Below, one piece after another: positions 1 to 64,000 of a stretch of DNA of 64,000 bases (the stretch's first letter is position 1; each line of letters starts with the position of its first letter). Source of the stretch: Lutjanus erythropterus (lineage: Eukaryota; Chordata; Actinopteri; Lutjaniformes; Lutjanidae); assembly GCA_020091685.1 (NCBI GenBank), contig CM034603.1:9158683-9222682 (forward strand), written 5' to 3'. Position numbers and translations under genes: made by a program. The notes under the pieces are model-generated. The model had not been told where the DNA came from and did not search any database. It saw only the letters and a program-made list of their open reading frames with translations.

Positions 1-3000
1 TTACAAAACCCCAAGGAGTAGAAGAAACATAGACGCTTCGACACAATAAAGCCGGAAAGAGAAAAAAAATAAATAAAACGGCAGCAACAAAATTACGCTA
101 ACAACCAAAGACAACTCATTTAAGAGAATGAGAGAAATCGCAAAGAAAGAAGACGATGATGCTGATTAACTAAAAACATGAAGCAGATCTTGAAACCAAT
201 GAGCTTTACACTACTTTTATTTACTTATACTTCAGTCCCAAAACACCCAGATTTCCCTGCATCCACATTTGGCAGTGGTACTAACTGCAGGGCTGCCAAC
301 TGCTACAAACTTAAAGTTAAAGTGATTTCATTTACAGTATGTAGCACACAAACACAAGCTGATCTCAGGGGGCCTTACAGTCTGTCAGTTCTTTAGACCC
401 TCTGTTCAGATAATAACTCCATAAGAAAGAAACGCAGGAGGGATCCTTCTTACACGCAATGTGCAGAGCAGACAGAAGTAGCAGTCACTGAAGAGTATCA
501 GAAGGAACTGAAAAGGAAAATAAGTATATTTAAAGTTTGACCTCAGCTGCAACTGGCCTGTAAAAGCGCACCTAAGGTGATAACAGTTGTATGTGATGAC
601 GTACCGAGACGCCACATACGCAAGCAGATGAGGGAGAGAGTGATGGAAGAAAAGAGAGTGATGCAGATTTCCCCCAACTCTATAACACAACATTAAAAAC
701 ATACCACAACCTCGCCAGTAAATATAAAACACAGAGAAATGTCAGTAGTCAGACGGGGCTGTGAGATTTGTGAAAATTTACGAATTTAGCTAAATCCAAT
801 GCTAAAGTTAGCTTAGCTGTTTGCATGCCAGGCAGACATGACGCACAGTGCTGCACTTTCCATCCTGTTGGGAAGAAAAGTCGCACGTTAGAGCCCAGTT
901 ACTGCCGTTTTCAAAACCAGATCTTTTAAAGTGGCTTCCTTCTAGGAAATTAATGACCAAAAAAAAAAAAAACTACTCAGTGTGTCTCCTGTTTGGGGTG
1001 TTTTCATGAGTATTTAAATTTCTTGATTTAGTTTAATGACAGACTGCTCACTGAACACAGAGAGTGAATTAATACCCCCAAAATGTCTGATGACTTTGTA
1101 ATGATTTTTCAAATGCTTTGCATGCTCTAATGATCTGTAGAAAAGTCTTGTTTTTTTGTTCTTTACAAGATAATATTGGTAATAATGATTCAACAAAGCC
1201 AAATTTAATCATAATAACAGTTGTAGACATTGGCAAACATCACTCTGATCACTGCGGGCGGAGACATCTGTCCTCAGGGCGTATTGCAGATTGAAGTGAA
1301 AGGAAAAACAAGTCGACTGCGGTTTGTAGAAAAACACAAAAAAGGAGGATCTATCACCATCCGTGATGGGCAAACCAACTCACGAACCACTCAGACAATT
1401 ACAAACCCATCTGCTACTTCAGCACCACAGACAGCCATGGATTTCTCGATACACAACACAGTTAGGCTCCTGGTATTTCAGAGGCATGGTCAGAGCCACA
1501 GATTCTAAGCTCAGTTCAATAAAGGATCAGTGATCAACATATTGAACTGAAACAAACCCTCTCCCCCCTGCACTATCTCTGCTACTAGCAGATGAGGAGA
1601 TGGGGAGAGGGGGGAATAGCAGGTTAACAAGGGGGATGCATCCCTTTCTTGTGTCAATTAATTGCTCTAGTCCATAAAAAGAGACATGTAATTAAACCAT
1701 GTCATATTGCCCCTTGATAATGGAGAGTTTTTGTCTGGGTGGGATCATTAAAGGGTTAGATGAAGAAGTTCACGCTTAATGACTTTAAAAATGATTTTCG
1801 TGCGGAACAAAGCTTACTTTAAAAGTGACTACTGACCATCAATCATTACTGTATTTAAGCCCACTAACTTCCCAAATAACAGCCGCAAACACTGAGCGTG
1901 CAAACCACAACCAGATCTTTAAACGCTGCACCACCAGTAGCTTGACCTCAAACCTCAGTCCGGCTGAGTCTGATGAGCGGGACCTCCACGTAACCACAGA
2001 ACCTAAGTGGAAATAAGCGTCTGAAGCACCCGAGTGTGCTCAGGACTGTCAAACAGTGGCAATCTCAGCCAGTAATAGGCCCATTATTAGATCGGAGCGA
2101 GGGAACCGCAGAGGCAACAGAGGATAACGCAGAGCGACTGATCACGATAAATAAGTGGCGGAAGAACCAAATCGGCAACTGGGGCATCACAACACACCCG
2201 AGATTTCCTCCACCCCCCTCTCTCCCTTCGCTCCTTCCTCCATTCCCTTTCCTCTTGTGGCGTGCCCTCCCCTCCTCTTCCATCACACCCTCCCTCCCTC
2301 CCTCCTAGGCTCTCTCTCCCCCCCTCTCCGCCTTTGAAGATGCTTTGTTTTCTTGAGTTGCCTCTAATCTTCAAATAGGGTGATCTAATAATGGCCATAA
2401 GAGTGTGTATGCGGGCAAGTTTTGATGCACTGAAGCATGTGTGTCTGCGTGGATGCCTCCTGCACATGTCAAACCGTGCGCCTGAGCCTGTGTGAGCGCA
2501 TGTGTTTGTGGCATGCACGCCCCGTGATGGAAACATGAATGTTGATGCTCCCCAACGCATTGCCGTGGGTGCCATTCGGATGTCATGCTGAGCCATCCCT
2601 GTGTCTGTCTGAGATGGGTGGGGGGGGGTAAACCCTGGGCGTGTGTGTGTGTCGCAGCGTGATGGCTGGTACAGTCAACACACACCGACAGCTGGATACC
2701 AGCAGTCTCCGGAGGGAAAAGGGGGCAAAAAAGAAAGAGCAAGATGTAGAACAAAGACTTGTACACAGTCGATATAAACTTGATGGATAACATAATAAAA
2801 ACTTCTTCTTTACACAAACTAGAAGAATCGTGATGAAAGCTGCGATCCTGCTCAGATTTGACCTGCAAAATCCACGTCAGCTGTGAGGGGTGGATTCACA
2901 TGAAAGGGAGGATAAAGGTAAAAGAAGGCCTCGCCTAAGCCTGCAGGCTTAGAAAAAATGATTTCCAAGACTTAAGTCTCGTCTCTGTATTAGAAAGCAA

Positions 3001-4263
3001 TCCTAAAATATTCCACTTTCCCCAACTACCATGTATGACATCTTCAAGCATGAGTGAATAGGTTGTGTACAATACCCAGCGAGACTGAAACAAACAGTCT
3101 ATTTACAAACTCCCTCATCTGTTCACCCTTCATACATCCAAACAAATTTATCCATTAGAGTGAAAAGATTGCCTTTTAGAGGGGGAGACCTTGACAACGA
3201 GCTAGAATGAATGCTTATATCCATCTCCCCCACCCTCGTCTGCCTTCCCTTGAAAGAATTTGGAGCAGTGGCAGCAGCAGCAGCCAAGGCCCATTTGGAT
3301 AGTAAAAAAAAACCTTCATAAGGCAGAGACCTAATTGAATTGCTTCTGATGGAGAGAGGAGCTCAATACCCTTTTACAGGTTTGAGTAAAGATGGAGGGA
3401 AGAGGGAAGGGCATAAAGGGGAGAGACGGAGAGAAAGTGAGAGGCGGCTGGCGTGGTGGTGGTGGTGGAGGTAGAGGGGAGGAGGAGGAGGAGGGTGATG
3501 ACGGGGTGGAGAATAATTGAGATGGACAGATAAGAAGGGAGGGAGGGAGAGGGAACAAAGAGAGGAGATGACAAAAATAGAGGAGGGGGGTGTGGTAATG
3601 ATGGAGATAGATGGAGGTGGAGGGGGGTGGGGGACAGAGAAATAATGGCAGAGATGAAAAACTGAGAGGAGCACTGATTAATAGTTTTGATTGGCTTATC
3701 AGCTTGTCTTTTTTGTCGTCCTCAAGGGAGGAAATGAGCTCGCTCTCGCACATAACAACCGCGAGTGAGTAACTGATCAGTCACTCGCGTGTCCGACTAG
3801 TTGACAATTTCTCAACAACAAAGGTGGCCTTGGCTCGCGCAGGCTCCTTGAACACGTCACGCGCTGCCCACACACCCTCTGGCATACAGGCTTCCTCAGA
3901 GAAAACAATAAATGATGCCCCTGTATGTACAACATGTCGGGCTCACACACACACACAAACACGCACACACACACAGACCACACTCTTGCCCGTGGCATTA
4001 AGGCCATCCTGCCACATCTAATAAACTCTGAGGATGGACTCAGTAGGCCATGGCATGGTGTCCACTTTACTCTGCTTAGGCAGCATCTGTCTTAAGCCTG
4101 ATTTTCAACGCGTCTGTTGTGTGTCTCAGGATGTGTAATCTGTGCCTTCTTATGGCTCTTTCATTTTACCGCAATTAACTTCCATTGATTTCCATTTTGT
4201 CTGCGAGGTGTCAGTGTCCCTCTGTTCCATATTCAACAGCTCACATGTGAAGACGCTTTCGCT
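1..4263. other. Non-coding DNA downstream of exon 2 (probable intron 2)
   Basis: No exon with convincing splice borders was found here on either strand. Exon 2 of the minus-strand gene ends in phase 0 at 5613, so this stretch is probably its second intron. It holds a pyrimidine-rich tract (about 2205-2335), a purine-rich tract (3395-3650), a short CA run (3945-3975) and otherwise unique sequence. Segments near 2090-2420 and 3160-3300 are non-repetitive and could be conserved non-coding DNA, but that cannot be tested here. Confidence 0.5.
3395..3650. repeat. Purine-rich low-complexity tract
   Basis: The plus strand is almost wholly A and G, with GAGG, GGAGGA and GGTGGT blocks. The complement gives the long serine/proline-rich open frames seen here (minus 3331-3753), which are low-complexity artefacts. 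Confidence 0.8.
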
Positions 4264-4516
4264 TTAAAGGGATAGTTTGGATTATTTCAAGCACGGTTGT
4301 ATGAGGTTCTTATCGATAGTCGGTGTATTAGCCACAGTAGATGTGGGTTGACATGCCCACAGTTTGGAGTAGTGGCACAGAAGCTAAGCAATGTCCTGCT
4401 GTGAAGAAATGTATTTAAGCCACTTAAAAACCCCAGTTAAAAAAAAAAAATCAGTATTATGTTGGCCAAATGTCACTCCCCTTTCCTTCAACCAGACTCC
4501 ATTGGCAAAATCAGTA

Positions 4517-5164
4517 CCGTATTTTCCGCACTATAAGGCGCATCGGATTATAAGGCGCACCTTCAATGAATGGCCTATTTTAAAACTGTTTTCATATATA
4601 GGGCGCACCGCATTATAAGGCGCATAGAATAGAAACTACTGTAGTGGCTGGGGTTGCGTTATGCATCCACTAGATGGATCCAGGGTCCCGTTTCCCAGAG
4701 CCTGCGTAGCGCTACGTGCGTCGTAAGTTGTATTTTAAGGTCTCCCTTAAGGTTACGGGCTGTTTCCCAGAGTTGGGACAACCTTAAGGGAGACCTTAAA
4801 ATACAACTTACGACGCACGTAGCGCTACGAAGGCTCTGGGAAACGGGGCCCAGATAAGTCAGTCAGTTCTCTCGCTGCTGCTCTATTCCCATGTTCTTCT
4901 GCGTGACTGATAGCCTTGAGTTTGAACTCTGCGTCGTAAGCGTGTCTCTTGAAAGGTGCCATTCTTGTGCCACACAAGTGGTGTGGGACTGGAGTTCCCC
5001 TTTACCGTTTTTACCGCTGTTACTTCAGCGACGCCCCCTGACTACGGTAGACATAATTAACCAATATTGATCCATATATAAGGCGCATCGGATTATAAGG
5101 CGCACTGTCGGTTTTTGAGAAAATTAAAGGCTTTTAGGTGCGCCTTATAGTGCGGAAAATACGG
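4517..5164. mobile_element. TA-target MITE with CCGTATTTTCCGCACTATAA ends
   Basis: The element begins CCGTATTTTCCGCACTATAA and ends with the inverted complement, TATAGTGCGGAAAATACGG. TA lies directly outside both ends (4515-4516 and 5165-5166), as expected for Tc1/mariner-pogo-type insertion. The subterminal motif TTATAAGGCGCA is repeated near both ends. It has no coding frame. It sits inside the TTAA-target element and itself carries a foldback element at 4684-4850. Confidence 0.8.
4684..4850. mobile_element. Palindromic foldback MITE, innermost of the nested set
   Basis: Two arms of about 71 bases (4684-4754 and 4780-4850) are almost perfect inverted complements, separated by a 25-base loop. 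The outer ends read GGTCCCGTTTCCCAGAGCC and its complement with C/T differences. CAG flanks both sides (4681-4683 and 4851-4853), a possible 3-base target duplication. The loop holds a second partial copy of the end motif (GTTTCCCAGAG). Arm identity this high suggests the youngest insertion of the three. Confidence 0.8.
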
Positions 5165-5612
5165 TAATTTTACTTCGCAGAACACAGGAGTCTCCTACTG
5201 CCTTGATCTGTTAGTTTGTGTTATTTTGTGACTTCAGTGAATGTGAGCTAACCTTTTAAAACACCAAAGTCACACAATAATACAGACAAGCTTTAGATCA
5301 AGGCAACAATAGACCAGCAACTTCCAGATACTGTGAGGTAAAATTAGTGATTTTGCCAATGGACTCTGGTTTAGCTAAATTGATATAGTGTTTTTTCATA
5401 TAGGCCTTTCTTAAGAGGCTTTAACATGTTTTGCTGCTGACCCTGTCCACAGCAGTACGCCACTTAGCTTTCATGCTGGTACTCCTCTCTCTTTCTCCAA
5501 ACTTCAAATAATGCAAACTGTCCCTTTAACAATTAATATCTCCTTCAGGTGACCTAATGTGACAGCAGCCCGGGCAGCAGTTGTTTGGTGTGAGGGTGTT
5601 GGCGTCTCTCAC

Positions 5613-5707
5613 CAGAATCCTGTCCTCTGTTTTGCCGCTCCTCGTGTCCTGCTTGATGGCTCGCACAAACTTAATGGCCTGCTTGTCCAGCACCTTCCTG
5701 ATGCTCT
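5613..5707 (-). CDS. Coding exon 2 of CARMIL-like gene (partial gene)
   Basis: This 95-base exon is read on the minus strand. It has a polypyrimidine-CAG acceptor just above 5707 and a GTGAGA donor just below 5613. Joined to the single G left over from exon 1 it gives 32 in-frame codons beginning ESIRKVLDKQ and ending TEDRIL, and leaves phase 0 for exon 3. The joined peptide resembles the start of CARMIL/LRRC16 proteins: a VxRE..ESI...V helix, a basic stretch, then a short K-x-E-x-(R/K)-(V/I)-L strand that opens the PH-like domain. CARMIL proteins bind capping protein and uncap actin filaments at the leading edge. The LRR domain and capping-protein-binding region would be encoded beyond the window. 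The family call rests on about 36 residues recalled by eye, so the paralogue (1, 2 or 3) is undecided and another family remains possible. That this is a real coding exon is more certain than its name. Confidence 0.6.
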
Positions 5708-6394
5708 CTGGAGAGAAGAGCAGAGAAAAAAAGGGTAAAAAAAACGGGGGAGCTAATTACATAATGTAAACACATCACAGAATGAAAAGCACTGCCCTGA
5801 GATGCACTCAGAGACACTGTAAAAAGCTTTTATGGAGGAAATCAATAAATTCAAATATACAGCTGGGTGATAAATGAAAGGAAAAACCTGAATAAATTGG
5901 TGAAGAATCATTACGGATGCACGGATTTTGTCTCCTTGTACCAATTCTGATACCTTAACTCAGGATGATGATAGCGCCGCTCCAACACCAGGGCTGTTTT
6001 TTCCCCATCTGTACCTCGCTGCATGAATCCGATTGGGTTATTCCTCTATATAACTACACATCACTTTTTCTTAACTATGACAGGAAGCTGGAGGTTGATA
6101 TTCATGAAGTGGCATTAACTCACTACAACAAACGACGGAAGCAGAACAGAAAACAAGGGGGCTCCTGCTGTGACACTGCCGCTGAAGTGATGAGAGTGAA
6201 TAACAACTGCTGGCAAATATTGATATATAAGACAATATTGTGCTCAAGGGACTGCTGTGGTGCTCAACATTCTGTCAACAGCCCGGTGAGACTGTGTATC
6301 AGTGGATTCACTGAATTTTCTAACAACAATGACAAAAGAAGTAGATTTTAATATGGATTGGGTTGATACCCAGTTCATTTAATAAGGTGAGTAC

Positions 6395-6905
6395 TGGTGC
6401 TAGGAATGTTCCTGGCGATTAATTTCCCCATCGATTGAAGGCAAAATTAATCGCAATGCAATAAAAACATTGCACGTCAACCTACAAAACATGACGACGC
6501 ACTAAATGCTTCACCTTTTCAGAGCGAAGAGGGTCACAGTGTCTGCGGATAAACATCACGGAGCTGATGTTAGCTGCCAGCCTGCTACACAGTGTGGCTA
6601 ACGTCAGCAGTGCTAGCAGCAGCAGCTGCTCTCCTCTCCACCACAACTGTCAAACACCAACATCTGTGACACACTTTGTGTTTGCTCAAGGTCAAGAGTG
6701 GACTGTTCATCCCAACATTTAAGGCAACATGGACAACAATCCTAAAAGTGATCCTAATAATGGAAAGTTTTAACATACAATGTTCCACGACAAGTGAGCA
6801 AAACTTAGCCGAAGCCCATGTGACACAGTCAAAAGTAGAGTTAAAACAATTTGTGGATTTAGTTGATCTACAGCAAATTAATCAGCAATTATTTTGATAA
6901 CTTTA
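6395..6905. mobile_element. Degraded hAT/ZBED-type DNA transposon fragment
   Basis: The fragment runs from a GATTAATTTCCCC-type left segment to a right segment ending TTAATCAGCAATTATTTTGA, a layout I recognise from fish hAT-related dispersed repeats. There is no intact transposase. Boundaries are approximate and no target duplication was found. Confidence 0.35.
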
Positions 6906-8042
6906 AGTCGCTTTATGTGTGCTTGATAAATGTGAAGACACCGTAATAATAATAACATAATAATAACAATAATCTTGAAGATTTTTCACTATTTTCTAAT
7001 ATTTTATAAATAGAGATACAGAGTAGAATAGAGAGAATACCTATACAGATTCTGATACTTGAATTTTGCACATCTGCCCATTATGGCGACACAGTTAACC
7101 AAAATACTGTAAAAACCACAGCGTGGCCAAGTGCAATATCCAAATCATGGAGGCACCATTTTTTTTAATGATGGGAAAAATTGTGACAAAAAAGTGCCCT
7201 GGCCTGCTAATCTTGTTCTCCGTATGAATGAAAACATGTTTGATACAGACCACAACAACATCACATCATTTTTTTCTTAAGTGAAAATTAAAATTGTGGT
7301 GCAATAAATATCATTCCCACTCATCACGAATCATGAAATGTTTCAGTCATTTTTCGCGCAAAACTGTCAAACATTTGCTGCTTAGAGCTTCTTCAATGTA
7401 AGGATTTGCTGCTTTTTTTGATAACGAGAATAATTGCTAGTTGCAGTACTAGTAGACACCAGTTTTTCCCAAGGAGGAAGAAGGCATGGAGTAAAAAAGA
7501 AGATGTCTCTGGTTCTGCTGCATTGATTTTGATCCCCCCCCCCCCCCCACAATGTTACAGGAGTGCAACGCTATAGCAAGGGAGTACTCTTTTATACATG
7601 CTATGCAGGAGCACTGAAGCTTTTGTGGAGGATTTTGGTGGCCAAAAACTTCACAAAAGAAACTGATGACCCTATGATGGGCTTTCTTTTAATCTGACAC
7701 CCACCTACATTGTGCATTAGTATTAGGACGCCAGCAGGTGACACTTTTAGGACATGACCCCATGGAAATTAATCAGTGACTCTTATCTGAGAGCTTTTGT
7801 TTGAAAATTTCCATCCAAATTAGTTCTAGTGTGGTACCTGGATATGGCTGTGTGTCAGAAAATGTGCCCATCTCCCAATAAAATCATCATTTTGATTCTG
7901 ATGATGCTGTCGTCGCATTTTGGCTTTGATTTTCAGCTTGGGGATAGACTGGTGGATTACTCCTTTAAAGACAGCCGCACTGGGGGTGAACAGTCACAGA
8001 GACAAGTAGACAGCTACAAAGACACAAACATGAGGACAGGCA

Positions 8043-8044
<2 letters not shown>

Positions 8045-8098
<54 letters not shown>
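8045..8098. repeat. (CA)n microsatellite
   Basis: About 27 uninterrupted CA units, likely polymorphic in length. Confidence 0.97.
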
Positions 8099-8100
<2 letters not shown>

Positions 8101-8865
8101 AGCTGTAGAGGACTCATAACGGCGCTATTTTTAGCCTCACAGAAAGAGAGGAAGAAAGAAAGAAAGAAGCCGCCCGGCTCATCTCAATGGAACCGACCAC
8201 AGGACCCAGAGCTGCAATCTTTAGGGGCCTCTACTCCACCACACCACACGACCCTGCTGAAGCTCACTGAACCGCACCGGAGGCCTCCGCCATTTACATC
8301 TCCTCCACCACAACCAGCGCAGTACAACCTGCTCTTCACAAACACAATGTCAACCTATATCCTCAAACCGCAAACACACACATATGTCTGCAAGCTGTGC
8401 CACATGCACATTTCAAGCGGGGCCACCCATGATAAATATGAGCCCACCAGATGGAGATACAGCACGCCATGCTGTGTCACGATGCTCCATTGTGTCACAT
8501 TCTCCCAACTCTCACTCTCTCTCTCCACTGCACACTCATAATTCTCACATTCCAGCAACAGCCATGAAGTTGGCTCTCACACTTGAGCGAGCAGCAGCAG
8601 ATGCGGGGAGGACGAGACAGGGACGGGGCGGGGTGGGGGGGTGGGGGGGGGATCACACCGGCAGATCGAAGGAAGGATCAGCCGCAGACAAACAGAGAGT
8701 TATTGACATTAAGCTGGGTAAGGCCCAATCGCTTAAACCTTTTAACACACTCTGTGGTCTCCCCCAAGACCTGGCCTGCTGGTGTGACCTCAGCATCTGC
8801 TCCCAAAGGGGTGAAGAGGGGCAGGAACAACCGGGATGTTCCCCTTTGATGTAGATCCCGACTGA

Positions 8866-9154
8866 CAGGGGTGTAAAAAAAATATCAATATACTTGAGTA
8901 TTGTGACATTTAACATGATATTGTGATGCATGCAAAGGTTTGTGGCTGTGGTCCATTTTGTGTTGTGTTTAAAGACCCGACTGACTAGACAGCAGTGCTG
9001 TTACCTATTTTTACTGGTTTGATTGAATGATGTAAACTTTTTTTTAACTCAGACTTTATGCATATTGTGGTATGTTCTTTAAACTATGACAGTTTTCCCA
9101 AAGTTAGATTAAAAAAATAGCAACATATCACAATATAATGAATCCTAACCCCTG
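8866..9154. mobile_element. Short MITE with CAGGGGT termini
   Basis: The left end is CAGGGGTGT followed by an AT-rich ATATCAATATAC segment. The right end is the inverted form, CACAATATAATGAATCCTAA then CCCCTG. The body has no coding frame. The ends resemble hAT-type non-autonomous elements of fish, but no clear 8-base target duplication is visible. Confidence 0.5.
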
Positions 9155-9177
9155 TATCGACAGATTCTTGCCAATAC

Positions 9178-10222
9178 AAAGCCCTACCGACCAATTATAT
9201 AAACTGACTAATATTATCGTCCCAATACTGGCCTATCACAGCTATACAACTGCAAAGCATTTAGATTTTGAAATGCTAAGCATATGATGACACATTAAAA
9301 AACAGACGATAACAAATAAAAACATACTAACTTATAGCTTATATATCATATAACTATATTTGTCTATATTGGTATCACCATATCTTTATTATAATGCAGA
9401 TTGTTTTAAATTGTTAGCGTTCAGGTTTAATATACACATATATTTAGACGTATTTGTGTTTTTTATTTATAGATATTTTTAATTTAAAAAAAATACTGGT
9501 GAAAGTTTACTCTGTCAGGTTTCAGATATCATTTTGGTCTTGACCACTTCTGAGGGACCGTTACAAAAATGTGTGTATATGTTCTGTATATGATGTATTA
9601 AAAAATGACCATGGTCATCAGTGAAGACATTTGGAATATATTCAAAAGCTAAAGTTTTTTCACTATTTGAAGATGATTGAGTGTTCATATTTAGACTATA
9701 TTTTACCAGGATTTGCAACAGTGATGTTTTTTTTCCTCTGCAATGTGTTAAGGTCGCTTTAGACCATCATTAAGAAACTACATCAAAATTTCTCAGTTAA
9801 AAGCCAGAAAAAAGGGCACATGTGGGACTCAAACCTGGGTTGCCTGGATGGAACCCCTATAAATTAAACCCCTTGTCCACCAGAATCTCTTGTCGTTGTA
9901 AGTATGCGTGCATGTTCGGCTGCAGCAGCGTGCACAGCGTGGACCTGATGTCACCAGCCAGTGAAATATGACTTGCCTTCACATTAATCAGTACTGTCTC
10001 TCTTTCGACCTACAACTGAACAAATTATCAGAATTAAAACAAAAATTTTAGTCTTTAGCCAGCTGACAAGAGCAAGAAAAGAGGTCTTGCACAAACCGAC
10101 TGTAAACCAGTTCACAACTAGAAAGCAACATTGAAATCCAGGTTGGTGCTTGCTACGATATCGATAATATTTTACTACCTAACATCGTCATCGGCCCCAA
10201 ACATCCAATATCGGTTGGGCCC
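9178..10222. mobile_element. Possible DNA transposon with GCCC(A/T)ACCGA termini
   Basis: The left border reads AGCCCTACCGACC. The right border read on the other strand is GGCCCAACCGATATTGG. Both ends carry TATCG-type subterminal motifs, as in a fish MITE family. The AT-rich body has no coding frame and includes the tRNA-like sequence at 9810-9915. Borders are approximate. Confidence 0.35.
9810..9915 (-). repeat. tRNA-like sequence / possible SINE head
   Basis: On the minus strand a B-box-like GGTTTGAGTCC follows a GGTGGACAAGGGG segment that could be a decayed A box, and a run of T follows, as in a Pol III terminator. The cloverleaf stems pair poorly, so this is more likely a tRNA-derived repeat or pseudogene than a functional tRNA. 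Confidence 0.35.
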
Positions 10223-10452
10223 TACATTCATGGATTTACCCCCCCCCCCCTTGTGAACCCCCATCTGCACCCCTCCCCATCTTGTCCTCAACTGACAGGT
10301 GTGTTGATGGCCTAATGCCTCCTGGCTCTGATCACCAGGCCAGACAGACGGAGCTTGACCAGGTTGATCTGGTAAACAGCGGGATTTAACTCGCCCGCGT
10401 CAAGATAATTAGCAGTGAGAGATACACCTTCTTTAACACCTGATCATCCAAA

Positions 10453-10454
<2 letters not shown>

Positions 10455-10503
<49 letters not shown>
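10455..10503. repeat. (GT)n microsatellite
   Basis: About 24 uninterrupted GT units, about 550 bases from the first coding exon. Confidence 0.97.
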
Positions 10504-10995
10504 GTTTAGTCCAATCTCCCCAGCAGAGAGAGAGGCTCAGCCTGCGTGCAGCTGAACCCATGCTGCCTGCTGCTGCACGCAAAGCGCTCCCAGTCGCGCA
10601 ATAACTCCCACGCACACAGGCAGAAAAGAAAGAGATGAAAACTCCTAATGAATGCACATCCGAGCCACGACGCGCTCACATGCACAGCAACACTTCAACA
10701 TAACTCTGCCAGCGCTACAGGACTCCTGTGCGCGATAAATTTCGCAGCGGATCGTTACGCCAAATCAATCCGAAAGTGAACGCTGCCGCTCCGAGATCGA
10801 TGGAATTACAATCTTCTCCACCGGCTTCATCAGCCATTAACTCTGCTTTTGCCTTGGGAGACATTTCCTGCACTTGCCTGCGGTGATAACTCCGTTGCAA
10901 TTAAACGATTTAAAGAGCAGCTGAGTAAAGACAAACTAACCCCACGCGTCCTAAAGCGGGTCCTACTTCTCCTGAAAACTCGTGCTGGAGCTCAC

Positions 10996-11053
10996 CTGTG
11001 ATCTCCCTGCTGACGTTGACGAATCCCGCCGCTGTGGTCTCCTTTGAGGCCAT
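10996..11053 (-). CDS. First coding exon of CARMIL-like gene
   Basis: Read on the minus strand, an ATG at 11053-11051 opens MASKETTAAGFVNVSREIT and then G, followed directly by a GTGAGC donor. The ATG context (GAGCGCACC ATG GCC) is a good Kozak match, with C at -3 but G at +4. The leftover G joins AG of exon 2 to form Glu, giving ...SREIT-ESIRK..., which aligns with the VPREL-ESIK region at the start of CARMIL1-type proteins. Codons are GC-rich and the exon sits in a CpG-containing block, unlike the AT-rich surroundings. This start was chosen because it is the only ATG joined to a strong donor in a phase matching exon 2. The N-terminus has no signal peptide. If the family is right, the product is a cytosolic regulator of actin capping at the plasma membrane. 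Confidence 0.6.
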
Positions 11054-11279
11054 GGTGCGCTCCTCCCGCCGGGTCCAGCCCCTTCTCCTTCACCCCAGCT
11101 CCTTAATGTCCCCTCAGCTCAGAGCGCTTTTTCCCCTTCGCCCCTGTTTTCTCTCCGCCTGCAGGTGCTCCGGGCGCAACAACAGTCCGTACTCTGTGAT
11201 GTGGAGCGATGCCGTGGTGCGCACTGGCAAAAACCCGAGGAGCGCCTCCGACTTCAGCTCAGCGCGCACTCCAGCACAT

Positions 11280-11283
<4 letters not shown>
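11054..11283 (-). promoter_or_regulatory. GC-rich 5' UTR / proximal promoter of the CARMIL-like gene
   Basis: Upstream of the ATG the DNA is markedly richer in G, C and CpG than the window average (GCGCTCCTCCCGCCGGGTCC and following). No TATA box is evident, which fits a CpG-type vertebrate promoter. The block ends at a GA microsatellite. The transcription start cannot be placed from sequence alone. Confidence 0.45.
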
Positions 11284-11347
<64 letters not shown>

Positions 11348-11356
11348 CAGAGAGAG
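11284..11356. repeat. (GA)n microsatellite
   Basis: A near-perfect GA run with a few interruptions near its right end, immediately upstream of the putative promoter. It gives the SLSLSL/REREREREE artefact frames on the two strands. Confidence 0.95.
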
Positions 11357-11559
11357 GAGGGGGGTGGGAGGTGGAAGGGTTAGAGGCTGTGCCATTGTAT
11401 TTTCAACTGCAGTTTCTTGAAGTAGTGTTTTCATGACAGGGACATTGACAGGGCCCCAAACAGACAGGGGTCCCTTCAGGGAGGATCATACAGTATTAAT
11501 CTGAAAGCAAAAGGTTAAGGGCTCCACATCAGACAGGAACATTGCTGGATTTTCGCTGA

Positions 11560-11880
11560 TATTTTCTCATTTTGATCAACTGTTGATGCATATGATTTCG
11601 ATTTGATTCCACTGAAGCGCCTGCGATCGATATCAGAAGATATCGTGTCCATTTAACACATTCAGTTGCATTTACGTCAAGTCACAAAAAAGCAACTAAA
11701 CTATGAATGACAGTTTCATGACTGAACTCTTGCAGACATTTGTGTCACTGACATGCCCTGGGAATTTCAAAATAAAGTCAAATCTTAAAGATGTAGATCA
11801 ATATTTTCACTTTGCATCACCCTGGATTGTTGAACACTGCATTGATATATATACAGATCTATCTATTGTTACACCCTAAC
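11560..11880 (-). mobile_element. MITE copy 1, inverted relative to copy 2
   Basis: Read on the minus strand it begins TAGGGTGTAACAAT and continues through TGTTCAACAATCCAG, GCAAAGTGAA and TTTATTTTGAAATTCC. All of these recur in the same order in the plus-strand copy at 12195-12520. There is no coding frame. Confidence 0.7.
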
Positions 11881-12194
11881 CGATATATGCACAGATTTTT
11901 TTTTTTTTACATCAAGAGGTAAAGTCCCTCTCCTTTCAGTAGACCACCGTGACACCTTACTTTAAAAATGGCATGAACAGTAGACAGTGGAGAGAGAGAA
12001 ATTCTTGATCTCCATTTGAATCGTGCCCAAATTACAGTTTGACAATTTAAAATATTATTTTACAAGTTAAGAAAGTCACCGTTAGTCATAAGCTGTTGAG
12101 GCATAATACAGTGAAGATGTGATTGAAACTACCCACTTAACGGTGGCATAAGCAACGTCATGACTTTCTCTATCTAAAAACTAACATTAGCTAC

Positions 12195-12520
12195 TAGGGG
12201 TGTGACAATGCATCAGTGTGGATCGATATATTGATTCTATGTTCAACAATCCAGTATGATCAATGCAAAGTGAAGATATCGATCTACATCCTTCTGCAAG
12301 ATATGCCTTTATTTTGAAATTCCACAAATGTCTGACTGAGTTCAGTCATAAAATTGTAGAATCATAATTAAGCTGTTTTTTGTGAGTTGGTGTAAATGTA
12401 ACTGACAGTGTTGAATAGACACATAATATTATGTTATAAATCTCAGGCCAAATCATATTCATAATCATATTGTGATTGTCCAAAAAACCAATATAATATT
12501 GTATCGTGATGAAACTTGTG
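12195..12520 (+). mobile_element. MITE copy 2, inverted partner of 11560-11880
   Basis: Starts TAGGGGTGTGACAATGCATC and carries the same ordered blocks as the minus-strand copy, including TTTATTTTGAAATTCCACA and GAGTTCAGTCATAAAA. The two copies lie about 315 bases apart, head to head, and are moderately diverged. Confidence 0.7.
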
Positions 12521-13329
12521 AGAAGCTATAACACTTGTACTCGTTCTTTGTCTTCCCAGTTGATTTCAAAATAACAAAACTACTGCTAAAAGTTTCTTTC
12601 TCATGAAAGATGATGATGTAACATTTGTTGGGGTCTACACTAAATGGAAATGTTGAAGAGATGAAAACAGAAAGTAACAGCACTAATTTAGGCATACAAC
12701 ATGTTTAAGTGGCACTGGACTACTTAAACTAAATGATCATTTGTCTATTATTAATTTGATATCAGTATATTAGTTTTTTTAATTATCATGGTTATCAATA
12801 ATGGTTTATTACATCACTCCTGTTTGTCACTTGTAACTAATATTGTGATTTCAATAACCTAATTTTTGATCAGTTGTGCAGACTTACTGTGACACTAGTC
12901 AGTTTATTACTTTGAATTAGTTCTTGAGGAGCCCATGTTGATTGGCTAGTAACAGATGAAGGGGATCTGAGATTGCTTAAAAAAATAAATTAAAGATAAC
13001 ACATACTGATTAGTGCTGGCACCACAAATAAGTATCAGAATGACACATGCATCAATCAATAAGCAATAAATGTTACACAACAGGGGTTTTTACCTTGGAG
13101 GATGTCTCGTTAACTCTCATCCAAATCAATCACTGACAACATTTAGATGATGGTCATTAAGCAGATAACACAATCAGAAATACACACAGGCTTATGTGAT
13201 CACAAAATAATGAATCTATCCAAATATTACACTGCAATTTTAAGAGTTTAAAAGTTCAAAGTAATTATTTTCATTTTTGTGAAGGCTGTTTTTAAGAAGC
13301 CCAAAATTTTCATTATTAAATGTTCATCC
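12521..13329. other. AT-rich intergenic DNA, no gene seen
   Basis: No frame with splice signals, no RNA gene and no clear repeat borders. Confidence 0.5.
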
Positions 13330-13455
13330 ATCTATCCATCCATCCATATCCGCTTATCCTCTGAAGGGTTGTGGGAGAGCTGGAGCCGATCCCAGCTGAC
13401 ATGAGGCTGAGAGGTGGTCTGGATCGGTCACCAGTTCATCACAGGGCTGACACAT
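13330..13455 (-). mobile_element. RTE-type LINE 3' tail fragment
   Basis: ATCCATCCATATCCGCTTAT, then GGAGCCGATCCCAGCTGACA and CACCAGTTCATCACAGGGCT, are hallmarks of a very common fish retroelement 3' tail, here on the minus strand. Related fragments are at 32155-32275 and 47276-47520. Assignment to RTE is from memory of the family. Confidence 0.6.
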
Positions 13456-13833
13456 GTAGACAAACATTATTAAACATTAAGAATTAACTAAAGAAATAAT
13501 ACATAATGAAATAAATAGTCATATTAAAAATGCAGTAAAACACATAAATGGACCTGTTCTCAATTCATTTGTTTGTAATTCATTTTTATTTCATTCTAAT
13601 CCCACTATTTCAATGTATCTTTTTCAAAAGTTCTCAAGAAGTTGTTTATATTTCATAATAGTACTTTCCCAATGGCAGCCCCCCCATCTTTTAGCCAATC
13701 TTTTAGGTTCCCCAGCCGTCACCAGCTGTTTCCACAGCTCTAACTAGAGCAACAACAACAGTGAAATAGTGTTAATTCTCAACTAGAGGCTGCTGCTGTA
13801 ATTACACACAGTCCACAGTTACAGTACAATATA

Positions 13834-14037
13834 GACCCTTTTCACAGCAGCCATATTGAAATGAAATAGTAGAGTAAACACAGATGTGCACCAAAGTCTT
13901 TCCAGTGAGTAACCATGTGTAATAGCAGCCCAGTGACTCTGCTTTACCAACAACAGGACCTTAATTAGTATAATTAGTAACGCCTGTGTTTACACTTCTA
14001 ACTATTTCATGTCAATATGGCTGCCGTGAAAAAGGTC
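13834..14037. mobile_element. 204-base foldback MITE with TA target duplication
   Basis: The left arm starts GACCCTTTTCACAGCAGCCA and the right arm ends with the inverted form, TGGCTGCCGTGAAAAAGGTC. The arms match over about 53 bases. TA flanks both ends (13832-13833 and 14038-14039), pointing to a Tc1/mariner-type mobiliser. No coding frame. Confidence 0.8.
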
Positions 14038-14335
14038 TATGTCTAACCTCTCTCCTTATCCAGCTAAAGAAGGCTACACATGCTACCTAACTAGCAAGCT
14101 AAATAACTATCTGTCAGCTTGGACTTACCATTATTACTCAGCATTAAAGTGAAGAGCTCGTTTTAGGAGCAGCTGCTGACCTGTTAACTTGCCTGGCAGT
14201 GCTGTGATTCTTAAGATGTTGTCAGAGAAAGACACAACAAAAACACGAAGAGGCTGTCCAAAATTAGTCCCTTGTTCACTTAGTCACTACTCACTATTTG
14301 AGAAGGATTTCTTAAGACTTTCTCTTTGGTCTAAA

Positions 14336-14882
14336 GCAGGGGTGGGCAATTATTTTTCATGGGGGGCCACATGAGAAATTAATCAGGCTGCTGTGGGCCA
14401 CAGACAAATGATGTAAGGTCCTAATAATGGCCAAATCTACAATAATGGAGTGGTCAGAAGTGCTCTGTACAGGGCACTTCTACTGTTGGTCACCTTTTCT
14501 GAATTGCAACGTAATGAACCGTGAGCAAATATTTAGTTGGCAATGTCCAAAACTTAACGTTTCACAGTGGACCGTACAGGCTGCATTGACAGTAACAGCA
14601 AAACTAGAAGTTGAACAACATAAACAACATGCATGTACAGCACTGAGTGAATCAAGTTAGTTAAATATAAAAAATACACTGTTATTATTATCAAAGAACA
14701 CTGCACTGCACCCTTTCAAAATAAAGGTCTGATAATGTAATGTAATGGCAAGCAAAATGCTACTGGCTGTCTTTGCTAGACTTTTAATTTTTGGCATTTC
14801 CATGATGGCCTTACAGGCCACAGGAAACCTCTCAGTGGGCCGCATCTGGCCTCCAGGCCACATTTTGCCCAGATCTGGTTCT
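14336..14882. mobile_element. Non-autonomous hAT element
   Basis: The left end is GCAGGGGTGGGCAATTATTT and the right end carries TTTGCCCAGATCTGG, the inverted form of the CAG..TGGGCAA terminus. The 8-base sequence GGTCTAAA is present exactly on both sides (14328-14335 and 14883-14890), the target duplication length of hAT transposons. Terminal GGGGGGCCACATG-type motifs match common vertebrate hAT families. No intact transposase. Confidence 0.85.
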
Positions 14883-14890
14883 GGTCTAAA

Positions 14891-17415
14891 AACAACTATT
14901 AACTAACTAGCTAGTTCAATAACAGTTTATCCGTTGGGAGGCAGAGGGCAAACGTGATTGGCTGAAAGGTGAAGGGGTGGTCCCTGATGACTATCATGAA
15001 AAGTGAAAATTAAAGCAGACCTCAGAAAAAGAGCATTTCAAAATAAACGTTAACTCTAATGTCTCTGTTAATATGGAAATAATGATGAAATAAGATTTCA
15101 TGTTAATGAGTTTTACATAAATGTATTAAACAATTTCATAATTTACTGGTTCCCATATATGCTTTTTTCATTTTAGTTAACCTAGAAATCCTAATTGAGA
15201 TCTTTAAAAAGTGTGTCCTGACCAAAACAGACATCATAATAACAATGTTCAAACAGGATAACACAATATATGAGGAAATAAACATAAATGTGATTACAAA
15301 ATAATGAATAAAACTTCCAGTACAATCATAAAAAAAATATCCTAGGACACTTAAATTATAGCATGAATTGCTGTCTAAAACTCTAGAAATAAAAGGAAAA
15401 AAAAGGTAAAAAATGTACTGAAAAATTCAGGTTAACAGGTTATCAAGATTCTAATATACCCCGAACATCAGCAGCCAGAGGAGCACATTTTCTGAAAAAG
15501 ACCACATTTTGCAATTTTATGTCCAACTGCAGGAGGTTCCAGGCGGAGCGAGAAGCATTCATATATAAAGCTCTTTTACCTAGTTCTGTAATGGAGCTAT
15601 AAGTCTGATCACCAAATGGAGGTCAGACTACCTGACGTTTTCATTTCCCTCTGGACTACTGATGGCAATCTGGCCGTGATGGCTCCAAATTCTTCTGCCA
15701 GATGAACAGGGAGGTGCGCACGTTCTGTCGGAATGAGAAGAGTCCAAAAACGTAATTATAAAAAAAAAATATCCAGGATTAGATCATTAAAAAGGCTTTC
15801 ATGTGTCAAAACATTCAGCTAGATTCTCATATTCCCCTGTGTCTGCCTTTTTTTTTTGACAGGAAATAAGCAATTATTTATTTAAAGAGTGTTCAAACTA
15901 TAGCTCCTCACAGAAAAGTAACGCTTTTATTATGTCAGAGCAGAAAGTTGATTTGATGTGGTTGATAAATGTGTTTTCATGGCAATATTTCTGTAATGAT
16001 GTGAGGACATTGAGGGAATGGAGCCATATATCAAATAGTTTCATTCAGTGCCTTTCTCCTCCGAGTTGTGAGATCACCGCTCATGGCTGTGATAGGATTT
16101 GGGATGGGAGAATTGGGGGGCCAGGTTGAAGCTCAAGCTGTAAACTAACAATGATATATGATTCACCCACTCATCTGAATGGCTGCTACTTGTCAATGTC
16201 ATCGCTTATGCAACGCGGTTCAGCTGTTTTTCATGGACGCAGCCAGAATTAGACCAGAACTGTTAACCCTTCTGGTCCCATAGATCACTTCTTAATATGA
16301 CAAATGGGCTTGCGAGGGCGCAGATGAATGGGGTCGTGGAGGGTGCAGCTGTGTCTGGTGTCATTTCCAAAAAATTGGCCCTCAGAGCCTGTACAACAAA
16401 AGTGCAGCGTCTGCTGCATTATATGCATGTGTGCATGCGTGTGTGCATGTTTGCGCATGTGTGTGAGAGACCTTTGTGTCTGCGTCTTAGTGATACTTCA
16501 TTCTGATGAAAGAAGACCCAGTGGGGGGCATCATGCCAGCGAGAGAGGGGGTGGGGGACGCTGAAGGAGAAAGGAGGGGGGCCAAGGCAGCTCGAATAAG
16601 AGGTTTATAGTCTGGGGGACGTTTGCTGTCTTCAGGTTTCATTGGGTTAAAAACTTCAGCACTGTTCAAAGATACACTTGAAAAGGCGTTCCATTATTTA
16701 TTCATCAATGCGGCATCTCAAAGACAGGAGCCGAGATGCTCAATATGCCCTCAATTACTTGTCTGTCTAGGTACTGTATGTGCATGAATCTGCTTACATA
16801 AAACAATGCTGGAATAAAAAGGGTTTTCACAAAGGCGCTGCTTCTCAGGCAGCAGCACTGTGTTTAAAGCAGACAAAGCTCGTGTGAGAAACAAAAAGGA
16901 AACACTCATTTGTTGAAAATCTGTTCTGCGCTCCTACTTCTGCAGACATTTGGTAGTCATTTGGCAGGCGATAACTACACGAGACAACGCAACATCTGTG
17001 CATGGAGGAAGTGAGACAATCCACATATCACAGAAACACTTAGGGAGGCAGTGAGGAAGAGCTGGAGAAGAAGAAGAGGAGGGTGCAACACAGTGTATAA
17101 TACACTGGCAACCACATCCAGTCTATAACAGCCAGCGGATATAAAAGTGTTAGCAGCCGCCGCCTCACTGTTCTTCCTGATGTCAGTAATAACTCAAGAT
17201 GATGCTTCAAAGCAGGCTTTCAATCTGCTCCCAGCATTCACCACAGGCTGGGTTCTCCTCAGCAGATAGAATGTGCTAGACTGAGTAACACTCGGCTCTC
17301 AGGCCGTGCGGCAGAGCTATGATGCACTGCCCTCATCTGGTCGAACGCGGTAAACATCTATCCCACGGCCAGAATATTTCATAAAAGCAGAAGCCCTGTT
17401 CTGAAATGCAAAGTA
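14891..17415. other. Intergenic DNA, no gene seen
   Basis: Mostly unique sequence. The part from about 15930 to 16290 is non-repetitive, moderately GC-rich and rich in TF-site-like words (GATAAATG, CAGCTG, CTAATGG), so it is a candidate conserved non-coding element. A 16430-16480 GTGTGTGCATG stretch is low complexity. No exon was recognised. Confidence 0.4.
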
Positions 17416-17423
17416 GCATGGAT

Positions 17424-18488
17424 CAGTGGTTCTCCAGTAGGGGTCCGGAGATCCCCAGGGGCCCGTGGTATTCTGCCAGACTCATTCATGTATATTATGA
17501 GGATATGAAAATTACTGATTTATTTCTTGGTTTTTTTGGTTGGTTTGTTTTTACAAAGGGCTCCGTGATTCAACAAATAATATTTTAAAGAAGAAATCGG
17601 TAATATATTTACTGTACAAAATCATAAATAAAATAAGTCATCAGAGATTAAGGAAACATGCTAAGCTCACTTCACTGACAACAACGCTACGGCCAGCATG
17701 TTCTCAGGCCCGTAATGAGAGTTCAAATTAATGCAAAATGTTCACAGAATAACAGAGTAACTGTCTGTTTATGAATCATAAGAAATCACTGATAATCTTC
17801 TAGAAGATTATATTGAGCACTATGCTAATGGAGTCTGGCAGGCAGTCACTGAACTCTTGTTTTGAGGATAACGGTCTTAACTTTACATTGACAGACAATG
17901 GACAGTTATAAACAGCTGATCAACTTGTGGCATAGGACACCTGTTATTGTCAAATTACAATGTTGTGCTCCTGCAGTGTTCCTGCAGCCTGCCTGAGCTT
18001 CCTCGAGTCTGTGTAGGAGGTGGTGGAGGGAAACATGTTATGTTCTGTTAAATGGGATTTCAACCTATTTGATAAACAGTCTATGGTTCCAGCTCACTAT
18101 CTGGACTGCAATAGGCGCAACTGTTACATGCTGCTCCTTAAATTTTTATATCCAAAACAGTTCTTGACATGCTAATTTAAATCTAAATCTATAGATCTTA
18201 TACCCATCCATCCATACATCCATACATCTTCCAACAACACCCACATGTCACCTATTCATGGGGGAAACCAGCTCTGTCTACATGGGTATTTAGTGTTGAC
18301 GTGGTGAAAATATTTTTAATACACGTCTGCTATCTTTCTAGGATACATTTCTATTGCATTGTTGTTTAACATAGCTAAGTATTAAAAAGGCTATATCAAA
18401 ATATTCCAGGGTTCATACCTACATGAGAGGAGCTATCTTTTCTCTTATAAGGGATCCTTGGCTAAGAAAAAGAAAAATAAGAGCTCTG
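17424..18488. mobile_element. hAT element with perfect 8-base target duplication
   Basis: The left end is CAGTGGTTCTCCAGTAGGGG. The right end, read inverted, is CAGAGCTCTTATTTTTC and carries the GGATCCTTGGCTAAGAAAAA subterminal motif. GCATGGAT occurs exactly on both sides (17416-17423 and 18489-18496). The 1065-base body has no transposase frame. Part of the body (17575-17895) is homologous to flanking DNA at 18560-18955. Relatives are at 31500-31695 and 45060-45300. Confidence 0.85.
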
Positions 18489-18559
18489 GCATGGATCACT
18501 CTTTCACTGTTAAAGACTGAAATACGTTATTATCACTGTACCAGAAAAAGATCTTGAGG

Positions 18560-18955
18560 AAGTTATCAGACTCTTTATTTAAAGAGGAGATGTGTATTTA
18601 CTGTACTGAATAAAATGAGCAAGATATTTCATCTTAGATTAAGGAAACATGCAAAACTGAAAAAAAGGAAAGCAGCCAACATGACCTTCTCTGAAATTTC
18701 CATTTTGATCCAGGAAAACTGTTTTAGTTTGCTTGTTTTAAGTTAATTGAATGCCGAATGTTCACGCAATGAGTAAGTGTCTGTTGAAGAGTTATAAGAA
18801 ATCATCAGTAATCTTGTAGAAGGAGTAGATGTTTAGAATGCTTAAATTGAGCAATATGTTAATGGAGTCTGCCAGGCAGTGTACCAGTCTGGTACAGTGG
18901 GCTTTTGTTTTCAGGATAACAGGGTTAACCTTACATTGACAAAATAAAAATGCTC
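18560..18955 (+). mobile_element. Older, truncated copy of the same hAT family
   Basis: It shares ordered blocks with the interior of the 17424-18488 element: AGATTAAGGAAACATGC, ATAAGAAATCA, TTAATGGAGTCTG(C/G)CAGGCAGT and TTACATTGACA. It has no intact termini. It directly follows the intact element, either as a tandem older copy or as the copy into which the younger one inserted. Confidence 0.7.
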
Positions 18956-20488
18956 TATTAATAGCAAAATCCTACTTTATCACAATTCTAATGAGAAAAA
19001 TGTAGGTCTACTTCAAATCTGAAAAGTAAAAGTACATGTTCTGGAGAAAAAAAAAACTGTTGCAGTAAGTGTGTTTTTGTACATTATGTATTTAGATTGT
19101 TGCTGATGCATCAGTGTATAACATTTTACTGTTGCTGCTGTTTATGTTTAGTTCCCAGTGGACCAAACTGGATCTTGTCCAGTGCTGCCAGATTTGGCTG
19201 ACACCAGGTAGCCCAAATCCATGCCTCAAACCCACCAAATGACCATAAATTATTAATTATGATCTGTGAGAGCAGAAATAGGATTGACATAAGGAACTGC
19301 ACAACATTCAGCATTTTGAAAAATAAAATATAGTCAGACTCTACTCAGATATGCATGATAATGATGTGATGTTTTCATAGATGAGCTTGTTTTTAGTGTT
19401 TTATACTTGTCTGGTTGTATCATTAGTTTAAGATTGTTAGGACAAAGTGTTGTGATACATTTCTTCCAGTTTCTTATTTCTCTTCTTTTCAACTTTATTA
19501 TGTAGGAAATTCTTTTTATCATTTGTCATCTTTAGTTGTGTCGTGACTGCGGGTGTAAATTAGCTGTCGAGCTAACCCCAGCATATTTACACTGATGTTA
19601 TTAATGTCAGTGTTGATTAATGTGCACCGTCTCATGAAATAAATAACAAATAAACAAAGGACTGCAGTTTTTATTTATACATGTGTACAAATATATATTC
19701 TGTGGCTGATAACAAGACATAAGATGTGCCTGTGGTCCTCTGCTTTGGTACAGACACGTATAATTAGCTTTTTAAAAAGCTTTTTCAGGGTGAAAGGAAA
19801 AGTTTTCAGCCCAGTTTAAAGGAACTAAAGTGAATATTTGCCTTGTCTGTCATGTCAGTCACTGGTGTCGAGCCTGTTGAACTCTTTGTCAATCTCACTG
19901 ACAGACACAGTATGTACCAATTGAAGAAGAGGACAGGAATATAGTCTAATTTTTCAGTGGGGAATCCAGCCAAATGGTACAAAAAATAAATTATCACAAT
20001 CTGCCCAAAAACATGTTTACCTGCCAATCAAGTAAAAAGGTAGCCAGATTTTGGTGGCAACCTCCCAGTCTGGCAGCACAGCTCAGACGTCCTCCAGAGG
20101 TTCACAAGATAACTCTGAGGGGTCCTGGTTATTATGGCAGGGAAGAGGACAAAAATAAAGTTTCGTGACATGAAATTGTGTTTTTTCTCTGCTTTTTTTG
20201 TGTATGATTTTACATTATTCAGTTACTTACAGGATAAATGAAACCATCTAAACTTTTGATGATTTGTTTAGTGCCATTCACGCTCAGCTGTGACGGACTG
20301 TAAAAACTGCATCAAAATGCACATGTGTTATGTGTATGTGGATGGGTTATTAATTTGCACCACACTGCTGTAGGCCACATTTACACAGAATTGCTCTGTT
20401 TGTGAAATAACAAATATATATGGAAATACTTCATCTTCGTCTTTTGTGTCATTCAGAGTTGTGATTAAAGGTCGCAGAAGATTTTCAG
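18956..20488. other. AT-rich intergenic DNA, no gene seen
   Basis: Contains a repeat-like CCAGTGCTGCCAGATTTGGC segment near 19176. A small stretch around 20050-20140 is more GC-rich and reads as a Ser/Gln/Thr-rich frame but lacks a donor. It may be an upstream exon or repeat of the putative locus that follows. Confidence 0.35.
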
Positions 20489-20719
20489 ATTTCTAAAACT
20501 GGCCTGCAGCATAATTCAGAGAAGGGGAACGTCTCTTTGGTGAAACTGGCGCCAGTGCGCTCCATCAGAAGCGCTCGTCAGATGGTTAAAGATACCTCCC
20601 ACACGCAGACCCTTCAGATGTCAGATATGTCAGACGCGTCTGACATTTTCTGTAACTTTCTGAAGCCGACGATCGACATTCACATCAGTTTCACGCTGTG
20701 GCTGGTCAGCTGCGCCGAG
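20489..20719 (+). CDS. Putative internal coding exon, unknown protein
   Basis: A 231-base open block is preceded by TTTTCAG and followed by a strong GAG/GTGAGA donor. The frame is phase 0 at both ends and gives 77 codons: it starts ISKTGLQHNSEKGNVSLVKL, continues APVRSIRSARQMVKDTSHTQ and ends FTLWLVSCAE. It is GC- and CpG-rich (GCGCTCGTCAGATGG, GACGCGTCTGAC, CCGACGATCGAC) within AT-rich DNA, a base pattern typical of coding sequence. I do not recognise the family. A short hydrophobic stretch (HISFTLWLVSC) lies near the end, with no clear domain. No convincing upstream exon was found, so this may be a gene fragment, the tail of a fast-evolving gene, or a transposon-captured exon. An acceptor further upstream at 20456 is excluded by an in-frame TGA. 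Confidence 0.4.
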
Positions 20720-20837
20720 GTGAGAAAGTAAGCAGTGTTTGAACTCCTGTCTCTAGTTCATTTTTCATTTGTTACACCAGCTATTTGTGGTATTTTTCAT
20801 GTGTACAACTGTGTGAAATACTATGAATTCCTTCCAG

Positions 20838-20894
20838 GAGAGATGGTCTGAAGGAGTGAGCTGTTATACCCTTGTTGAAGAAGATAAGATATAA
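20838..20894 (+). CDS. Putative terminal exon, stop-containing, unknown protein
   Basis: CCTTCCAG ends at 20837 and the next base opens 18 codons plus TAA in the phase left by the 20489-20719 exon. The peptide is ERWSEGVSCYTLVEEDKI. The 118-base intron between them is short but within the normal fish range. No clear polyadenylation signal lies close by. Support is only the matching phase and good splice borders, so chance remains possible. Confidence 0.3.
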   Translation, partial: ERWSEGVSCYTLVEEDKI

Positions 20895-22068
20895 AGACAT
20901 CATGCCCCACTATTTGACCCTTTCTGAGTCCCGCTCCTGTTTTTCTCTGTACTCCGATAACAGATGAGCAAGCTGGGTAGCACAGTACATTCTTCTATTA
21001 TTAGATAGCTTAAAGCCACTACAAGGAACTTTCATATTGTGTTGATGTTTGGAAGCAACATTTCTACCATAATAACCACACAATATAAAAATAAAAATAA
21101 TTCATTTGAACTGTGACTTGGCCTGATAAGACAAAGGTTTGTTTCAAGTGATTTCATGGATAATCCTACCTAGTGGCAGACAGGAATGACTGTACATAAA
21201 CAGCCTGCCTTCTTGCAGATGGTCTTGTTAACTTCTGTAGAGGCATCAGCATTAAACTGACATTATTTCATAACCAGTTAAAAAATTCTTGTAGTAGCTT
21301 TCACTTTTACACACTCTAAAAAATAATACCCTGGCTCAACTTTTAAAAAAATTAAGGTAACAATTTGCATGGATCTTTTTAAGTAATTCCAACTCAGCTA
21401 TGATTTGAGTAAATCCCACATTAATTACCAGCTTAACAAAATGTGCCAGCTGCCTATCTATCCACATTATTGAGCAGACTGTTAAATGGAGAAACAAGTT
21501 TCACTTAAATGTTGTAATGCCAAATCAAAGAATAACTCTAAAATGTTACAAGATGCAAAATTAGAACAATGGCACATACCTAATAGGAATATTAGCATAT
21601 GTAGCCCACCCACTCAATTCCAGTTTGGTTTAAGTATACAGTATAGACCTTTACATTATGTACACACTATTGCATGCGAGGTGAATTGGTGAGTACTACA
21701 AATATATTAAATTGGGATGTGAATACAGTTACAAATCTAGGTATAATACTCCTACTAGGGTGCACAGAGGCCCAGTTAGATTATTAATTTGCTATACTAT
21801 TCGATGTGAGTATTAACTCCCATTATTATTTCATCACCCTATAGCCATCACCTTCAACCATGAATCACTTTTACACCACATTAGTTACATCATTATCAAA
21901 TATGAATCAATGTCAAAACACAGACTCAATGCAAAATTAGAAAACGTTTTTTTCCAATACAATGAAAATGAAATAAAAACAATCTGAGGTTTTTATTTAC
22001 TCAGTTTATGGTATCATGTACGTTGGAGCTCATGTGTAATTCTCAGAAAGGTTGTGTCTTTAACTCAC

Positions 22069-22236
22069 TGTTCCTTGTAAACGTCGTTAGAGTTGTTAGT
22101 AACAGTCTGGTCAAACCCTCCATCCAGCGGCCTGCTGAGTGATGAAGAAAACCCGTCCTGAAGCTCAGTCTGTGTGCAAAAAGCAGGTTTCTTTGCTGTG
22201 GCAAGTGCTTTCCACACGCTGGCTCTCATCAGTCCT
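22069..22236 (-). CDS. Gene-like exon inside the CACTCTAA element, possible mitochondrial presequence
   Basis: Read on the minus strand, TTTGCCAG precedes the exon and GTGAGT follows it. An ATG at 22229-22227 opens 53 codons beginning MRASVWKALATAKKPAFCTQ and ending NDVYKE plus two bases. The first 20 residues are basic, alanine-rich and free of acid residues, like a mitochondrial targeting peptide. Base composition is far richer in CpG than the AT-rich element around it. No following exon was found to the left, so this is a 5' gene fragment, either captured by the transposon or belonging to it. I cannot name the parent gene. Confidence 0.4.
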
Positions 22237-22320
22237 CTGGCAAACGAGGGCGAAAATTAGCTAGGCTAACTAACAACAGTCCACAAGTGCTACAGCATAT
22301 GTGCTAACAAAGTTACTCAC

Positions 22321-22351
22321 TGAACACTTGCTCCAAAGTCATCTTATTCCT
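22321..22351 (-). other. Putative 31-base 5' exon, non-coding or uORF
   Basis: On the minus strand TGTGAACAG precedes AGGAATAAGATGACTTTGG, and GTGAGT follows at 22320. Its ATG gives MTLEQVF and then runs into a stop just inside the next exon, so it would act as an upstream ORF rather than the start. Confidence 0.35.
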
Positions 22352-22451
22352 CTGTTCACACAGGGTACAAACTCTCCTAAAAAGCCCCCGGTTTTTAACT
22401 TAGGCAGAGACATTAAGTTAACAGCATAAAATGAACTAGCTAACCACTCAC

Positions 22452-22575
22452 CATGTCTTTATTTCTCCGTCGTGTCGCCGTTGCTCCGTCTGCCGCTCGC
22501 ACAAACTTTTAGTCCCGCCCCTAAAGGAATACGGTAGGCTACAGCGTTCATCTCAACTCGAACAATGATTGGCTG
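22452..22575 (-). promoter_or_regulatory. Promoter-like block and first exon inside the CACTCTAA element
   Basis: The minus strand carries an inverted CCAAT (ATTGG at 22568-22572), a GC box (GGGGCGGGAC, complement of 22512-22521) and then CpG-rich sequence ending at ACATG/GTGAGT (donor 22451). Spacing and order fit a TATA-less housekeeping-type promoter with a short non-coding first exon. The element may therefore carry its own promoter. Confidence 0.4.
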
Positions 22576-23020
22576 ATAACAACAAATTGACACCTGGCTA
22601 CCCAATACACAAACAGAAAGCACACTTGAGGAGTTCAAGGTCCACGCAAACCGAGGGAAATTTCATAGTAAAAGTAAACATTTCTTCATCGTAATGGCCA
22701 AAAGTCACTGTATGCACAGTGATAAAACTGAAATACATTCCAAAAAATCATGTAAACGAAATTAATATGGTACTACATATATATAAGTGCTCATGTTAAT
22801 GTAACATTATAATCATGATGTGATTAGTTTTCTTAACTAAGCCTTTTAGTCATTTAGCTGCCACTGTAAAACAAAATATAAAAAAGACTAGGGCCTACAC
22901 AAGCAAGCTAAACTTTAATAGGTGGAACAAGCTACAAAACCATAGTGTATAAAAACTATTTTTTGCTTCTTGTATCGATATAGTCATTAGCTGTTGCCAG
23001 TAAAACAGAAAAGTACTCAC

Positions 23021-23125
23021 CAAGTAGATGTTCAAAGCAAACTCCTGTTTTTCTCCCTCCTTTCTCTTGTGGCAGGCGCGGTCTGGGAGCAAAACAAGTC
23101 TGGGCAAATTCAAATCCTTCTACTC
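23021..23125 (-). other. Exon-like block near the right end of the CACTCTAA element
   Basis: On the minus strand an open stretch (MNLPRLVLLPDRACHKRKEG and on) runs into a CTTG/GTGAGTA donor at 23020. It may be the element's own leader exon. No acceptor or partner exon was identified. Confidence 0.3.
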
Positions 23126-23383
23126 TTTTTTAAGTTTGCTCACTACATATTCAAGCTGCTCTAACTTAATTCTTTCTGTTGTTGAATAATGGCAGAAATG
23201 TTTGTTCAAAACCAAGATATTATTGAGTTAAGACAGCTTTCTTTGTTTTAAGTTTGACCAACTTCATAAATTAAGTTATCAACTCATTAAAATGTGTACA
23301 TGTAACAAACTTCATTTTGTAAGCTGAAAAAGCTCTTGATTTTAAGCTATAATTACTAACCCCATGAATCATTTCTTAGAGTG

Positions 23384-24110
23384 CAGGTCCCCCAGCAACA
23401 TCTGTCAAACATCTCAAATACTTGGTTTCCTTTTTAACATAGACAAGCCTAATACAGAAGATGGCAAAGGCATGTCCCGGCCTACTCTGCCTCTGATTGG
23501 TTTACTCTGATATTGTTCACATTTCTCTATCCAATCACACTCCTCATGCTGAAACCTACTTGCAACCTACATAGACTTAAAATAGAACTTGACAGGGCAT
23601 TGCTGCTCAGCCTTGTTGCCAATGTTTATCCAGTGGTCACTCGCGGTTTTGCGGCAAAAAATTCCCCACCATCACCCATAGGCCACTGTCACGGCTTCGT
23701 CATCCTGGAGAAAAAAATGCATGCAGGAAACAGGAAAGGAGAACTTTGACAGAGGTGCCAAGCTTTCTCAACTGTTATTGGAGCACAGAGTATAAAGGGG
23801 GCAAGACTTAACAAGCGGTCAGTTCAGATCAAGTTTTAACACATTGGACTTTTTGAGCATAACCTGACACTAACAATTCTCAGACATCTGAAACAGACAG
23901 CGCTTTTTTGCAAGTGGATACTACTGACAAAGGTCGGGAGCCACAGGTTTAACGTTTAACAATGTACTGTCTTGTGTTTTATAAACTTGTCGGCTTGTTT
24001 TTTGTGTAAAATCTTAACCAGGAAAGTAACCAGTAAGTCCAACAAATGTACCGGAGTAAAAAGTGAAATATCTCAAAGTACAGTACCATGTAGTAGAAAT
24101 ATTGAAGTAT
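23384..24110. other. Intergenic DNA, no gene seen
   Basis: Contains a segment at 23770-23840 (AACTGTTATTGGAGCACAGA) that recurs in diverged form at 38622-38690, so it is probably an old dispersed repeat. No exon seen. Confidence 0.4.
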
Positions 24111-24118
24111 AGTACAAG

Positions 24119-24848
24119 CAGGGGTGGAAGTAACTAATTACAAATAAGTAGCTTGTACTTTTATGAGTAGATTTTTAAGTCTGTCCTTTTACTTGTGCTT
24201 AAGTATTTATTACACTATGTTACTTTTAAAATCATAATTGAGTACTGAGTACAATTTGAATTAACATTCAAACTTTCATCTGCTTTTTTGTGTCCAATCA
24301 GGTGATCTGATTGTAAGTGAGCGAATGTGACACATAACATAATGAAAAATAACACACCACAGCGGCACAGGTTTGAAATAAGAATGCCGCTGGTTACTGA
24401 TTAATCATTAATTGCAAAGAATTTAATCAATTAAAAATGTATTAAAAAGTAATTAAGCAAATGGCAGTGATGTCTGGTGGAATCATTTGTTGAATCGGGA
24501 AACTTAAAATGAAAAGAAAAAGAAAAAAATATGTATGATTAATTGATTGATGGCGTTTTCAATGTTCAGTTAAGGAAAAATACACAAAATGTGCACCCCT
24601 GGTTTGGGAGTAATTTAGAGTGAAGATTTGGAGAAACAGAAACTCCTTTGACTGAATGTTGCTACTGAGGATACATTTAACATCAGTGATTTAAAAGTAA
24701 CTGATACTCTGAGAACTGACAAGAAAACTTTGCACTTTTACTCAAGTATTTTTTACCATTTGTACTTTTATGTGTAATTGAGTAATATTTTAGTAATGTA
24801 ATGGTACTTGTCGTTGAGTACAGATTTTCAGTACTCTCTTCACCACTG
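24119..24848. mobile_element. 730-base hAT-type MITE
   Basis: The left end is CAGGGGTGGAAGTAACTAAT and the right end inverted is CAGTGGTGAAGAGAGTACTG. The flanks carry AGTACAAG (24111-24118) and AGTATAAG (24849-24856), an 8-base duplication with one change. Internal TACTTTTACTCAAGTA motifs match a very common fish MITE family. No transposase. Confidence 0.8.
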
Positions 24849-24856
24849 AGTATAAG

Positions 24857-26090
24857 TATGACCTTGCTCAAAATACTGTGTTTGAATGAAAGTACTCTGT
24901 TACAAAACAACCCAGCTATCCCACATTTTCACACAGCCACTGTAGGGTTTGACTCCCATCTATTTTTGGGGCTTCCCAGGAGCATAAAATTTTAGCTGAC
25001 CTTCACAGCAATGACTCTGCTTGAGAAAAGCGAATCCACAGCAGCCAGTTGCTAAATGAGCCTGCATACAGATTAAGAGGGAGTGTGAAACAGCTGGCTA
25101 CACAGGGACAGCTTGACTGTCTGCATGCGCCGCTCTCCACCAGAGGCTACACGCTCTGCTTTGTCAGGGTCCCTGCTGTTACAAGACTTTATTTTGTCTG
25201 ATTCCACTCTTTACTGCATTGGCGCCGCAAGAAAAAAAAAAAAGATAGCGAGCCAGTGACTTATTGGAAGTAACGTGGAAGATCACTTTTAAGACCGGAG
25301 AGTGGATAACAGCATGAGCTGAACTCTCAGGCTTTCTATTTCATGGCTCCACTGATCTGTTAATGTCACACACCAAAAAGCTGAAAAGAGTATTGATTGG
25401 ACATGATGCCTAAAGGGCTTCACTGTCCTTCTCCCGACAACTTTGAGGTCTTAGATGTCTCATAACGGGCAGAATTTGACATCATGCCAGAACGGGAGGA
25501 CGGGTGAGACCCTCACTTGAATAATTCTCAGTCATGATGCTCGCATCAAGTTTTGAACCATTTACTGTAGCGACAAGTTAGAGTTTGGTGGTGTGGCCCT
25601 GCTACTGAAATGCTCCAGACACGAATCTAAGAAGGCTTGACACAGACTGTCCCTGAGCGCGCAGACCCTCAGGCACAACTTTAGATACAAAGCATCTGAA
25701 AGAACACAAATCCATAGAGAAAAATGTCCGGAAATCACACACATCTAAATGCTAATGCAGGAGGAGGCTGGGGAAGTGAAGGGAATACAGTATAAAGATG
25801 TGAAGTAGCACCAAGGATCAGTGCTGAACATTAGACTTACAAAAGTTCTGTGGTAATTAGATAGTAGGTCGTGGTGATATATGATTGGACCTTATATAAC
25901 CTCTGATATTAAAGCAATTGTACATGAAAATTTCCCAAAAAGAAATCCTGGGTCATGGCCTGTATACTGGCCTTTTTTTTAAAGCTTTCAACCACATCTC
26001 AAGGTCTTCATGAACTGATGTTTCCAACTTGTCAGAGAGATAGTTCTTAAAAATCATGTAAAGGGAAAAACACATTATAGATTAAGGAAA
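24857..26090. other. Intergenic DNA, no gene seen
   Basis: Unique sequence of ordinary composition with no splice-bordered frame and no recognisable repeat borders. Confidence 0.45.
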
Positions 26091-26094
26091 AAAT

Positions 26095-26345
26095 CACTCT
26101 CCCGCCTCCAAGTGGTCCAGCAGCGAGGCTTCTTACTGGCTTCCTGGCTTCCCTCCTTTGGCTTCCTGTATGTCTCTGAGAATTGATTTTAAGATTTTAC
26201 TGATCACTGGGTCTGGCCTCTAACTGCGTAGCTGAAATGTTAACCTCTTATGAATCAATGCTCAGCCTGAGATCGTCTGGCTGGGCCCTCCTGGCTGTTC
26301 CAAAGTCGAAGCCTAACTCTAAAGGCGGCCGCGGTTTCTCCATCT
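26095..26345 (+). mobile_element. L2-type LINE, C-terminal ORF fragment
   Basis: The plus strand encodes, in broken frames, HWLPV.LRIDFKILL and then SLRSSGWALLAVPKSKPNSK-GGRGFS, the conserved segment just before the end of the L2/CR1 reverse-transcriptase ORF. Stops and a missing final block show it is dead. An L2-like 3' tail ending in a TTA microsatellite lies at 27089-27180, beyond another LINE fragment. Confidence 0.65.
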
Positions 26346-26564
26346 TCTATTTTATTAATTCTTATTGTCATGTTTTTCCTGTTTTTCCTGTGCTTATCTA
26401 TTTTACTGTTTTGTATTGTCTTACTATGTTTTAGAGTCTTTTGCTTGTGTCTTAGCCTTGTCTTATTTAGCTTTATTTTAGTGTTCCTGTCTGGCCTAAC
26501 TCTGTTGGCCTTCTGTTGTTGAATGTGGCTTCTCATACCTTTGGCTGGACCAGAGGTGTGATAA

Positions 26565-27088
26565 TATTACCTGGCTGAAGTTTACCATTGAGCAGAGGTT
26601 AAAAGATAAGTCCCTTCAGAAGTGGCATAATGAACTCCAGAGTATGTCATCATGTGATTTATATTGTGAAATCTACTGTGTGAAAACAGAAGGTACTCCC
26701 GGGCTATTTGCAATTTCCGTGTTTCCAGTAGCAGAATCCCAAAGATAACAGGAAGATATAACGGACTGGAAAGGAATAAAAGATTTTGTACTTTATGTAA
26801 TGATAAATTGTTGGGGGATGAATATCAAGTTTTGTTTCAATGTAAAAATTCCATCCATCCGTCTATGTTTAAAACTGCAGACACGTAAAACTAGAGTAGT
26901 AGGTAAATCAGGTGCCTTTCTAAGCAATGTCCTGCCTTTATTTAAATGACCTAGTGTGTCATATTGATCTATTCCTGTTGTTTACCACTGTGTTTTTGCT
27001 CTATTTTATGTTTGTACTACATACCATGTTGTATTGTCTAGAGTAATGAAATAAACTTAAACTTGAAACTAGAAAACTTGAAACTAAA
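26565..27088 (+). mobile_element. L1/Tx1-like LINE 3' end, probably nested in the L2
   Basis: The fragment reads QRLKDKSLQKWHNELQ early and, in another frame, ERNKRFCTLCNDKLLGDEYQ, the zinc-knuckle tail of L1/Tx1-type reverse transcriptases. It is followed by a TTTGTATT-rich 3' UTR and an AATAAACTTAAACTTGAAAC tail with a degenerate ACTTGAAACT repeat. Frameshifts make it inactive. Position between the L2 ORF remnant and an L2-like tail suggests insertion into the L2. Confidence 0.6.
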
Positions 27089-27144
27089 CTTGAAACTTGT
27101 TATTTTGCCTCATTGTAAAGTTTTCAAAGGTGCTATGTAAATAA

Positions 27145-27145
27145 A

Positions 27146-27180
<35 letters not shown>
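27145..27180. repeat. (TTA)n microsatellite at LINE tail
   Basis: About 12 TTA units directly after AGGTGCTATGTAAATAAAG, the usual terminus of fish L2 elements. Confidence 0.9.
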
Positions 27181-27181
<1 letters not shown>

Positions 27182-28308
27182 CATGTTAGAAAATAGTTGC
27201 TGAAAATGTGAAAAGACTGAGTACTATGTGGCACTGAATTGTGGACTGTTGCTTGCATTTTCTGTGTTCAGGCTTTTTTTTGGACAGACCTGAAACATGG
27301 CTCAGTGATGCGTTGGAGCCATGGTCCCCCAACACTATGTAAGCCCCATGAACTGAATCACGAACAACACTGACACACACTGTTGGAACTGAAGTGAGCT
27401 GAAGTGAACTGCTCGGCTGATTTGGACTGAGAGGGTTGCTGAAGGTCCGTTCGTAGCTGATCATTAGGGGGCTGAGGTCGTTTGTGTTCGTGTGACTTAT
27501 ATAGTGTCGGCCATTTTTAGCTCTGCCCCAAAAATCCTGGACACAAAAGTCATGAACAACAGCTTACCAATTTAACTCCAAAATACAGTATTACATAGTT
27601 CTCAGTCTTTCTTTCTTTCTTTTTATATACATATATATTTTAGGGGAGGCTTTTATGCCTTTAATTTCAGACCAAAAGATAACGAATAGCTCAGCCTACT
27701 TTGAGGGAAGTAGAGGTATCGAAAGCAAGTAGAGTTAAGCCCATAATGGAAAGGAAACACAACTTTACCCGTAACTACACTGTTGACAGTCACATTTGTA
27801 ACAGGCAGTCCGATGGGGAACACTTGAAACCACTCCGGTGTTGCCAAATTGGCACCTTTGTCACTAGATGTGACAACTTTTAAGGTCCCTTTTTGCAACA
27901 TTTTTTTCCAAAAAGGGAGCCCGGTGACAAATCCATTGATTTTTGGACAAATATTTGCTGCTTTCCCTTGAAGAGAGTCAATAACAGAGCTCAGTAAATC
28001 TGCACTCCTCCTGTCTGTATCCAGAGAAAAGGAAAACACACAGCAGCCACGTGAAAACAACGGCATGAGTGAAAACTGCAAATGATCTCACCAAAGGGTT
28101 TCCTTCACTGTCCAGGAAAACTGCACATGCTTAGTGTTGCCTTTAATGTCAGTATTGGTTGAAATATTCTACTCTACAAGCCGTTCAGGATTCAGAAGTT
28201 TACTTTATATAGTATATAGTCAGCAACATAATCCAAGTTTCACAATATTGAAGTAATGTAACTTTATTTCAGTTACTTTTTGATTTTTTTAGGGCTAATA
28301 TCATGTTT
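27181..28308. other. Intergenic DNA, no gene seen
   Basis: Contains CTTT-rich low complexity (27606-27625). The 142-codon minus frame at 27653-28081 has no splice signals or recognisable domain and was not called. The part 28190-28280 resembles a dispersed repeat also seen near 47960-48030. Confidence 0.4.
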
Positions 28309-28769
28309 TTAGGGTTGCAGCTAACAATTGTTTTCATCATTGATTAATCGGTTGATCATTTTCTCAGTTAATCAATCAGTTGTTTGGTTATTTTGTATTA
28401 AAAAGTGACTCAAAATGATTAATCAATTGATTAATTGTCACCATCACAATCTTGTTGAAAAGTCTTGACTGTAACAATTATTTTCACCATTGATTAATTA
28501 GTCTTTCTGAATTATTTGTTTTGTCCATAAAATGGTGAAAAGAAAATGGTGAAAAATGTTGATGAAAGTCCAAGATGATGCAGACAAATGTCTTGTTTTG
28601 TCCTCAACTCAAAGACATTCAGTTTACTGTCACAGAGAGTGAAGAGACCAGAAAATATTCATAGTTAAGACGCTGAAATCACAGACTTTGGCCATTTTTT
28701 AATATATAAAAAAATGATTAACTGATTAAAATAGATCAAAATACATTAATTTAATAGTTGCAGTTCTAA
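28309..28769. mobile_element. hAT-type MITE with TTAG..GCAGCTAAC termini
   Basis: Left end TTAGGGTTGCAGCTAACAAT, right end inverted TTAGAACTGCAACTATTAA. The interior GATTAATCGGTTGATCATTT, GACAAATGTCTTGTTTTGTC and TCACAGAGAGTGAAGAGACC are typical of a very abundant fish repeat. The left portion is partly duplicated inside the copy (28390-28505). Confidence 0.75.
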
Positions 28770-30469
28770 GTGTTTTATGTTTGTTGTTATTGGTTTGTGT
28801 AACTGTTCCTCCCTTTGTTATGCAGAGTTATTGATTGATTTATTGATTTAGTGCAGTTTTCACCAGAGGCCATGATAATGAATTGACAACTGTGTGTGCA
28901 CTGTGCATGGTAGTATATCGTTCTTTATTTTACAATTATAATCCTACTAATAATCCCACTTTTTGCTAAAACTATCTGTAATCTGATTACATCTTTTTGT
29001 TTATTTGTAACTGTAATGGAATATAGTTACCTTTTTTATATCCAGATTACATAATCCACAGGTTACATGTAATCCGTTACTCCCCAAATCTGAAGCCAAG
29101 TGATCTGAAATCCAAACAGCTAACAGAATAAGGCAGCCGTACATGTCGTTTTGTGTTTAGAAGAACTTGGGTATAAAAATATGTATTTGTCTCCGATTTT
29201 TATCTGTTTCACCAAAAAGGTTATCTGATCATTTCTGTCCATCTGTGTTTGTTTTCTTTGTCTGTGATCAACATATTTTGAAAGCTAATGGACAAACTGG
29301 CATGAAATGTGTTGTGTACATTCACACTCCCACCAGAAATCATCACCATCAGGCTGCACTTTGGCTACTCTTATATAACCAACATGTTAGTACAGTGCTG
29401 ACTGTGAAAGTAACTGCGAGGGCTATTAGGTTTTAGTGGAGGTCTGCACTCTGTTGACTGTGGTTTTGTCTGGTAACTTTAACAACAATGGCCTACTGTC
29501 TGGTTGTGATATAAACTTTACCGAGTCATTCCTATCGAGTCGAGACCCTGGAAAAAAAAAATCAGAGGCGTTCAGCAGCAAGGTTTGAGTCAGAGCAAAT
29601 AATGATTTCTGGTCCTTGGCAGAAAGGAGGAGGAAATTGAGGTTCTTGGAAAATATGTGGTAAAAAGTGAATAGAGTGGTTGTAATGACTTAGAAAGTCC
29701 ATAAATGTATTCAAGCATCAGGTTTAATATGTGCATAGCTTGCATTAGCTGAGGGTGAGAGTTTAAGAGTGGCATGGTTAAGTACACTCCATTTAAATTA
29801 ACAGCATAGCTCAAGTGGAAGAGTGCGTAAATGTTTATGCATTTAAGGACAGAACTCATGGGTGTGTGATCAGTGGTTGTTGCAGTGGATGATTGCATGT
29901 CTACCTTACAGTGGTTTATTACAGCAGCTGCTGTATTAAAAAGTCTCTCTCAGTCTGCACATATCGTCCTTGTCTTTCAGCTCAAGTTTTATCTATTTTA
30001 ACAGTCCTGCTTACGAACATTCAGATATTTGTGAGTAGCAGCAGATTGCAGTATAACAGGTTGTGGTTCTAAAAATTAAATCACATCTGCATAACAATCT
30101 GCATGACATTAATCAAAGACTGTTACCATGGAGTCAATAACACTGTGTGTTCACCTGAATGACTTGTTTAACAAGGATGAATACTATACAAATTTACGCT
30201 ATTATGACTGCATCTGCCTTTGTTCTCATCCTTCACTGCAAACAGACACTTCTAATTGCACTTTATGATATTTCTCATGGTTAATAGAAAAAACATTAAC
30301 GCCCCCGACAACAAATATGTTTGGCAGGATGACAAAAAAATTTTTTTTTAGTGAAAAATGTGAATAGCACAAGAGATCAGTATTTTATGTTACCCTTAAG
30401 CAAAACATTTTTTAAATACATATTGAATATTTTCTTTTATTTTATATTTTTTTAAAAAGTGACACCCTT
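28770..30469. other. Intergenic DNA, no gene seen
   Basis: 28970-29090 ends CATGTAATCCGTTACTCCCC, the terminus of a common fish repeat also visible near 60946. The rest is unique AT-rich DNA. The 102-codon minus frame at 29590-29898 has no supporting signals. Confidence 0.4.
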
Positions 30470-30958
30470 TAATATTTGGTTGGACCACTTTTAGCTTTGA
30501 TTACGACACACATTCACCTTAGCATCATTTCAATAAGCTTATATGCAATGTCACAACATTTATTTCTGTCCAGAGTTGCATTAATTTTTCACCAAGATCT
30601 TGTATTGATGATGGGAGAGTTGGACCACTGAGTAAAGTCTTCTCCAGCACATCCCAAAGATGCTCAATGGGGTTCAGGTCTGGACTCTGTGGTGTCCGGT
30701 CCATGTGTGAAACATGATGCCTTGTGCTCCCTGAAACACTCTTTCACAATTTGAGCTCAATGAATCCTGACATTTTGATCTTGGAATATGCCCGTGTCAT
30801 CAGGGAAGAAAAAAATCCATTGATGTAAAAACCTGCTGATTCAGTATATTCAGGTAGTGAGCTGACCTCATTTTTTGGGCTCATAATGTTGCTGAACCTC
30901 GACCTGAGCAACTGAAGCAACCCCAGATCAACGTTTTTTTTGCTTCTGAATTGGGGCA
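30470..30958 (-). pseudogene. Tc1-like transposase, 3' fragment, degraded
   Basis: The minus strand encodes the C-terminal half of a Tc1-family DDE transposase in broken frames. FFLPDDTGIFQDQNVRIH corresponds to the block holding the second catalytic Asp, and TPQSPDLNPIEHLWDVLEK is the diagnostic Tc1 motif with the third acidic residue. They are followed by LPSSIQDLGEKLMQ. Stops and small indels occur throughout and the DNA-binding half is missing. Directly to the right a hAT-type terminus (AGTTTGAGAACCACTG, ending 30984) shows that another element abuts it. Confidence 0.85.
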
Positions 30959-31239
30959 TGCCATAAAAAGTTTGAGAACCACTGGCCTACACAAAGGTAA
31001 AGGTCAACTTTATTGTGACATATACAGTTTTACACTGTACAACATACAGTGAGATTCAGTCTCTGCATTTAACTCATTTAGAATTATGTGCAGTGGGAAT
31101 CTTTTCTTTTAAATTTTGCCAGTGGCAAGTCTTGAGTCTCCCTAGGCTATGAATGCTAAATCCAAAAAAGAAAAGTTAATAGCTGTGGCTCCAGACAGAC
31201 TGTTACCTCTGCCAGACTGGAGGAGATCATGCAATCGGT

Positions 31240-31258
31240 TGTGTGTGTGTGTGTGTGT
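31240..31258. repeat. (GT)n microsatellite
   Basis: Short uninterrupted GT run. Confidence 0.9.
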
Positions 31259-31499
31259 ACATTTATGACTGTATGCTCAAGACATCTCGTGGTTCTGGTG
31301 ACTAACAATTTTTGACAAATTCTACTGAATGCAACCCAAATTACCATGATATTAAGTTATTTATTCATTTAAATCTAATAATTTAATTAACCTACTTACT
31401 TAGTTACTTCTTTACACCTAGCTGAATAAACCTCTTGGATGAGAGGTGAAATGTCTCCAAGAAACTCACACTACTTTTATACACACGTTTTTCTTTTCC

Positions 31500-31695
31500 A
31501 CAGAAATTTTATAGGCCTGTCAAATTCAAGTCACAGGCTAAATCAATTATTGTTCTTTTCGTGTGTTTTTTTAATTCATATTATATCACATAGAAAGGCT
31601 ACATCAAATCATTCGAGGGGACATACATGGGGGGGTCCACAGTACATTATATATAAGGGGTCCCTGGCTAAGAAAAAAAAAACTGAGAACCTCTG
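31500..31695. mobile_element. hAT fragment, relative of the 17424 element
   Basis: Right terminus ACTGAGAACCTCTG at 31695. The subterminal GGGGTCCCTGGCTAAGAAAA and AGGCTACATCAAATCATTC blocks match 18395-18480. The left end was not found. Confidence 0.6.
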
Positions 31696-32154
31696 GTATA
31701 TATTAAGACACACAGACATGCTGTACATAATCATACACTCCATGTATGTAAACCCATTCAGTAGTAGTAATATCTTTGCATTTGTATTGTTGTACTGTTT
31801 ACAACACTTGAGTTGGAATAGATTTTTATTTTTATTTTGCTGCTTTTGTTGATTTTTATTCAGTACACCTTTTTTTCACATACTTGTGTACATACTTATC
31901 TTTTCTTGGCCTTCATTTGTTCAGTTTTGTTATCCTTGTTCTGAGCTGTATGTCTATTCATGTCTAAGTACACTAGGGACAATGAAAAAAAAACCTTGTG
32001 TATGCGTACACATACCTGGCCAATAAAGCTGAGTCTAATTCTGATTAATATTAGATCATAGCTGGATACACTCATAATCTATAAGTAGTGAAAAGCAGTA
32101 TTCGTTCAGTTCTTAAAAATCAGTAATCAGTGAGGAGCCTAGTCAGCCATACCT
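31696..32154. other. Intergenic DNA, no gene seen
   Basis: A LINE-tail-like segment (TTTTTATTTTGCTGC to CCAATAAAGCTGAGTCTAAT) lies around 31820-32040. No gene. Confidence 0.35.
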
Positions 32155-32275
32155 GCAGCTCCTCATTTATTCACTCATTAATTTTCTTTGCCCATCTGTT
32201 CCTTCTCTAGGGCAGTGGGACTGGAGCCCATCCCAGCATGCACTGGGTGGGAAGCATGACTGGACCAGTTATAAA
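32155..32275. mobile_element. RTE-type LINE 3' tail fragment
   Basis: ATTCACTCATTAATTTTCTT, GGAGCCCATCCCAGCATGCA and TGGGTGGGAAGCATGACTGG correspond to the tail family at 13330-13455, more diverged. Confidence 0.5.
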
Positions 32276-33299
32276 ATGAGTAAAACTCGAAACAGATTAA
32301 CGTAAGAGAAATTGGGAATATGCTGTAGTTCTGTGTATTTGAACTCGCTCCTGGTAACAAACACGTCCCTCATTGCATCATCAGGCAGAACATAATGTGA
32401 TGCTGTTAGAACTGAATGATGCATAGTTAATGCGGTTTGATTCTCCGTGGATCTGGATCAGCATTCTGAAGATAAAAATCAACCAGCACAGCGATGAAAA
32501 CTTAATTTGGTATGTAAAAGCCAAATCAAAACAATTTACTCTATTCCACTCAATAAAAAAAGCACCAGCGTGTCTCTTGATAACAGAACACTTCAGATCT
32601 AAAGTGAGGCTCTCACACAAAGGTTTACATTCGCAACTGTTATTCGGTTATGACATGAAGATCTGACAACATTGTGAATTATCTGCCTTTTAAAGTAGAC
32701 ATACTCAAGTACCTCAGAATTGTATTTGAGTAGTACAGTACTTCAGTAACAGTACTTAATTACCTTCCTTTTTTCAGCCTTACTGTTCCTGTACATAGAC
32801 TGTGTTCTGTAGTCCTTTTTTTTTTTCAAATCATCAGAATCCATATACAAAATGAGGGAGTCTGAAGCACACCACCTGAATAATTATGAACTATTTAAGT
32901 GGTTGATTATATTCAGTGGTTAATTATAATCAGTAACTCAATGATTGCCCTTAAAATGTTTTCTAAAGTGATTAATTACGTTCACATTTGAATTATGCAA
33001 TTGTATAATTATATAATTATGTACATTTATAAAACTTTGATTAGGTGTGCAAATGAATCATTATATTTCATTAATTTGCCTCTAAAACATGACTGAATTA
33101 ATTTTTCATGGATATGACAACAATCTATGTATAAAATACATATAAACATAAGGTTTTTAAATTCTTTTAAAAAAATCCTTTTGCTAATCTGCTTTGTTGT
33201 CATGTTCAATGTCACAATTAATTTGTCTTCTACTTTAACACTTGTAATTTGAGAAATTTGTTAAGATAAATCCCTTTATTTTAAAGACATACCACCAGC
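32276..33299. other. AT-rich intergenic DNA, no gene seen
   Basis: Around 32697-32765 a TACTCAAGTACCTCAGAATT stretch resembles a fragment of the hAT MITE family at 24119. No coding signals. Confidence 0.4.
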
Positions 33300-33590
33300 A
33301 TATCACGAAAGACTAAATGGACAATCAGAGCTTGTGTTCCAGCACTGGGGAATGATTTCACATAAAATTAGAGGGAGGCGTCTTTGAATTAATGCCACAA
33401 TGATCTTTGTCCGCAGGGTGGCAGAAAAGCTCTTGGGTGTCATATATGAAAATGGAAAGTGATGTTTTGTGATCTTGTGAGAAATCCCAGTGGCAGCATG
33501 TTTGTGGTGAACATAAGTGGGCCAAGCACAGAACCCTGAGGAACCCCACAATACAGCCAAGAGGTGAAAGGTCAGTGACCATGTTACAGA
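33300..33590 (-). pseudogene. L2/CR1-type reverse-transcriptase fragment
   Basis: On the minus strand GVPQGSVLGPLMFT is the conserved RT block before the catalytic YADD. It is followed by LPLGF and a decayed IYDTQELF where YADDTQLY is expected, so the catalytic Asp pair is lost. The fragment is about 95 codons with stops. Confidence 0.75.
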
Positions 33591-35259
33591 AACTCCCTAA
33601 CTTGCGAATCTTATCTTAACTGGATCTGATATATATATATATATATGTATACATAAAAGCCATTACAGATGAACAGCTCCTGAGTCAATGTTCTTATCTT
33701 AGCGAATGATAGGAAAAAGGTATTACACAGTAGTAGCTTGCTAATTAGATAATAGTAATATTTGCCAACAGTAGCTAACAATAATCTTCACAAAAAAAAA
33801 AAAATAGCTAACAGTAATGTAGGTTATGAGTAGCTCACAGTCTGTATCTCAGCCTACTCTCTTTCTTATGTCTCCCAGTGTAAATTTGCCAGAAGCAACA
33901 TGTTTGGATTTCTCTGATCAGAATTGGAGTTGTGCTTTCAAGTTCCTGCCCATACACCAACATATTCAGTTGCAAGCAGCACTCAGTGTTCAATCATGAC
34001 GTTAAACCTGCTTTTTATGGCATCAAATAACCAACAAAACTAAACAAAACTAAACAAACATCAGCCTGATAGAAACTACCCGACATGACAGAAACCATGT
34101 TAGAGAAAAAATTATTTGGCGTGTACTCTGATGATTAATTTTGGCCCATGACCTATCTATTAAAATGGAAGAGGCAGGATTTATGACCTACATTGCAACC
34201 AGCCACCAGGGGGCAATCAAGATGTCATTTCTCATTCCAGCCATTTCTTTACATGTCAGTGTAAAAAAACAAAACAAAAAACCAAAAAAAACCCAAACAT
34301 AAAAGGTAATAATCAATGTTGGATTGAGTATTTAGGATTTCCTAACCTGAGATAAGAGAGTATGAAGTAAGATAAGATAGGATTCCTAAAGTTAGTTAGG
34401 ATTTGCTTCTGTAATACCAATTTGGGAAAAATCTCATTATTCCTATCTTACCCAACAACAGAAAGTTCTGTAGCTGCAAAATCCTCCACTGTGACAGACT
34501 GCTCACCAACAAGTCTTCGTCAGACATATGGGAAGGAGAGGTGCTAAGTGTGCTGCAGAAACACCTCGTCTGCAGGTGGGTGAGGTAGTTAACAATGTCA
34601 TTCAAGTGCAGCTTTCAACCATCAGCCATATTTAGAATATGTGACTTCATCATGAATGACAATGTGCTGTCTGTGTAGCTAAACTGATGACTAAAGTAGC
34701 CTGTGCTTCTTAACCATGCTGTTTTCATGCTGTCATATTATTTCACTGACAAAATACCATATGGTTCTGTCAAGATGTGATTTACAATGTTGTAGGGGCA
34801 TTAGGAACAAAACTGTAATTAAGTCTAACTGTAATGCTGTTTTTATTGGCTAAATTGTAAATGCATTGCATATTTAAATTAAGGCTTCATCACAATCTTC
34901 ATCAATTCCTCCCTGTTGAATTCCATCCAACAATATGTATAGAATGAAATATATTAAATAAATGTAAATATCAATGATATTTGCATTCTTTCCCAGTGTA
35001 ATTTATATGATTAATGAATGCCAGATGCCCATCCAAGAAGTTTCCTCTGACTATGGGATGGGACTGAACCATACAGTTCAATAATATTCATTTCCTCACA
35101 CACTGTCTATCCAACATCAGTATTGGGGCCCAAAATTGATAAGGTATTCATCAGGTAACAGACATGCAACACCAATGCGCATTCCAATTAAATCTGATCC
35201 CAATTCACAGTGCCATGATTATTACTTGTAAACACTAGAAAGGAGTGTAGACTGATTAA
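33591..35259. other. Intergenic DNA, no gene seen
   Basis: Includes an AT run (33632-33646) and an AAC-rich stretch (34262-34305). CAGCCACCAGGGGGCAATCA (34200-34219) is a phrase I recognise from fish repeats. No gene. Confidence 0.4.
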
Positions 35260-36470
35260 TTTAAGCTCTGTATCTGAATGTATTACAGAGAGAAGATTAT
35301 CTACATTCCTCTGCTTTGATTCAGCTGGAATGAAGATATTTACCCGCCACCTCACTCATGGTGTTACAATAAACCGGCACAAAAATGACAATTACCAACA
35401 TCTGAAAAAACACATTCCAAACACTTGACAAACACATTGCAAGTATTAACAAATTGAATTTTGCAGCATAAAACAGCGAACTTGAAGCCTCAGCAATGCA
35501 TCGTGGGGAATTATGCAAATGAGGGCCGTCTCACAGCCCATTCGCTGCACATGTGATTGTCACAAGCCACAATCCTACAGCACGTTTGAAGGATGTCATC
35601 ACACGTTACATTACATAAACTACTCAAGCTTTCCAGACTTAAGTTCAGTTTCAGCCTCATGTAATCTTATACTAATACTGCTACTACAAATAAACATAAA
35701 GCAAAAAAGAGAGCAGGTATGTTATCTTTATCATCAGATATCCACATTCAGATATCAGAAATGGATCACAACTGAAAAAAAGTGGTCGGTACATCTCTTT
35801 AGCCTACACTTAATCATTTGACACATTTTGAAAAATGTCATAAAGCTTTAAGAGGCAGAATACTTCATTTTGCGAGCTAATTCAGTCGAGGAGTCTTTTA
35901 CCAAGACTTCTGTGTTAGTCAGCACAATATATCATCTATGAGTGCCATTATACTTCAAGGTCAATAGAATGACACTGATATCTCTTTTATATTATTTCAC
36001 TTGAAGAGTGAGAGGCTAAATGAAGACCTGGCCAGGCTGGTTTGATTGATTTGTCAGGAGGCAGACTACTACAATAAGATAAATTAACAATGTCAAAGTT
36101 TGTTCTCTTTAATAGCTCTGATGATGCCTCTAAAGGATGAGCACAGCCGTGACTTTCCCTCTGAAAAGTTGGTTTGTAAATTTTGTAGGATAGGCTGCCA
36201 GGTCATCAATTATGAAGGGCTTATCCGCCATGAGAGGGATGCTGCCAGAGAGTTTAAACAATGCTTTGTAACTCACAGAGCCCGAAAAAGAAAGAGACGT
36301 AACAAAGCCGTGGGTGAAGAGTTGACACACCTATCATTCCTTTCAGGGTGGTGTGGAGTTTACGCTTTGAAAACACATCACGCTGCAACAGTAAAGATGA
36401 AGGTCTCTGACATCTCCTCTCTGTACAGTAAATAAGAACTGGTAGAACAGTGCTTGGTGGACACACTTTG
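35260..36470. other. Unique intergenic block, candidate conserved non-coding DNA
   Basis: 35260-35560 and 36010-36470 are free of obvious repeats and rich in homeobox/octamer-like words (GATTAATTTAAGC, TTATGCAAATGAGG, AATTAACAATGTC). A 111-codon plus frame at 36100-36435 contains KLVCKFC...GLIRHE and a KRKRR stretch, loosely like a zinc finger and a nuclear signal, but lacks splice borders. Conservation cannot be tested here. Confidence 0.35.
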
Positions 36471-36479
36471 CATTATGGG

Positions 36480-37840
36480 GCTGACATTTTTTTGGCAGTC
36501 CCACAGGACATGGGATTCCTGCGGGATTCCTGCGCAATGGAGGTCAGTTTAATTATTTTTCACAGGACTGGAACAAAAGGACGGGAAAAAAACAGTCAAT
36601 GGGAGCAGCTAGGAGTGGGAATTTATATATACTACGATATATAGCCAAGTCAGCAAGGGGGAACAGTGTTTTTAAACAGTTAAATATTGTTATATGAGCC
36701 CCCTGTGAAATAATTCAGTTTAAGTTCACGAAAATACCCCATAAACATTGATAAAACACAGAAATAGTTAGCAGTACCAGTAGATGAGAGTGCAATGAAG
36801 TTGTCAGGCTAAGGATGATAAGTGATGATTTTGTGTTCTTGCCAATTGCAATAGATGTGTTTGTGGTGATAAACTACACTTATGAACATAATCATGTCTT
36901 ACTGGTGTAGGCTGACTGTTTTCCGTGTGCTTCTGCCTAAGTGAGAAGGGAGATACGGGGCCATGTTGGGGTCCGTGTGTGTGTGTCTTTGCGCGTGGGC
37001 TGCACCCTGGAGTGGGAGCAAGCTCATTGTTTCATAATGAGGAAATTAATTTTGCTGTTCATGTGAAGATGTTTATGAAGATATATTCATTCATGAGTGC
37101 ACTGTAGAATTCCCAGTGAGCTAATGCACTTTGCTGTGGGATGTTTTATAAGTTTTGTGGCTTAACAAGTATATTTAGTTGTGTTTTTGTGTACTTTCTT
37201 TATTTAGAACAGTCAACATTGTTGTTTAGTGCTGTCTAGCACCATCTAGTATTGTCTAGTATTCTTTAATACTGTCTAATACTGTCTAGTGCTGTCTAGT
37301 AAAGTCTAGTCAAGTTTAGTATTCACAAAAAAACTGAAGAGAACTACTTTTTGTCTACTGTACATGTTCCTACATTGTGGTACTACTTAACACCACTGTT
37401 AAACAGTATTGCTGTACTCATCTGAAATTAATAGAAAGCGCAGGAAAGGGGAAAATATTTTTCTGTTGTGTTATCACCGTGATTTATGTAAAACTCTATA
37501 ACTATAGAATTAATGCTTTTTTTTTTTTTTTTTTTTAAATGCAACTGGGTAATAAAGGCCCACTAAGTAATTTTATTCTGTGTCAGGTCTCATCATCTGG
37601 TCATATATGTAAATATGCAGACCAGTCCACTTTATTTTGAACATAATGGTAGTTGTTTAGTTATCTCTTTTTATTCTCTCCTGTCTTCCCAGTGCATGGT
37701 GAATGTAGAGTGTGGATTAACAGGAACGGGATGGGAGGGGAGTTCTTTTCTCTTTTGCTCTCATGGGATCTGGACGGGACAGGAATATTTTTGTGGGAAT
37801 GCGATGGGACAGGAGTGAAAATCCACTCCTGTGTCACCCT
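36480..37840. mobile_element. GGGAC/GGGAT-rich dispersed repeat (unclassified)
   Basis: 36490-36590 (CCACAGGACATGGGATTCCT) and 37715-37830 (GGAATGCGATGGGACAGGAG, AAAATCCACTCCTGTGTCAC) are two parts of a repeat I recognise from fish genomes, built of irregular GGGA(C/T) words. The middle contains ordinary AT-rich DNA, a 10-base tandem array and a poly-T run. Boundaries are approximate and the class is unknown. Confidence 0.35.
37221..37320. repeat. 10-base tandem array, unit near CTGTCTAGTA
   Basis: Ten consecutive units of exactly 10 bases (GTTGTTTAGT, GCTGTCTAGC, ACCATCTAGT, ATTGTCTAGT and so on) with substitutions but no indels. Confidence 0.85.
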
Positions 37841-38929
37841 CTACTTTGCATCTTCGTTCTCACTGCGTTGGGAGCCACCCACGTTCCAATAATGGTCAGT
37901 AAGGTGTTCAAAACATTTAGTCATGTTTTGATTATCTTGCTGACGGTGGATTGATTGAAACAAAGAGGCACATCTTCTGATTAGTCCCACAGAAAACAGA
38001 TTTCTTAAACCAGGAAAATAATTATTTTGGTAGCATTCAATATTAACAAATCTTAACATTGTCATACCTCAAGACAGCTGGTGCTGAATGCTAACAAACA
38101 TTGCATTTCTTGAAATTATAATTTTTACAAAAATGTTGGCGGCTAGTAGCTATTAGTAGGTAGCCATTTCCAAGTCTCCACCTCACACACAGAGCTGGAA
38201 CTTTGAATGTTAATTATTTCCACGAGGCACAAGCCTGTAGGGGATTATGAGTTTGGTTGTGTGTCTGTGTGTGTGTGTGTGTTATTTGTGTGCAGCTAAT
38301 CTCGCACTCTACTGGACTCATCAGCCATTCTGCACATTTGACTGTGTGCTCAGGGAACTCTCGTGGTTGCAGTGATTCACAATTTTTTTTAAAAATCTTG
38401 AAAAACGCATTTCATTGACTGCTGTGTTTTATACCAGCTGCTGACTCCTCACTCATCTTAACTGCCCAGTAGGGACCACAAGTCATCAACAACTTCTGGG
38501 CTAAAAACAAGGCTCACCTTGTCTGTAACGAACCACATTTTGGCTTTTGTTGTTGCTCAAAAATTGACATCCAAAGAAAAGTTTTGTTTCATCTAAAACC
38601 AGCACATCTCCATAAAATTGTTAAAACTGTTATTGGACCACAGAGCACGAAGGGGAGGGATTTACAAATGGCCAGCTGTGAGAAATTCAACTCTTCTCTA
38701 TTTAGGAGGGGAGGGGAAGGTAGGTAGGTTATTTTGTGTGGTGTGCTTCAACAAAATCTTCTTATTTTTAAATTAATTTATAAATCAAGTTTGGTGTATT
38801 ATCCTGTTTACTGTTTCCTTATTACATTTATACAGTTAGGTGAATTCAGGATGCTTGGTTACAATACATTTACAGTTTTTAATGCAATTTAGAGAAAACT
38901 GAGATTACAGAATACAAAAACACGTAAAT
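37841..38929. other. Intergenic DNA, no gene seen
   Basis: A GT run at 38257-38281. 38622-38690 is a diverged copy of a segment at 23770-23840. No coding signals. Confidence 0.4.
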
Positions 38930-39040
38930 CTCAGCTGGTTGCATCTGGCATTTTTGGTGGCACTGCAGCGGGTGCTTCACCATCTGTTGCCTGGCAGAGA
39001 TCTTCAAGCTTAGTTTACTCTTCTAATTTTCAGTTTCTTT
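38930..39040. repeat. Dispersed repeat copy A
   Basis: GGTTGCATCTGGCATTTTTG, GCGGGTGCTTCACCATCTGT and TGCCTGGCAGAGATCTTCAA recur with few changes at 44705-44825. No family recognised. Confidence 0.65.
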
Positions 39041-40674
39041 TTTGTCTTTCTTCCTCTTCCCCTTTTTGAAATCAGTATACAGCACATCCTCTTTTTCTCT
39101 ACGCTCACAAAAGCTGACATACAACCATAGGCTGTGTCATTATTCTGAACATCACTTACAAAGTTCCAAACTATACTGACCTTTATTTAATCCCAAACAC
39201 CATGACTTGATCTAATGCACTTGAGTGCTTGTGATAGAAATCTCCAGGTGGAAATACAAGCTGCAGGAGTTTTGTTGTAGCGAAAATGATCAAAGACTGT
39301 TGTTTTTTTCCGGGGATATTTGTGCTGCAGACCCCTGCCACGATCTGCCCTTCAGGCGAGTCTGTGTCTTAGAGAGAGCTGAGTACATGGTGGGTTTCTC
39401 CAGGATGGTAGTCAGACTGGTCAAGCTGAAAGAGAAAGGGCCACAGAGTATAACAGAGCTGTCATGCTACAGGTATACATATATCTCAGTGCTTCATGTC
39501 ATGTTAGCTCATAGTGAGTCAGAGAATATTTTCATGAGTTCAAAGATCTGTCAGAAAGTTCAAATGGAGCTCAGCACACGATCCTGAACAAAATAGTCTC
39601 TCTTATTCAAAATAACTTCAATCAAAGTGAAAAAAAAAAAAAAGGTCTTGAAACAAGTTCAAATACACCGAAAATGGAATTTCTCAACATATTTCTCAGG
39701 GGTGTTTTATACTTAAGACAGGATTAATGATTTATTAAGGTAAAGATTTATATGCAGCACAGCCTTTGCCACTTATTTGAGCATCAAAGTGAAAATGTCA
39801 GACGGAGGACTGGTAGTTTGCCGGATGAAATATCACTCCGACTATTCCGGGACTTCTGGAATAAACAGCAACACAACGTACTGTGACAGACCTCATTTCA
39901 GAACAGTTGTACCTTTTCATATTTTACAGTAGAAGCCCAGGTTAAACACGACTTCACTTATTGATCACAGACTTCAAATCAAATTACTTTTCAATAAGCA
40001 GCAGGCAACAAAACAAACAGACGAATTGTTCTCTTAGGCTTTGAAAGGGTGACAAATGTTCTTCTCCTTCATTTTAAGTCAGAAATTGAAGAGAAGAGGA
40101 AGGAAAACATGAGAAAAATATTCACTGATGTGTCTTTGCACTGACAACAAAAGGCAAATTCTACCAACTTTTCAACAACCCCATTTTTTTCAAAGTTATT
40201 CACAGATTACCTCTCTCAAGGACTCACCTCCTGCAGTGGTTGTTAATTTTGCGCCTCCTTTCAGCATGTTTCCAGAAAAGAGAAAATGTTTTATGAAATG
40301 ATCCAAGATAATTAGCTGTATCCTTGACACTAATATCAAAATGTAAAAATAAACTAATTATCTCATACTGTTTTGTGCGAGTGAGTGTGTTAGTTTGTGT
40401 GAGTGTGAGTGTGTGTGTACTGTAATCCCCTACTTACATCTAGCTATCATTAGACAGGGCAGTACATTAATTAATGGTAAGAGAGGATGGATGGATGCCA
40501 AGTCAGGCAGTCCACGTCAGTGTCCTGGAATGCAAAAGACATGAGCTACACGCTAAGAGCAAATGAGAGTCTAAAACTCAACAGGCTGAAATATTTATTG
40601 CATGCTCCAATGCCATGCTGCTGGATGGAATAAACACCGTACTAAAATCTTACCTGTAATAATGCAAAATAACC
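39041..40674. other. Intergenic DNA, no gene called
   Basis: A 120-codon plus frame at 39225-39587 includes a GC-richer part (39320-39470) ending CTACAG/GTATAC, so a small exon there cannot be excluded. There is no acceptor-donor pair with matching neighbours. The rest is AT-rich. Confidence 0.35.
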
Positions 40675-41570
40675 TCTCTTGAAGGTGGTGCTGTAGGAAA
40701 GGTCATTAGAACATTACAGTTAAAATGGTTTATCCCCCTGGGAGCACTGCTGTGCAAATTGAGCAAATTAATTGGCAATCTGCCTTTTACTTTATGAGAT
40801 ACACTGTCTTCTGTTGGAAAGGTGACATTATTGCCTGAAGGTGGTGCAAGAGGACAGTGTCCAAAATGGAGAGGGTTCATGCTCTCCAGTGGATGGATAC
40901 CTTTGTATGATTTAACAAATTTCAATGGCAACTCCTTGTTGCATTTTTATGTTTTAAAGTGATGATGTGATGGTGGGGCTAGAGGAATGGTCAGGTGGCG
41001 CCAGAACATCTGGGGTTCATCTACTGAGGACCATGAACACTCAGATCAAATTTCAGGGAAAACTAGGCATTAGATTTTCACTGTAGGGACTTTGACCAAA
41101 TGGTGTTATGAGATAAACAGTCAGGGGGTCAAAAATAACTAGAAATTAGCTTCTGGGGACCACAAAAAATTTCCACGTATGAGACATGACATTTCTAAAC
41201 AAACATCAAGACAATCAGTGATTTGTTTTTGAGATGATCAGAGATCATGAGCCAGTGATTTTGAAGTAAAAATACCTTGACCTGATATTGGAGTGGTCAG
41301 GGGGCCCTAGAGAGGTTTGGATGAATGACTGAAAAATCATTATTTTTTCTAAAACTGTATAATTGACGGGCATGTTTGTCAAGGTGAGATTTTGACCTGA
41401 TGGTCAACAAAATCACTAGATTGAGAGGCATAATAATTTTTTGGCAGGAAAGTAGGCAATAAATCTTACAGCTGCAGTACTGGATCTGATGGTGGTGCTG
41501 TACAAGAAAAAACACTAAGAAACATCAAGATTTATCCTCTGGGGACCATGAAATGTGACGCACAGTTAAT
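40675..41570. repeat. Array of diverged GGTGGTGCT-type motifs, dispersed repeat
   Basis: The block recurs several times with changes: GAAGGTGGTGCTGTAGGAAA, GATGGTGGGGCTAGAGGAAT, GGTGGTGCTGTACAAG, each followed by a CTGGGGACCATGAA-like phrase (41027, 41152, 41539). I recognise this as a fish dispersed repeat with internal repetition. Class unknown. Confidence 0.45.
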
Positions 41571-41599
41571 AGAAAATTTGCTGTTATCTTTTCCAAACT

Positions 41600-43052
41600 T
41601 TATCATGGTCCAAAACAGTAACTATAACAAAATAAATTCATCAGTGACTCTTTTTCCGTGACTAAGACAAGATAATGATGAGAGGGCACTAATGTCACTC
41701 ACTGATGAGAACTGACTGACTTTATCAATATGAAAAAAAGGATAAAATGTAGACTAAAAGAATAAAAACTTTAACAAAATCTCTCTATTTTTTGTCAACC
41801 TCAAAGAGGAGATGAAAATGATAGACTGTTTTTTTTATGTAGTAATTTTATGTTCCCCGTTGTGTAAATGAGTGCACCACATTAAGAATACACTGGCAGC
41901 ACAAAATGAGCACAGTCGGGACCTGGAGTAACTTACTCCAGATAGTTAAAGCTAACAATTACAACAACAGGGCTTGGAAAAAATAACCAAGGTGATATTT
42001 GGGCATATTTTTGTAACCATGAACTGAGAAAAACATCCCTGAATCAATTGCTTTCTTTAATGAGAAGCAGAGTGCGACCATAAAATGAAAGAGGAGCACT
42101 GGGTTTTCAAGTCCAGCTGTATGAGACACACCAGCCTTTTGACGTAGTATAAAGAGGAAGAAAGTGTGTGTGTCCCATGTTATTACAGGTTGTAAGGTAC
42201 ATAACGTAACATGTCGTGTGACTTTCATCATGTGACTTTAGTCTTGTGAGTCGCTTCAGTGATGTCACATAACTGCACATAATCTGTTGCAGTTATTCCC
42301 AAACACTGGGTCAGGACCCACAAGTGGGTCACAAGATTTTTTATTTTGGGCCCCCTAATAAATGAAAAACTACGAAGGAAATTCTGCAAATTTAAGATTT
42401 ATATCTGCAGTACACATATTCTAAAAAGATTTAAAATGTGTGTACTGTTTTACTAATGAGAAGGAAAAAACAAGAATCCGTTACTTCTGTCTAAATGCAC
42501 TTATTTTGTCTCATTTTATGAAAGATGCGAAAACATCCTATGTTGTTTTTGTGATAAGAGGAAATGAAAACAATGAGATAGCCTGTTAGCTCAGCCTAAA
42601 TGCATTCACTTCTCATTTATGAAGTTTTAACATTTGTTTATGTTTTCAATAAATCATCAAGATAATATAGGGTGATGCAAAAATGGCAGTAAAATGGTTG
42701 TTCATTTTTGCACAAATTAACTTTCACCGGACTTTATTGATAAACCTTAATGTGACTTGGATTGTGATCTTTTGTCATTTAAAAAAAAATTGGGTCCCCA
42801 GGAAAAACGTTTGGGAAACACTGATCTTTTGTAACCCCAAGCACGGCGATGACAAATCGTTGGTATGTTATGAGCTGGGATGAGAACAGGTTGGTTTTTA
42901 CTGACTAAGACTAGACCAAGTGTTACATTTGTCTTTGACTAAGATAAGGCTAAAACACTCAAACTTTTAGTCAACTAAAATTTGAGCAAAAAACAGAATG
43001 AGGCTGGATAAATTTGACATTTGACACAGGATTCAGACTGACAAAATTAACA
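41600..43052. mobile_element. DNA transposon relic split by a hAT insertion
   Basis: Left part: AGTAACTATAACAAAATAAA and CCGTGACTAAGACAAG. Right part: ACTTTTAGTCAACTAAAATT and CAGACTGACAAAATTAACAC. These are the halves of a common fish MITE family ending GTGTTAATTTTGTCA. The intact hAT element at 42290-42823 lies between them. Outer borders are approximate. Confidence 0.45.
42290..42823. mobile_element. hAT-type non-autonomous element
   Basis: Left end CAGTTATTCCCAAACACTGG, right end inverted CAGTGTTTCCCAAACGTTTT, with CCCA(A/C) subterminal words. ATCTGTTG (42282-42289) and ATCTTTTG (42824-42831) form an 8-base target duplication with one change. 534 bases, no transposase. Confidence 0.8.
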
Positions 43053-44704
43053 CTACCATCCAGAAGACAGCAGCAGCTGCTACAGTGTTAACACTTGTGT
43101 TAGCACAACACTGCGGTACATAGGCTGGACCTGGCTGTGCATAAATAGAGCATTTCCAGGTCAACTTATAGTTCTACTGACAGTGATTATTTTTTTAAAT
43201 GGTACTAAAGTGTAGTCACTAAATGGTCAGATATTTGGTTTGGATGAATAAAACCTGATAAATAAATATGCGCTAATTAGGGAATTAAAACTAAATGACT
43301 GCTAATTTTTCAGGGGACCATCTGGAATTCACCCAAGGATCCCTAAGTGTTCCCTTTTCAGCACTTTCAGAGGAAACACTTTTAAGTATCCACTTTGAAA
43401 AGATTTATTGTGGCGCTAATTATGGGCCAATTGCTCCACTTTTATTCATCTGTTGCCAGCTCTTTATTTAAACCCTCCGACTTACACATTCAAGACTTCC
43501 TCCTTCTCTGCCCTTAATTTTATTGACAGCTCTGTATGCCCATCCTTCACAGCAGCTATCAAAAAAGCAGCTGTGGTCTATATTTTCCACCGCTGCATCA
43601 GCGGGGGACTGATGACAACGATCAGAGGAAAAGGATTTGAGACAGCTGGGTTATAAAACCTACTGAGGCTATAAGTCTGTAAAATATATGAAATTGTTAT
43701 CTTGAGACCGAATGGGGTATTATCTGTGGTTCTTTTTGTGCTGAAGTTTCACACAGGAGTGTCTCTTGACCTCTTGTACCTCCCGCTCAATGGGGAATCG
43801 AGACTAATATGAGAAAATGCAATTACTGTGACTTGGAGGTGGAGAAATGTGGAGTTGAATACAAACGGCTAATGGAAAAAGATGAAAGATGCCGAAACCA
43901 ATTCTATTTAGCATACAGAGCAGAAATGTGTTGTCCTATTGGCCCTTAAATGAGAGTTGAAGTGTTGAATTTTTATTTTTGTTTAAAAAGACTGTAGGTG
44001 TCAGCAAAAACAACCATCCCATACAATTTTTTTTATTTTTCATGGTGTCTTCCACCTGCAAAGGTATGAACTGAAACACAGCAACCGTGCAAAAAGTCTT
44101 ACTGCATCCGTGCTGCAAAATGCCCGAGGAAACTTCACACGGTAGTCGCTCAGCATGTCCCACTTTATGCTACTTGGAACCAAATCTTGAATGTGATTGT
44201 TTGAGATGATGGTTGAAGCCAGGGGGCAGAAAGAAGAAGGAGTCAGACGGGGGTTTGGAGTCGGGCAGATTGATGGACACGGGATGAAAGAGAATGATCA
44301 CTGACTGGGAGGCTCCTGAGGAAAGAAGCCTGAGGAAAAAAACAAGCCGAGGTGAGCAAAAAAGTCAGTGCAGGAGGGCGAAAGTACATTTAACACAAAA
44401 CTGCGTCCAACCTATGATCTACAGAGGTAGAAGAAGTGTTGTTGTTGGCGTGATGTTGCTTTTCTGAGTGTCTGAGACATCAGTTTTGCTCTGAAAAAGT
44501 TCAGCTTTAGCATTGTTCAAAGGTCTATAATGTAAACAGATTGAAGGGTTGAAACCAGCTTTCACTCACAAATTGACTGACACGTTTTCCGATACAAAGA
44601 CTGAAACTACAGATGGCTTTTGGACTTTTATTCACTCTTCAATCTTCAGTCTCAATCCTGTTTCAGCTAGAGACAACGTATGTGGAGGTCATGTTAATGT
44701 TGGC
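43053..44704. other. Intergenic DNA with candidate conserved block
   Basis: 43390-43680 is unique, with GGCGCTAATTATGGGCCAAT, CAGCAGCTATCAAAAAAGCA and AGCAGCTGTGG words, and looks like an enhancer-type conserved element. No gene was recognised. Confidence 0.35.
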
Positions 44705-44825
44705 GTAACTTTGCAAATCTCTGCTGGTTGCATCTGGCAGCAGTGGCGGCATTGCAGCAGGTGCTTCACCATCTGTTGCCTGGTGGGGATCTGCACCCCT
44801 CTGTTTTTGTACTCTTCTAGTTCTG
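44705..44825. repeat. Dispersed repeat copy B
   Basis: Same phrases as 38930-39040 (GGTTGCATCTGGCAGCAGTG, GCAGGTGCTTCACCATCTGT, TTGCCTGGTGGGGATCTGC), about 85 percent alike by eye. It gives artefact frames on both strands. Confidence 0.65.
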
Positions 44826-45059
44826 CATCCATTCAAACTGCGATAGAAAGCCACCCACCGACTTGACAGCACACTGAGCACAGCAGTCTACAAACCAACC
44901 AAGTGTAGGGAGATGCAGTTCTATGACAACTGGTTCTAAACATGATTTTGAACTGATGAAGCGCTTTAGAAGACCACTACAAAAACCTGTGCATTATTTA
45001 GACCCCAGCTCTTAAACATAGTGAATACAATGGTTTTCATAAATGCTCCACTGCATGGA

Positions 45060-45300
45060 TTCCTATTTTTTCTCCTTTTTCTCAGCCAGGGACCCCTCAC
45101 AAGATAGATGACATATCAGATATATCAAATATATCAAATATACCATTATTATCCCAATTTAATTTGACATAACCTTTTTTTCCCCAAAGATTTATAGTTA
45201 ATTATGTGAAAAAACAACACAATAGAAATGTATTAGAAGGATAAATGTATTTAAAAATATTAGACATGTATTAAAAATCAATTTGAACCATATTAACAAG
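45060..45300. mobile_element. hAT fragment, relative of the 17424 element
   Basis: TTTTTCTCAGCCAGGGACCC at the left is the inverted form of the GGGTCCCTGGCTAAGAAAAA subterminal motif at 31655-31680. The interior is AT-rich. The far end was not found. Confidence 0.5.
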
Positions 45301-45390
45301 GAATCCTAAACATGCTGTGTGAATGTGATCAGGACATTCTTGCAAGAGAGACTACTACCGTCACCGAACTCTCTCTGATTAAAGAAGTTA

Positions 45391-45416
45391 AACACACACA
45401 CACACACACACACACA
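45391..45416. repeat. (CA)n microsatellite
   Basis: About 13 CA units. Confidence 0.95.
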
Positions 45417-47275
45417 GAGAGCAAGGGAGTATAATTCACTGTTTGGGCATACTTAAAACAAAATGCTGATTCTTATTATTTTAAATAATATACAATAAAA
45501 AATACAGAGAGAATATAAATAATAAAAACATAAAAGAACAATAATAGGTCTGGCCTGGGATTTGAACATGATAGGCCTATAAAATAGTTTGTGTAAATAA
45601 GTAATGATGGCTAAAAGTTTAATCATGAAATAAAGCAAGCTATAATGAAAAATAAATACATACGTTTTTATATCATGATAATTTAAATCAATGAATCTGA
45701 ACATTTTACACAGATGGAGCCCGGGATCACCAGACTAAATCACAAACATGAAACCTGTCTCTGCCAGAGGAAATGATTTCAGCAGATTCTTCTGGTTTCC
45801 AGGCTACTGTACATCTATATGTCATCAAGTTTGTGACAGTACCCCGTTCAAATCCTAAATAAGTCTTAGATTACTAGTTTTAGAACAGTTTGCAACAGCT
45901 TGCAGCAATGTAGCAACCTGGTTTCACACCAAATCGTGTATTAGACCAACTGGTCCAGCATGTAGGATAACATGCTGTACATTCCTTCGTCTGTGAATGA
46001 GGATTATTCAGCACGTGCACATTGTAGTCATTTCTGTATTTTGTCACCTTTATCAAATTTGCCAGCTCATGTTCATGGCAAAGGAAAGGTTGATCACTGC
46101 AATATTTTTCTACACAGTAAGTTCAGATATGGACAGAAGAAAAGAGGAAAAGCCCACAAGTAAAGGACAAGAAAGTCAACAAAAGACAGGGGTAAATCCA
46201 TTGACGTAACTGGTTAAAGGCATAATATGCAACATTTTCCCTAAAAAAAAAACCTTTCAATCATCACTTATGACCCACTAGAAGCCTGTATCCTCAGAGA
46301 CCCTCCCTCTGTCTGTATTGTCTTATTTTCTCATTATTTTGCTGTGCTCAGGACACCAACGCCAAATGTCAGTATGTGACGTCAGAATAAGAGCCAGCAA
46401 TCATCTATCTTTCTGGTGTGTTCTGAACAGATCAGACAAATCCTACTTAGTCCACCTTCAATCTAAATAGACAAATGCAAACAGTGGCTATTGTTACATG
46501 TTTTAGACAGACGGTGCTCTATAATCATAAACTATTGTCAGGGTTTTTGTTTGCATGATCAAATCCACAAAAAGCACTGATTTCTAGACACAGCATCAAA
46601 CTGCCATCATCGGCTGTCTCTCTAAGAGACCACTTTAGAGGAGTACTGAATACTCACAGTCACAACAAAAAGACACCCAAACTATGCTATAGTCATGGGT
46701 ACTTGAGGTGTTTTGATGAAACATCACGGTTGGCCGTGCAAAGTGCTCATCAGAAAGTCAATAAAACTTACATTAGTCTCACTAGAGCTGTCATACAGGC
46801 ATCGTACATGAATTATAATACTTGAAAGTGAGTTTTACATCATCAAGGCAGCATTACAGCTTCTGCACTTCATGACATCTGTGCCGACTTCAGGATTTCT
46901 GAAGTGACTTGACACCAATTTCATGTAATGTCTGTGTGCCTGAGAACGCTGTACTCAGATCTGGGATACCAGTACCAACACCAGTACCTTTAAAATGATA
47001 ACTATAGCAATAGACTTCATTTGACAACTTTTATCAAAGGTTCTTCACTTGCAGCAACATCATTACAGATGTGTGATATCAGTGAAGCTTCAAGTAACAC
47101 GCTTATTCTCTAAAGAATCATGCAGATATGTTTACCTCATATTTGGTTTGATTCATGCAATAAATCATTTTAACAAGCCTTTTGAAATAAACCAAAATTC
47201 TTTAGATCAGTTAAGTGAGGTGTTCTGGAGCCTATAATCCCCTGGTGTGTTAATCTCCAATCGAGAAAGTTTGAT
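45417..47275. other. Intergenic DNA, no gene seen
   Basis: AT-rich. 46213-46250 (TTAAAGGCATAATATGCAAC) resembles a transposon terminus but no partner end was found. Confidence 0.4.
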
Positions 47276-47323
47276 TCCTCGGCCCGGCCTTGAAGTCTGT
47301 GGGATTTGATCCCCCCCCCTCCC

Positions 47324-47364
<41 letters not shown>

Positions 47365-47520
47365 TCCAAAGACATGCAGGTCAGGTAGACTGGAGAATTT
47401 TAATTGACCCAGGGTGTAAATGTGAGTGATAGTCTGTACAAGCGAGTTAGCTGTGTAATGAACAGATGATCTGTGAAGGGTGTTCCCTCTGAGCATGCTG
47501 GGAGAGGCTCCAGACAGCCT
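47276..47520 (+). mobile_element. RTE-type LINE 3' tail with internal CA microsatellite
   Basis: CCAAAGACATGCAGGTCAGG, GTGTAAATGTGAGTGATAGT and GATGATCTGTGAAGGGTGTT, then GCTGGGAGAGGCTCCAGAC, follow the order of the fish RTE-type tail seen at 13330-13455, here on the plus strand. A C homopolymer and a CA run (47324-47363) interrupt it. Confidence 0.65.
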
Positions 47521-47541
47521 CTGAATGAAAATCAACATTTC

Positions 47542-47559
47542 TTTTTTTTTTTTTTTTTT
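47542..47559. repeat. Poly-T run
   Basis: Homopolymer of about 18 T directly after the RTE-type tail. Confidence 0.9.
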
Positions 47560-48224
47560 CAGAGGTTCGTATTCCAGCAGGTGGCAGCAGACACAAACCA
47601 ATGTGAATGCAGCCGGACGGGCCTGTTTATGTAAGTGCAGCTGGACATGCTGCGGTTTCAGTTTCAGTGGCACTGTGGTGGGTGCACTAATAAGATGGCC
47701 CTCATTTACCAGAGCACAGCAGATCAGAGTTGCTCCATTATTGCAATTGTCATGAATTTCAGAAACAGTGTGATGCCTCGCAGGCCTGACAGAGCCTCTG
47801 CTCCCTCCTGCATGCATAAGCTTACAGTAATACCAGCCTGGAAAGTGCTGTTTCAAGGACTTCTCTGATTGAAATTTTCAAGTCTTAACATCGCTAATGA
47901 GCAGGCTTGGGAGGGTTACTTTAAAAATGTATTCCAGTACAGTGTCTAATTACCTGTTAGAAAAATGTAGCCAGCAACCTAATCCAAGCATCGCAATATT
48001 AAAGTAAGGTAAGGTTATTTTTGGATTACCTCAATACCAAATATGACTTCCTTTTTTTGCCCAATATAATAGATTAAAATATGTAATTATACCCCTGCTA
48101 TTCACACTTCGCGCTCAAACTTCAAGCTTGAGCTGAACTGCCATTAACTGCAGGGCTGGTTTTGTTACCCAGGATCACACCCTACAGTCCCAAAATATTT
48201 TTCACTAGCAGCAGCAGCAGTAAT
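47560..48224. other. Intergenic DNA, no gene called
   Basis: 47580-47870 is somewhat GC-richer unique DNA. 47905-48060 (TGGGAGGGTTACTTTAAAAA, CAGCAACCTAATCCAAGCAT) is a copy of the dispersed repeat near 28200. Confidence 0.4.
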
Positions 48225-48680
48225 GAAGCTCAGCCTAAGTTCAGTCAGGAAGACTCTCTTTATGCCTCATTCATGTCTAACTGTCTTTCTGTCCTCCTGT
48301 CTGTTTACCAACGTATTCTCAATCAGCTTTCCGTGGACGTTCCCTCTTTAAGTCGACCAACCAGATTTAGCCACAGTCTCCATCGGCCAATCATGTCAAA
48401 ACTTAAAATCTGTTCTCCTCTCTGCCACTTTCAGCCGTCATTTCTGCTCGGGACTGTTGCGACCCTCCTCCAGTTCTTCTAATCCAGAGCCCAGGTCGAG
48501 CTCATCAGAGGTCTAGACTCCATCGGGGAGTTTCCTTTACTAATCACGGCTTCACTACCCCCTTTATACATGATGATGGAGTCTAACCTCCAAAGACTTT
48601 GCACATTTCTCACCTCAGTTGTGCACATATCAAATAAAGATATTTTGTACACTCAGAGCAAAGTCTCTCCTGATTGAAAT
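48225..48680 (+). repeat. Dispersed repeat, copy 1 of 2
   Basis: Shares, in order, with 49440-49765: ACCAACCAGATTT, CTCCATC(G/A)GCCAATCATG, CTGTTCT(C/T)CT(C/T)T and AAGTCTCTCCTGATTGAA. Ends with a TAG microsatellite. I recognise the AAGTCTCTCCTGATTGAA end from fish genomes. No coding capacity. Confidence 0.7.
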
Positions 48681-49439
48681 AGTATTGGTATTAATAATAG
48701 TAGTAGTAGTAGACAGCTGGCTAACTGGATTTCTGTGTAGCTAATGATTGATCTAGTTAGTTCCTGGATGATGACGGCATTTTCACATCTGAAGGCAAAA
48801 CTGAAACTGTACTGTGATGTTCCTTTTTGCTGATCTAAAGACAAGATAATGACCAAAGAGGCCATTTTCAAGTTTCACTGGTTGAGACCAGAGTGGTGTT
48901 GTTAGACCATATAGGGAATGCAAAGATGGCACCCATTCAGTCCAACGAGAGTTGCTCGCCTGTTGCATAAGCCAAAAAAACTTGTCTGGCTTCTTGGTTT
49001 ACTTCCTGATTATATGGCCCACTGAATATGCACAGTAGAGTCTAAAGTTAGTGATTCCAGTTAACAACTTGGCAGTTTAATGTGGAAGTAAGATGGAAAA
49101 GCAACCACGGGAAAAATGCTGTAAGGCTGAGGGGAAAACCAAGTCTTTGTCAGACCTCAGCGGTGGGACAGATAAAGTGATCCGTCTTACCTGCAAACAG
49201 GTGAAGTCTGTGCTCATGGAGTATAATGTTAAACACCATCATGAGACCAATCTTGTGTATTTTAAATCATTCATAATTTGAATTTGATACATGAACAGAG
49301 GTATTGTGAGCTGATAATCCTCAGTTTTGTGTAGGCCTCTTCAGTCCCTTGATCCCACCTGCTGAACACTTTAAGAAGCTGGCAAATGAAACTTAATGTA
49401 AATTATATTAGAAAAATGATCTTACATTCACATTTCTCC

Positions 49440-49765
49440 CCCTCTTCTCCTGCATTCTTTGTAATCAGCTGACTGTGGATGCTCATTCTTTCAGTTAAAC
49501 CAACCAGATTTCCGCACTATCTCCATCAGCCAATCATGCTGTCGCCGTCAAATTTCAAACCTGTTCTTCTTTCTGCTGCTGTCAGCTGTCATCCTCCACC
49601 CCACTCACCCCCAGTTTTATCTCCTCCAGCGCTCTGGTTTGAGATGATGATGTCACAATGACATCTAATCACCAGAGACTCTTCAGCATCATTTACAGAT
49701 TTATTCTGAACGTGTCAATAAAATATCTGCTCACTCTTAATGAAGTCTCTCCTGATTGAATTACT
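49440..49765 (+). repeat. Dispersed repeat, copy 2 of 2
   Basis: Direct-orientation partner of 48225-48680, shorter in the middle, ending GAAGTCTCTCCTGATTGAAT. The two copies are about 760 bases apart. Confidence 0.7.
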
Positions 49766-51120
49766 GTAAATTTAAATTCAAGTGGAGATCCCAAAGTTCT
49801 CAAAGCTACCACTTAAGTCAAGTTGAATTTCGAGGAAATTGGTATAAAATGATGCGTAACAGATCTAAATGATTTCCATTTGATAAATGCTGTAGGCATA
49901 AAATGCACCGAGGCTGGGGAGCAGGCCTAAATATTTCACTCAGAAAGCTTCATTGAAAAGCTGGAAGAATCTGATACACAAATGATATAAAGAGATTATT
50001 TAAACAACCTCAAAGCTACGTAAAAAGGAAGATAGTAGTTTAAAGGAAACAGGATGTTAAGGACTATTAAACTACGTATCCAAATCTTTGAGTAATATTC
50101 TTCATAGAAATATTTATCATATCAATCAATATATTAAATATGTTATGTAATGTTTGGCTCCCACATGTCGTCTGTATTTAGGATGAATTATGTATGAATG
50201 GTCATTGAATTGATAGTAAGAGAGATGCACTGACCACAGAGGCCACACAAGAGCAACGTCAGCAAAAGCAAAAATAACCACAGGCACTATAATAAGCACA
50301 ATCCCAATAATAGACAGTTTCCACAAGTGAAGTAATGGGCAACATATTACATCACCACCAGCAGAGAAGTCACAGCTCTAAGCAGCCCCATTTCCTGGCC
50401 TACATTATTAAAGCCTCTTAGAATAAATGAGTTGAGATAAAAGGAATTACAAGCAGAACATAAGAAAATAAAGACAATAATATAAAAATTAAATATTAAG
50501 AGAGAAGTTGGATACTGTGGACAAAAAGATAAAAATGTATCCCTAACACCAAAACACATTCTTTATAAAATGATACACAAATTAAATATATATATAAGTC
50601 ACACTTAGGCTCAGCCCTTCACACACACATATACATATATATATGTATGTATATGTGAAGGGCTGAGCCTAAGTCTCACATAGCACTTACTATAACATGA
50701 CAGAGTCTTTATAAATGTTTATGACTTGTCATTGTGCGTCATATTTAACCCTTTAATGGCCACACCACAAAATACATTTGCAAAAACACTTTTTTCTTTT
50801 GGTAAAATTGTGTTCCCGGCTCCACATTTAGCAACTTGTTGGGTTTTTGTTAGCATTTTTATTACATTTACGGTATTCTACGCATAATTTTGGAATGCTA
50901 CCATAATAGTATGATACATATGAAGAGGAATGGGGTAAATCACATGTGATTCCATTGCACTATGAGTTTGGGATCACAGCTGCCACATGTATCCTCACAT
51001 AGCCTCTGATTAGTTGACAAGTCAGCCAAAGGCATCATAGGATTGCCAGCGGATGACTTACACTATAAATAAGTTTTTTGTGCCTGAACGTAACCAAACT
51101 GTGACCATTCGACTCAGTCT
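49766..51120. other. AT-rich intergenic DNA, no gene seen
   Basis: Contains the hairpin at 50603-50674. Otherwise no exon, RNA gene or repeat border was recognised. Confidence 0.4.
50603..50674. repeat. Perfect 21-base inverted repeat forming a 72-base hairpin
   Basis: ACTTAGGCTCAGCCCTTCAC plus A on the left pairs with its exact complement at 50654-50674. The loop is itself a CACATATACATATAT / ATATGTATGTATAT partial palindrome, so the whole block can fold as one long stem. Confidence 0.85.
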
Positions 51121-51124
51121 TCAC

Positions 51125-51690
51125 TCACACAAAACAACAAAAACAAAACCTACAGCAGAATGCTGTTTATTGATTTCATCTCAGCATTCAACACAATCTC
51201 CACCATGAGACTGACTGACTGAGCACTCTAGGCTTGAATACCACGCTCTGAGTGGATATTGGACTTCCTCACAAACAGACCCCAGACAGTTCAGATTGGC
51301 AGTCTCACCTCCTCCTCTCTTAACACCGGAGCCCCCCAGGGCTGCGTGCTCAGCCCCCACCTGTTTGCCCTGTCCACCCATGACCGCAGCAACCGATTTC
51401 AATCAACGATGAGACTTCATATGCAGAGGAAACCAACGATCTTGCAGTGTGATGCACAGAAAAACAACCTCCTGCTCAACATCAGCAAAACCAAAGATGC
51501 ACACCGCCGTCTACATCAGTGGAGCTGAGGTGGAGCAGGTGAACAGTTTCTGGTTCCTGGGAATTAACATGACAGGGAACCTAAAGATGTTTGCATAAGG
51601 GGGCTCCCTGGACTCAGACTGTGTTTGTTTGAGGTGCTCTTTGGACAGCAACATGTGTGCTCAAAAATCACAAGAATCTCCAAGGCACTC
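51125..51690 (+). pseudogene. Rex1/L2-type LINE reverse transcriptase, 5' part
   Basis: The plus strand reads MLFIDFISAFNTI (the RT block with the first catalytic Asp), [16 protein letters not shown], then [17 protein letters not shown], all standard for Rex1/CR1-L2 clade LINEs. The YADD region is lost, and VEQVNSFWFLGINMT follows near 51532. Frameshifts and stops mark it as dead. A C-terminal piece of a similar ORF lies at 52640-52790, on the far side of a Penelope-like fragment. Confidence 0.8.
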
Positions 51691-51699
51691 TTTTTTTTT

Positions 51700-52615
51700 T
51701 AAAACAATTAAAATGTCACAGCATGGTCATGTTAGACTCCAGCGTGTTTCAGCATAAAGCCTTCATCAGGGTGTCAAACAGATCAAATGAAACAAAAGGC
51801 CCTTTTCTATTGGTCTTCCACCAATAGGAATCTTCCACTTGGAGTTGGCTTAGAGAGGGTGAGGACATGGTAACACAGCAGATGACGTTGTTTAGCCTAC
51901 AATATAGATCGAAAAAATTTATTTAAGAGAAACATAGTAAATTTAAACACTGGCAATGATTACATAAAGCAAAAAAGCAGCAAAATCTGGGTCCTCATTT
52001 GGGCCTGGATGTTTGGTAGTCTGTAGTTTACAAATCCAAAAGGCTTCCTCTTGGTTAAGTTTCCTTTGTCTGTCACCTTTCTTATGGAAGAAGAGATATG
52101 GTCAACTTAATGCTATAGAAGTCCAGACAGTGTATAGCCATAGGGTAGTTTTCATTCCTTTTGTGGACTGAATACTTGTGTTCTGCTGAGATATGAAATC
52201 CATAAATGTCTTGGTCTGTATTTTATTAGTACAGTGGCTACGATCATAAGATCACTTAGGTTTAGGACCCAACCATGTTTGTTGGTTGTTGGGTTGCAAA
52301 TGATTGTGTACCAGTTTATCCTGTAGGGCAGGACAGCTATTGAAGCTGATTATTTGTGGTTGAGGTAAGATCTGACTGAGTACACCATCACTCTCAATGA
52401 TTCCACACTTCTTCTTCATAATCCATTTAATGTTTTCTGCTTCTGTATTGTGTGATGTGACAAATACCATTGTGTCTTTATTGTAGTTTTTGGGAGCATT
52501 TCTTTGAAATAAAGTTAGTCTGTACAGATGTTTCGCTCTTTTGCATGCTTTCTGTAGGATCCCCATTCCTAAAGTGTGACACCATTTCTGGAGATTTGGC
52601 CTCCTTTCTGGTCAC
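51700..52615 (-). pseudogene. Penelope-like element fragment with GIY-YIG-region remnants
   Basis: The minus strand carries RLTLFQRNAPKNYNKDTMVF, then LPQPQIISFNSCPALQDKL, corresponding to the linker after the RT domain in Penelope/Neptune elements. Further on come AEHKYSVHKRNENYPMAIH and KKGDRQRKLNQEEAFWICKL, typical of the C-terminal GIY-YIG endonuclease region. A CTGATGAAGGCTTTATGCTG phrase follows in the 3' UTR, another habitual feature. Several stops and shifts show that it is inactive. Confidence 0.75.
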
Positions 52616-52639
52616 AGATTCTTTGTACTTGTTGAAACT

Positions 52640-52790
52640 GGTTGAATGGCATATTCACAAAATTCCTGTGGTCTTGTTATCTTTTTACACAGACAGGGTT
52701 GGGATATGCACGGCTCAGGACTGGAAAAATCTGCAGCGGGTGATCAACACCATCCAGGACATTACTGGTACTCATCTAAGTCACAACTGG
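52640..52790 (+). pseudogene. Rex1/L2-type LINE, C-terminal piece
   Basis: ICTAQDWKNLQRVINTIQDI and TGTHLS match the terminal TA.D.KALQRVV.TAQ.I.G..LP block of Rex1-type LINE ORFs. It is in the same orientation as the RT remnant ending near 51690, which supports a single LINE split by the Penelope-like fragment. Confidence 0.6.
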
Positions 52791-52794
52791 TAGA

Positions 52795-53245
52795 AACAAA
52801 GACTGAGGGACAGAGATATTCACAGGAAGCAAGGTGAAGTTCAAACAAAGTCTTCATTTAAGGTCCAAAGGGTTTGACATGGGTAGGCAGTCCAAAATGG
52901 CAAACAAAGCAGTCAGAGAAAAGGCAAAAATCCAAAAACTGGGGAATGAACAAAGTCAGAAAAACAAAAGAGAAAGGAAAAAAGGCCAGAAAGGTGTGAA
53001 CAAACGAGGAACACAACAGACAATCTGGCCAAGAGGGATGGAAACAGGTGGGTATATATGGGGTTGCCAATGGACATGATCAGGGGCAGGTGAGTAACTA
53101 AAGACAGGCGAAAACAATCATAACTCAAAATTGCAGGTAAAGAAGAGAAGCATGAAGTCAAGTCAACAAAGACACAAAGGGCAGACAACAGTTACAAGAC
53201 AAAACAGGCTGCGCACACATTCTAACACTGTACTTTTCTGTTACA
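52795..53245 (-). mobile_element. LTR-like or unclassified dispersed repeat
   Basis: On the minus strand it is a T-rich TTTGTTTTTCTGACTTTG-type block with GTTGTGTTCCTCG, TATATACCCACCTGTTTCC and CACCTGCCCCTGATCATG. This style is common in fish solo LTR-like repeats. Both ends are near TGT/ACA words but no target duplication was established. It abuts the 3' end of the neighbouring LINE. Confidence 0.4.
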
Positions 53246-53264
53246 TTAATATTTTTTCTTTGTC

Positions 53265-54665
53265 TTTGAGTCACCATGGTTGTAGAGGGAGGTCCCTTCT
53301 TGGAGGACCAAAAATTGTTGCCTCAAATTTAATGGCGAATTGCAACCAGATGGAGCATCGTCGCCACCTACTGTTATATTAAGGAGTCTTTAAGTTTATA
53401 TTCTCTCCATCTGTCCAGTATCTTTGAGAAAGGTTAAGATGTCTTTCAGGACATCATTTCTAGTGCTTCTTGTGAGGATTGATTTTAAATCCCTTTTTTT
53501 TTCCAATAAAGTTTTTAATATGACTCTCTCTCTTTCACACACTGGGGAAATAAAAAATACATGATCTATTGTCTTGTTGGTGGCAGACATCACAGTTCCC
53601 AATTTGATGTTCCCAAATGAGCTGCAATGAAGAATTCAATTCATCCTGCTCTGCTCTCTCCTGCTTTTCCCCCAAGTCCTTTCCATTCCTACTCGCTTGT
53701 TGCCATATCTTCTGCCATTGTGTCTTGATTTCGTGTCTAATAAATCATCTTATTTATGATCTACTGATTGCTACTGACAGTTCTACATGACTTGCTTTTA
53801 ATCTGATCTGAATCTTATTTACTTTTTGGCCGGTTGATCTACAGTTTTGTCACCCTAATACCTTCATGAGCTGATATCCATAAAATCTATTCCCAACCTA
53901 CCAATCCTATGTAACAAGTGTAATATTTCATGAGAAATGTCTTGTCGGCAGTTTGAAAAAGTATTTTTCAAACTATTTAAGGAATCTGAACAGATTGAAA
54001 CTCACACCGGCTGTATTTTCTCTAACCACTGAAGAGCTAATGATACAGCCATCATTTCCACTGTATGCACTGTTATCGCTTTTTCACTCTAAAGCACAAC
54101 TGCCTTCACCATTCTCTGCAATTTTAGATTCATCAGTAAATATACGTATATAATGTTCATAAATTCAATATAAAACAGTGTTGAAATAAACCTGCACATT
54201 GATTGTGCTTCTGTTTGAGTGTAAACGATCCAATATAGAGAAATCTATAGCTGGTTGAGGTAATAACCATGGTAGAACAGTTTGACTAATGTTCCAGTCA
54301 TTGATTCCAAATTCCTTATCTACCTGAAATACCAACACAAAAACACTCTTTTTTTAATGCTCTTATTTTCCCAACTCATATCTAAACTCTTATTTTGCAG
54401 GGTGTGAATTTTTATGACCCTGCAGATTTGCCCACTAATTAGCCATTAACTGTTTCCTCCTAACTGAAGAGGCGTTTCTCCAACTTCTTCCTGAAGTGTT
54501 GGCAGTGGCACAGACCTGACTGCCCCACAGCTTACCCTTAAACCCTTAATGAGCCTGGATTCTGTCTAGATGTTTTTTAACGAAGTACACACAGCCGAAC
54601 CAAACACAATAATCGCATAATCTAGGTCTGACCTAATAAAGTGGTATCAATGTTCTTTGAAGCAA
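53265..54665 (-). pseudogene. I/Nimb-type LINE with RNase H domain, degraded
   Basis: Read on the minus strand from 54665: LIRSDLDYAIIVFGSA, then QAH.GFKGKLWGSQVCATANT, the post-RT region with the QALRVCCGA-like segment. IRIFTDESKIAENGEGS is the RNase H first block with its catalytic Asp, and TVEMMAVSLALQWLEKIQPV and ICSDS are the Glu and third Asp blocks. The C-terminal zinc-knuckle region (53400-53600, ending TFLKDTGQMERI) and a GGTGGCGACGATGCTCCATC-type 3' UTR follow. Stops and indels occur throughout. The RT core itself is missing or unrecognisable. Confidence 0.75.
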
Positions 54666-55149
54666 AAAGTTGTGGCTGAGGGCTCAGGAACTCTTAAATC
54701 CTGGGGTCATCCAATCGGACCGAATCATGTGCTGCCAAGTCGGGGGGGTGATCTGGATTTAGCAGAGTTTTTTTTGCCTCGTATTAGTTGTAGTTGTTTT
54801 ACCCTCCTGTGTTATTTGGTTTGGCCAAGCCACTATACAGTATATGTTCACTGCCTGCTCCAGAACAATTCACCTCTCTTGGCCACAGAAGAAGCTGTTC
54901 TATGAAAGATGCATTTAATGGAATCAGAGAAAGGTAAGTTCAAGAATTAGTCAATTATAATAAATGTTTTTGAGTGTTAATGTTAGAGGTGACAAATGGA
55001 GGCTAACCCCTTTTACTTTTGCAGCTTTTCCAAATGTTACTGGACTCTGGACTGCACCCACGTGTCTGTAAAGTCTTTGTCCAGTCCACACAAGGCAGAC
55101 TTAGTCATTCCTCTAATGCTTAGTGTCATTTGGTTTTGTTGAGGTGTAG

Positions 55150-55630
55150 TTTTCAGCATGTGTCTCTTTCGTTTTTTTTAAGGCAGTATAAAAATATGCT
55201 CCTTCCTGTAGGCCACACTGTTCACATTCATCTGTAGCAGGTTTATACATTAATGTCCTGTTTAAACAGGTGTGAACAAACCTCATCCTCATCTACTTCT
55301 ACTGATTTCTTTCATTTCTGCTACTTTCCTTTTGATTGCTGTAGTAGAGTTGGCCTTCATTTCCTCTGTTCCACTCCTTCTGTGGGATGAATATCATATT
55401 ATTATCCCAAATAAGGAAGAAAAGGTTTTGAGGTTGAAATTCAGTGTTTGAAAGCTTGGAATCTAATTTTAAAAAAGTTTTGAACTGAAACCAGGTTTTG
55501 TAGGTTTGCATAATGGCCGGGCTGAAAAGAAAACTAAATCTCTCTTTGTACGTCTCCAACACACTTTGTTTCAAATTTGTCACTGTTCTCTCAGTAAAAA
55601 CAAAGTTTTGAAACTTCATAAATGTGAATC
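55150..55630 (-). mobile_element. Left arm of large inverted repeat, LINE C-terminus plus AT-rich block
   Basis: Minus strand: the zinc-knuckle tail of the same LINE family (NRTLMYKPATDECEQCGLQE) and, nearer the centre, an AT-rich block with GTTGAAATTCAGTGTTTGAA. The same arrangement recurs inverted at 55840-56340. Confidence 0.75.
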
Positions 55631-55839
55631 TTTATTTTGAAGGTTTTACTAATATACATTTGCACACATATGCAGATTGTTCTTTCAGAGTTTATAACGC
55701 CTACGTTTCAGAGATCTGCACACACAGTTGCTAGCTTGTGAGTCCCCTGATTTCTAGCAGTGGTCTCAGCGTTGCACAGCGCTGATCTGAAACTTACTGT
55801 CTGTACATCAGCAAAGGTTTCAAAAGATTCGCCCTTTCA

Positions 55840-56340
55840 AAATGACAAAACGTTTTTCCCTAAGTTATGCGCACCAGTTTTCAGATCACCATTTACAAGG
55901 TTTCAAACCTGGAAAACAAAATACACAAGGAGAACAGCAACAAATCTGAAACAAAATGCTGCAGGTGTACAGAAGAAACACTGAACTGCAAAACAATATA
56001 CAAGCCTTCACAACTTGATTTCAGCCATGCAAAACCTTTTATTAGATTTCAAGCTTTCAAACACTGAATTTCAACATTTTAAGTTATTTTTTCCTGTTTT
56101 GAATAATGACATGATATAGAGGAAAAGAGGGCTGATACTACAGCATTCAAGGGAGAGAGTAGGAGAAACAAGACAAATCAATAGAAATACAAAGGAAGAG
56201 GCTATTTTATCAAGGATGAGGTTTGGTCACACCTGATTAAACAGGACATTAATGTATAAACTTGCCACAGGCGATGTGAACATTGTGGACTACAGGAAAT
56301 GGTGGAGCATGTATTTTTATATTGTCCAGGATAAAGAGAG
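55840..56340 (+). mobile_element. Right arm of large inverted repeat, LINE C-terminus plus AT-rich block
   Basis: Inverted partner of 55150-55630: ATTAGATTTCAAGCTTTCAA, a block reading YYSIQGRE, then NRTLMYKLATG-CEHCGLQEMVEHVFLYCPG. About 35 bases around 56043-56077 match the left arm with one change. Arms are joined by about 210 bases of spacer. Confidence 0.75.
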
Positions 56341-56374
56341 ACACATCCTAACAACAACACAACATCAACAACAA

Positions 56375-56850
56375 CATCCTAATGCATTAGTTAGTGTGAA
56401 CTAATGCATGAATTAAGGCGCAAACTAGAAGCTACTGTGAATATGAACTAATGTGTGAACTGATGCATGAACTAATGCATTAGTTACATTAACTAATGCA
56501 TGGACTAATACATTAGTTAACATGAGATAATACATGGATTAATGCATTAGTTTACGTGAACTAAAGTGTGAATTGATGCATTAATTCATGTGTTGGTCAA
56601 TACTAATTAATGCATGAATTCAAGCAGTAGTTAACATGAGATAATTCATGCATTAGTTCATGTTAACTAATACACTAATCCATGTATTAATTCATGAATT
56701 AATGCATTAGTCTGTACAAGTGACAAATTAAAGATTCACTCTCTCAAAACCCAAATTTTTACAACTTTCCCCCCAACATAAGTGCATGATGAACTAATGC
56801 ATGAATTAATGCATTAGTTAACATGAACTAATGTATGAATTAATGCAGAC
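56375..56850. repeat. Palindromic minisatellite, ACTAATGCATGAATTAATGC type
   Basis: Irregular repeats built from ACTAATGCAT, GAATTAATGCATTAGTTA and ACATGA words. The unit is about 34 bases and is itself nearly self-complementary (CTAATGCAT/ATGCATTAG). A 65-base unrelated insert lies at about 56715-56780. It directly follows the right LINE arm. Confidence 0.8.
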
Positions 56851-57440
56851 ATGGGGCGCAGATGCCGGGCGGCCTGATGGGTGCAGGGGAGTCGGGGCCC
56901 GATCATCACTAACCTGACACACCAGATGCTCTGTTACACAGAACCATATGGGAAGCCATTCTTAGAAACTGTCTGAAAAAGGGCAGGCACTTTCAAAAGA
57001 ATACTTGGCAGGTGATTGGATGAACCATCTGTCACTCACATCTAACACAGGCTTCAACCAGATCAAACTCTTGCCAAAGCCAGTTGGGAGTAAAATGAAA
57101 ACATCTTATCCATCAAGAAAAGCCTTCAGTGCTGTTCTTTGCTCTCCTTTCAACACAGAGATACTCTCCAGCAGTAATTTAACTGATGCCATCACAGTAT
57201 CTACGCTAACCTCTTCAGAGGAATTTGTTGGAGACTAGTTGCTTCCATGGATGCTTCTCTTTCTCGTCATGCTTAAACCCATGCCCATAGCTCCCATAGC
57301 TAGCAGTAGTCTGCTGATTGGCTGCACAACTTTTGGTGCAGATACAAATGAGTAACTTGAAGCCTGGCAAGATGAATTCTCGTGTGCAAATCCAGCTACC
57401 TCACAAGGTAAGATAATCGCTGCTTGCAGAGTTGATTTTA
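56851..57440. mobile_element. Unclassified repeat-like sequence
   Basis: GGCAGGCACTTTCAAAAGAA, TACTTGGCAGGTGATTGGAT and CTCATAGCTCCCATAGCTAG-like phrases seem familiar from fish repeats. The plus frame 57005-57238 would be part of it. No domain and no termini were identified. Confidence 0.3.
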
Positions 57441-59085
57441 TATATTGTTTTTTTTCTGAGCAGCAAATAGGGGATTATATCAAAATCTCACTTTGCAACC
57501 CTGTTACATAATGATAAATAAATCTCTTTTAACTTGTGTTTCAAGCTAAACTGCTGCACTCAGATGGGGCAGATATGGTTTATTTGGCGAGGGACTAGTG
57601 CTGCATGGAAAAACTGAGTGAGATGACAAGGGAATTCTTAGCCGTCACACACACAGTTTGAGTGTCTGTTGGTATTTAGCAAGCGGGCAGTTGACCAAAC
57701 ACTGGCTTTGCCTTTTCTGCAGCCCTCAGCTGTTAACATTTCTCCGTGATCTATGTAGGACAATAAGAGGCACAGCTGATGAGAATAAATCCCCATGAAC
57801 ATTTCACTAAAGGCAATAACATCCGCCCCGACTTATTATTCCACTCACTTCATTGAACAATTAACCAATCTGACACAAAGGGCTAATGAACGTACTTAGC
57901 TCGCTCTCTGTCTGTCTCTGTGTTTGTGTGTCTGTAATTGGTTATCATGTTCTCTTTTTCTTTTTGTCTCTAATGATCAGCTGTGTAAATAGTCTGTCAC
58001 CTCCAAATACACGCACACACACACACACACACATCCACATACCCACAGACTTCTCTCCTGAGTCTTGTGCCACCACAACAACATTACCGCAGATATGATC
58101 ACCCTGCTCGGAGCAGTCGACCAGCTCAGCTCCCAGGAAAGCACGCCGAGCAGATAAATAAAACGAAGGTCCAGACAATATCTCCTGCTCTCGCCGTTTA
58201 AAAAAATATTCCGTAGCCACGTGTATCTCTATGTTCTCTCAGCAAATAAAGCAGAAGCCGGACAGCTAAACAAATCATTTATTCCGTGGGGGCGCATGCA
58301 ATCTCACTTATAGGCCTGGTTTGCCGCTTTTGTGGGCCCCCTGTCACAGGATGAGGTGCTGGGCTAGTTGAACTCGCCCGGTTCCTCCCTCAGGCAGAAA
58401 TCTCTTCTCCTCAGCTCATTGCCTCCACAAAGAGGACTGCAGAGGGATTGTGATGGCTTCTGATAGGATAGCTAACTACAATAGAGCTGCAGCGAGAAAA
58501 GACATCAGTCATTGAAAAGAAGTGCTGTAAGAAAAGTCACTTTCTTTCTTTCATTTAAAAAAAACAAAACAGTATGCATATTTTAGTTGTGCTGAAACTT
58601 GCTTGTTTTATTTACCACCCGATCCCTACACACAGCCTCTAAATGTTGTGCTGTAGTATGTAAATGTGGATAAGAGAGGGAGCGTCGAGCTGCATGCTTA
58701 GCAGTGTCTTTGAATGATTACTGTCTGGTATTAGGCAAATGCTCTATGCTTATGGGAGCATGATAAGGGATTATGTCGCCTCAAGTAACACCATGTCACC
58801 AAAAAGCAAGACAAGAAGCAATTCCAATGAAGATTTCTGACTAATAATGTCCCCTTCAACCTCCCCTTTCCCCTCCCCTCCCCTCCGTTCCCCTCCCTAC
58901 AACTCAGCCAGCCCGGCCTCGTTCCCAAGTTACCCGTTAGCCGCTGAAAGTGACACTTTCGACGTAGTGTCAAGAGGGGCAAAGTCTGCATATGTTTGGA
59001 TGGATGGCTCAAACAAACAAACAAACAAACCTTAACCCAAGATAACATTACATGTGTCATGTGACTGTGTGTCATTTTGTGCTAT
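57441..59085. other. Unique intergenic DNA, possible regulatory elements
   Basis: 57730-57900 (CTAAAGGCAATAACATCCGC, CAATTAACCAATCTGACACA) and 58260-58480 are repeat-free and conserved-looking. A CA run lies at 58013-58032, a pyrimidine tract at 58855-58900 and an AAAC run near 59012-59032. No gene was recognised. Confidence 0.35.
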
Positions 59086-59160
59086 ACAAATACAAATTAC
59101 AAATTACAAATTACATGAGAATACAAATTACATATTATACAAATAATACAAATTACATGA
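59086..59160. repeat. ACAAATTAC tandem array
   Basis: Degenerate repeats of TACAAATTAC with ATGA and TAT interruptions. Confidence 0.8.
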
Positions 59161-59764
59161 TAATTTTTGGAATTAGTTATGTGATCCATTGGATTAAAAG
59201 AAAATGTTATCCAATCTGAGTACTTTTGGATCGAAAATCATCAACATTGAAAATATTGCAAATTTATGGTAAAAAAAAAAAATGGGCACAGCCACAATAT
59301 CTTGTCTTTGTTGTTTATTTCCACATGAAATTGTTGGTGTATTTCCTGCTAGCCAGTGCTAGCTAGTTGCTAGTTGCTATAAACTTCTAGGGAAACACAG
59401 AATATGTCGAATATGTCAGAGAGTGGGGAAGGAAGTCAGTGAACGTGACTAAACTGTTAATGTCTTACCTCATTCATGATTTCTGTCATGTCAAGGTAGA
59501 TTTCCAAAAGCTATGGTGACAGTGATATTGCTGGGAATGGAAGGCTGTTTTGGAGGGACTGCTGCTGCTTGTACCTGTCATCTTGACTCAACACTGTGGT
59601 TTTTTTTCTCCTGCCAGGTCTACCACAAAGTTGAGCACTCATCTAAGAAACCCCATGTGTCAGACATGCTTTTCATGAGTTGATAGTACATTGGTTATCA
59701 TTAAAAAAAGTTTCATCATTTAAAAAAAAATCCCATATTTTAAAGATGTAATCAAAGGTAATGA

Positions 59765-60935
59765 AGGAATCCTTCAACACTGCACACCATCGCATCCTTC
59801 TAGAGGGTTTGGAGCAGCTCAGGCACCACACATCAACGGTTCACGTCTTTACTCGAAGGAAGAACATTTTCAATTTCCTTTCGTGGATCATTGTTGTCCA
59901 CCCTTGCTGCCTTCCTCTTGTATGGTGTACCTCATGGGTCATTACTAAGCTGTCTTTTACCCCAAAGTGAATGACATAACAGTGTTGTATCACTGTTATG
60001 CAGATGATACACACTTTTACCTTGCTCAGGAACCTGGCAGCCCTGATTTATTGCAACGCCTGTTTGACTGCCTAAATGATATCAAACACTAAATGGCTGG
60101 CAACTTCTTAAAACACAATGAGAGTAAAATGGAAATTTTCATTTTTGGTTTCCCTGATATTAAAAATGTTAGCTACCTGTGACGACTCACTGGTCATGTC
60201 AAAACCTACATGACAAATATATGCTATTGTTAAATCATCTTTTTAGAGTTTTTCCAGAGTTTTAAGCAAGGTCAAGTTTGTGTTTTCTTTTAGAGATTTC
60301 ATGACAATAATCCATGCCTTTATTCCATTTAACCTGGATCACTGCAAGGCACTCAGAGTCAGTCAGTCTACTATGTTGCCTTCAGGTGGTGCAAAAATGT
60401 GGCCATACGCCTGCTAACATAATCTGGAAAATTGTGCCATAACATGATGTTACAGTCCCACTGTCTGCCTAGAACACCGTGTTAATCAAATAAACTGCAG
60501 CTTTCCATCCCAGAGAATTGCTTGAGGTGTAAAGGTGACAGTGCTTTTTTTTGTAGCCGGGCCCAAATTGTGGATCTGCCTCCCCCTACGTGTTCCATCT
60601 GCCACGGTCACTTCAAATCCAAGCTAAAAGCTCACTTGTGTTCGCTGGTTTTCTAATCTGTTCTAGGTAGACCAATGCATTTTTGTGGTTGAGTTTTCTT
60701 TGTTCTGTTGGATGGGCACCTACCATTAATAAAGAGCCTGGATCCACTCAAGGTTTCTGCCTGTTAAAAAGAAGTTTTCCTCGTCACAGTTGCACCAGTG
60801 CTTGCTCTTGGTGGGAAAAATAGGTTGAAAGAGTACAGTCTAGACGTGCTCTTTGGTGCTGTACAAATAACACTGAAAGCACTTTGGTCAACTGTGGGTT
60901 GTTTTTAAACTGTTCCATACAAATAAACTGACAGT
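59765..60935 (+). pseudogene. L2-type LINE, near-complete 3' half, degraded
   Basis: In order on the plus strand: FNTAHHRILLEGLEQL (RT block with the FDTVDH motif decayed), GVPHGSLLS, HCYADDTHFYLAQEPGSPDL (intact YADD), LNDIKH.MAGNFLKHNESKM, a decayed NLDHCKALRVSQ block, AGPKLWICLPLRVPSATVTS and FKSKLKAHLCSLVF. An ACTTTGG...TTTTTAAACTGTTCC and AATAAACTG tail follows. This is the standard order of an L2 ORF2 C-terminal half. Many stops and shifts, so it is dead. Confidence 0.85.
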
Positions 60936-61289
60936 CTTTTGTCATCTGATTACGTAATCCTGATTACGTGCAATTTGTTACTACCCAACGCTGCCAACGA
61001 TGCAGAAATGAGAATTGCATGCTCACCAGCATGCACCTCTCCATGTCTGACCACCACTCCAGTGTCCGCCATCAACCAGCAGGTCACTTTAATTACCCAC
61101 CTCCTTCATCCATCCCCCTCTGTCTGCCTCCGTAAGTGTAAATACCTCTTGTGTAATTTACCCTGAAGATCCCATTCACTAATTACCCCCTCTAATCCAC
61201 CCCCACCTTGCCGAAACCAACTCCTGCTCCAGGTCTCCCCCCGTTACACTATGGATTCCCTGTCGGCTTGCTATGGGGAGATCGAACTC

Positions 61290-61600
61290 TAATTAAGATT
61301 GTTAATGAAGATTTAATTTTCCACTTCAAATGAGCCAGTGAACTCGGGGAGCGTCCCGAGCGAAACGCATGAGCGAGGGCGCACGCAGAAGGAGAGGAAT
61401 GAGGAGAGGGAGGAAGACGAGAGGAGGAAAAAGAGGAAGAGGAAGAGGGAACGGACCCGGCGTGAACACCGCGGGGACGGGTGGAGTTAAAAAGTTACTT
61501 GGGAGGTTGTTAGACGTTTAACTACGGGGCAAAGAAGAAGTTGCACTCGTCTCGAGTTCCACCGCGGCTGTTGAAATTCACCTCGTTGCCTTACACTTTT
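61290..61600 (+). promoter_or_regulatory. CpG-rich block, possible promoter or first exon
   Basis: An AT-rich homeobox-site cluster (CTCTAATTAAGATTGTTAAT, GATTTAATTTTCCACTTC) runs into a CpG-rich block (GGGAGCGTCCCGAGCGAAAC, GACCCGGCGTGAACACCGCG, CTCGTCTCGAGTTCCACCGC). CpG density here is the highest in the right half of the window. No ATG with a convincing donor was found, so this may be a distal non-coding exon, an alternative promoter or an enhancer. Confidence 0.4.
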
Positions 61601-61653
61601 TCCTGTGTTTGGAAGCTGCCTTTAAAGCCTATACGTACTTGAAATGCAAAGAT

Positions 61654-61654
<1 letters not shown>

Positions 61655-61700
<46 letters not shown>
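61655..61700. repeat. (CA)n microsatellite
   Basis: About 23 CA units. A second, shorter run lies at 61791-61813. Confidence 0.95.
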
Positions 61701-61703
<3 letters not shown>

Positions 61704-61849
61704 GCACTCACACTGTGCTGAATAGCCAGAGGGATTCTGTGTGTCAGTAAGGTTCAAACAGAATGAGGAATCTCCATGTACTTGAATTCACACACACACA
61801 CACACACACACACTAACTCGTGTGTCCTGTGATGCAATCCTGCAGCACA

Positions 61850-62010
61850 CTGAGTGTGTGTGTAGCTCTCCGGCTCAGCGTATAGTTAGTCATTCCCAGG
61901 TGTACGGCTTTAACAGAGCCCATTTTATCTCCAGCTCTGCCATTATACTATGATCAATTATGCATGCTGTAATTATTGACAGCGCCATGACAGCGCATCT
62001 CACCTAGAAT
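61850..62010. promoter_or_regulatory. Candidate conserved non-coding element
   Basis: TCCCAGGTGTACGGCTTTAA, GATCAATTATGCATGCTGTA and ATTATTGACAGCGCCATGAC form a repeat-free block with T-box-like AGGTGT, POU/octamer-like ATTATGCAT, and TGACAG (MEIS/PBX-like) words close together. This is the style of vertebrate developmental enhancers. Conservation is an inference. Confidence 0.35.
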
Positions 62011-62109
62011 GCTGCATTGCGGTGTTGATGCTTGAGGCAGACTGATAAACGTACATATAGGAGTCGTAAATCGATAAGAATGTTATGTTGGCTACAAGTT
62101 GTTTTATCA

Positions 62110-62720
62110 GCTCGGTGGTGGAGGGCGGAGGGCGGGTTAAGGCGAGTCAAAGCTGTTTTGCCTCCAACTGGCTTCACATCCTCTTTAGATACAGGATGTT
62201 GCCTCCGCAGGGGGCAAGTCAGCGCCATGAATCTCATAATTACAGGAACGCACAGGCACACAAGAGATGGTGGGGGCTTTTTTTTTTTTTTTTCTTCCTC
62301 AGCGCTCTGCAGAATCAGCTCTAACCCAATCGCAAATACACTTTTATATAACGCAACAGACTTGCATATTAACTGCTAATATGGTTCTCTCCATCCCATC
62401 CCTCTCCCTCTGTTTCTCCCCCTCTCCTGACTTGAGGCGGGTATTATCATTGTAATCAAGCGGAGACCCAGCTAACACGATCATTCTCTAAACCATCATG
62501 TAGAAATAATCCCCTCCTTCATATTTGATTATTGTAATAAATCTTTTTAACCAGCTATTCAGTCACACAGCGACGGCGCACATCTCCCCGATCCATCACT
62601 CAGCCGGGGCGAAGGCTTGCGGAACGCAGGAGAGCTGCGAGGGGCTTGGTAAAGGGGGCCTTGTATTATTTGGTCGCAGCTGTCAGGTCTGCTCTATTTG
62701 CTGCTGCTCTGGAGTTCAAA
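62110..62720. promoter_or_regulatory. Candidate conserved non-coding cluster
   Basis: Repeat-free blocks at 62110-62250 and 62425-62700 (GAGGCGGGTATTATCATTGT, AATCAAGCGGAGACCCAGCT, TTTGATTATTGTAATAAATC) are interrupted by a poly-T run (62277-62293). A further poly-T run lies at 62708-62721. There is no splice-bordered frame. The 185-codon frame at 62793-63350 spans a CA run and is not supported. Confidence 0.3.
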
Positions 62721-63379
62721 ATGTCCTTTTTTTTTTTTTTCTTTGCCGGGGAACAAACAGAGAAGTCTCCCCCTCTCTGTCTGAAAGCGTGATTGCTCTG
62801 CAGAAGTCTCTGTCTGTCCTCTATTACTGACCTCAGATCCCCCCATCGGGCTGGATCAGACCAGACAAGGTGTTCCTTCATCCTGCAGTCAGACACAAAC
62901 ACACACACACACACACGAGCACACATGCGTTCACAGACATTGGCTGGGGTTTGGAAATTTCAAGGGGCCAATTTGACAAGGCACACCCACCTACTCACAA
63001 CAAGACACATGCTCACAAGGTGTGCGCACATTTGTATGCACTGCACAGCACATCCTTCAGTTGTTTCCTCCCTCTGTGTCTTCCTCTTCCACGTACACAC
63101 ACAAATAGAAAGCACACGCAGGCAGCAGAAGTCTGATTATCCAGAAATTCGGGAGACTGTGGAAAGGAGCACAGGTCTGACTCATCTCTTTGAAATAGTT
63201 CCTTTTTTATTCAAATTTACAAAAAGAAAAAGTACAACAGAAATAAATACACTTTGTTCAGCACGCAATTGTGGAATTGTATCAACATCGTGCAGGAGCA
63301 ATGAAGTCACCGGGGGGGCGGCACAGAACCGATGGAGGCTACCTGCGTGAGGCCAGAGCTCATGACCTTCAACCTGCAC
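62721..63379. other. Intergenic DNA, no gene seen
   Basis: Short CA run at 62897-62916 and CACA-rich segments to 63120. No gene recognised. Confidence 0.4.
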
Positions 63380-64000
63380 CTTTATATTATTTGAAGTGGG
63401 GTAGTATGAGGTACTTATTCATAGTTGAAGTATTAGCTTTGTCGTCGGCACGCCCCCAGTTATGAGACGCAGAGAGGGGCAATGTACTGCTGTAGACAGG
63501 GTATTTTAGCCACTTTATAAAAAGGTCCAGCTGAAATAATTAATAGCAGTTTCAGTGTGCATGTCAATATTTTTGCTTCCTTTGCAATCAGACAGCCTTT
63601 ATTGATGGGAAAACATTGTTATATAAGCCAAATATCACTCTCTCCAAAACCAACCAAACTCCATAGACAAAACCAGTTATTCTTCACAGGTGTTGCTAGT
63701 CTACTGCTAGCTCAGTATATTAGTTTGTTTTTGTGTTATTGTGTCATTTTGGTGTTTCCAAATGATAGTTTGGATTGACTGAAGTCTTAAAACAACGGAA
63801 CACTTTCACAGACCTAGGCAGGAGACAGACGAGCAACTCCTGTTTTCTGCTAGCTAAAATGACTGATTTTGCCTATAGAGTTTGGTTGGTTTGGTGAGAG
63901 CCGTACTTGGCATATATGTAATGGTGGTTTCCCATCGCAAAAGGCTGTCTGATGGCAAGGTAAAGTGGTGAAAACATTCTAAATATAGTGTACACTTAAA
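63380..64000. mobile_element. TTAA-target MITE copy cut by the window edge
   Basis: It shares phrases in order with 4268-4520: ATTATTTGAAGTGGGGTAGT, TATGAGGTACTTATTCATAG, GGCAATGTACTGCTGT and TATTTTAGCCACTT. It also holds a long inverted repeat: 63582-63676 pairs with 63862-63955, both containing CAGACAGCCTTT and CCAAACCAACCAAACTC-type blocks. The left terminus appears truncated and the right terminus is beyond 64000. Confidence 0.7.

Follow-up and report, generated by a model that had tools for sequence, protein, structure and literature searches.

Does a CACTA-type transposon in the genome of Lutjanus erythropterus carry the captured 5′ end of a host gene? The question is raised by an element in a 64,000-nucleotide stretch of contig CM034603.1 (positions 9158683-9222682; hereafter the window), for which an initial annotation had proposed a Pack-type capture: between the presumed termini, a block on the minus strand combines promoter motifs and a CpG-rich leader with three GTGAGT donors and an ATG, which opens a 53-codon frame resembling a mitochondrial N-terminus. 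The coordinates of the features discussed below are collected in Table 1.

Table 1. Features of the element and its nested unit (positions in the window)
Feature	Position	Strand	Basis
Left 2-bp target-site duplication, CA	21310..21311	.	
Non-autonomous transposon copy of EnSpm/CACTA (CMC) type, internally deleted	21312..23383	-	ends co-recurring in other copies
Left terminal inverted repeat	21312..21329	+	
Deletion junction; longer copies have about 830 bp more	21420..21421	.	copy comparison
4-bp duplication, CATA on plus (TATG on minus)	21596..21599	.	
Nested repeat unit with minus-strand ends TGTAG...CTACA, holding the promoter/exon block	21600..22777	-	empty sites, outside copies
Deletion junction, other copies 128-173 bp longer	22204..22205	.	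copy comparison
AATAAA, candidate LTR poly(A) signal	22458..22463	-	
GC box	22513..22521	-	sequence
CCAAT box (ATTGG on plus)	22568..22572	-	sequence
4-bp duplication, TATA here (one change; TATG on minus in most filled copies)	22778..22781	.	
GTGAGT following a leader-like stretch of the transposon itself, not within the nested unit	23015..23020	-	
Right terminal inverted repeat	23366..23383	-	
Right 2-bp target-site duplication, CA	23384..23385	.	

A family of elements with recurring ends

The element begins with CACTCTAA at position 21312 and ends with TTAGAGTG, the last base of which is 23383, and its gene remnants are oriented along the minus strand. The two ends match in inverted orientation at 15 of their first 18 bases. 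Judged from the window sequence by itself, this terminal match is weak (two such terminal pairs in the window versus none or one per Markov shuffle, n = 10). A search of the assembly to which the window belongs (937.6 Mb, 444 contigs) with the 2,072-bp element returned at least 74 matching stretches, with 40 of the 77 candidates scored, and 20 matching places were fetched (L009-L028). The CACTCTAA...TTAGAGTG ends were found to co-occur in other genomic copies, the flanks of which are unrelated. Since both ends recur together in copies from its own genome, we conclude that the element is real, and the termini proposed in the initial annotation are thereby borne out.

At the family cut-off, no Pfam domain was detected in the six frames of 12301-22299 and 22301-32298 or in the three minus frames of 2301-12300, and matches below the cut-off in the frames scanned (2301-32298) were to DUF2187, RM6_Med14 and DDE_3. 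The minus-strand result for 12301-22299 and 2301-12300, together with the recurrence of both ends in unrelated flanks, makes it extremely unlikely that there is no transposon and that the block is a host gene promoter in situ on the minus strand, even though the promoter-like order of the block would suit such an explanation and the terminal match was barely above chance before the genome search. Rfam, at gathering scores, gave no match in 20500-24500; searches of plasmid and phage collections gave no match, nor did the TIR pattern match in viral contigs, and when the TIR letters were used as a literature term, none of the papers listed seemed to be related. Two further stretches near the element were observed. 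At 24124-24220 lies a GGGTGGAAGTAACTAATTACAAATAAGTAG-like stretch, which we take to be a common fish transposon end. To the left of the element, an 88-codon open frame on the plus strand (20465-20728) ends in a donor-like GTGAGA and has no Pfam match; it is possibly due to chance.

Copy ends were compared in 15 rows (14 loci and the window), both ends being readable in nine. Identical 2-bp flanks were present in eight of these nine copies, namely TA in five, TG in two and CA in the window, the single exception being L023 with flanks TG and TT. From an alignment of 13 rows a consensus of 3,059 bp was derived, from which the rows are diverged by 0.028-0.144 (K2P, CpG sites excluded); positions along the minus strand of this consensus are denoted "rc". 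The ends read CACT...AGTG and thus show the CA...TG typical of EnSpm/CACTA (CMC) elements. In addition, for the CMCT clade PMC12730594 gives target duplications between 2 and 5 bp long, a range that includes the 2-bp duplication of the present family. The element can be placed in a non-autonomous EnSpm/CACTA (CMC) family with a length of about 3.06 kb, in agreement with the CACTA-type assignment made earlier.

Non-autonomous EnSpm families are known from fish, and one has p53-response effects on zebrafish genes, as stated in the available part of PMC3485254. Compared by description only, the zebrafish family EnSpm-N6_DR (346 bp; same source) resembles the present family in its CACT...AGTG ends, its short target duplication, its many copies and the lack of a transposase of its own, whereas the present family is far longer and, unlike EnSpm-N6_DR, contains what is left of a second gene and, in addition, a nested unit. 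Two copies that are 76% alike, L019 and L020, jump at rc 355 to a point near rc 2593 and contain neither the gene remnant nor the nested unit; they may be deletion derivatives or an older compact form, and they were given no weight in the question of capture.

The promoter-like block lies within a nested unit

The motifs on which the idea of a capture was built are all present. Specifically, the CCAAT box and the GC box are found on the minus strand, as are the three GTGAGT sites (22451, 22320 and 22068), with a fourth at 23020. Four minus-strand GTGAGT sites in the 2.07-kb element compare with 0.72 expected (P about 0.008), and the plus strand of the element has two. The leader is indeed CpG-rich, with a CpG o/e of 1.0 at 22440-22640, a value attained in 1.7% of the 200-bp stretches of the window. 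The contrast in composition with the rest of the element also holds, because the nested unit has a CpG o/e of 0.60, compared with 0.13 for the parts that belong to the transposon itself.

The borders of this unit became apparent from copies that lack it. L038, a relative with 77-81% identity in most of the pieces that match, aligns with rc 1-441, 452-557 and 576-609 and then straight with rc 1932-2631. Its empty site reads ..GAGCACTCATATATGCTAATATG.., whereas filled copies read ..GAGCACTTATATATG/TGTAGTACCC ... GGGCTACA/TATGCTAATATTCC.. at the unit borders. The same empty site is present in L026, so that both empty copies have a single TATG and one boundary in common. Both unit boundaries are visible in six rows (L009, L010, L011, L015, L018 and the window). 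TATG occurs on both sides in four of them (L009, L011, L015 and L018), while L010 has lost the 5′ flank of the unit and the flanks in the window differ by one base. By alignment of these copies, a unit of about 1.3 kb was shown to lie between 4-bp TATG copies inside the transposon.

The empty copies are not necessarily older, since L026, at a divergence of 0.118 from the consensus, is no more diverged than the filled L011 (0.12) and L018 (0.144), and since the diverged L027 (80% identical) is filled, its match extending from rc 555 into the unit. An insertion is accordingly argued from three observations, namely the duplicated 4-bp target, an empty site common to two copies and copies of the unit outside the transposon, and not from an order of ages.

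For these outside copies, the same genome was searched with window positions 22040-22640. The 32 matches obtained from 22 candidates comprised family copies and seven other loci, and parts of all seven were fetched. L053 contains the unit with both ends (one base changed in each) and internal losses; it lies in unlike flanks, and CAAA and CAAG are found at the unit borders. In L052 and L058 the unit begins at approximately this 5′ base, again with unlike flanks. Only the promoter part of the unit is present in L054 and L055, which are located on two contigs and are 95% identical, as well as in L057, and L056 corresponds to the middle part. A reverse-transcriptase-like stretch and a GGGCCCTATCTTACGCCCGGCGCAAAGC-type repeat were noticed near the promoter part in L054 and L055. 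All seven loci are decayed pieces, and in the stretches examined none has the look of a parental gene that is still intact. Together, the empty sites with one TATG, the TATG duplication and the outside copies indicate that the unit is a nested mobile repeat.

These observations bear on the idea that the block consists of the transposon's own leader exons, which L038 and L026 would have lost by deletion. The block is in sense with the second gene of the transposon and present in most long copies, and a leader-like stretch with a GTGAGT does exist outside the unit; in L037, a stretch matching this leader-like region lies upstream of the first coding frames of the second gene. However, L037 has no consensus match to the unit despite its fuller second gene, the two empty copies have one common boundary with a single TATG, and the unit, ends included, is also found elsewhere than in the transposon. 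We therefore regard this explanation as very improbable. The initial annotation had reserved it for the case that all copies carry the exons and no homologue exists outside. This was not seen: homologues outside the transposon do exist, as repeats.

Is the block a captured gene end?

In a Pack-type capture, the transposon would have acquired a host promoter and first exons in the course of repair, and the outside matches would be the parental gene or its relics. TIR transposons are known to capture genes in animals (PMC8277862): according to the available part of that study, a scan of 100 species gave 370 Pack-TIRs in 55 of them, including eight in zebrafish, the multicopy cases numbered four, in frog and alligator, and only cases with a parental copy not associated with a transposon were kept. 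No literature joining "Pack-TIR" and "teleost" was found. Like the Pack-TIRs described there, the window element has a gene-like block between the TIRs of a known type of DNA transposon. Unlike them, its block has the borders of a mobile element and no repeat-free parental copy was found, the seven outside loci including L053 with its repeat borders.

Although the gene-like order, the CpG-rich leader and the existence of homologues outside the transposon would be compatible with a capture, the 4-bp duplication and the empty sites indicate the insertion of a mobile unit. Furthermore, unlike flanks surround both unit ends in L053 and the 5′ end in L052 and L058, and not one of the seven outside loci resembles an intact gene. 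The check named in the initial annotation, a parental gene with matching exons and introns, was thus negative for the loci found with 22040-22640, and the block that it assigned to a host gene turned out to belong to a distinct repeat, which has ends and a target duplication of its own, two empty-site relatives and copies elsewhere. We consider it likely that the locus is an unexceptional CMC-type element, non-autonomous, in which a repeat, probably LTR-like, is nested. Host-gene capture is not supported and appears improbable.

The reading frame results from a deletion in the window copy

The third exon proposed earlier straddles the junction at 22204/22205. At this position an extra 128-173 bp are present in all eight fetched copies that match both sides (L009, L010, L011, L012, L015, L024, L025 and L027), and the loss of about 165 bp is found in the window copy only. 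In the longer copies the exon-like piece extends past the junction as far as ..CTTCTGA or a similar sequence, behind which four of the eight copies (L009, L012, L015 and L027) have a GTGAGT; this is altered in L010, L024 and L025 and lost in L011. Because the deletion, confined to the window copy, joins two exon-like pieces, the third exon and the 53-codon frame are artefacts, and the presumed mitochondrial N-terminus with them. The length of the frame is unremarkable as well, since the minus strand of the element has two longer stop-free frames, of 74 and 67 codons versus 63. The spliced 63-aa peptide gave chance-level matches only in PDB and Pfam, and for a piece of it no confirmed relative was found in viral contigs. 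After discovery of the deletion, the peptide was no longer read as the N-terminal part of a mitochondrial protein.

What kind of repeat is the nested unit?

Solo LTRs have TG...CA ends and a target duplication of 4-6 bp. The nested unit, with its ends TGTAG...CTACA and TATG on both sides in four of the six rows, conforms to this pattern. On the minus strand, the order of the CCAAT box, the GC box and AATAAA suits an LTR, and the three motifs would then be LTR signals. Our preferred class for the unit, with odds that are about even, is a solo LTR left by an old element, either an LTR retrotransposon or an endogenous retrovirus. Solo LTRs of the Gypsy or endogenous retroviral type share with it the TGTNR-type TG...CA ends, the 4-bp duplication, and the CCAAT and GC boxes followed by AATAAA. 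The unit differs from them by about 1 kb past AATAAA and by its donor-like sites, and no LTR pair around an internal region was seen among the copies examined. About 1 kb after AATAAA is long for an LTR, a length which this assignment leaves unexplained, and a plain LTR does not explain the donor-like sites retained in the diverged L027, L052 and L053.

Conceivably, the same nesting could involve a non-autonomous DNA transposon with leader exons of its own, for example a Ginger-like one, which we regard as possible but rather unlikely. The available part of PMC2836005 describes TGTNR-type ends for both Gypsy LTRs and Ginger transposons; the ends and the 4-bp duplication of Ginger elements agree with those of the unit, and the donor-like sites retained in L027, L052 and L053 would also be in favour of such an origin. 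However, TIRs of 40-270 bp (Ginger1) and 50-180 bp (Ginger2) are reported there, and the unit is without long TIRs, the inverted similarity past TGTAG being attained in 7.9% of shuffles. The order of CCAAT box, GC box and AATAAA, moreover, suits an LTR.

A second gene near transposase genes

Long copies of the family have two last exons on the minus strand, at rc about 2143-2230 and 2324-2586 (assigned by eye). These are missing from the window copy, from which they were removed by the loss of about 830 bp at 21420/21421. An 87-aa translation from the last exon matched 59 places in the same genome, and the last exon was matched in two frames, which indicates that some copies are broken there. 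A fuller second gene is present in L037, which has a TIR-like left end and family matches near both ends.

In L046, the second gene lies behind a 902-aa ORF on the same strand. The motifs of this ORF (DDF 375, ADN 466, CRFC 487, HHFLEH 698 and RFE 721) follow the order of those in CMC transposases, as described in the accessible part of PMC12730594. At two loci, L046:1213-7720 and L042:6313-9900, a transposase-like ORF (902 aa, with a C2H2-like start) was observed to precede the second gene on the same strand. The second gene has a PB1/coilin-like N-terminus there, with Pfam matches below threshold only, and judging by this arrangement the two loci are apparently a two-gene EnSpm-type element. 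Around the genes of L046, the search for a TIR pair gave nothing convincing. With the 902-aa ORF as query, tblastn gave matches in five of 15 loci (L042, L043, L046, L048 and L050) and none in L037, L044, L045 and L047; the best E value in the window was 0.5, and the window copy does not contain a CMC transposase. The ORF itself gave weak zinc-finger matches in Pfam and PDB and nothing in NCBIfam, and no family name was obtained.

Three loci, L044:5776-8777, L045 and L047, contain an element of about 3 kb that is 97-99% alike, a similarity that suggests recent movement in this genome. These elements have the ends CACTGAAAAAAATG...TTTTTTTCAGTG with equal CA or TA flanks, and the last exon of the second gene lies inside.

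Since its relatives lie near CMC-type transposase genes, the gene is best read as the second gene of the transposon group to which the window element would belong. What speaks against this reading is that neither a TIR pair around the genes of L046 nor a transposase match in L037, L044, L045 and L047 was obtained. That its last exons are part of a captured host gene was considered and rejected, the same gene being found near transposase sequence in L042 and L046. In fish, proteins that end like the second-gene product presumably carry the annotation "sterile alpha motif domain-containing protein 3-like". In the titles and opening lines of abstracts of the papers listed, no link between a sterile alpha motif gene and EnSpm was apparent.

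Discussion

In the history that we propose, the unit would have inserted once in an ancestor of the transposon and would then have been carried along as the transposon moved. The transposon itself would have been mobilised in trans by a CMC transposase. Other loci of this genome appear to encode a CMC-type enzyme near the second gene, the last exons of which are kept in the long copies, and the 902-aa ORF may be directly linked to the mobilisation of the window family. The nested unit is in sense with the second gene, between the leader-like stretch of this gene and its remaining last exons. It is a doubtful extension of this history that the unit gave the transposon a new CpG-rich, spliced promoter from another repeat, that the family spread with this borrowed promoter, and that some copies now act as alternative promoters of fish genes.

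These findings eliminate one possible instance of a fish CACTA element having captured a gene. They also illustrate how a nested repeat can mimic a capture, with a promoter, a CpG-rich leader, splice donors and an open frame that arose from a later deletion. The second gene near CMC-type transposase genes in relatives of the element is a by-product of the analysis and maybe the more useful result. If the likeness to "sterile alpha motif domain-containing protein 3-like" proteins is true, some such gene models would be transposon genes.
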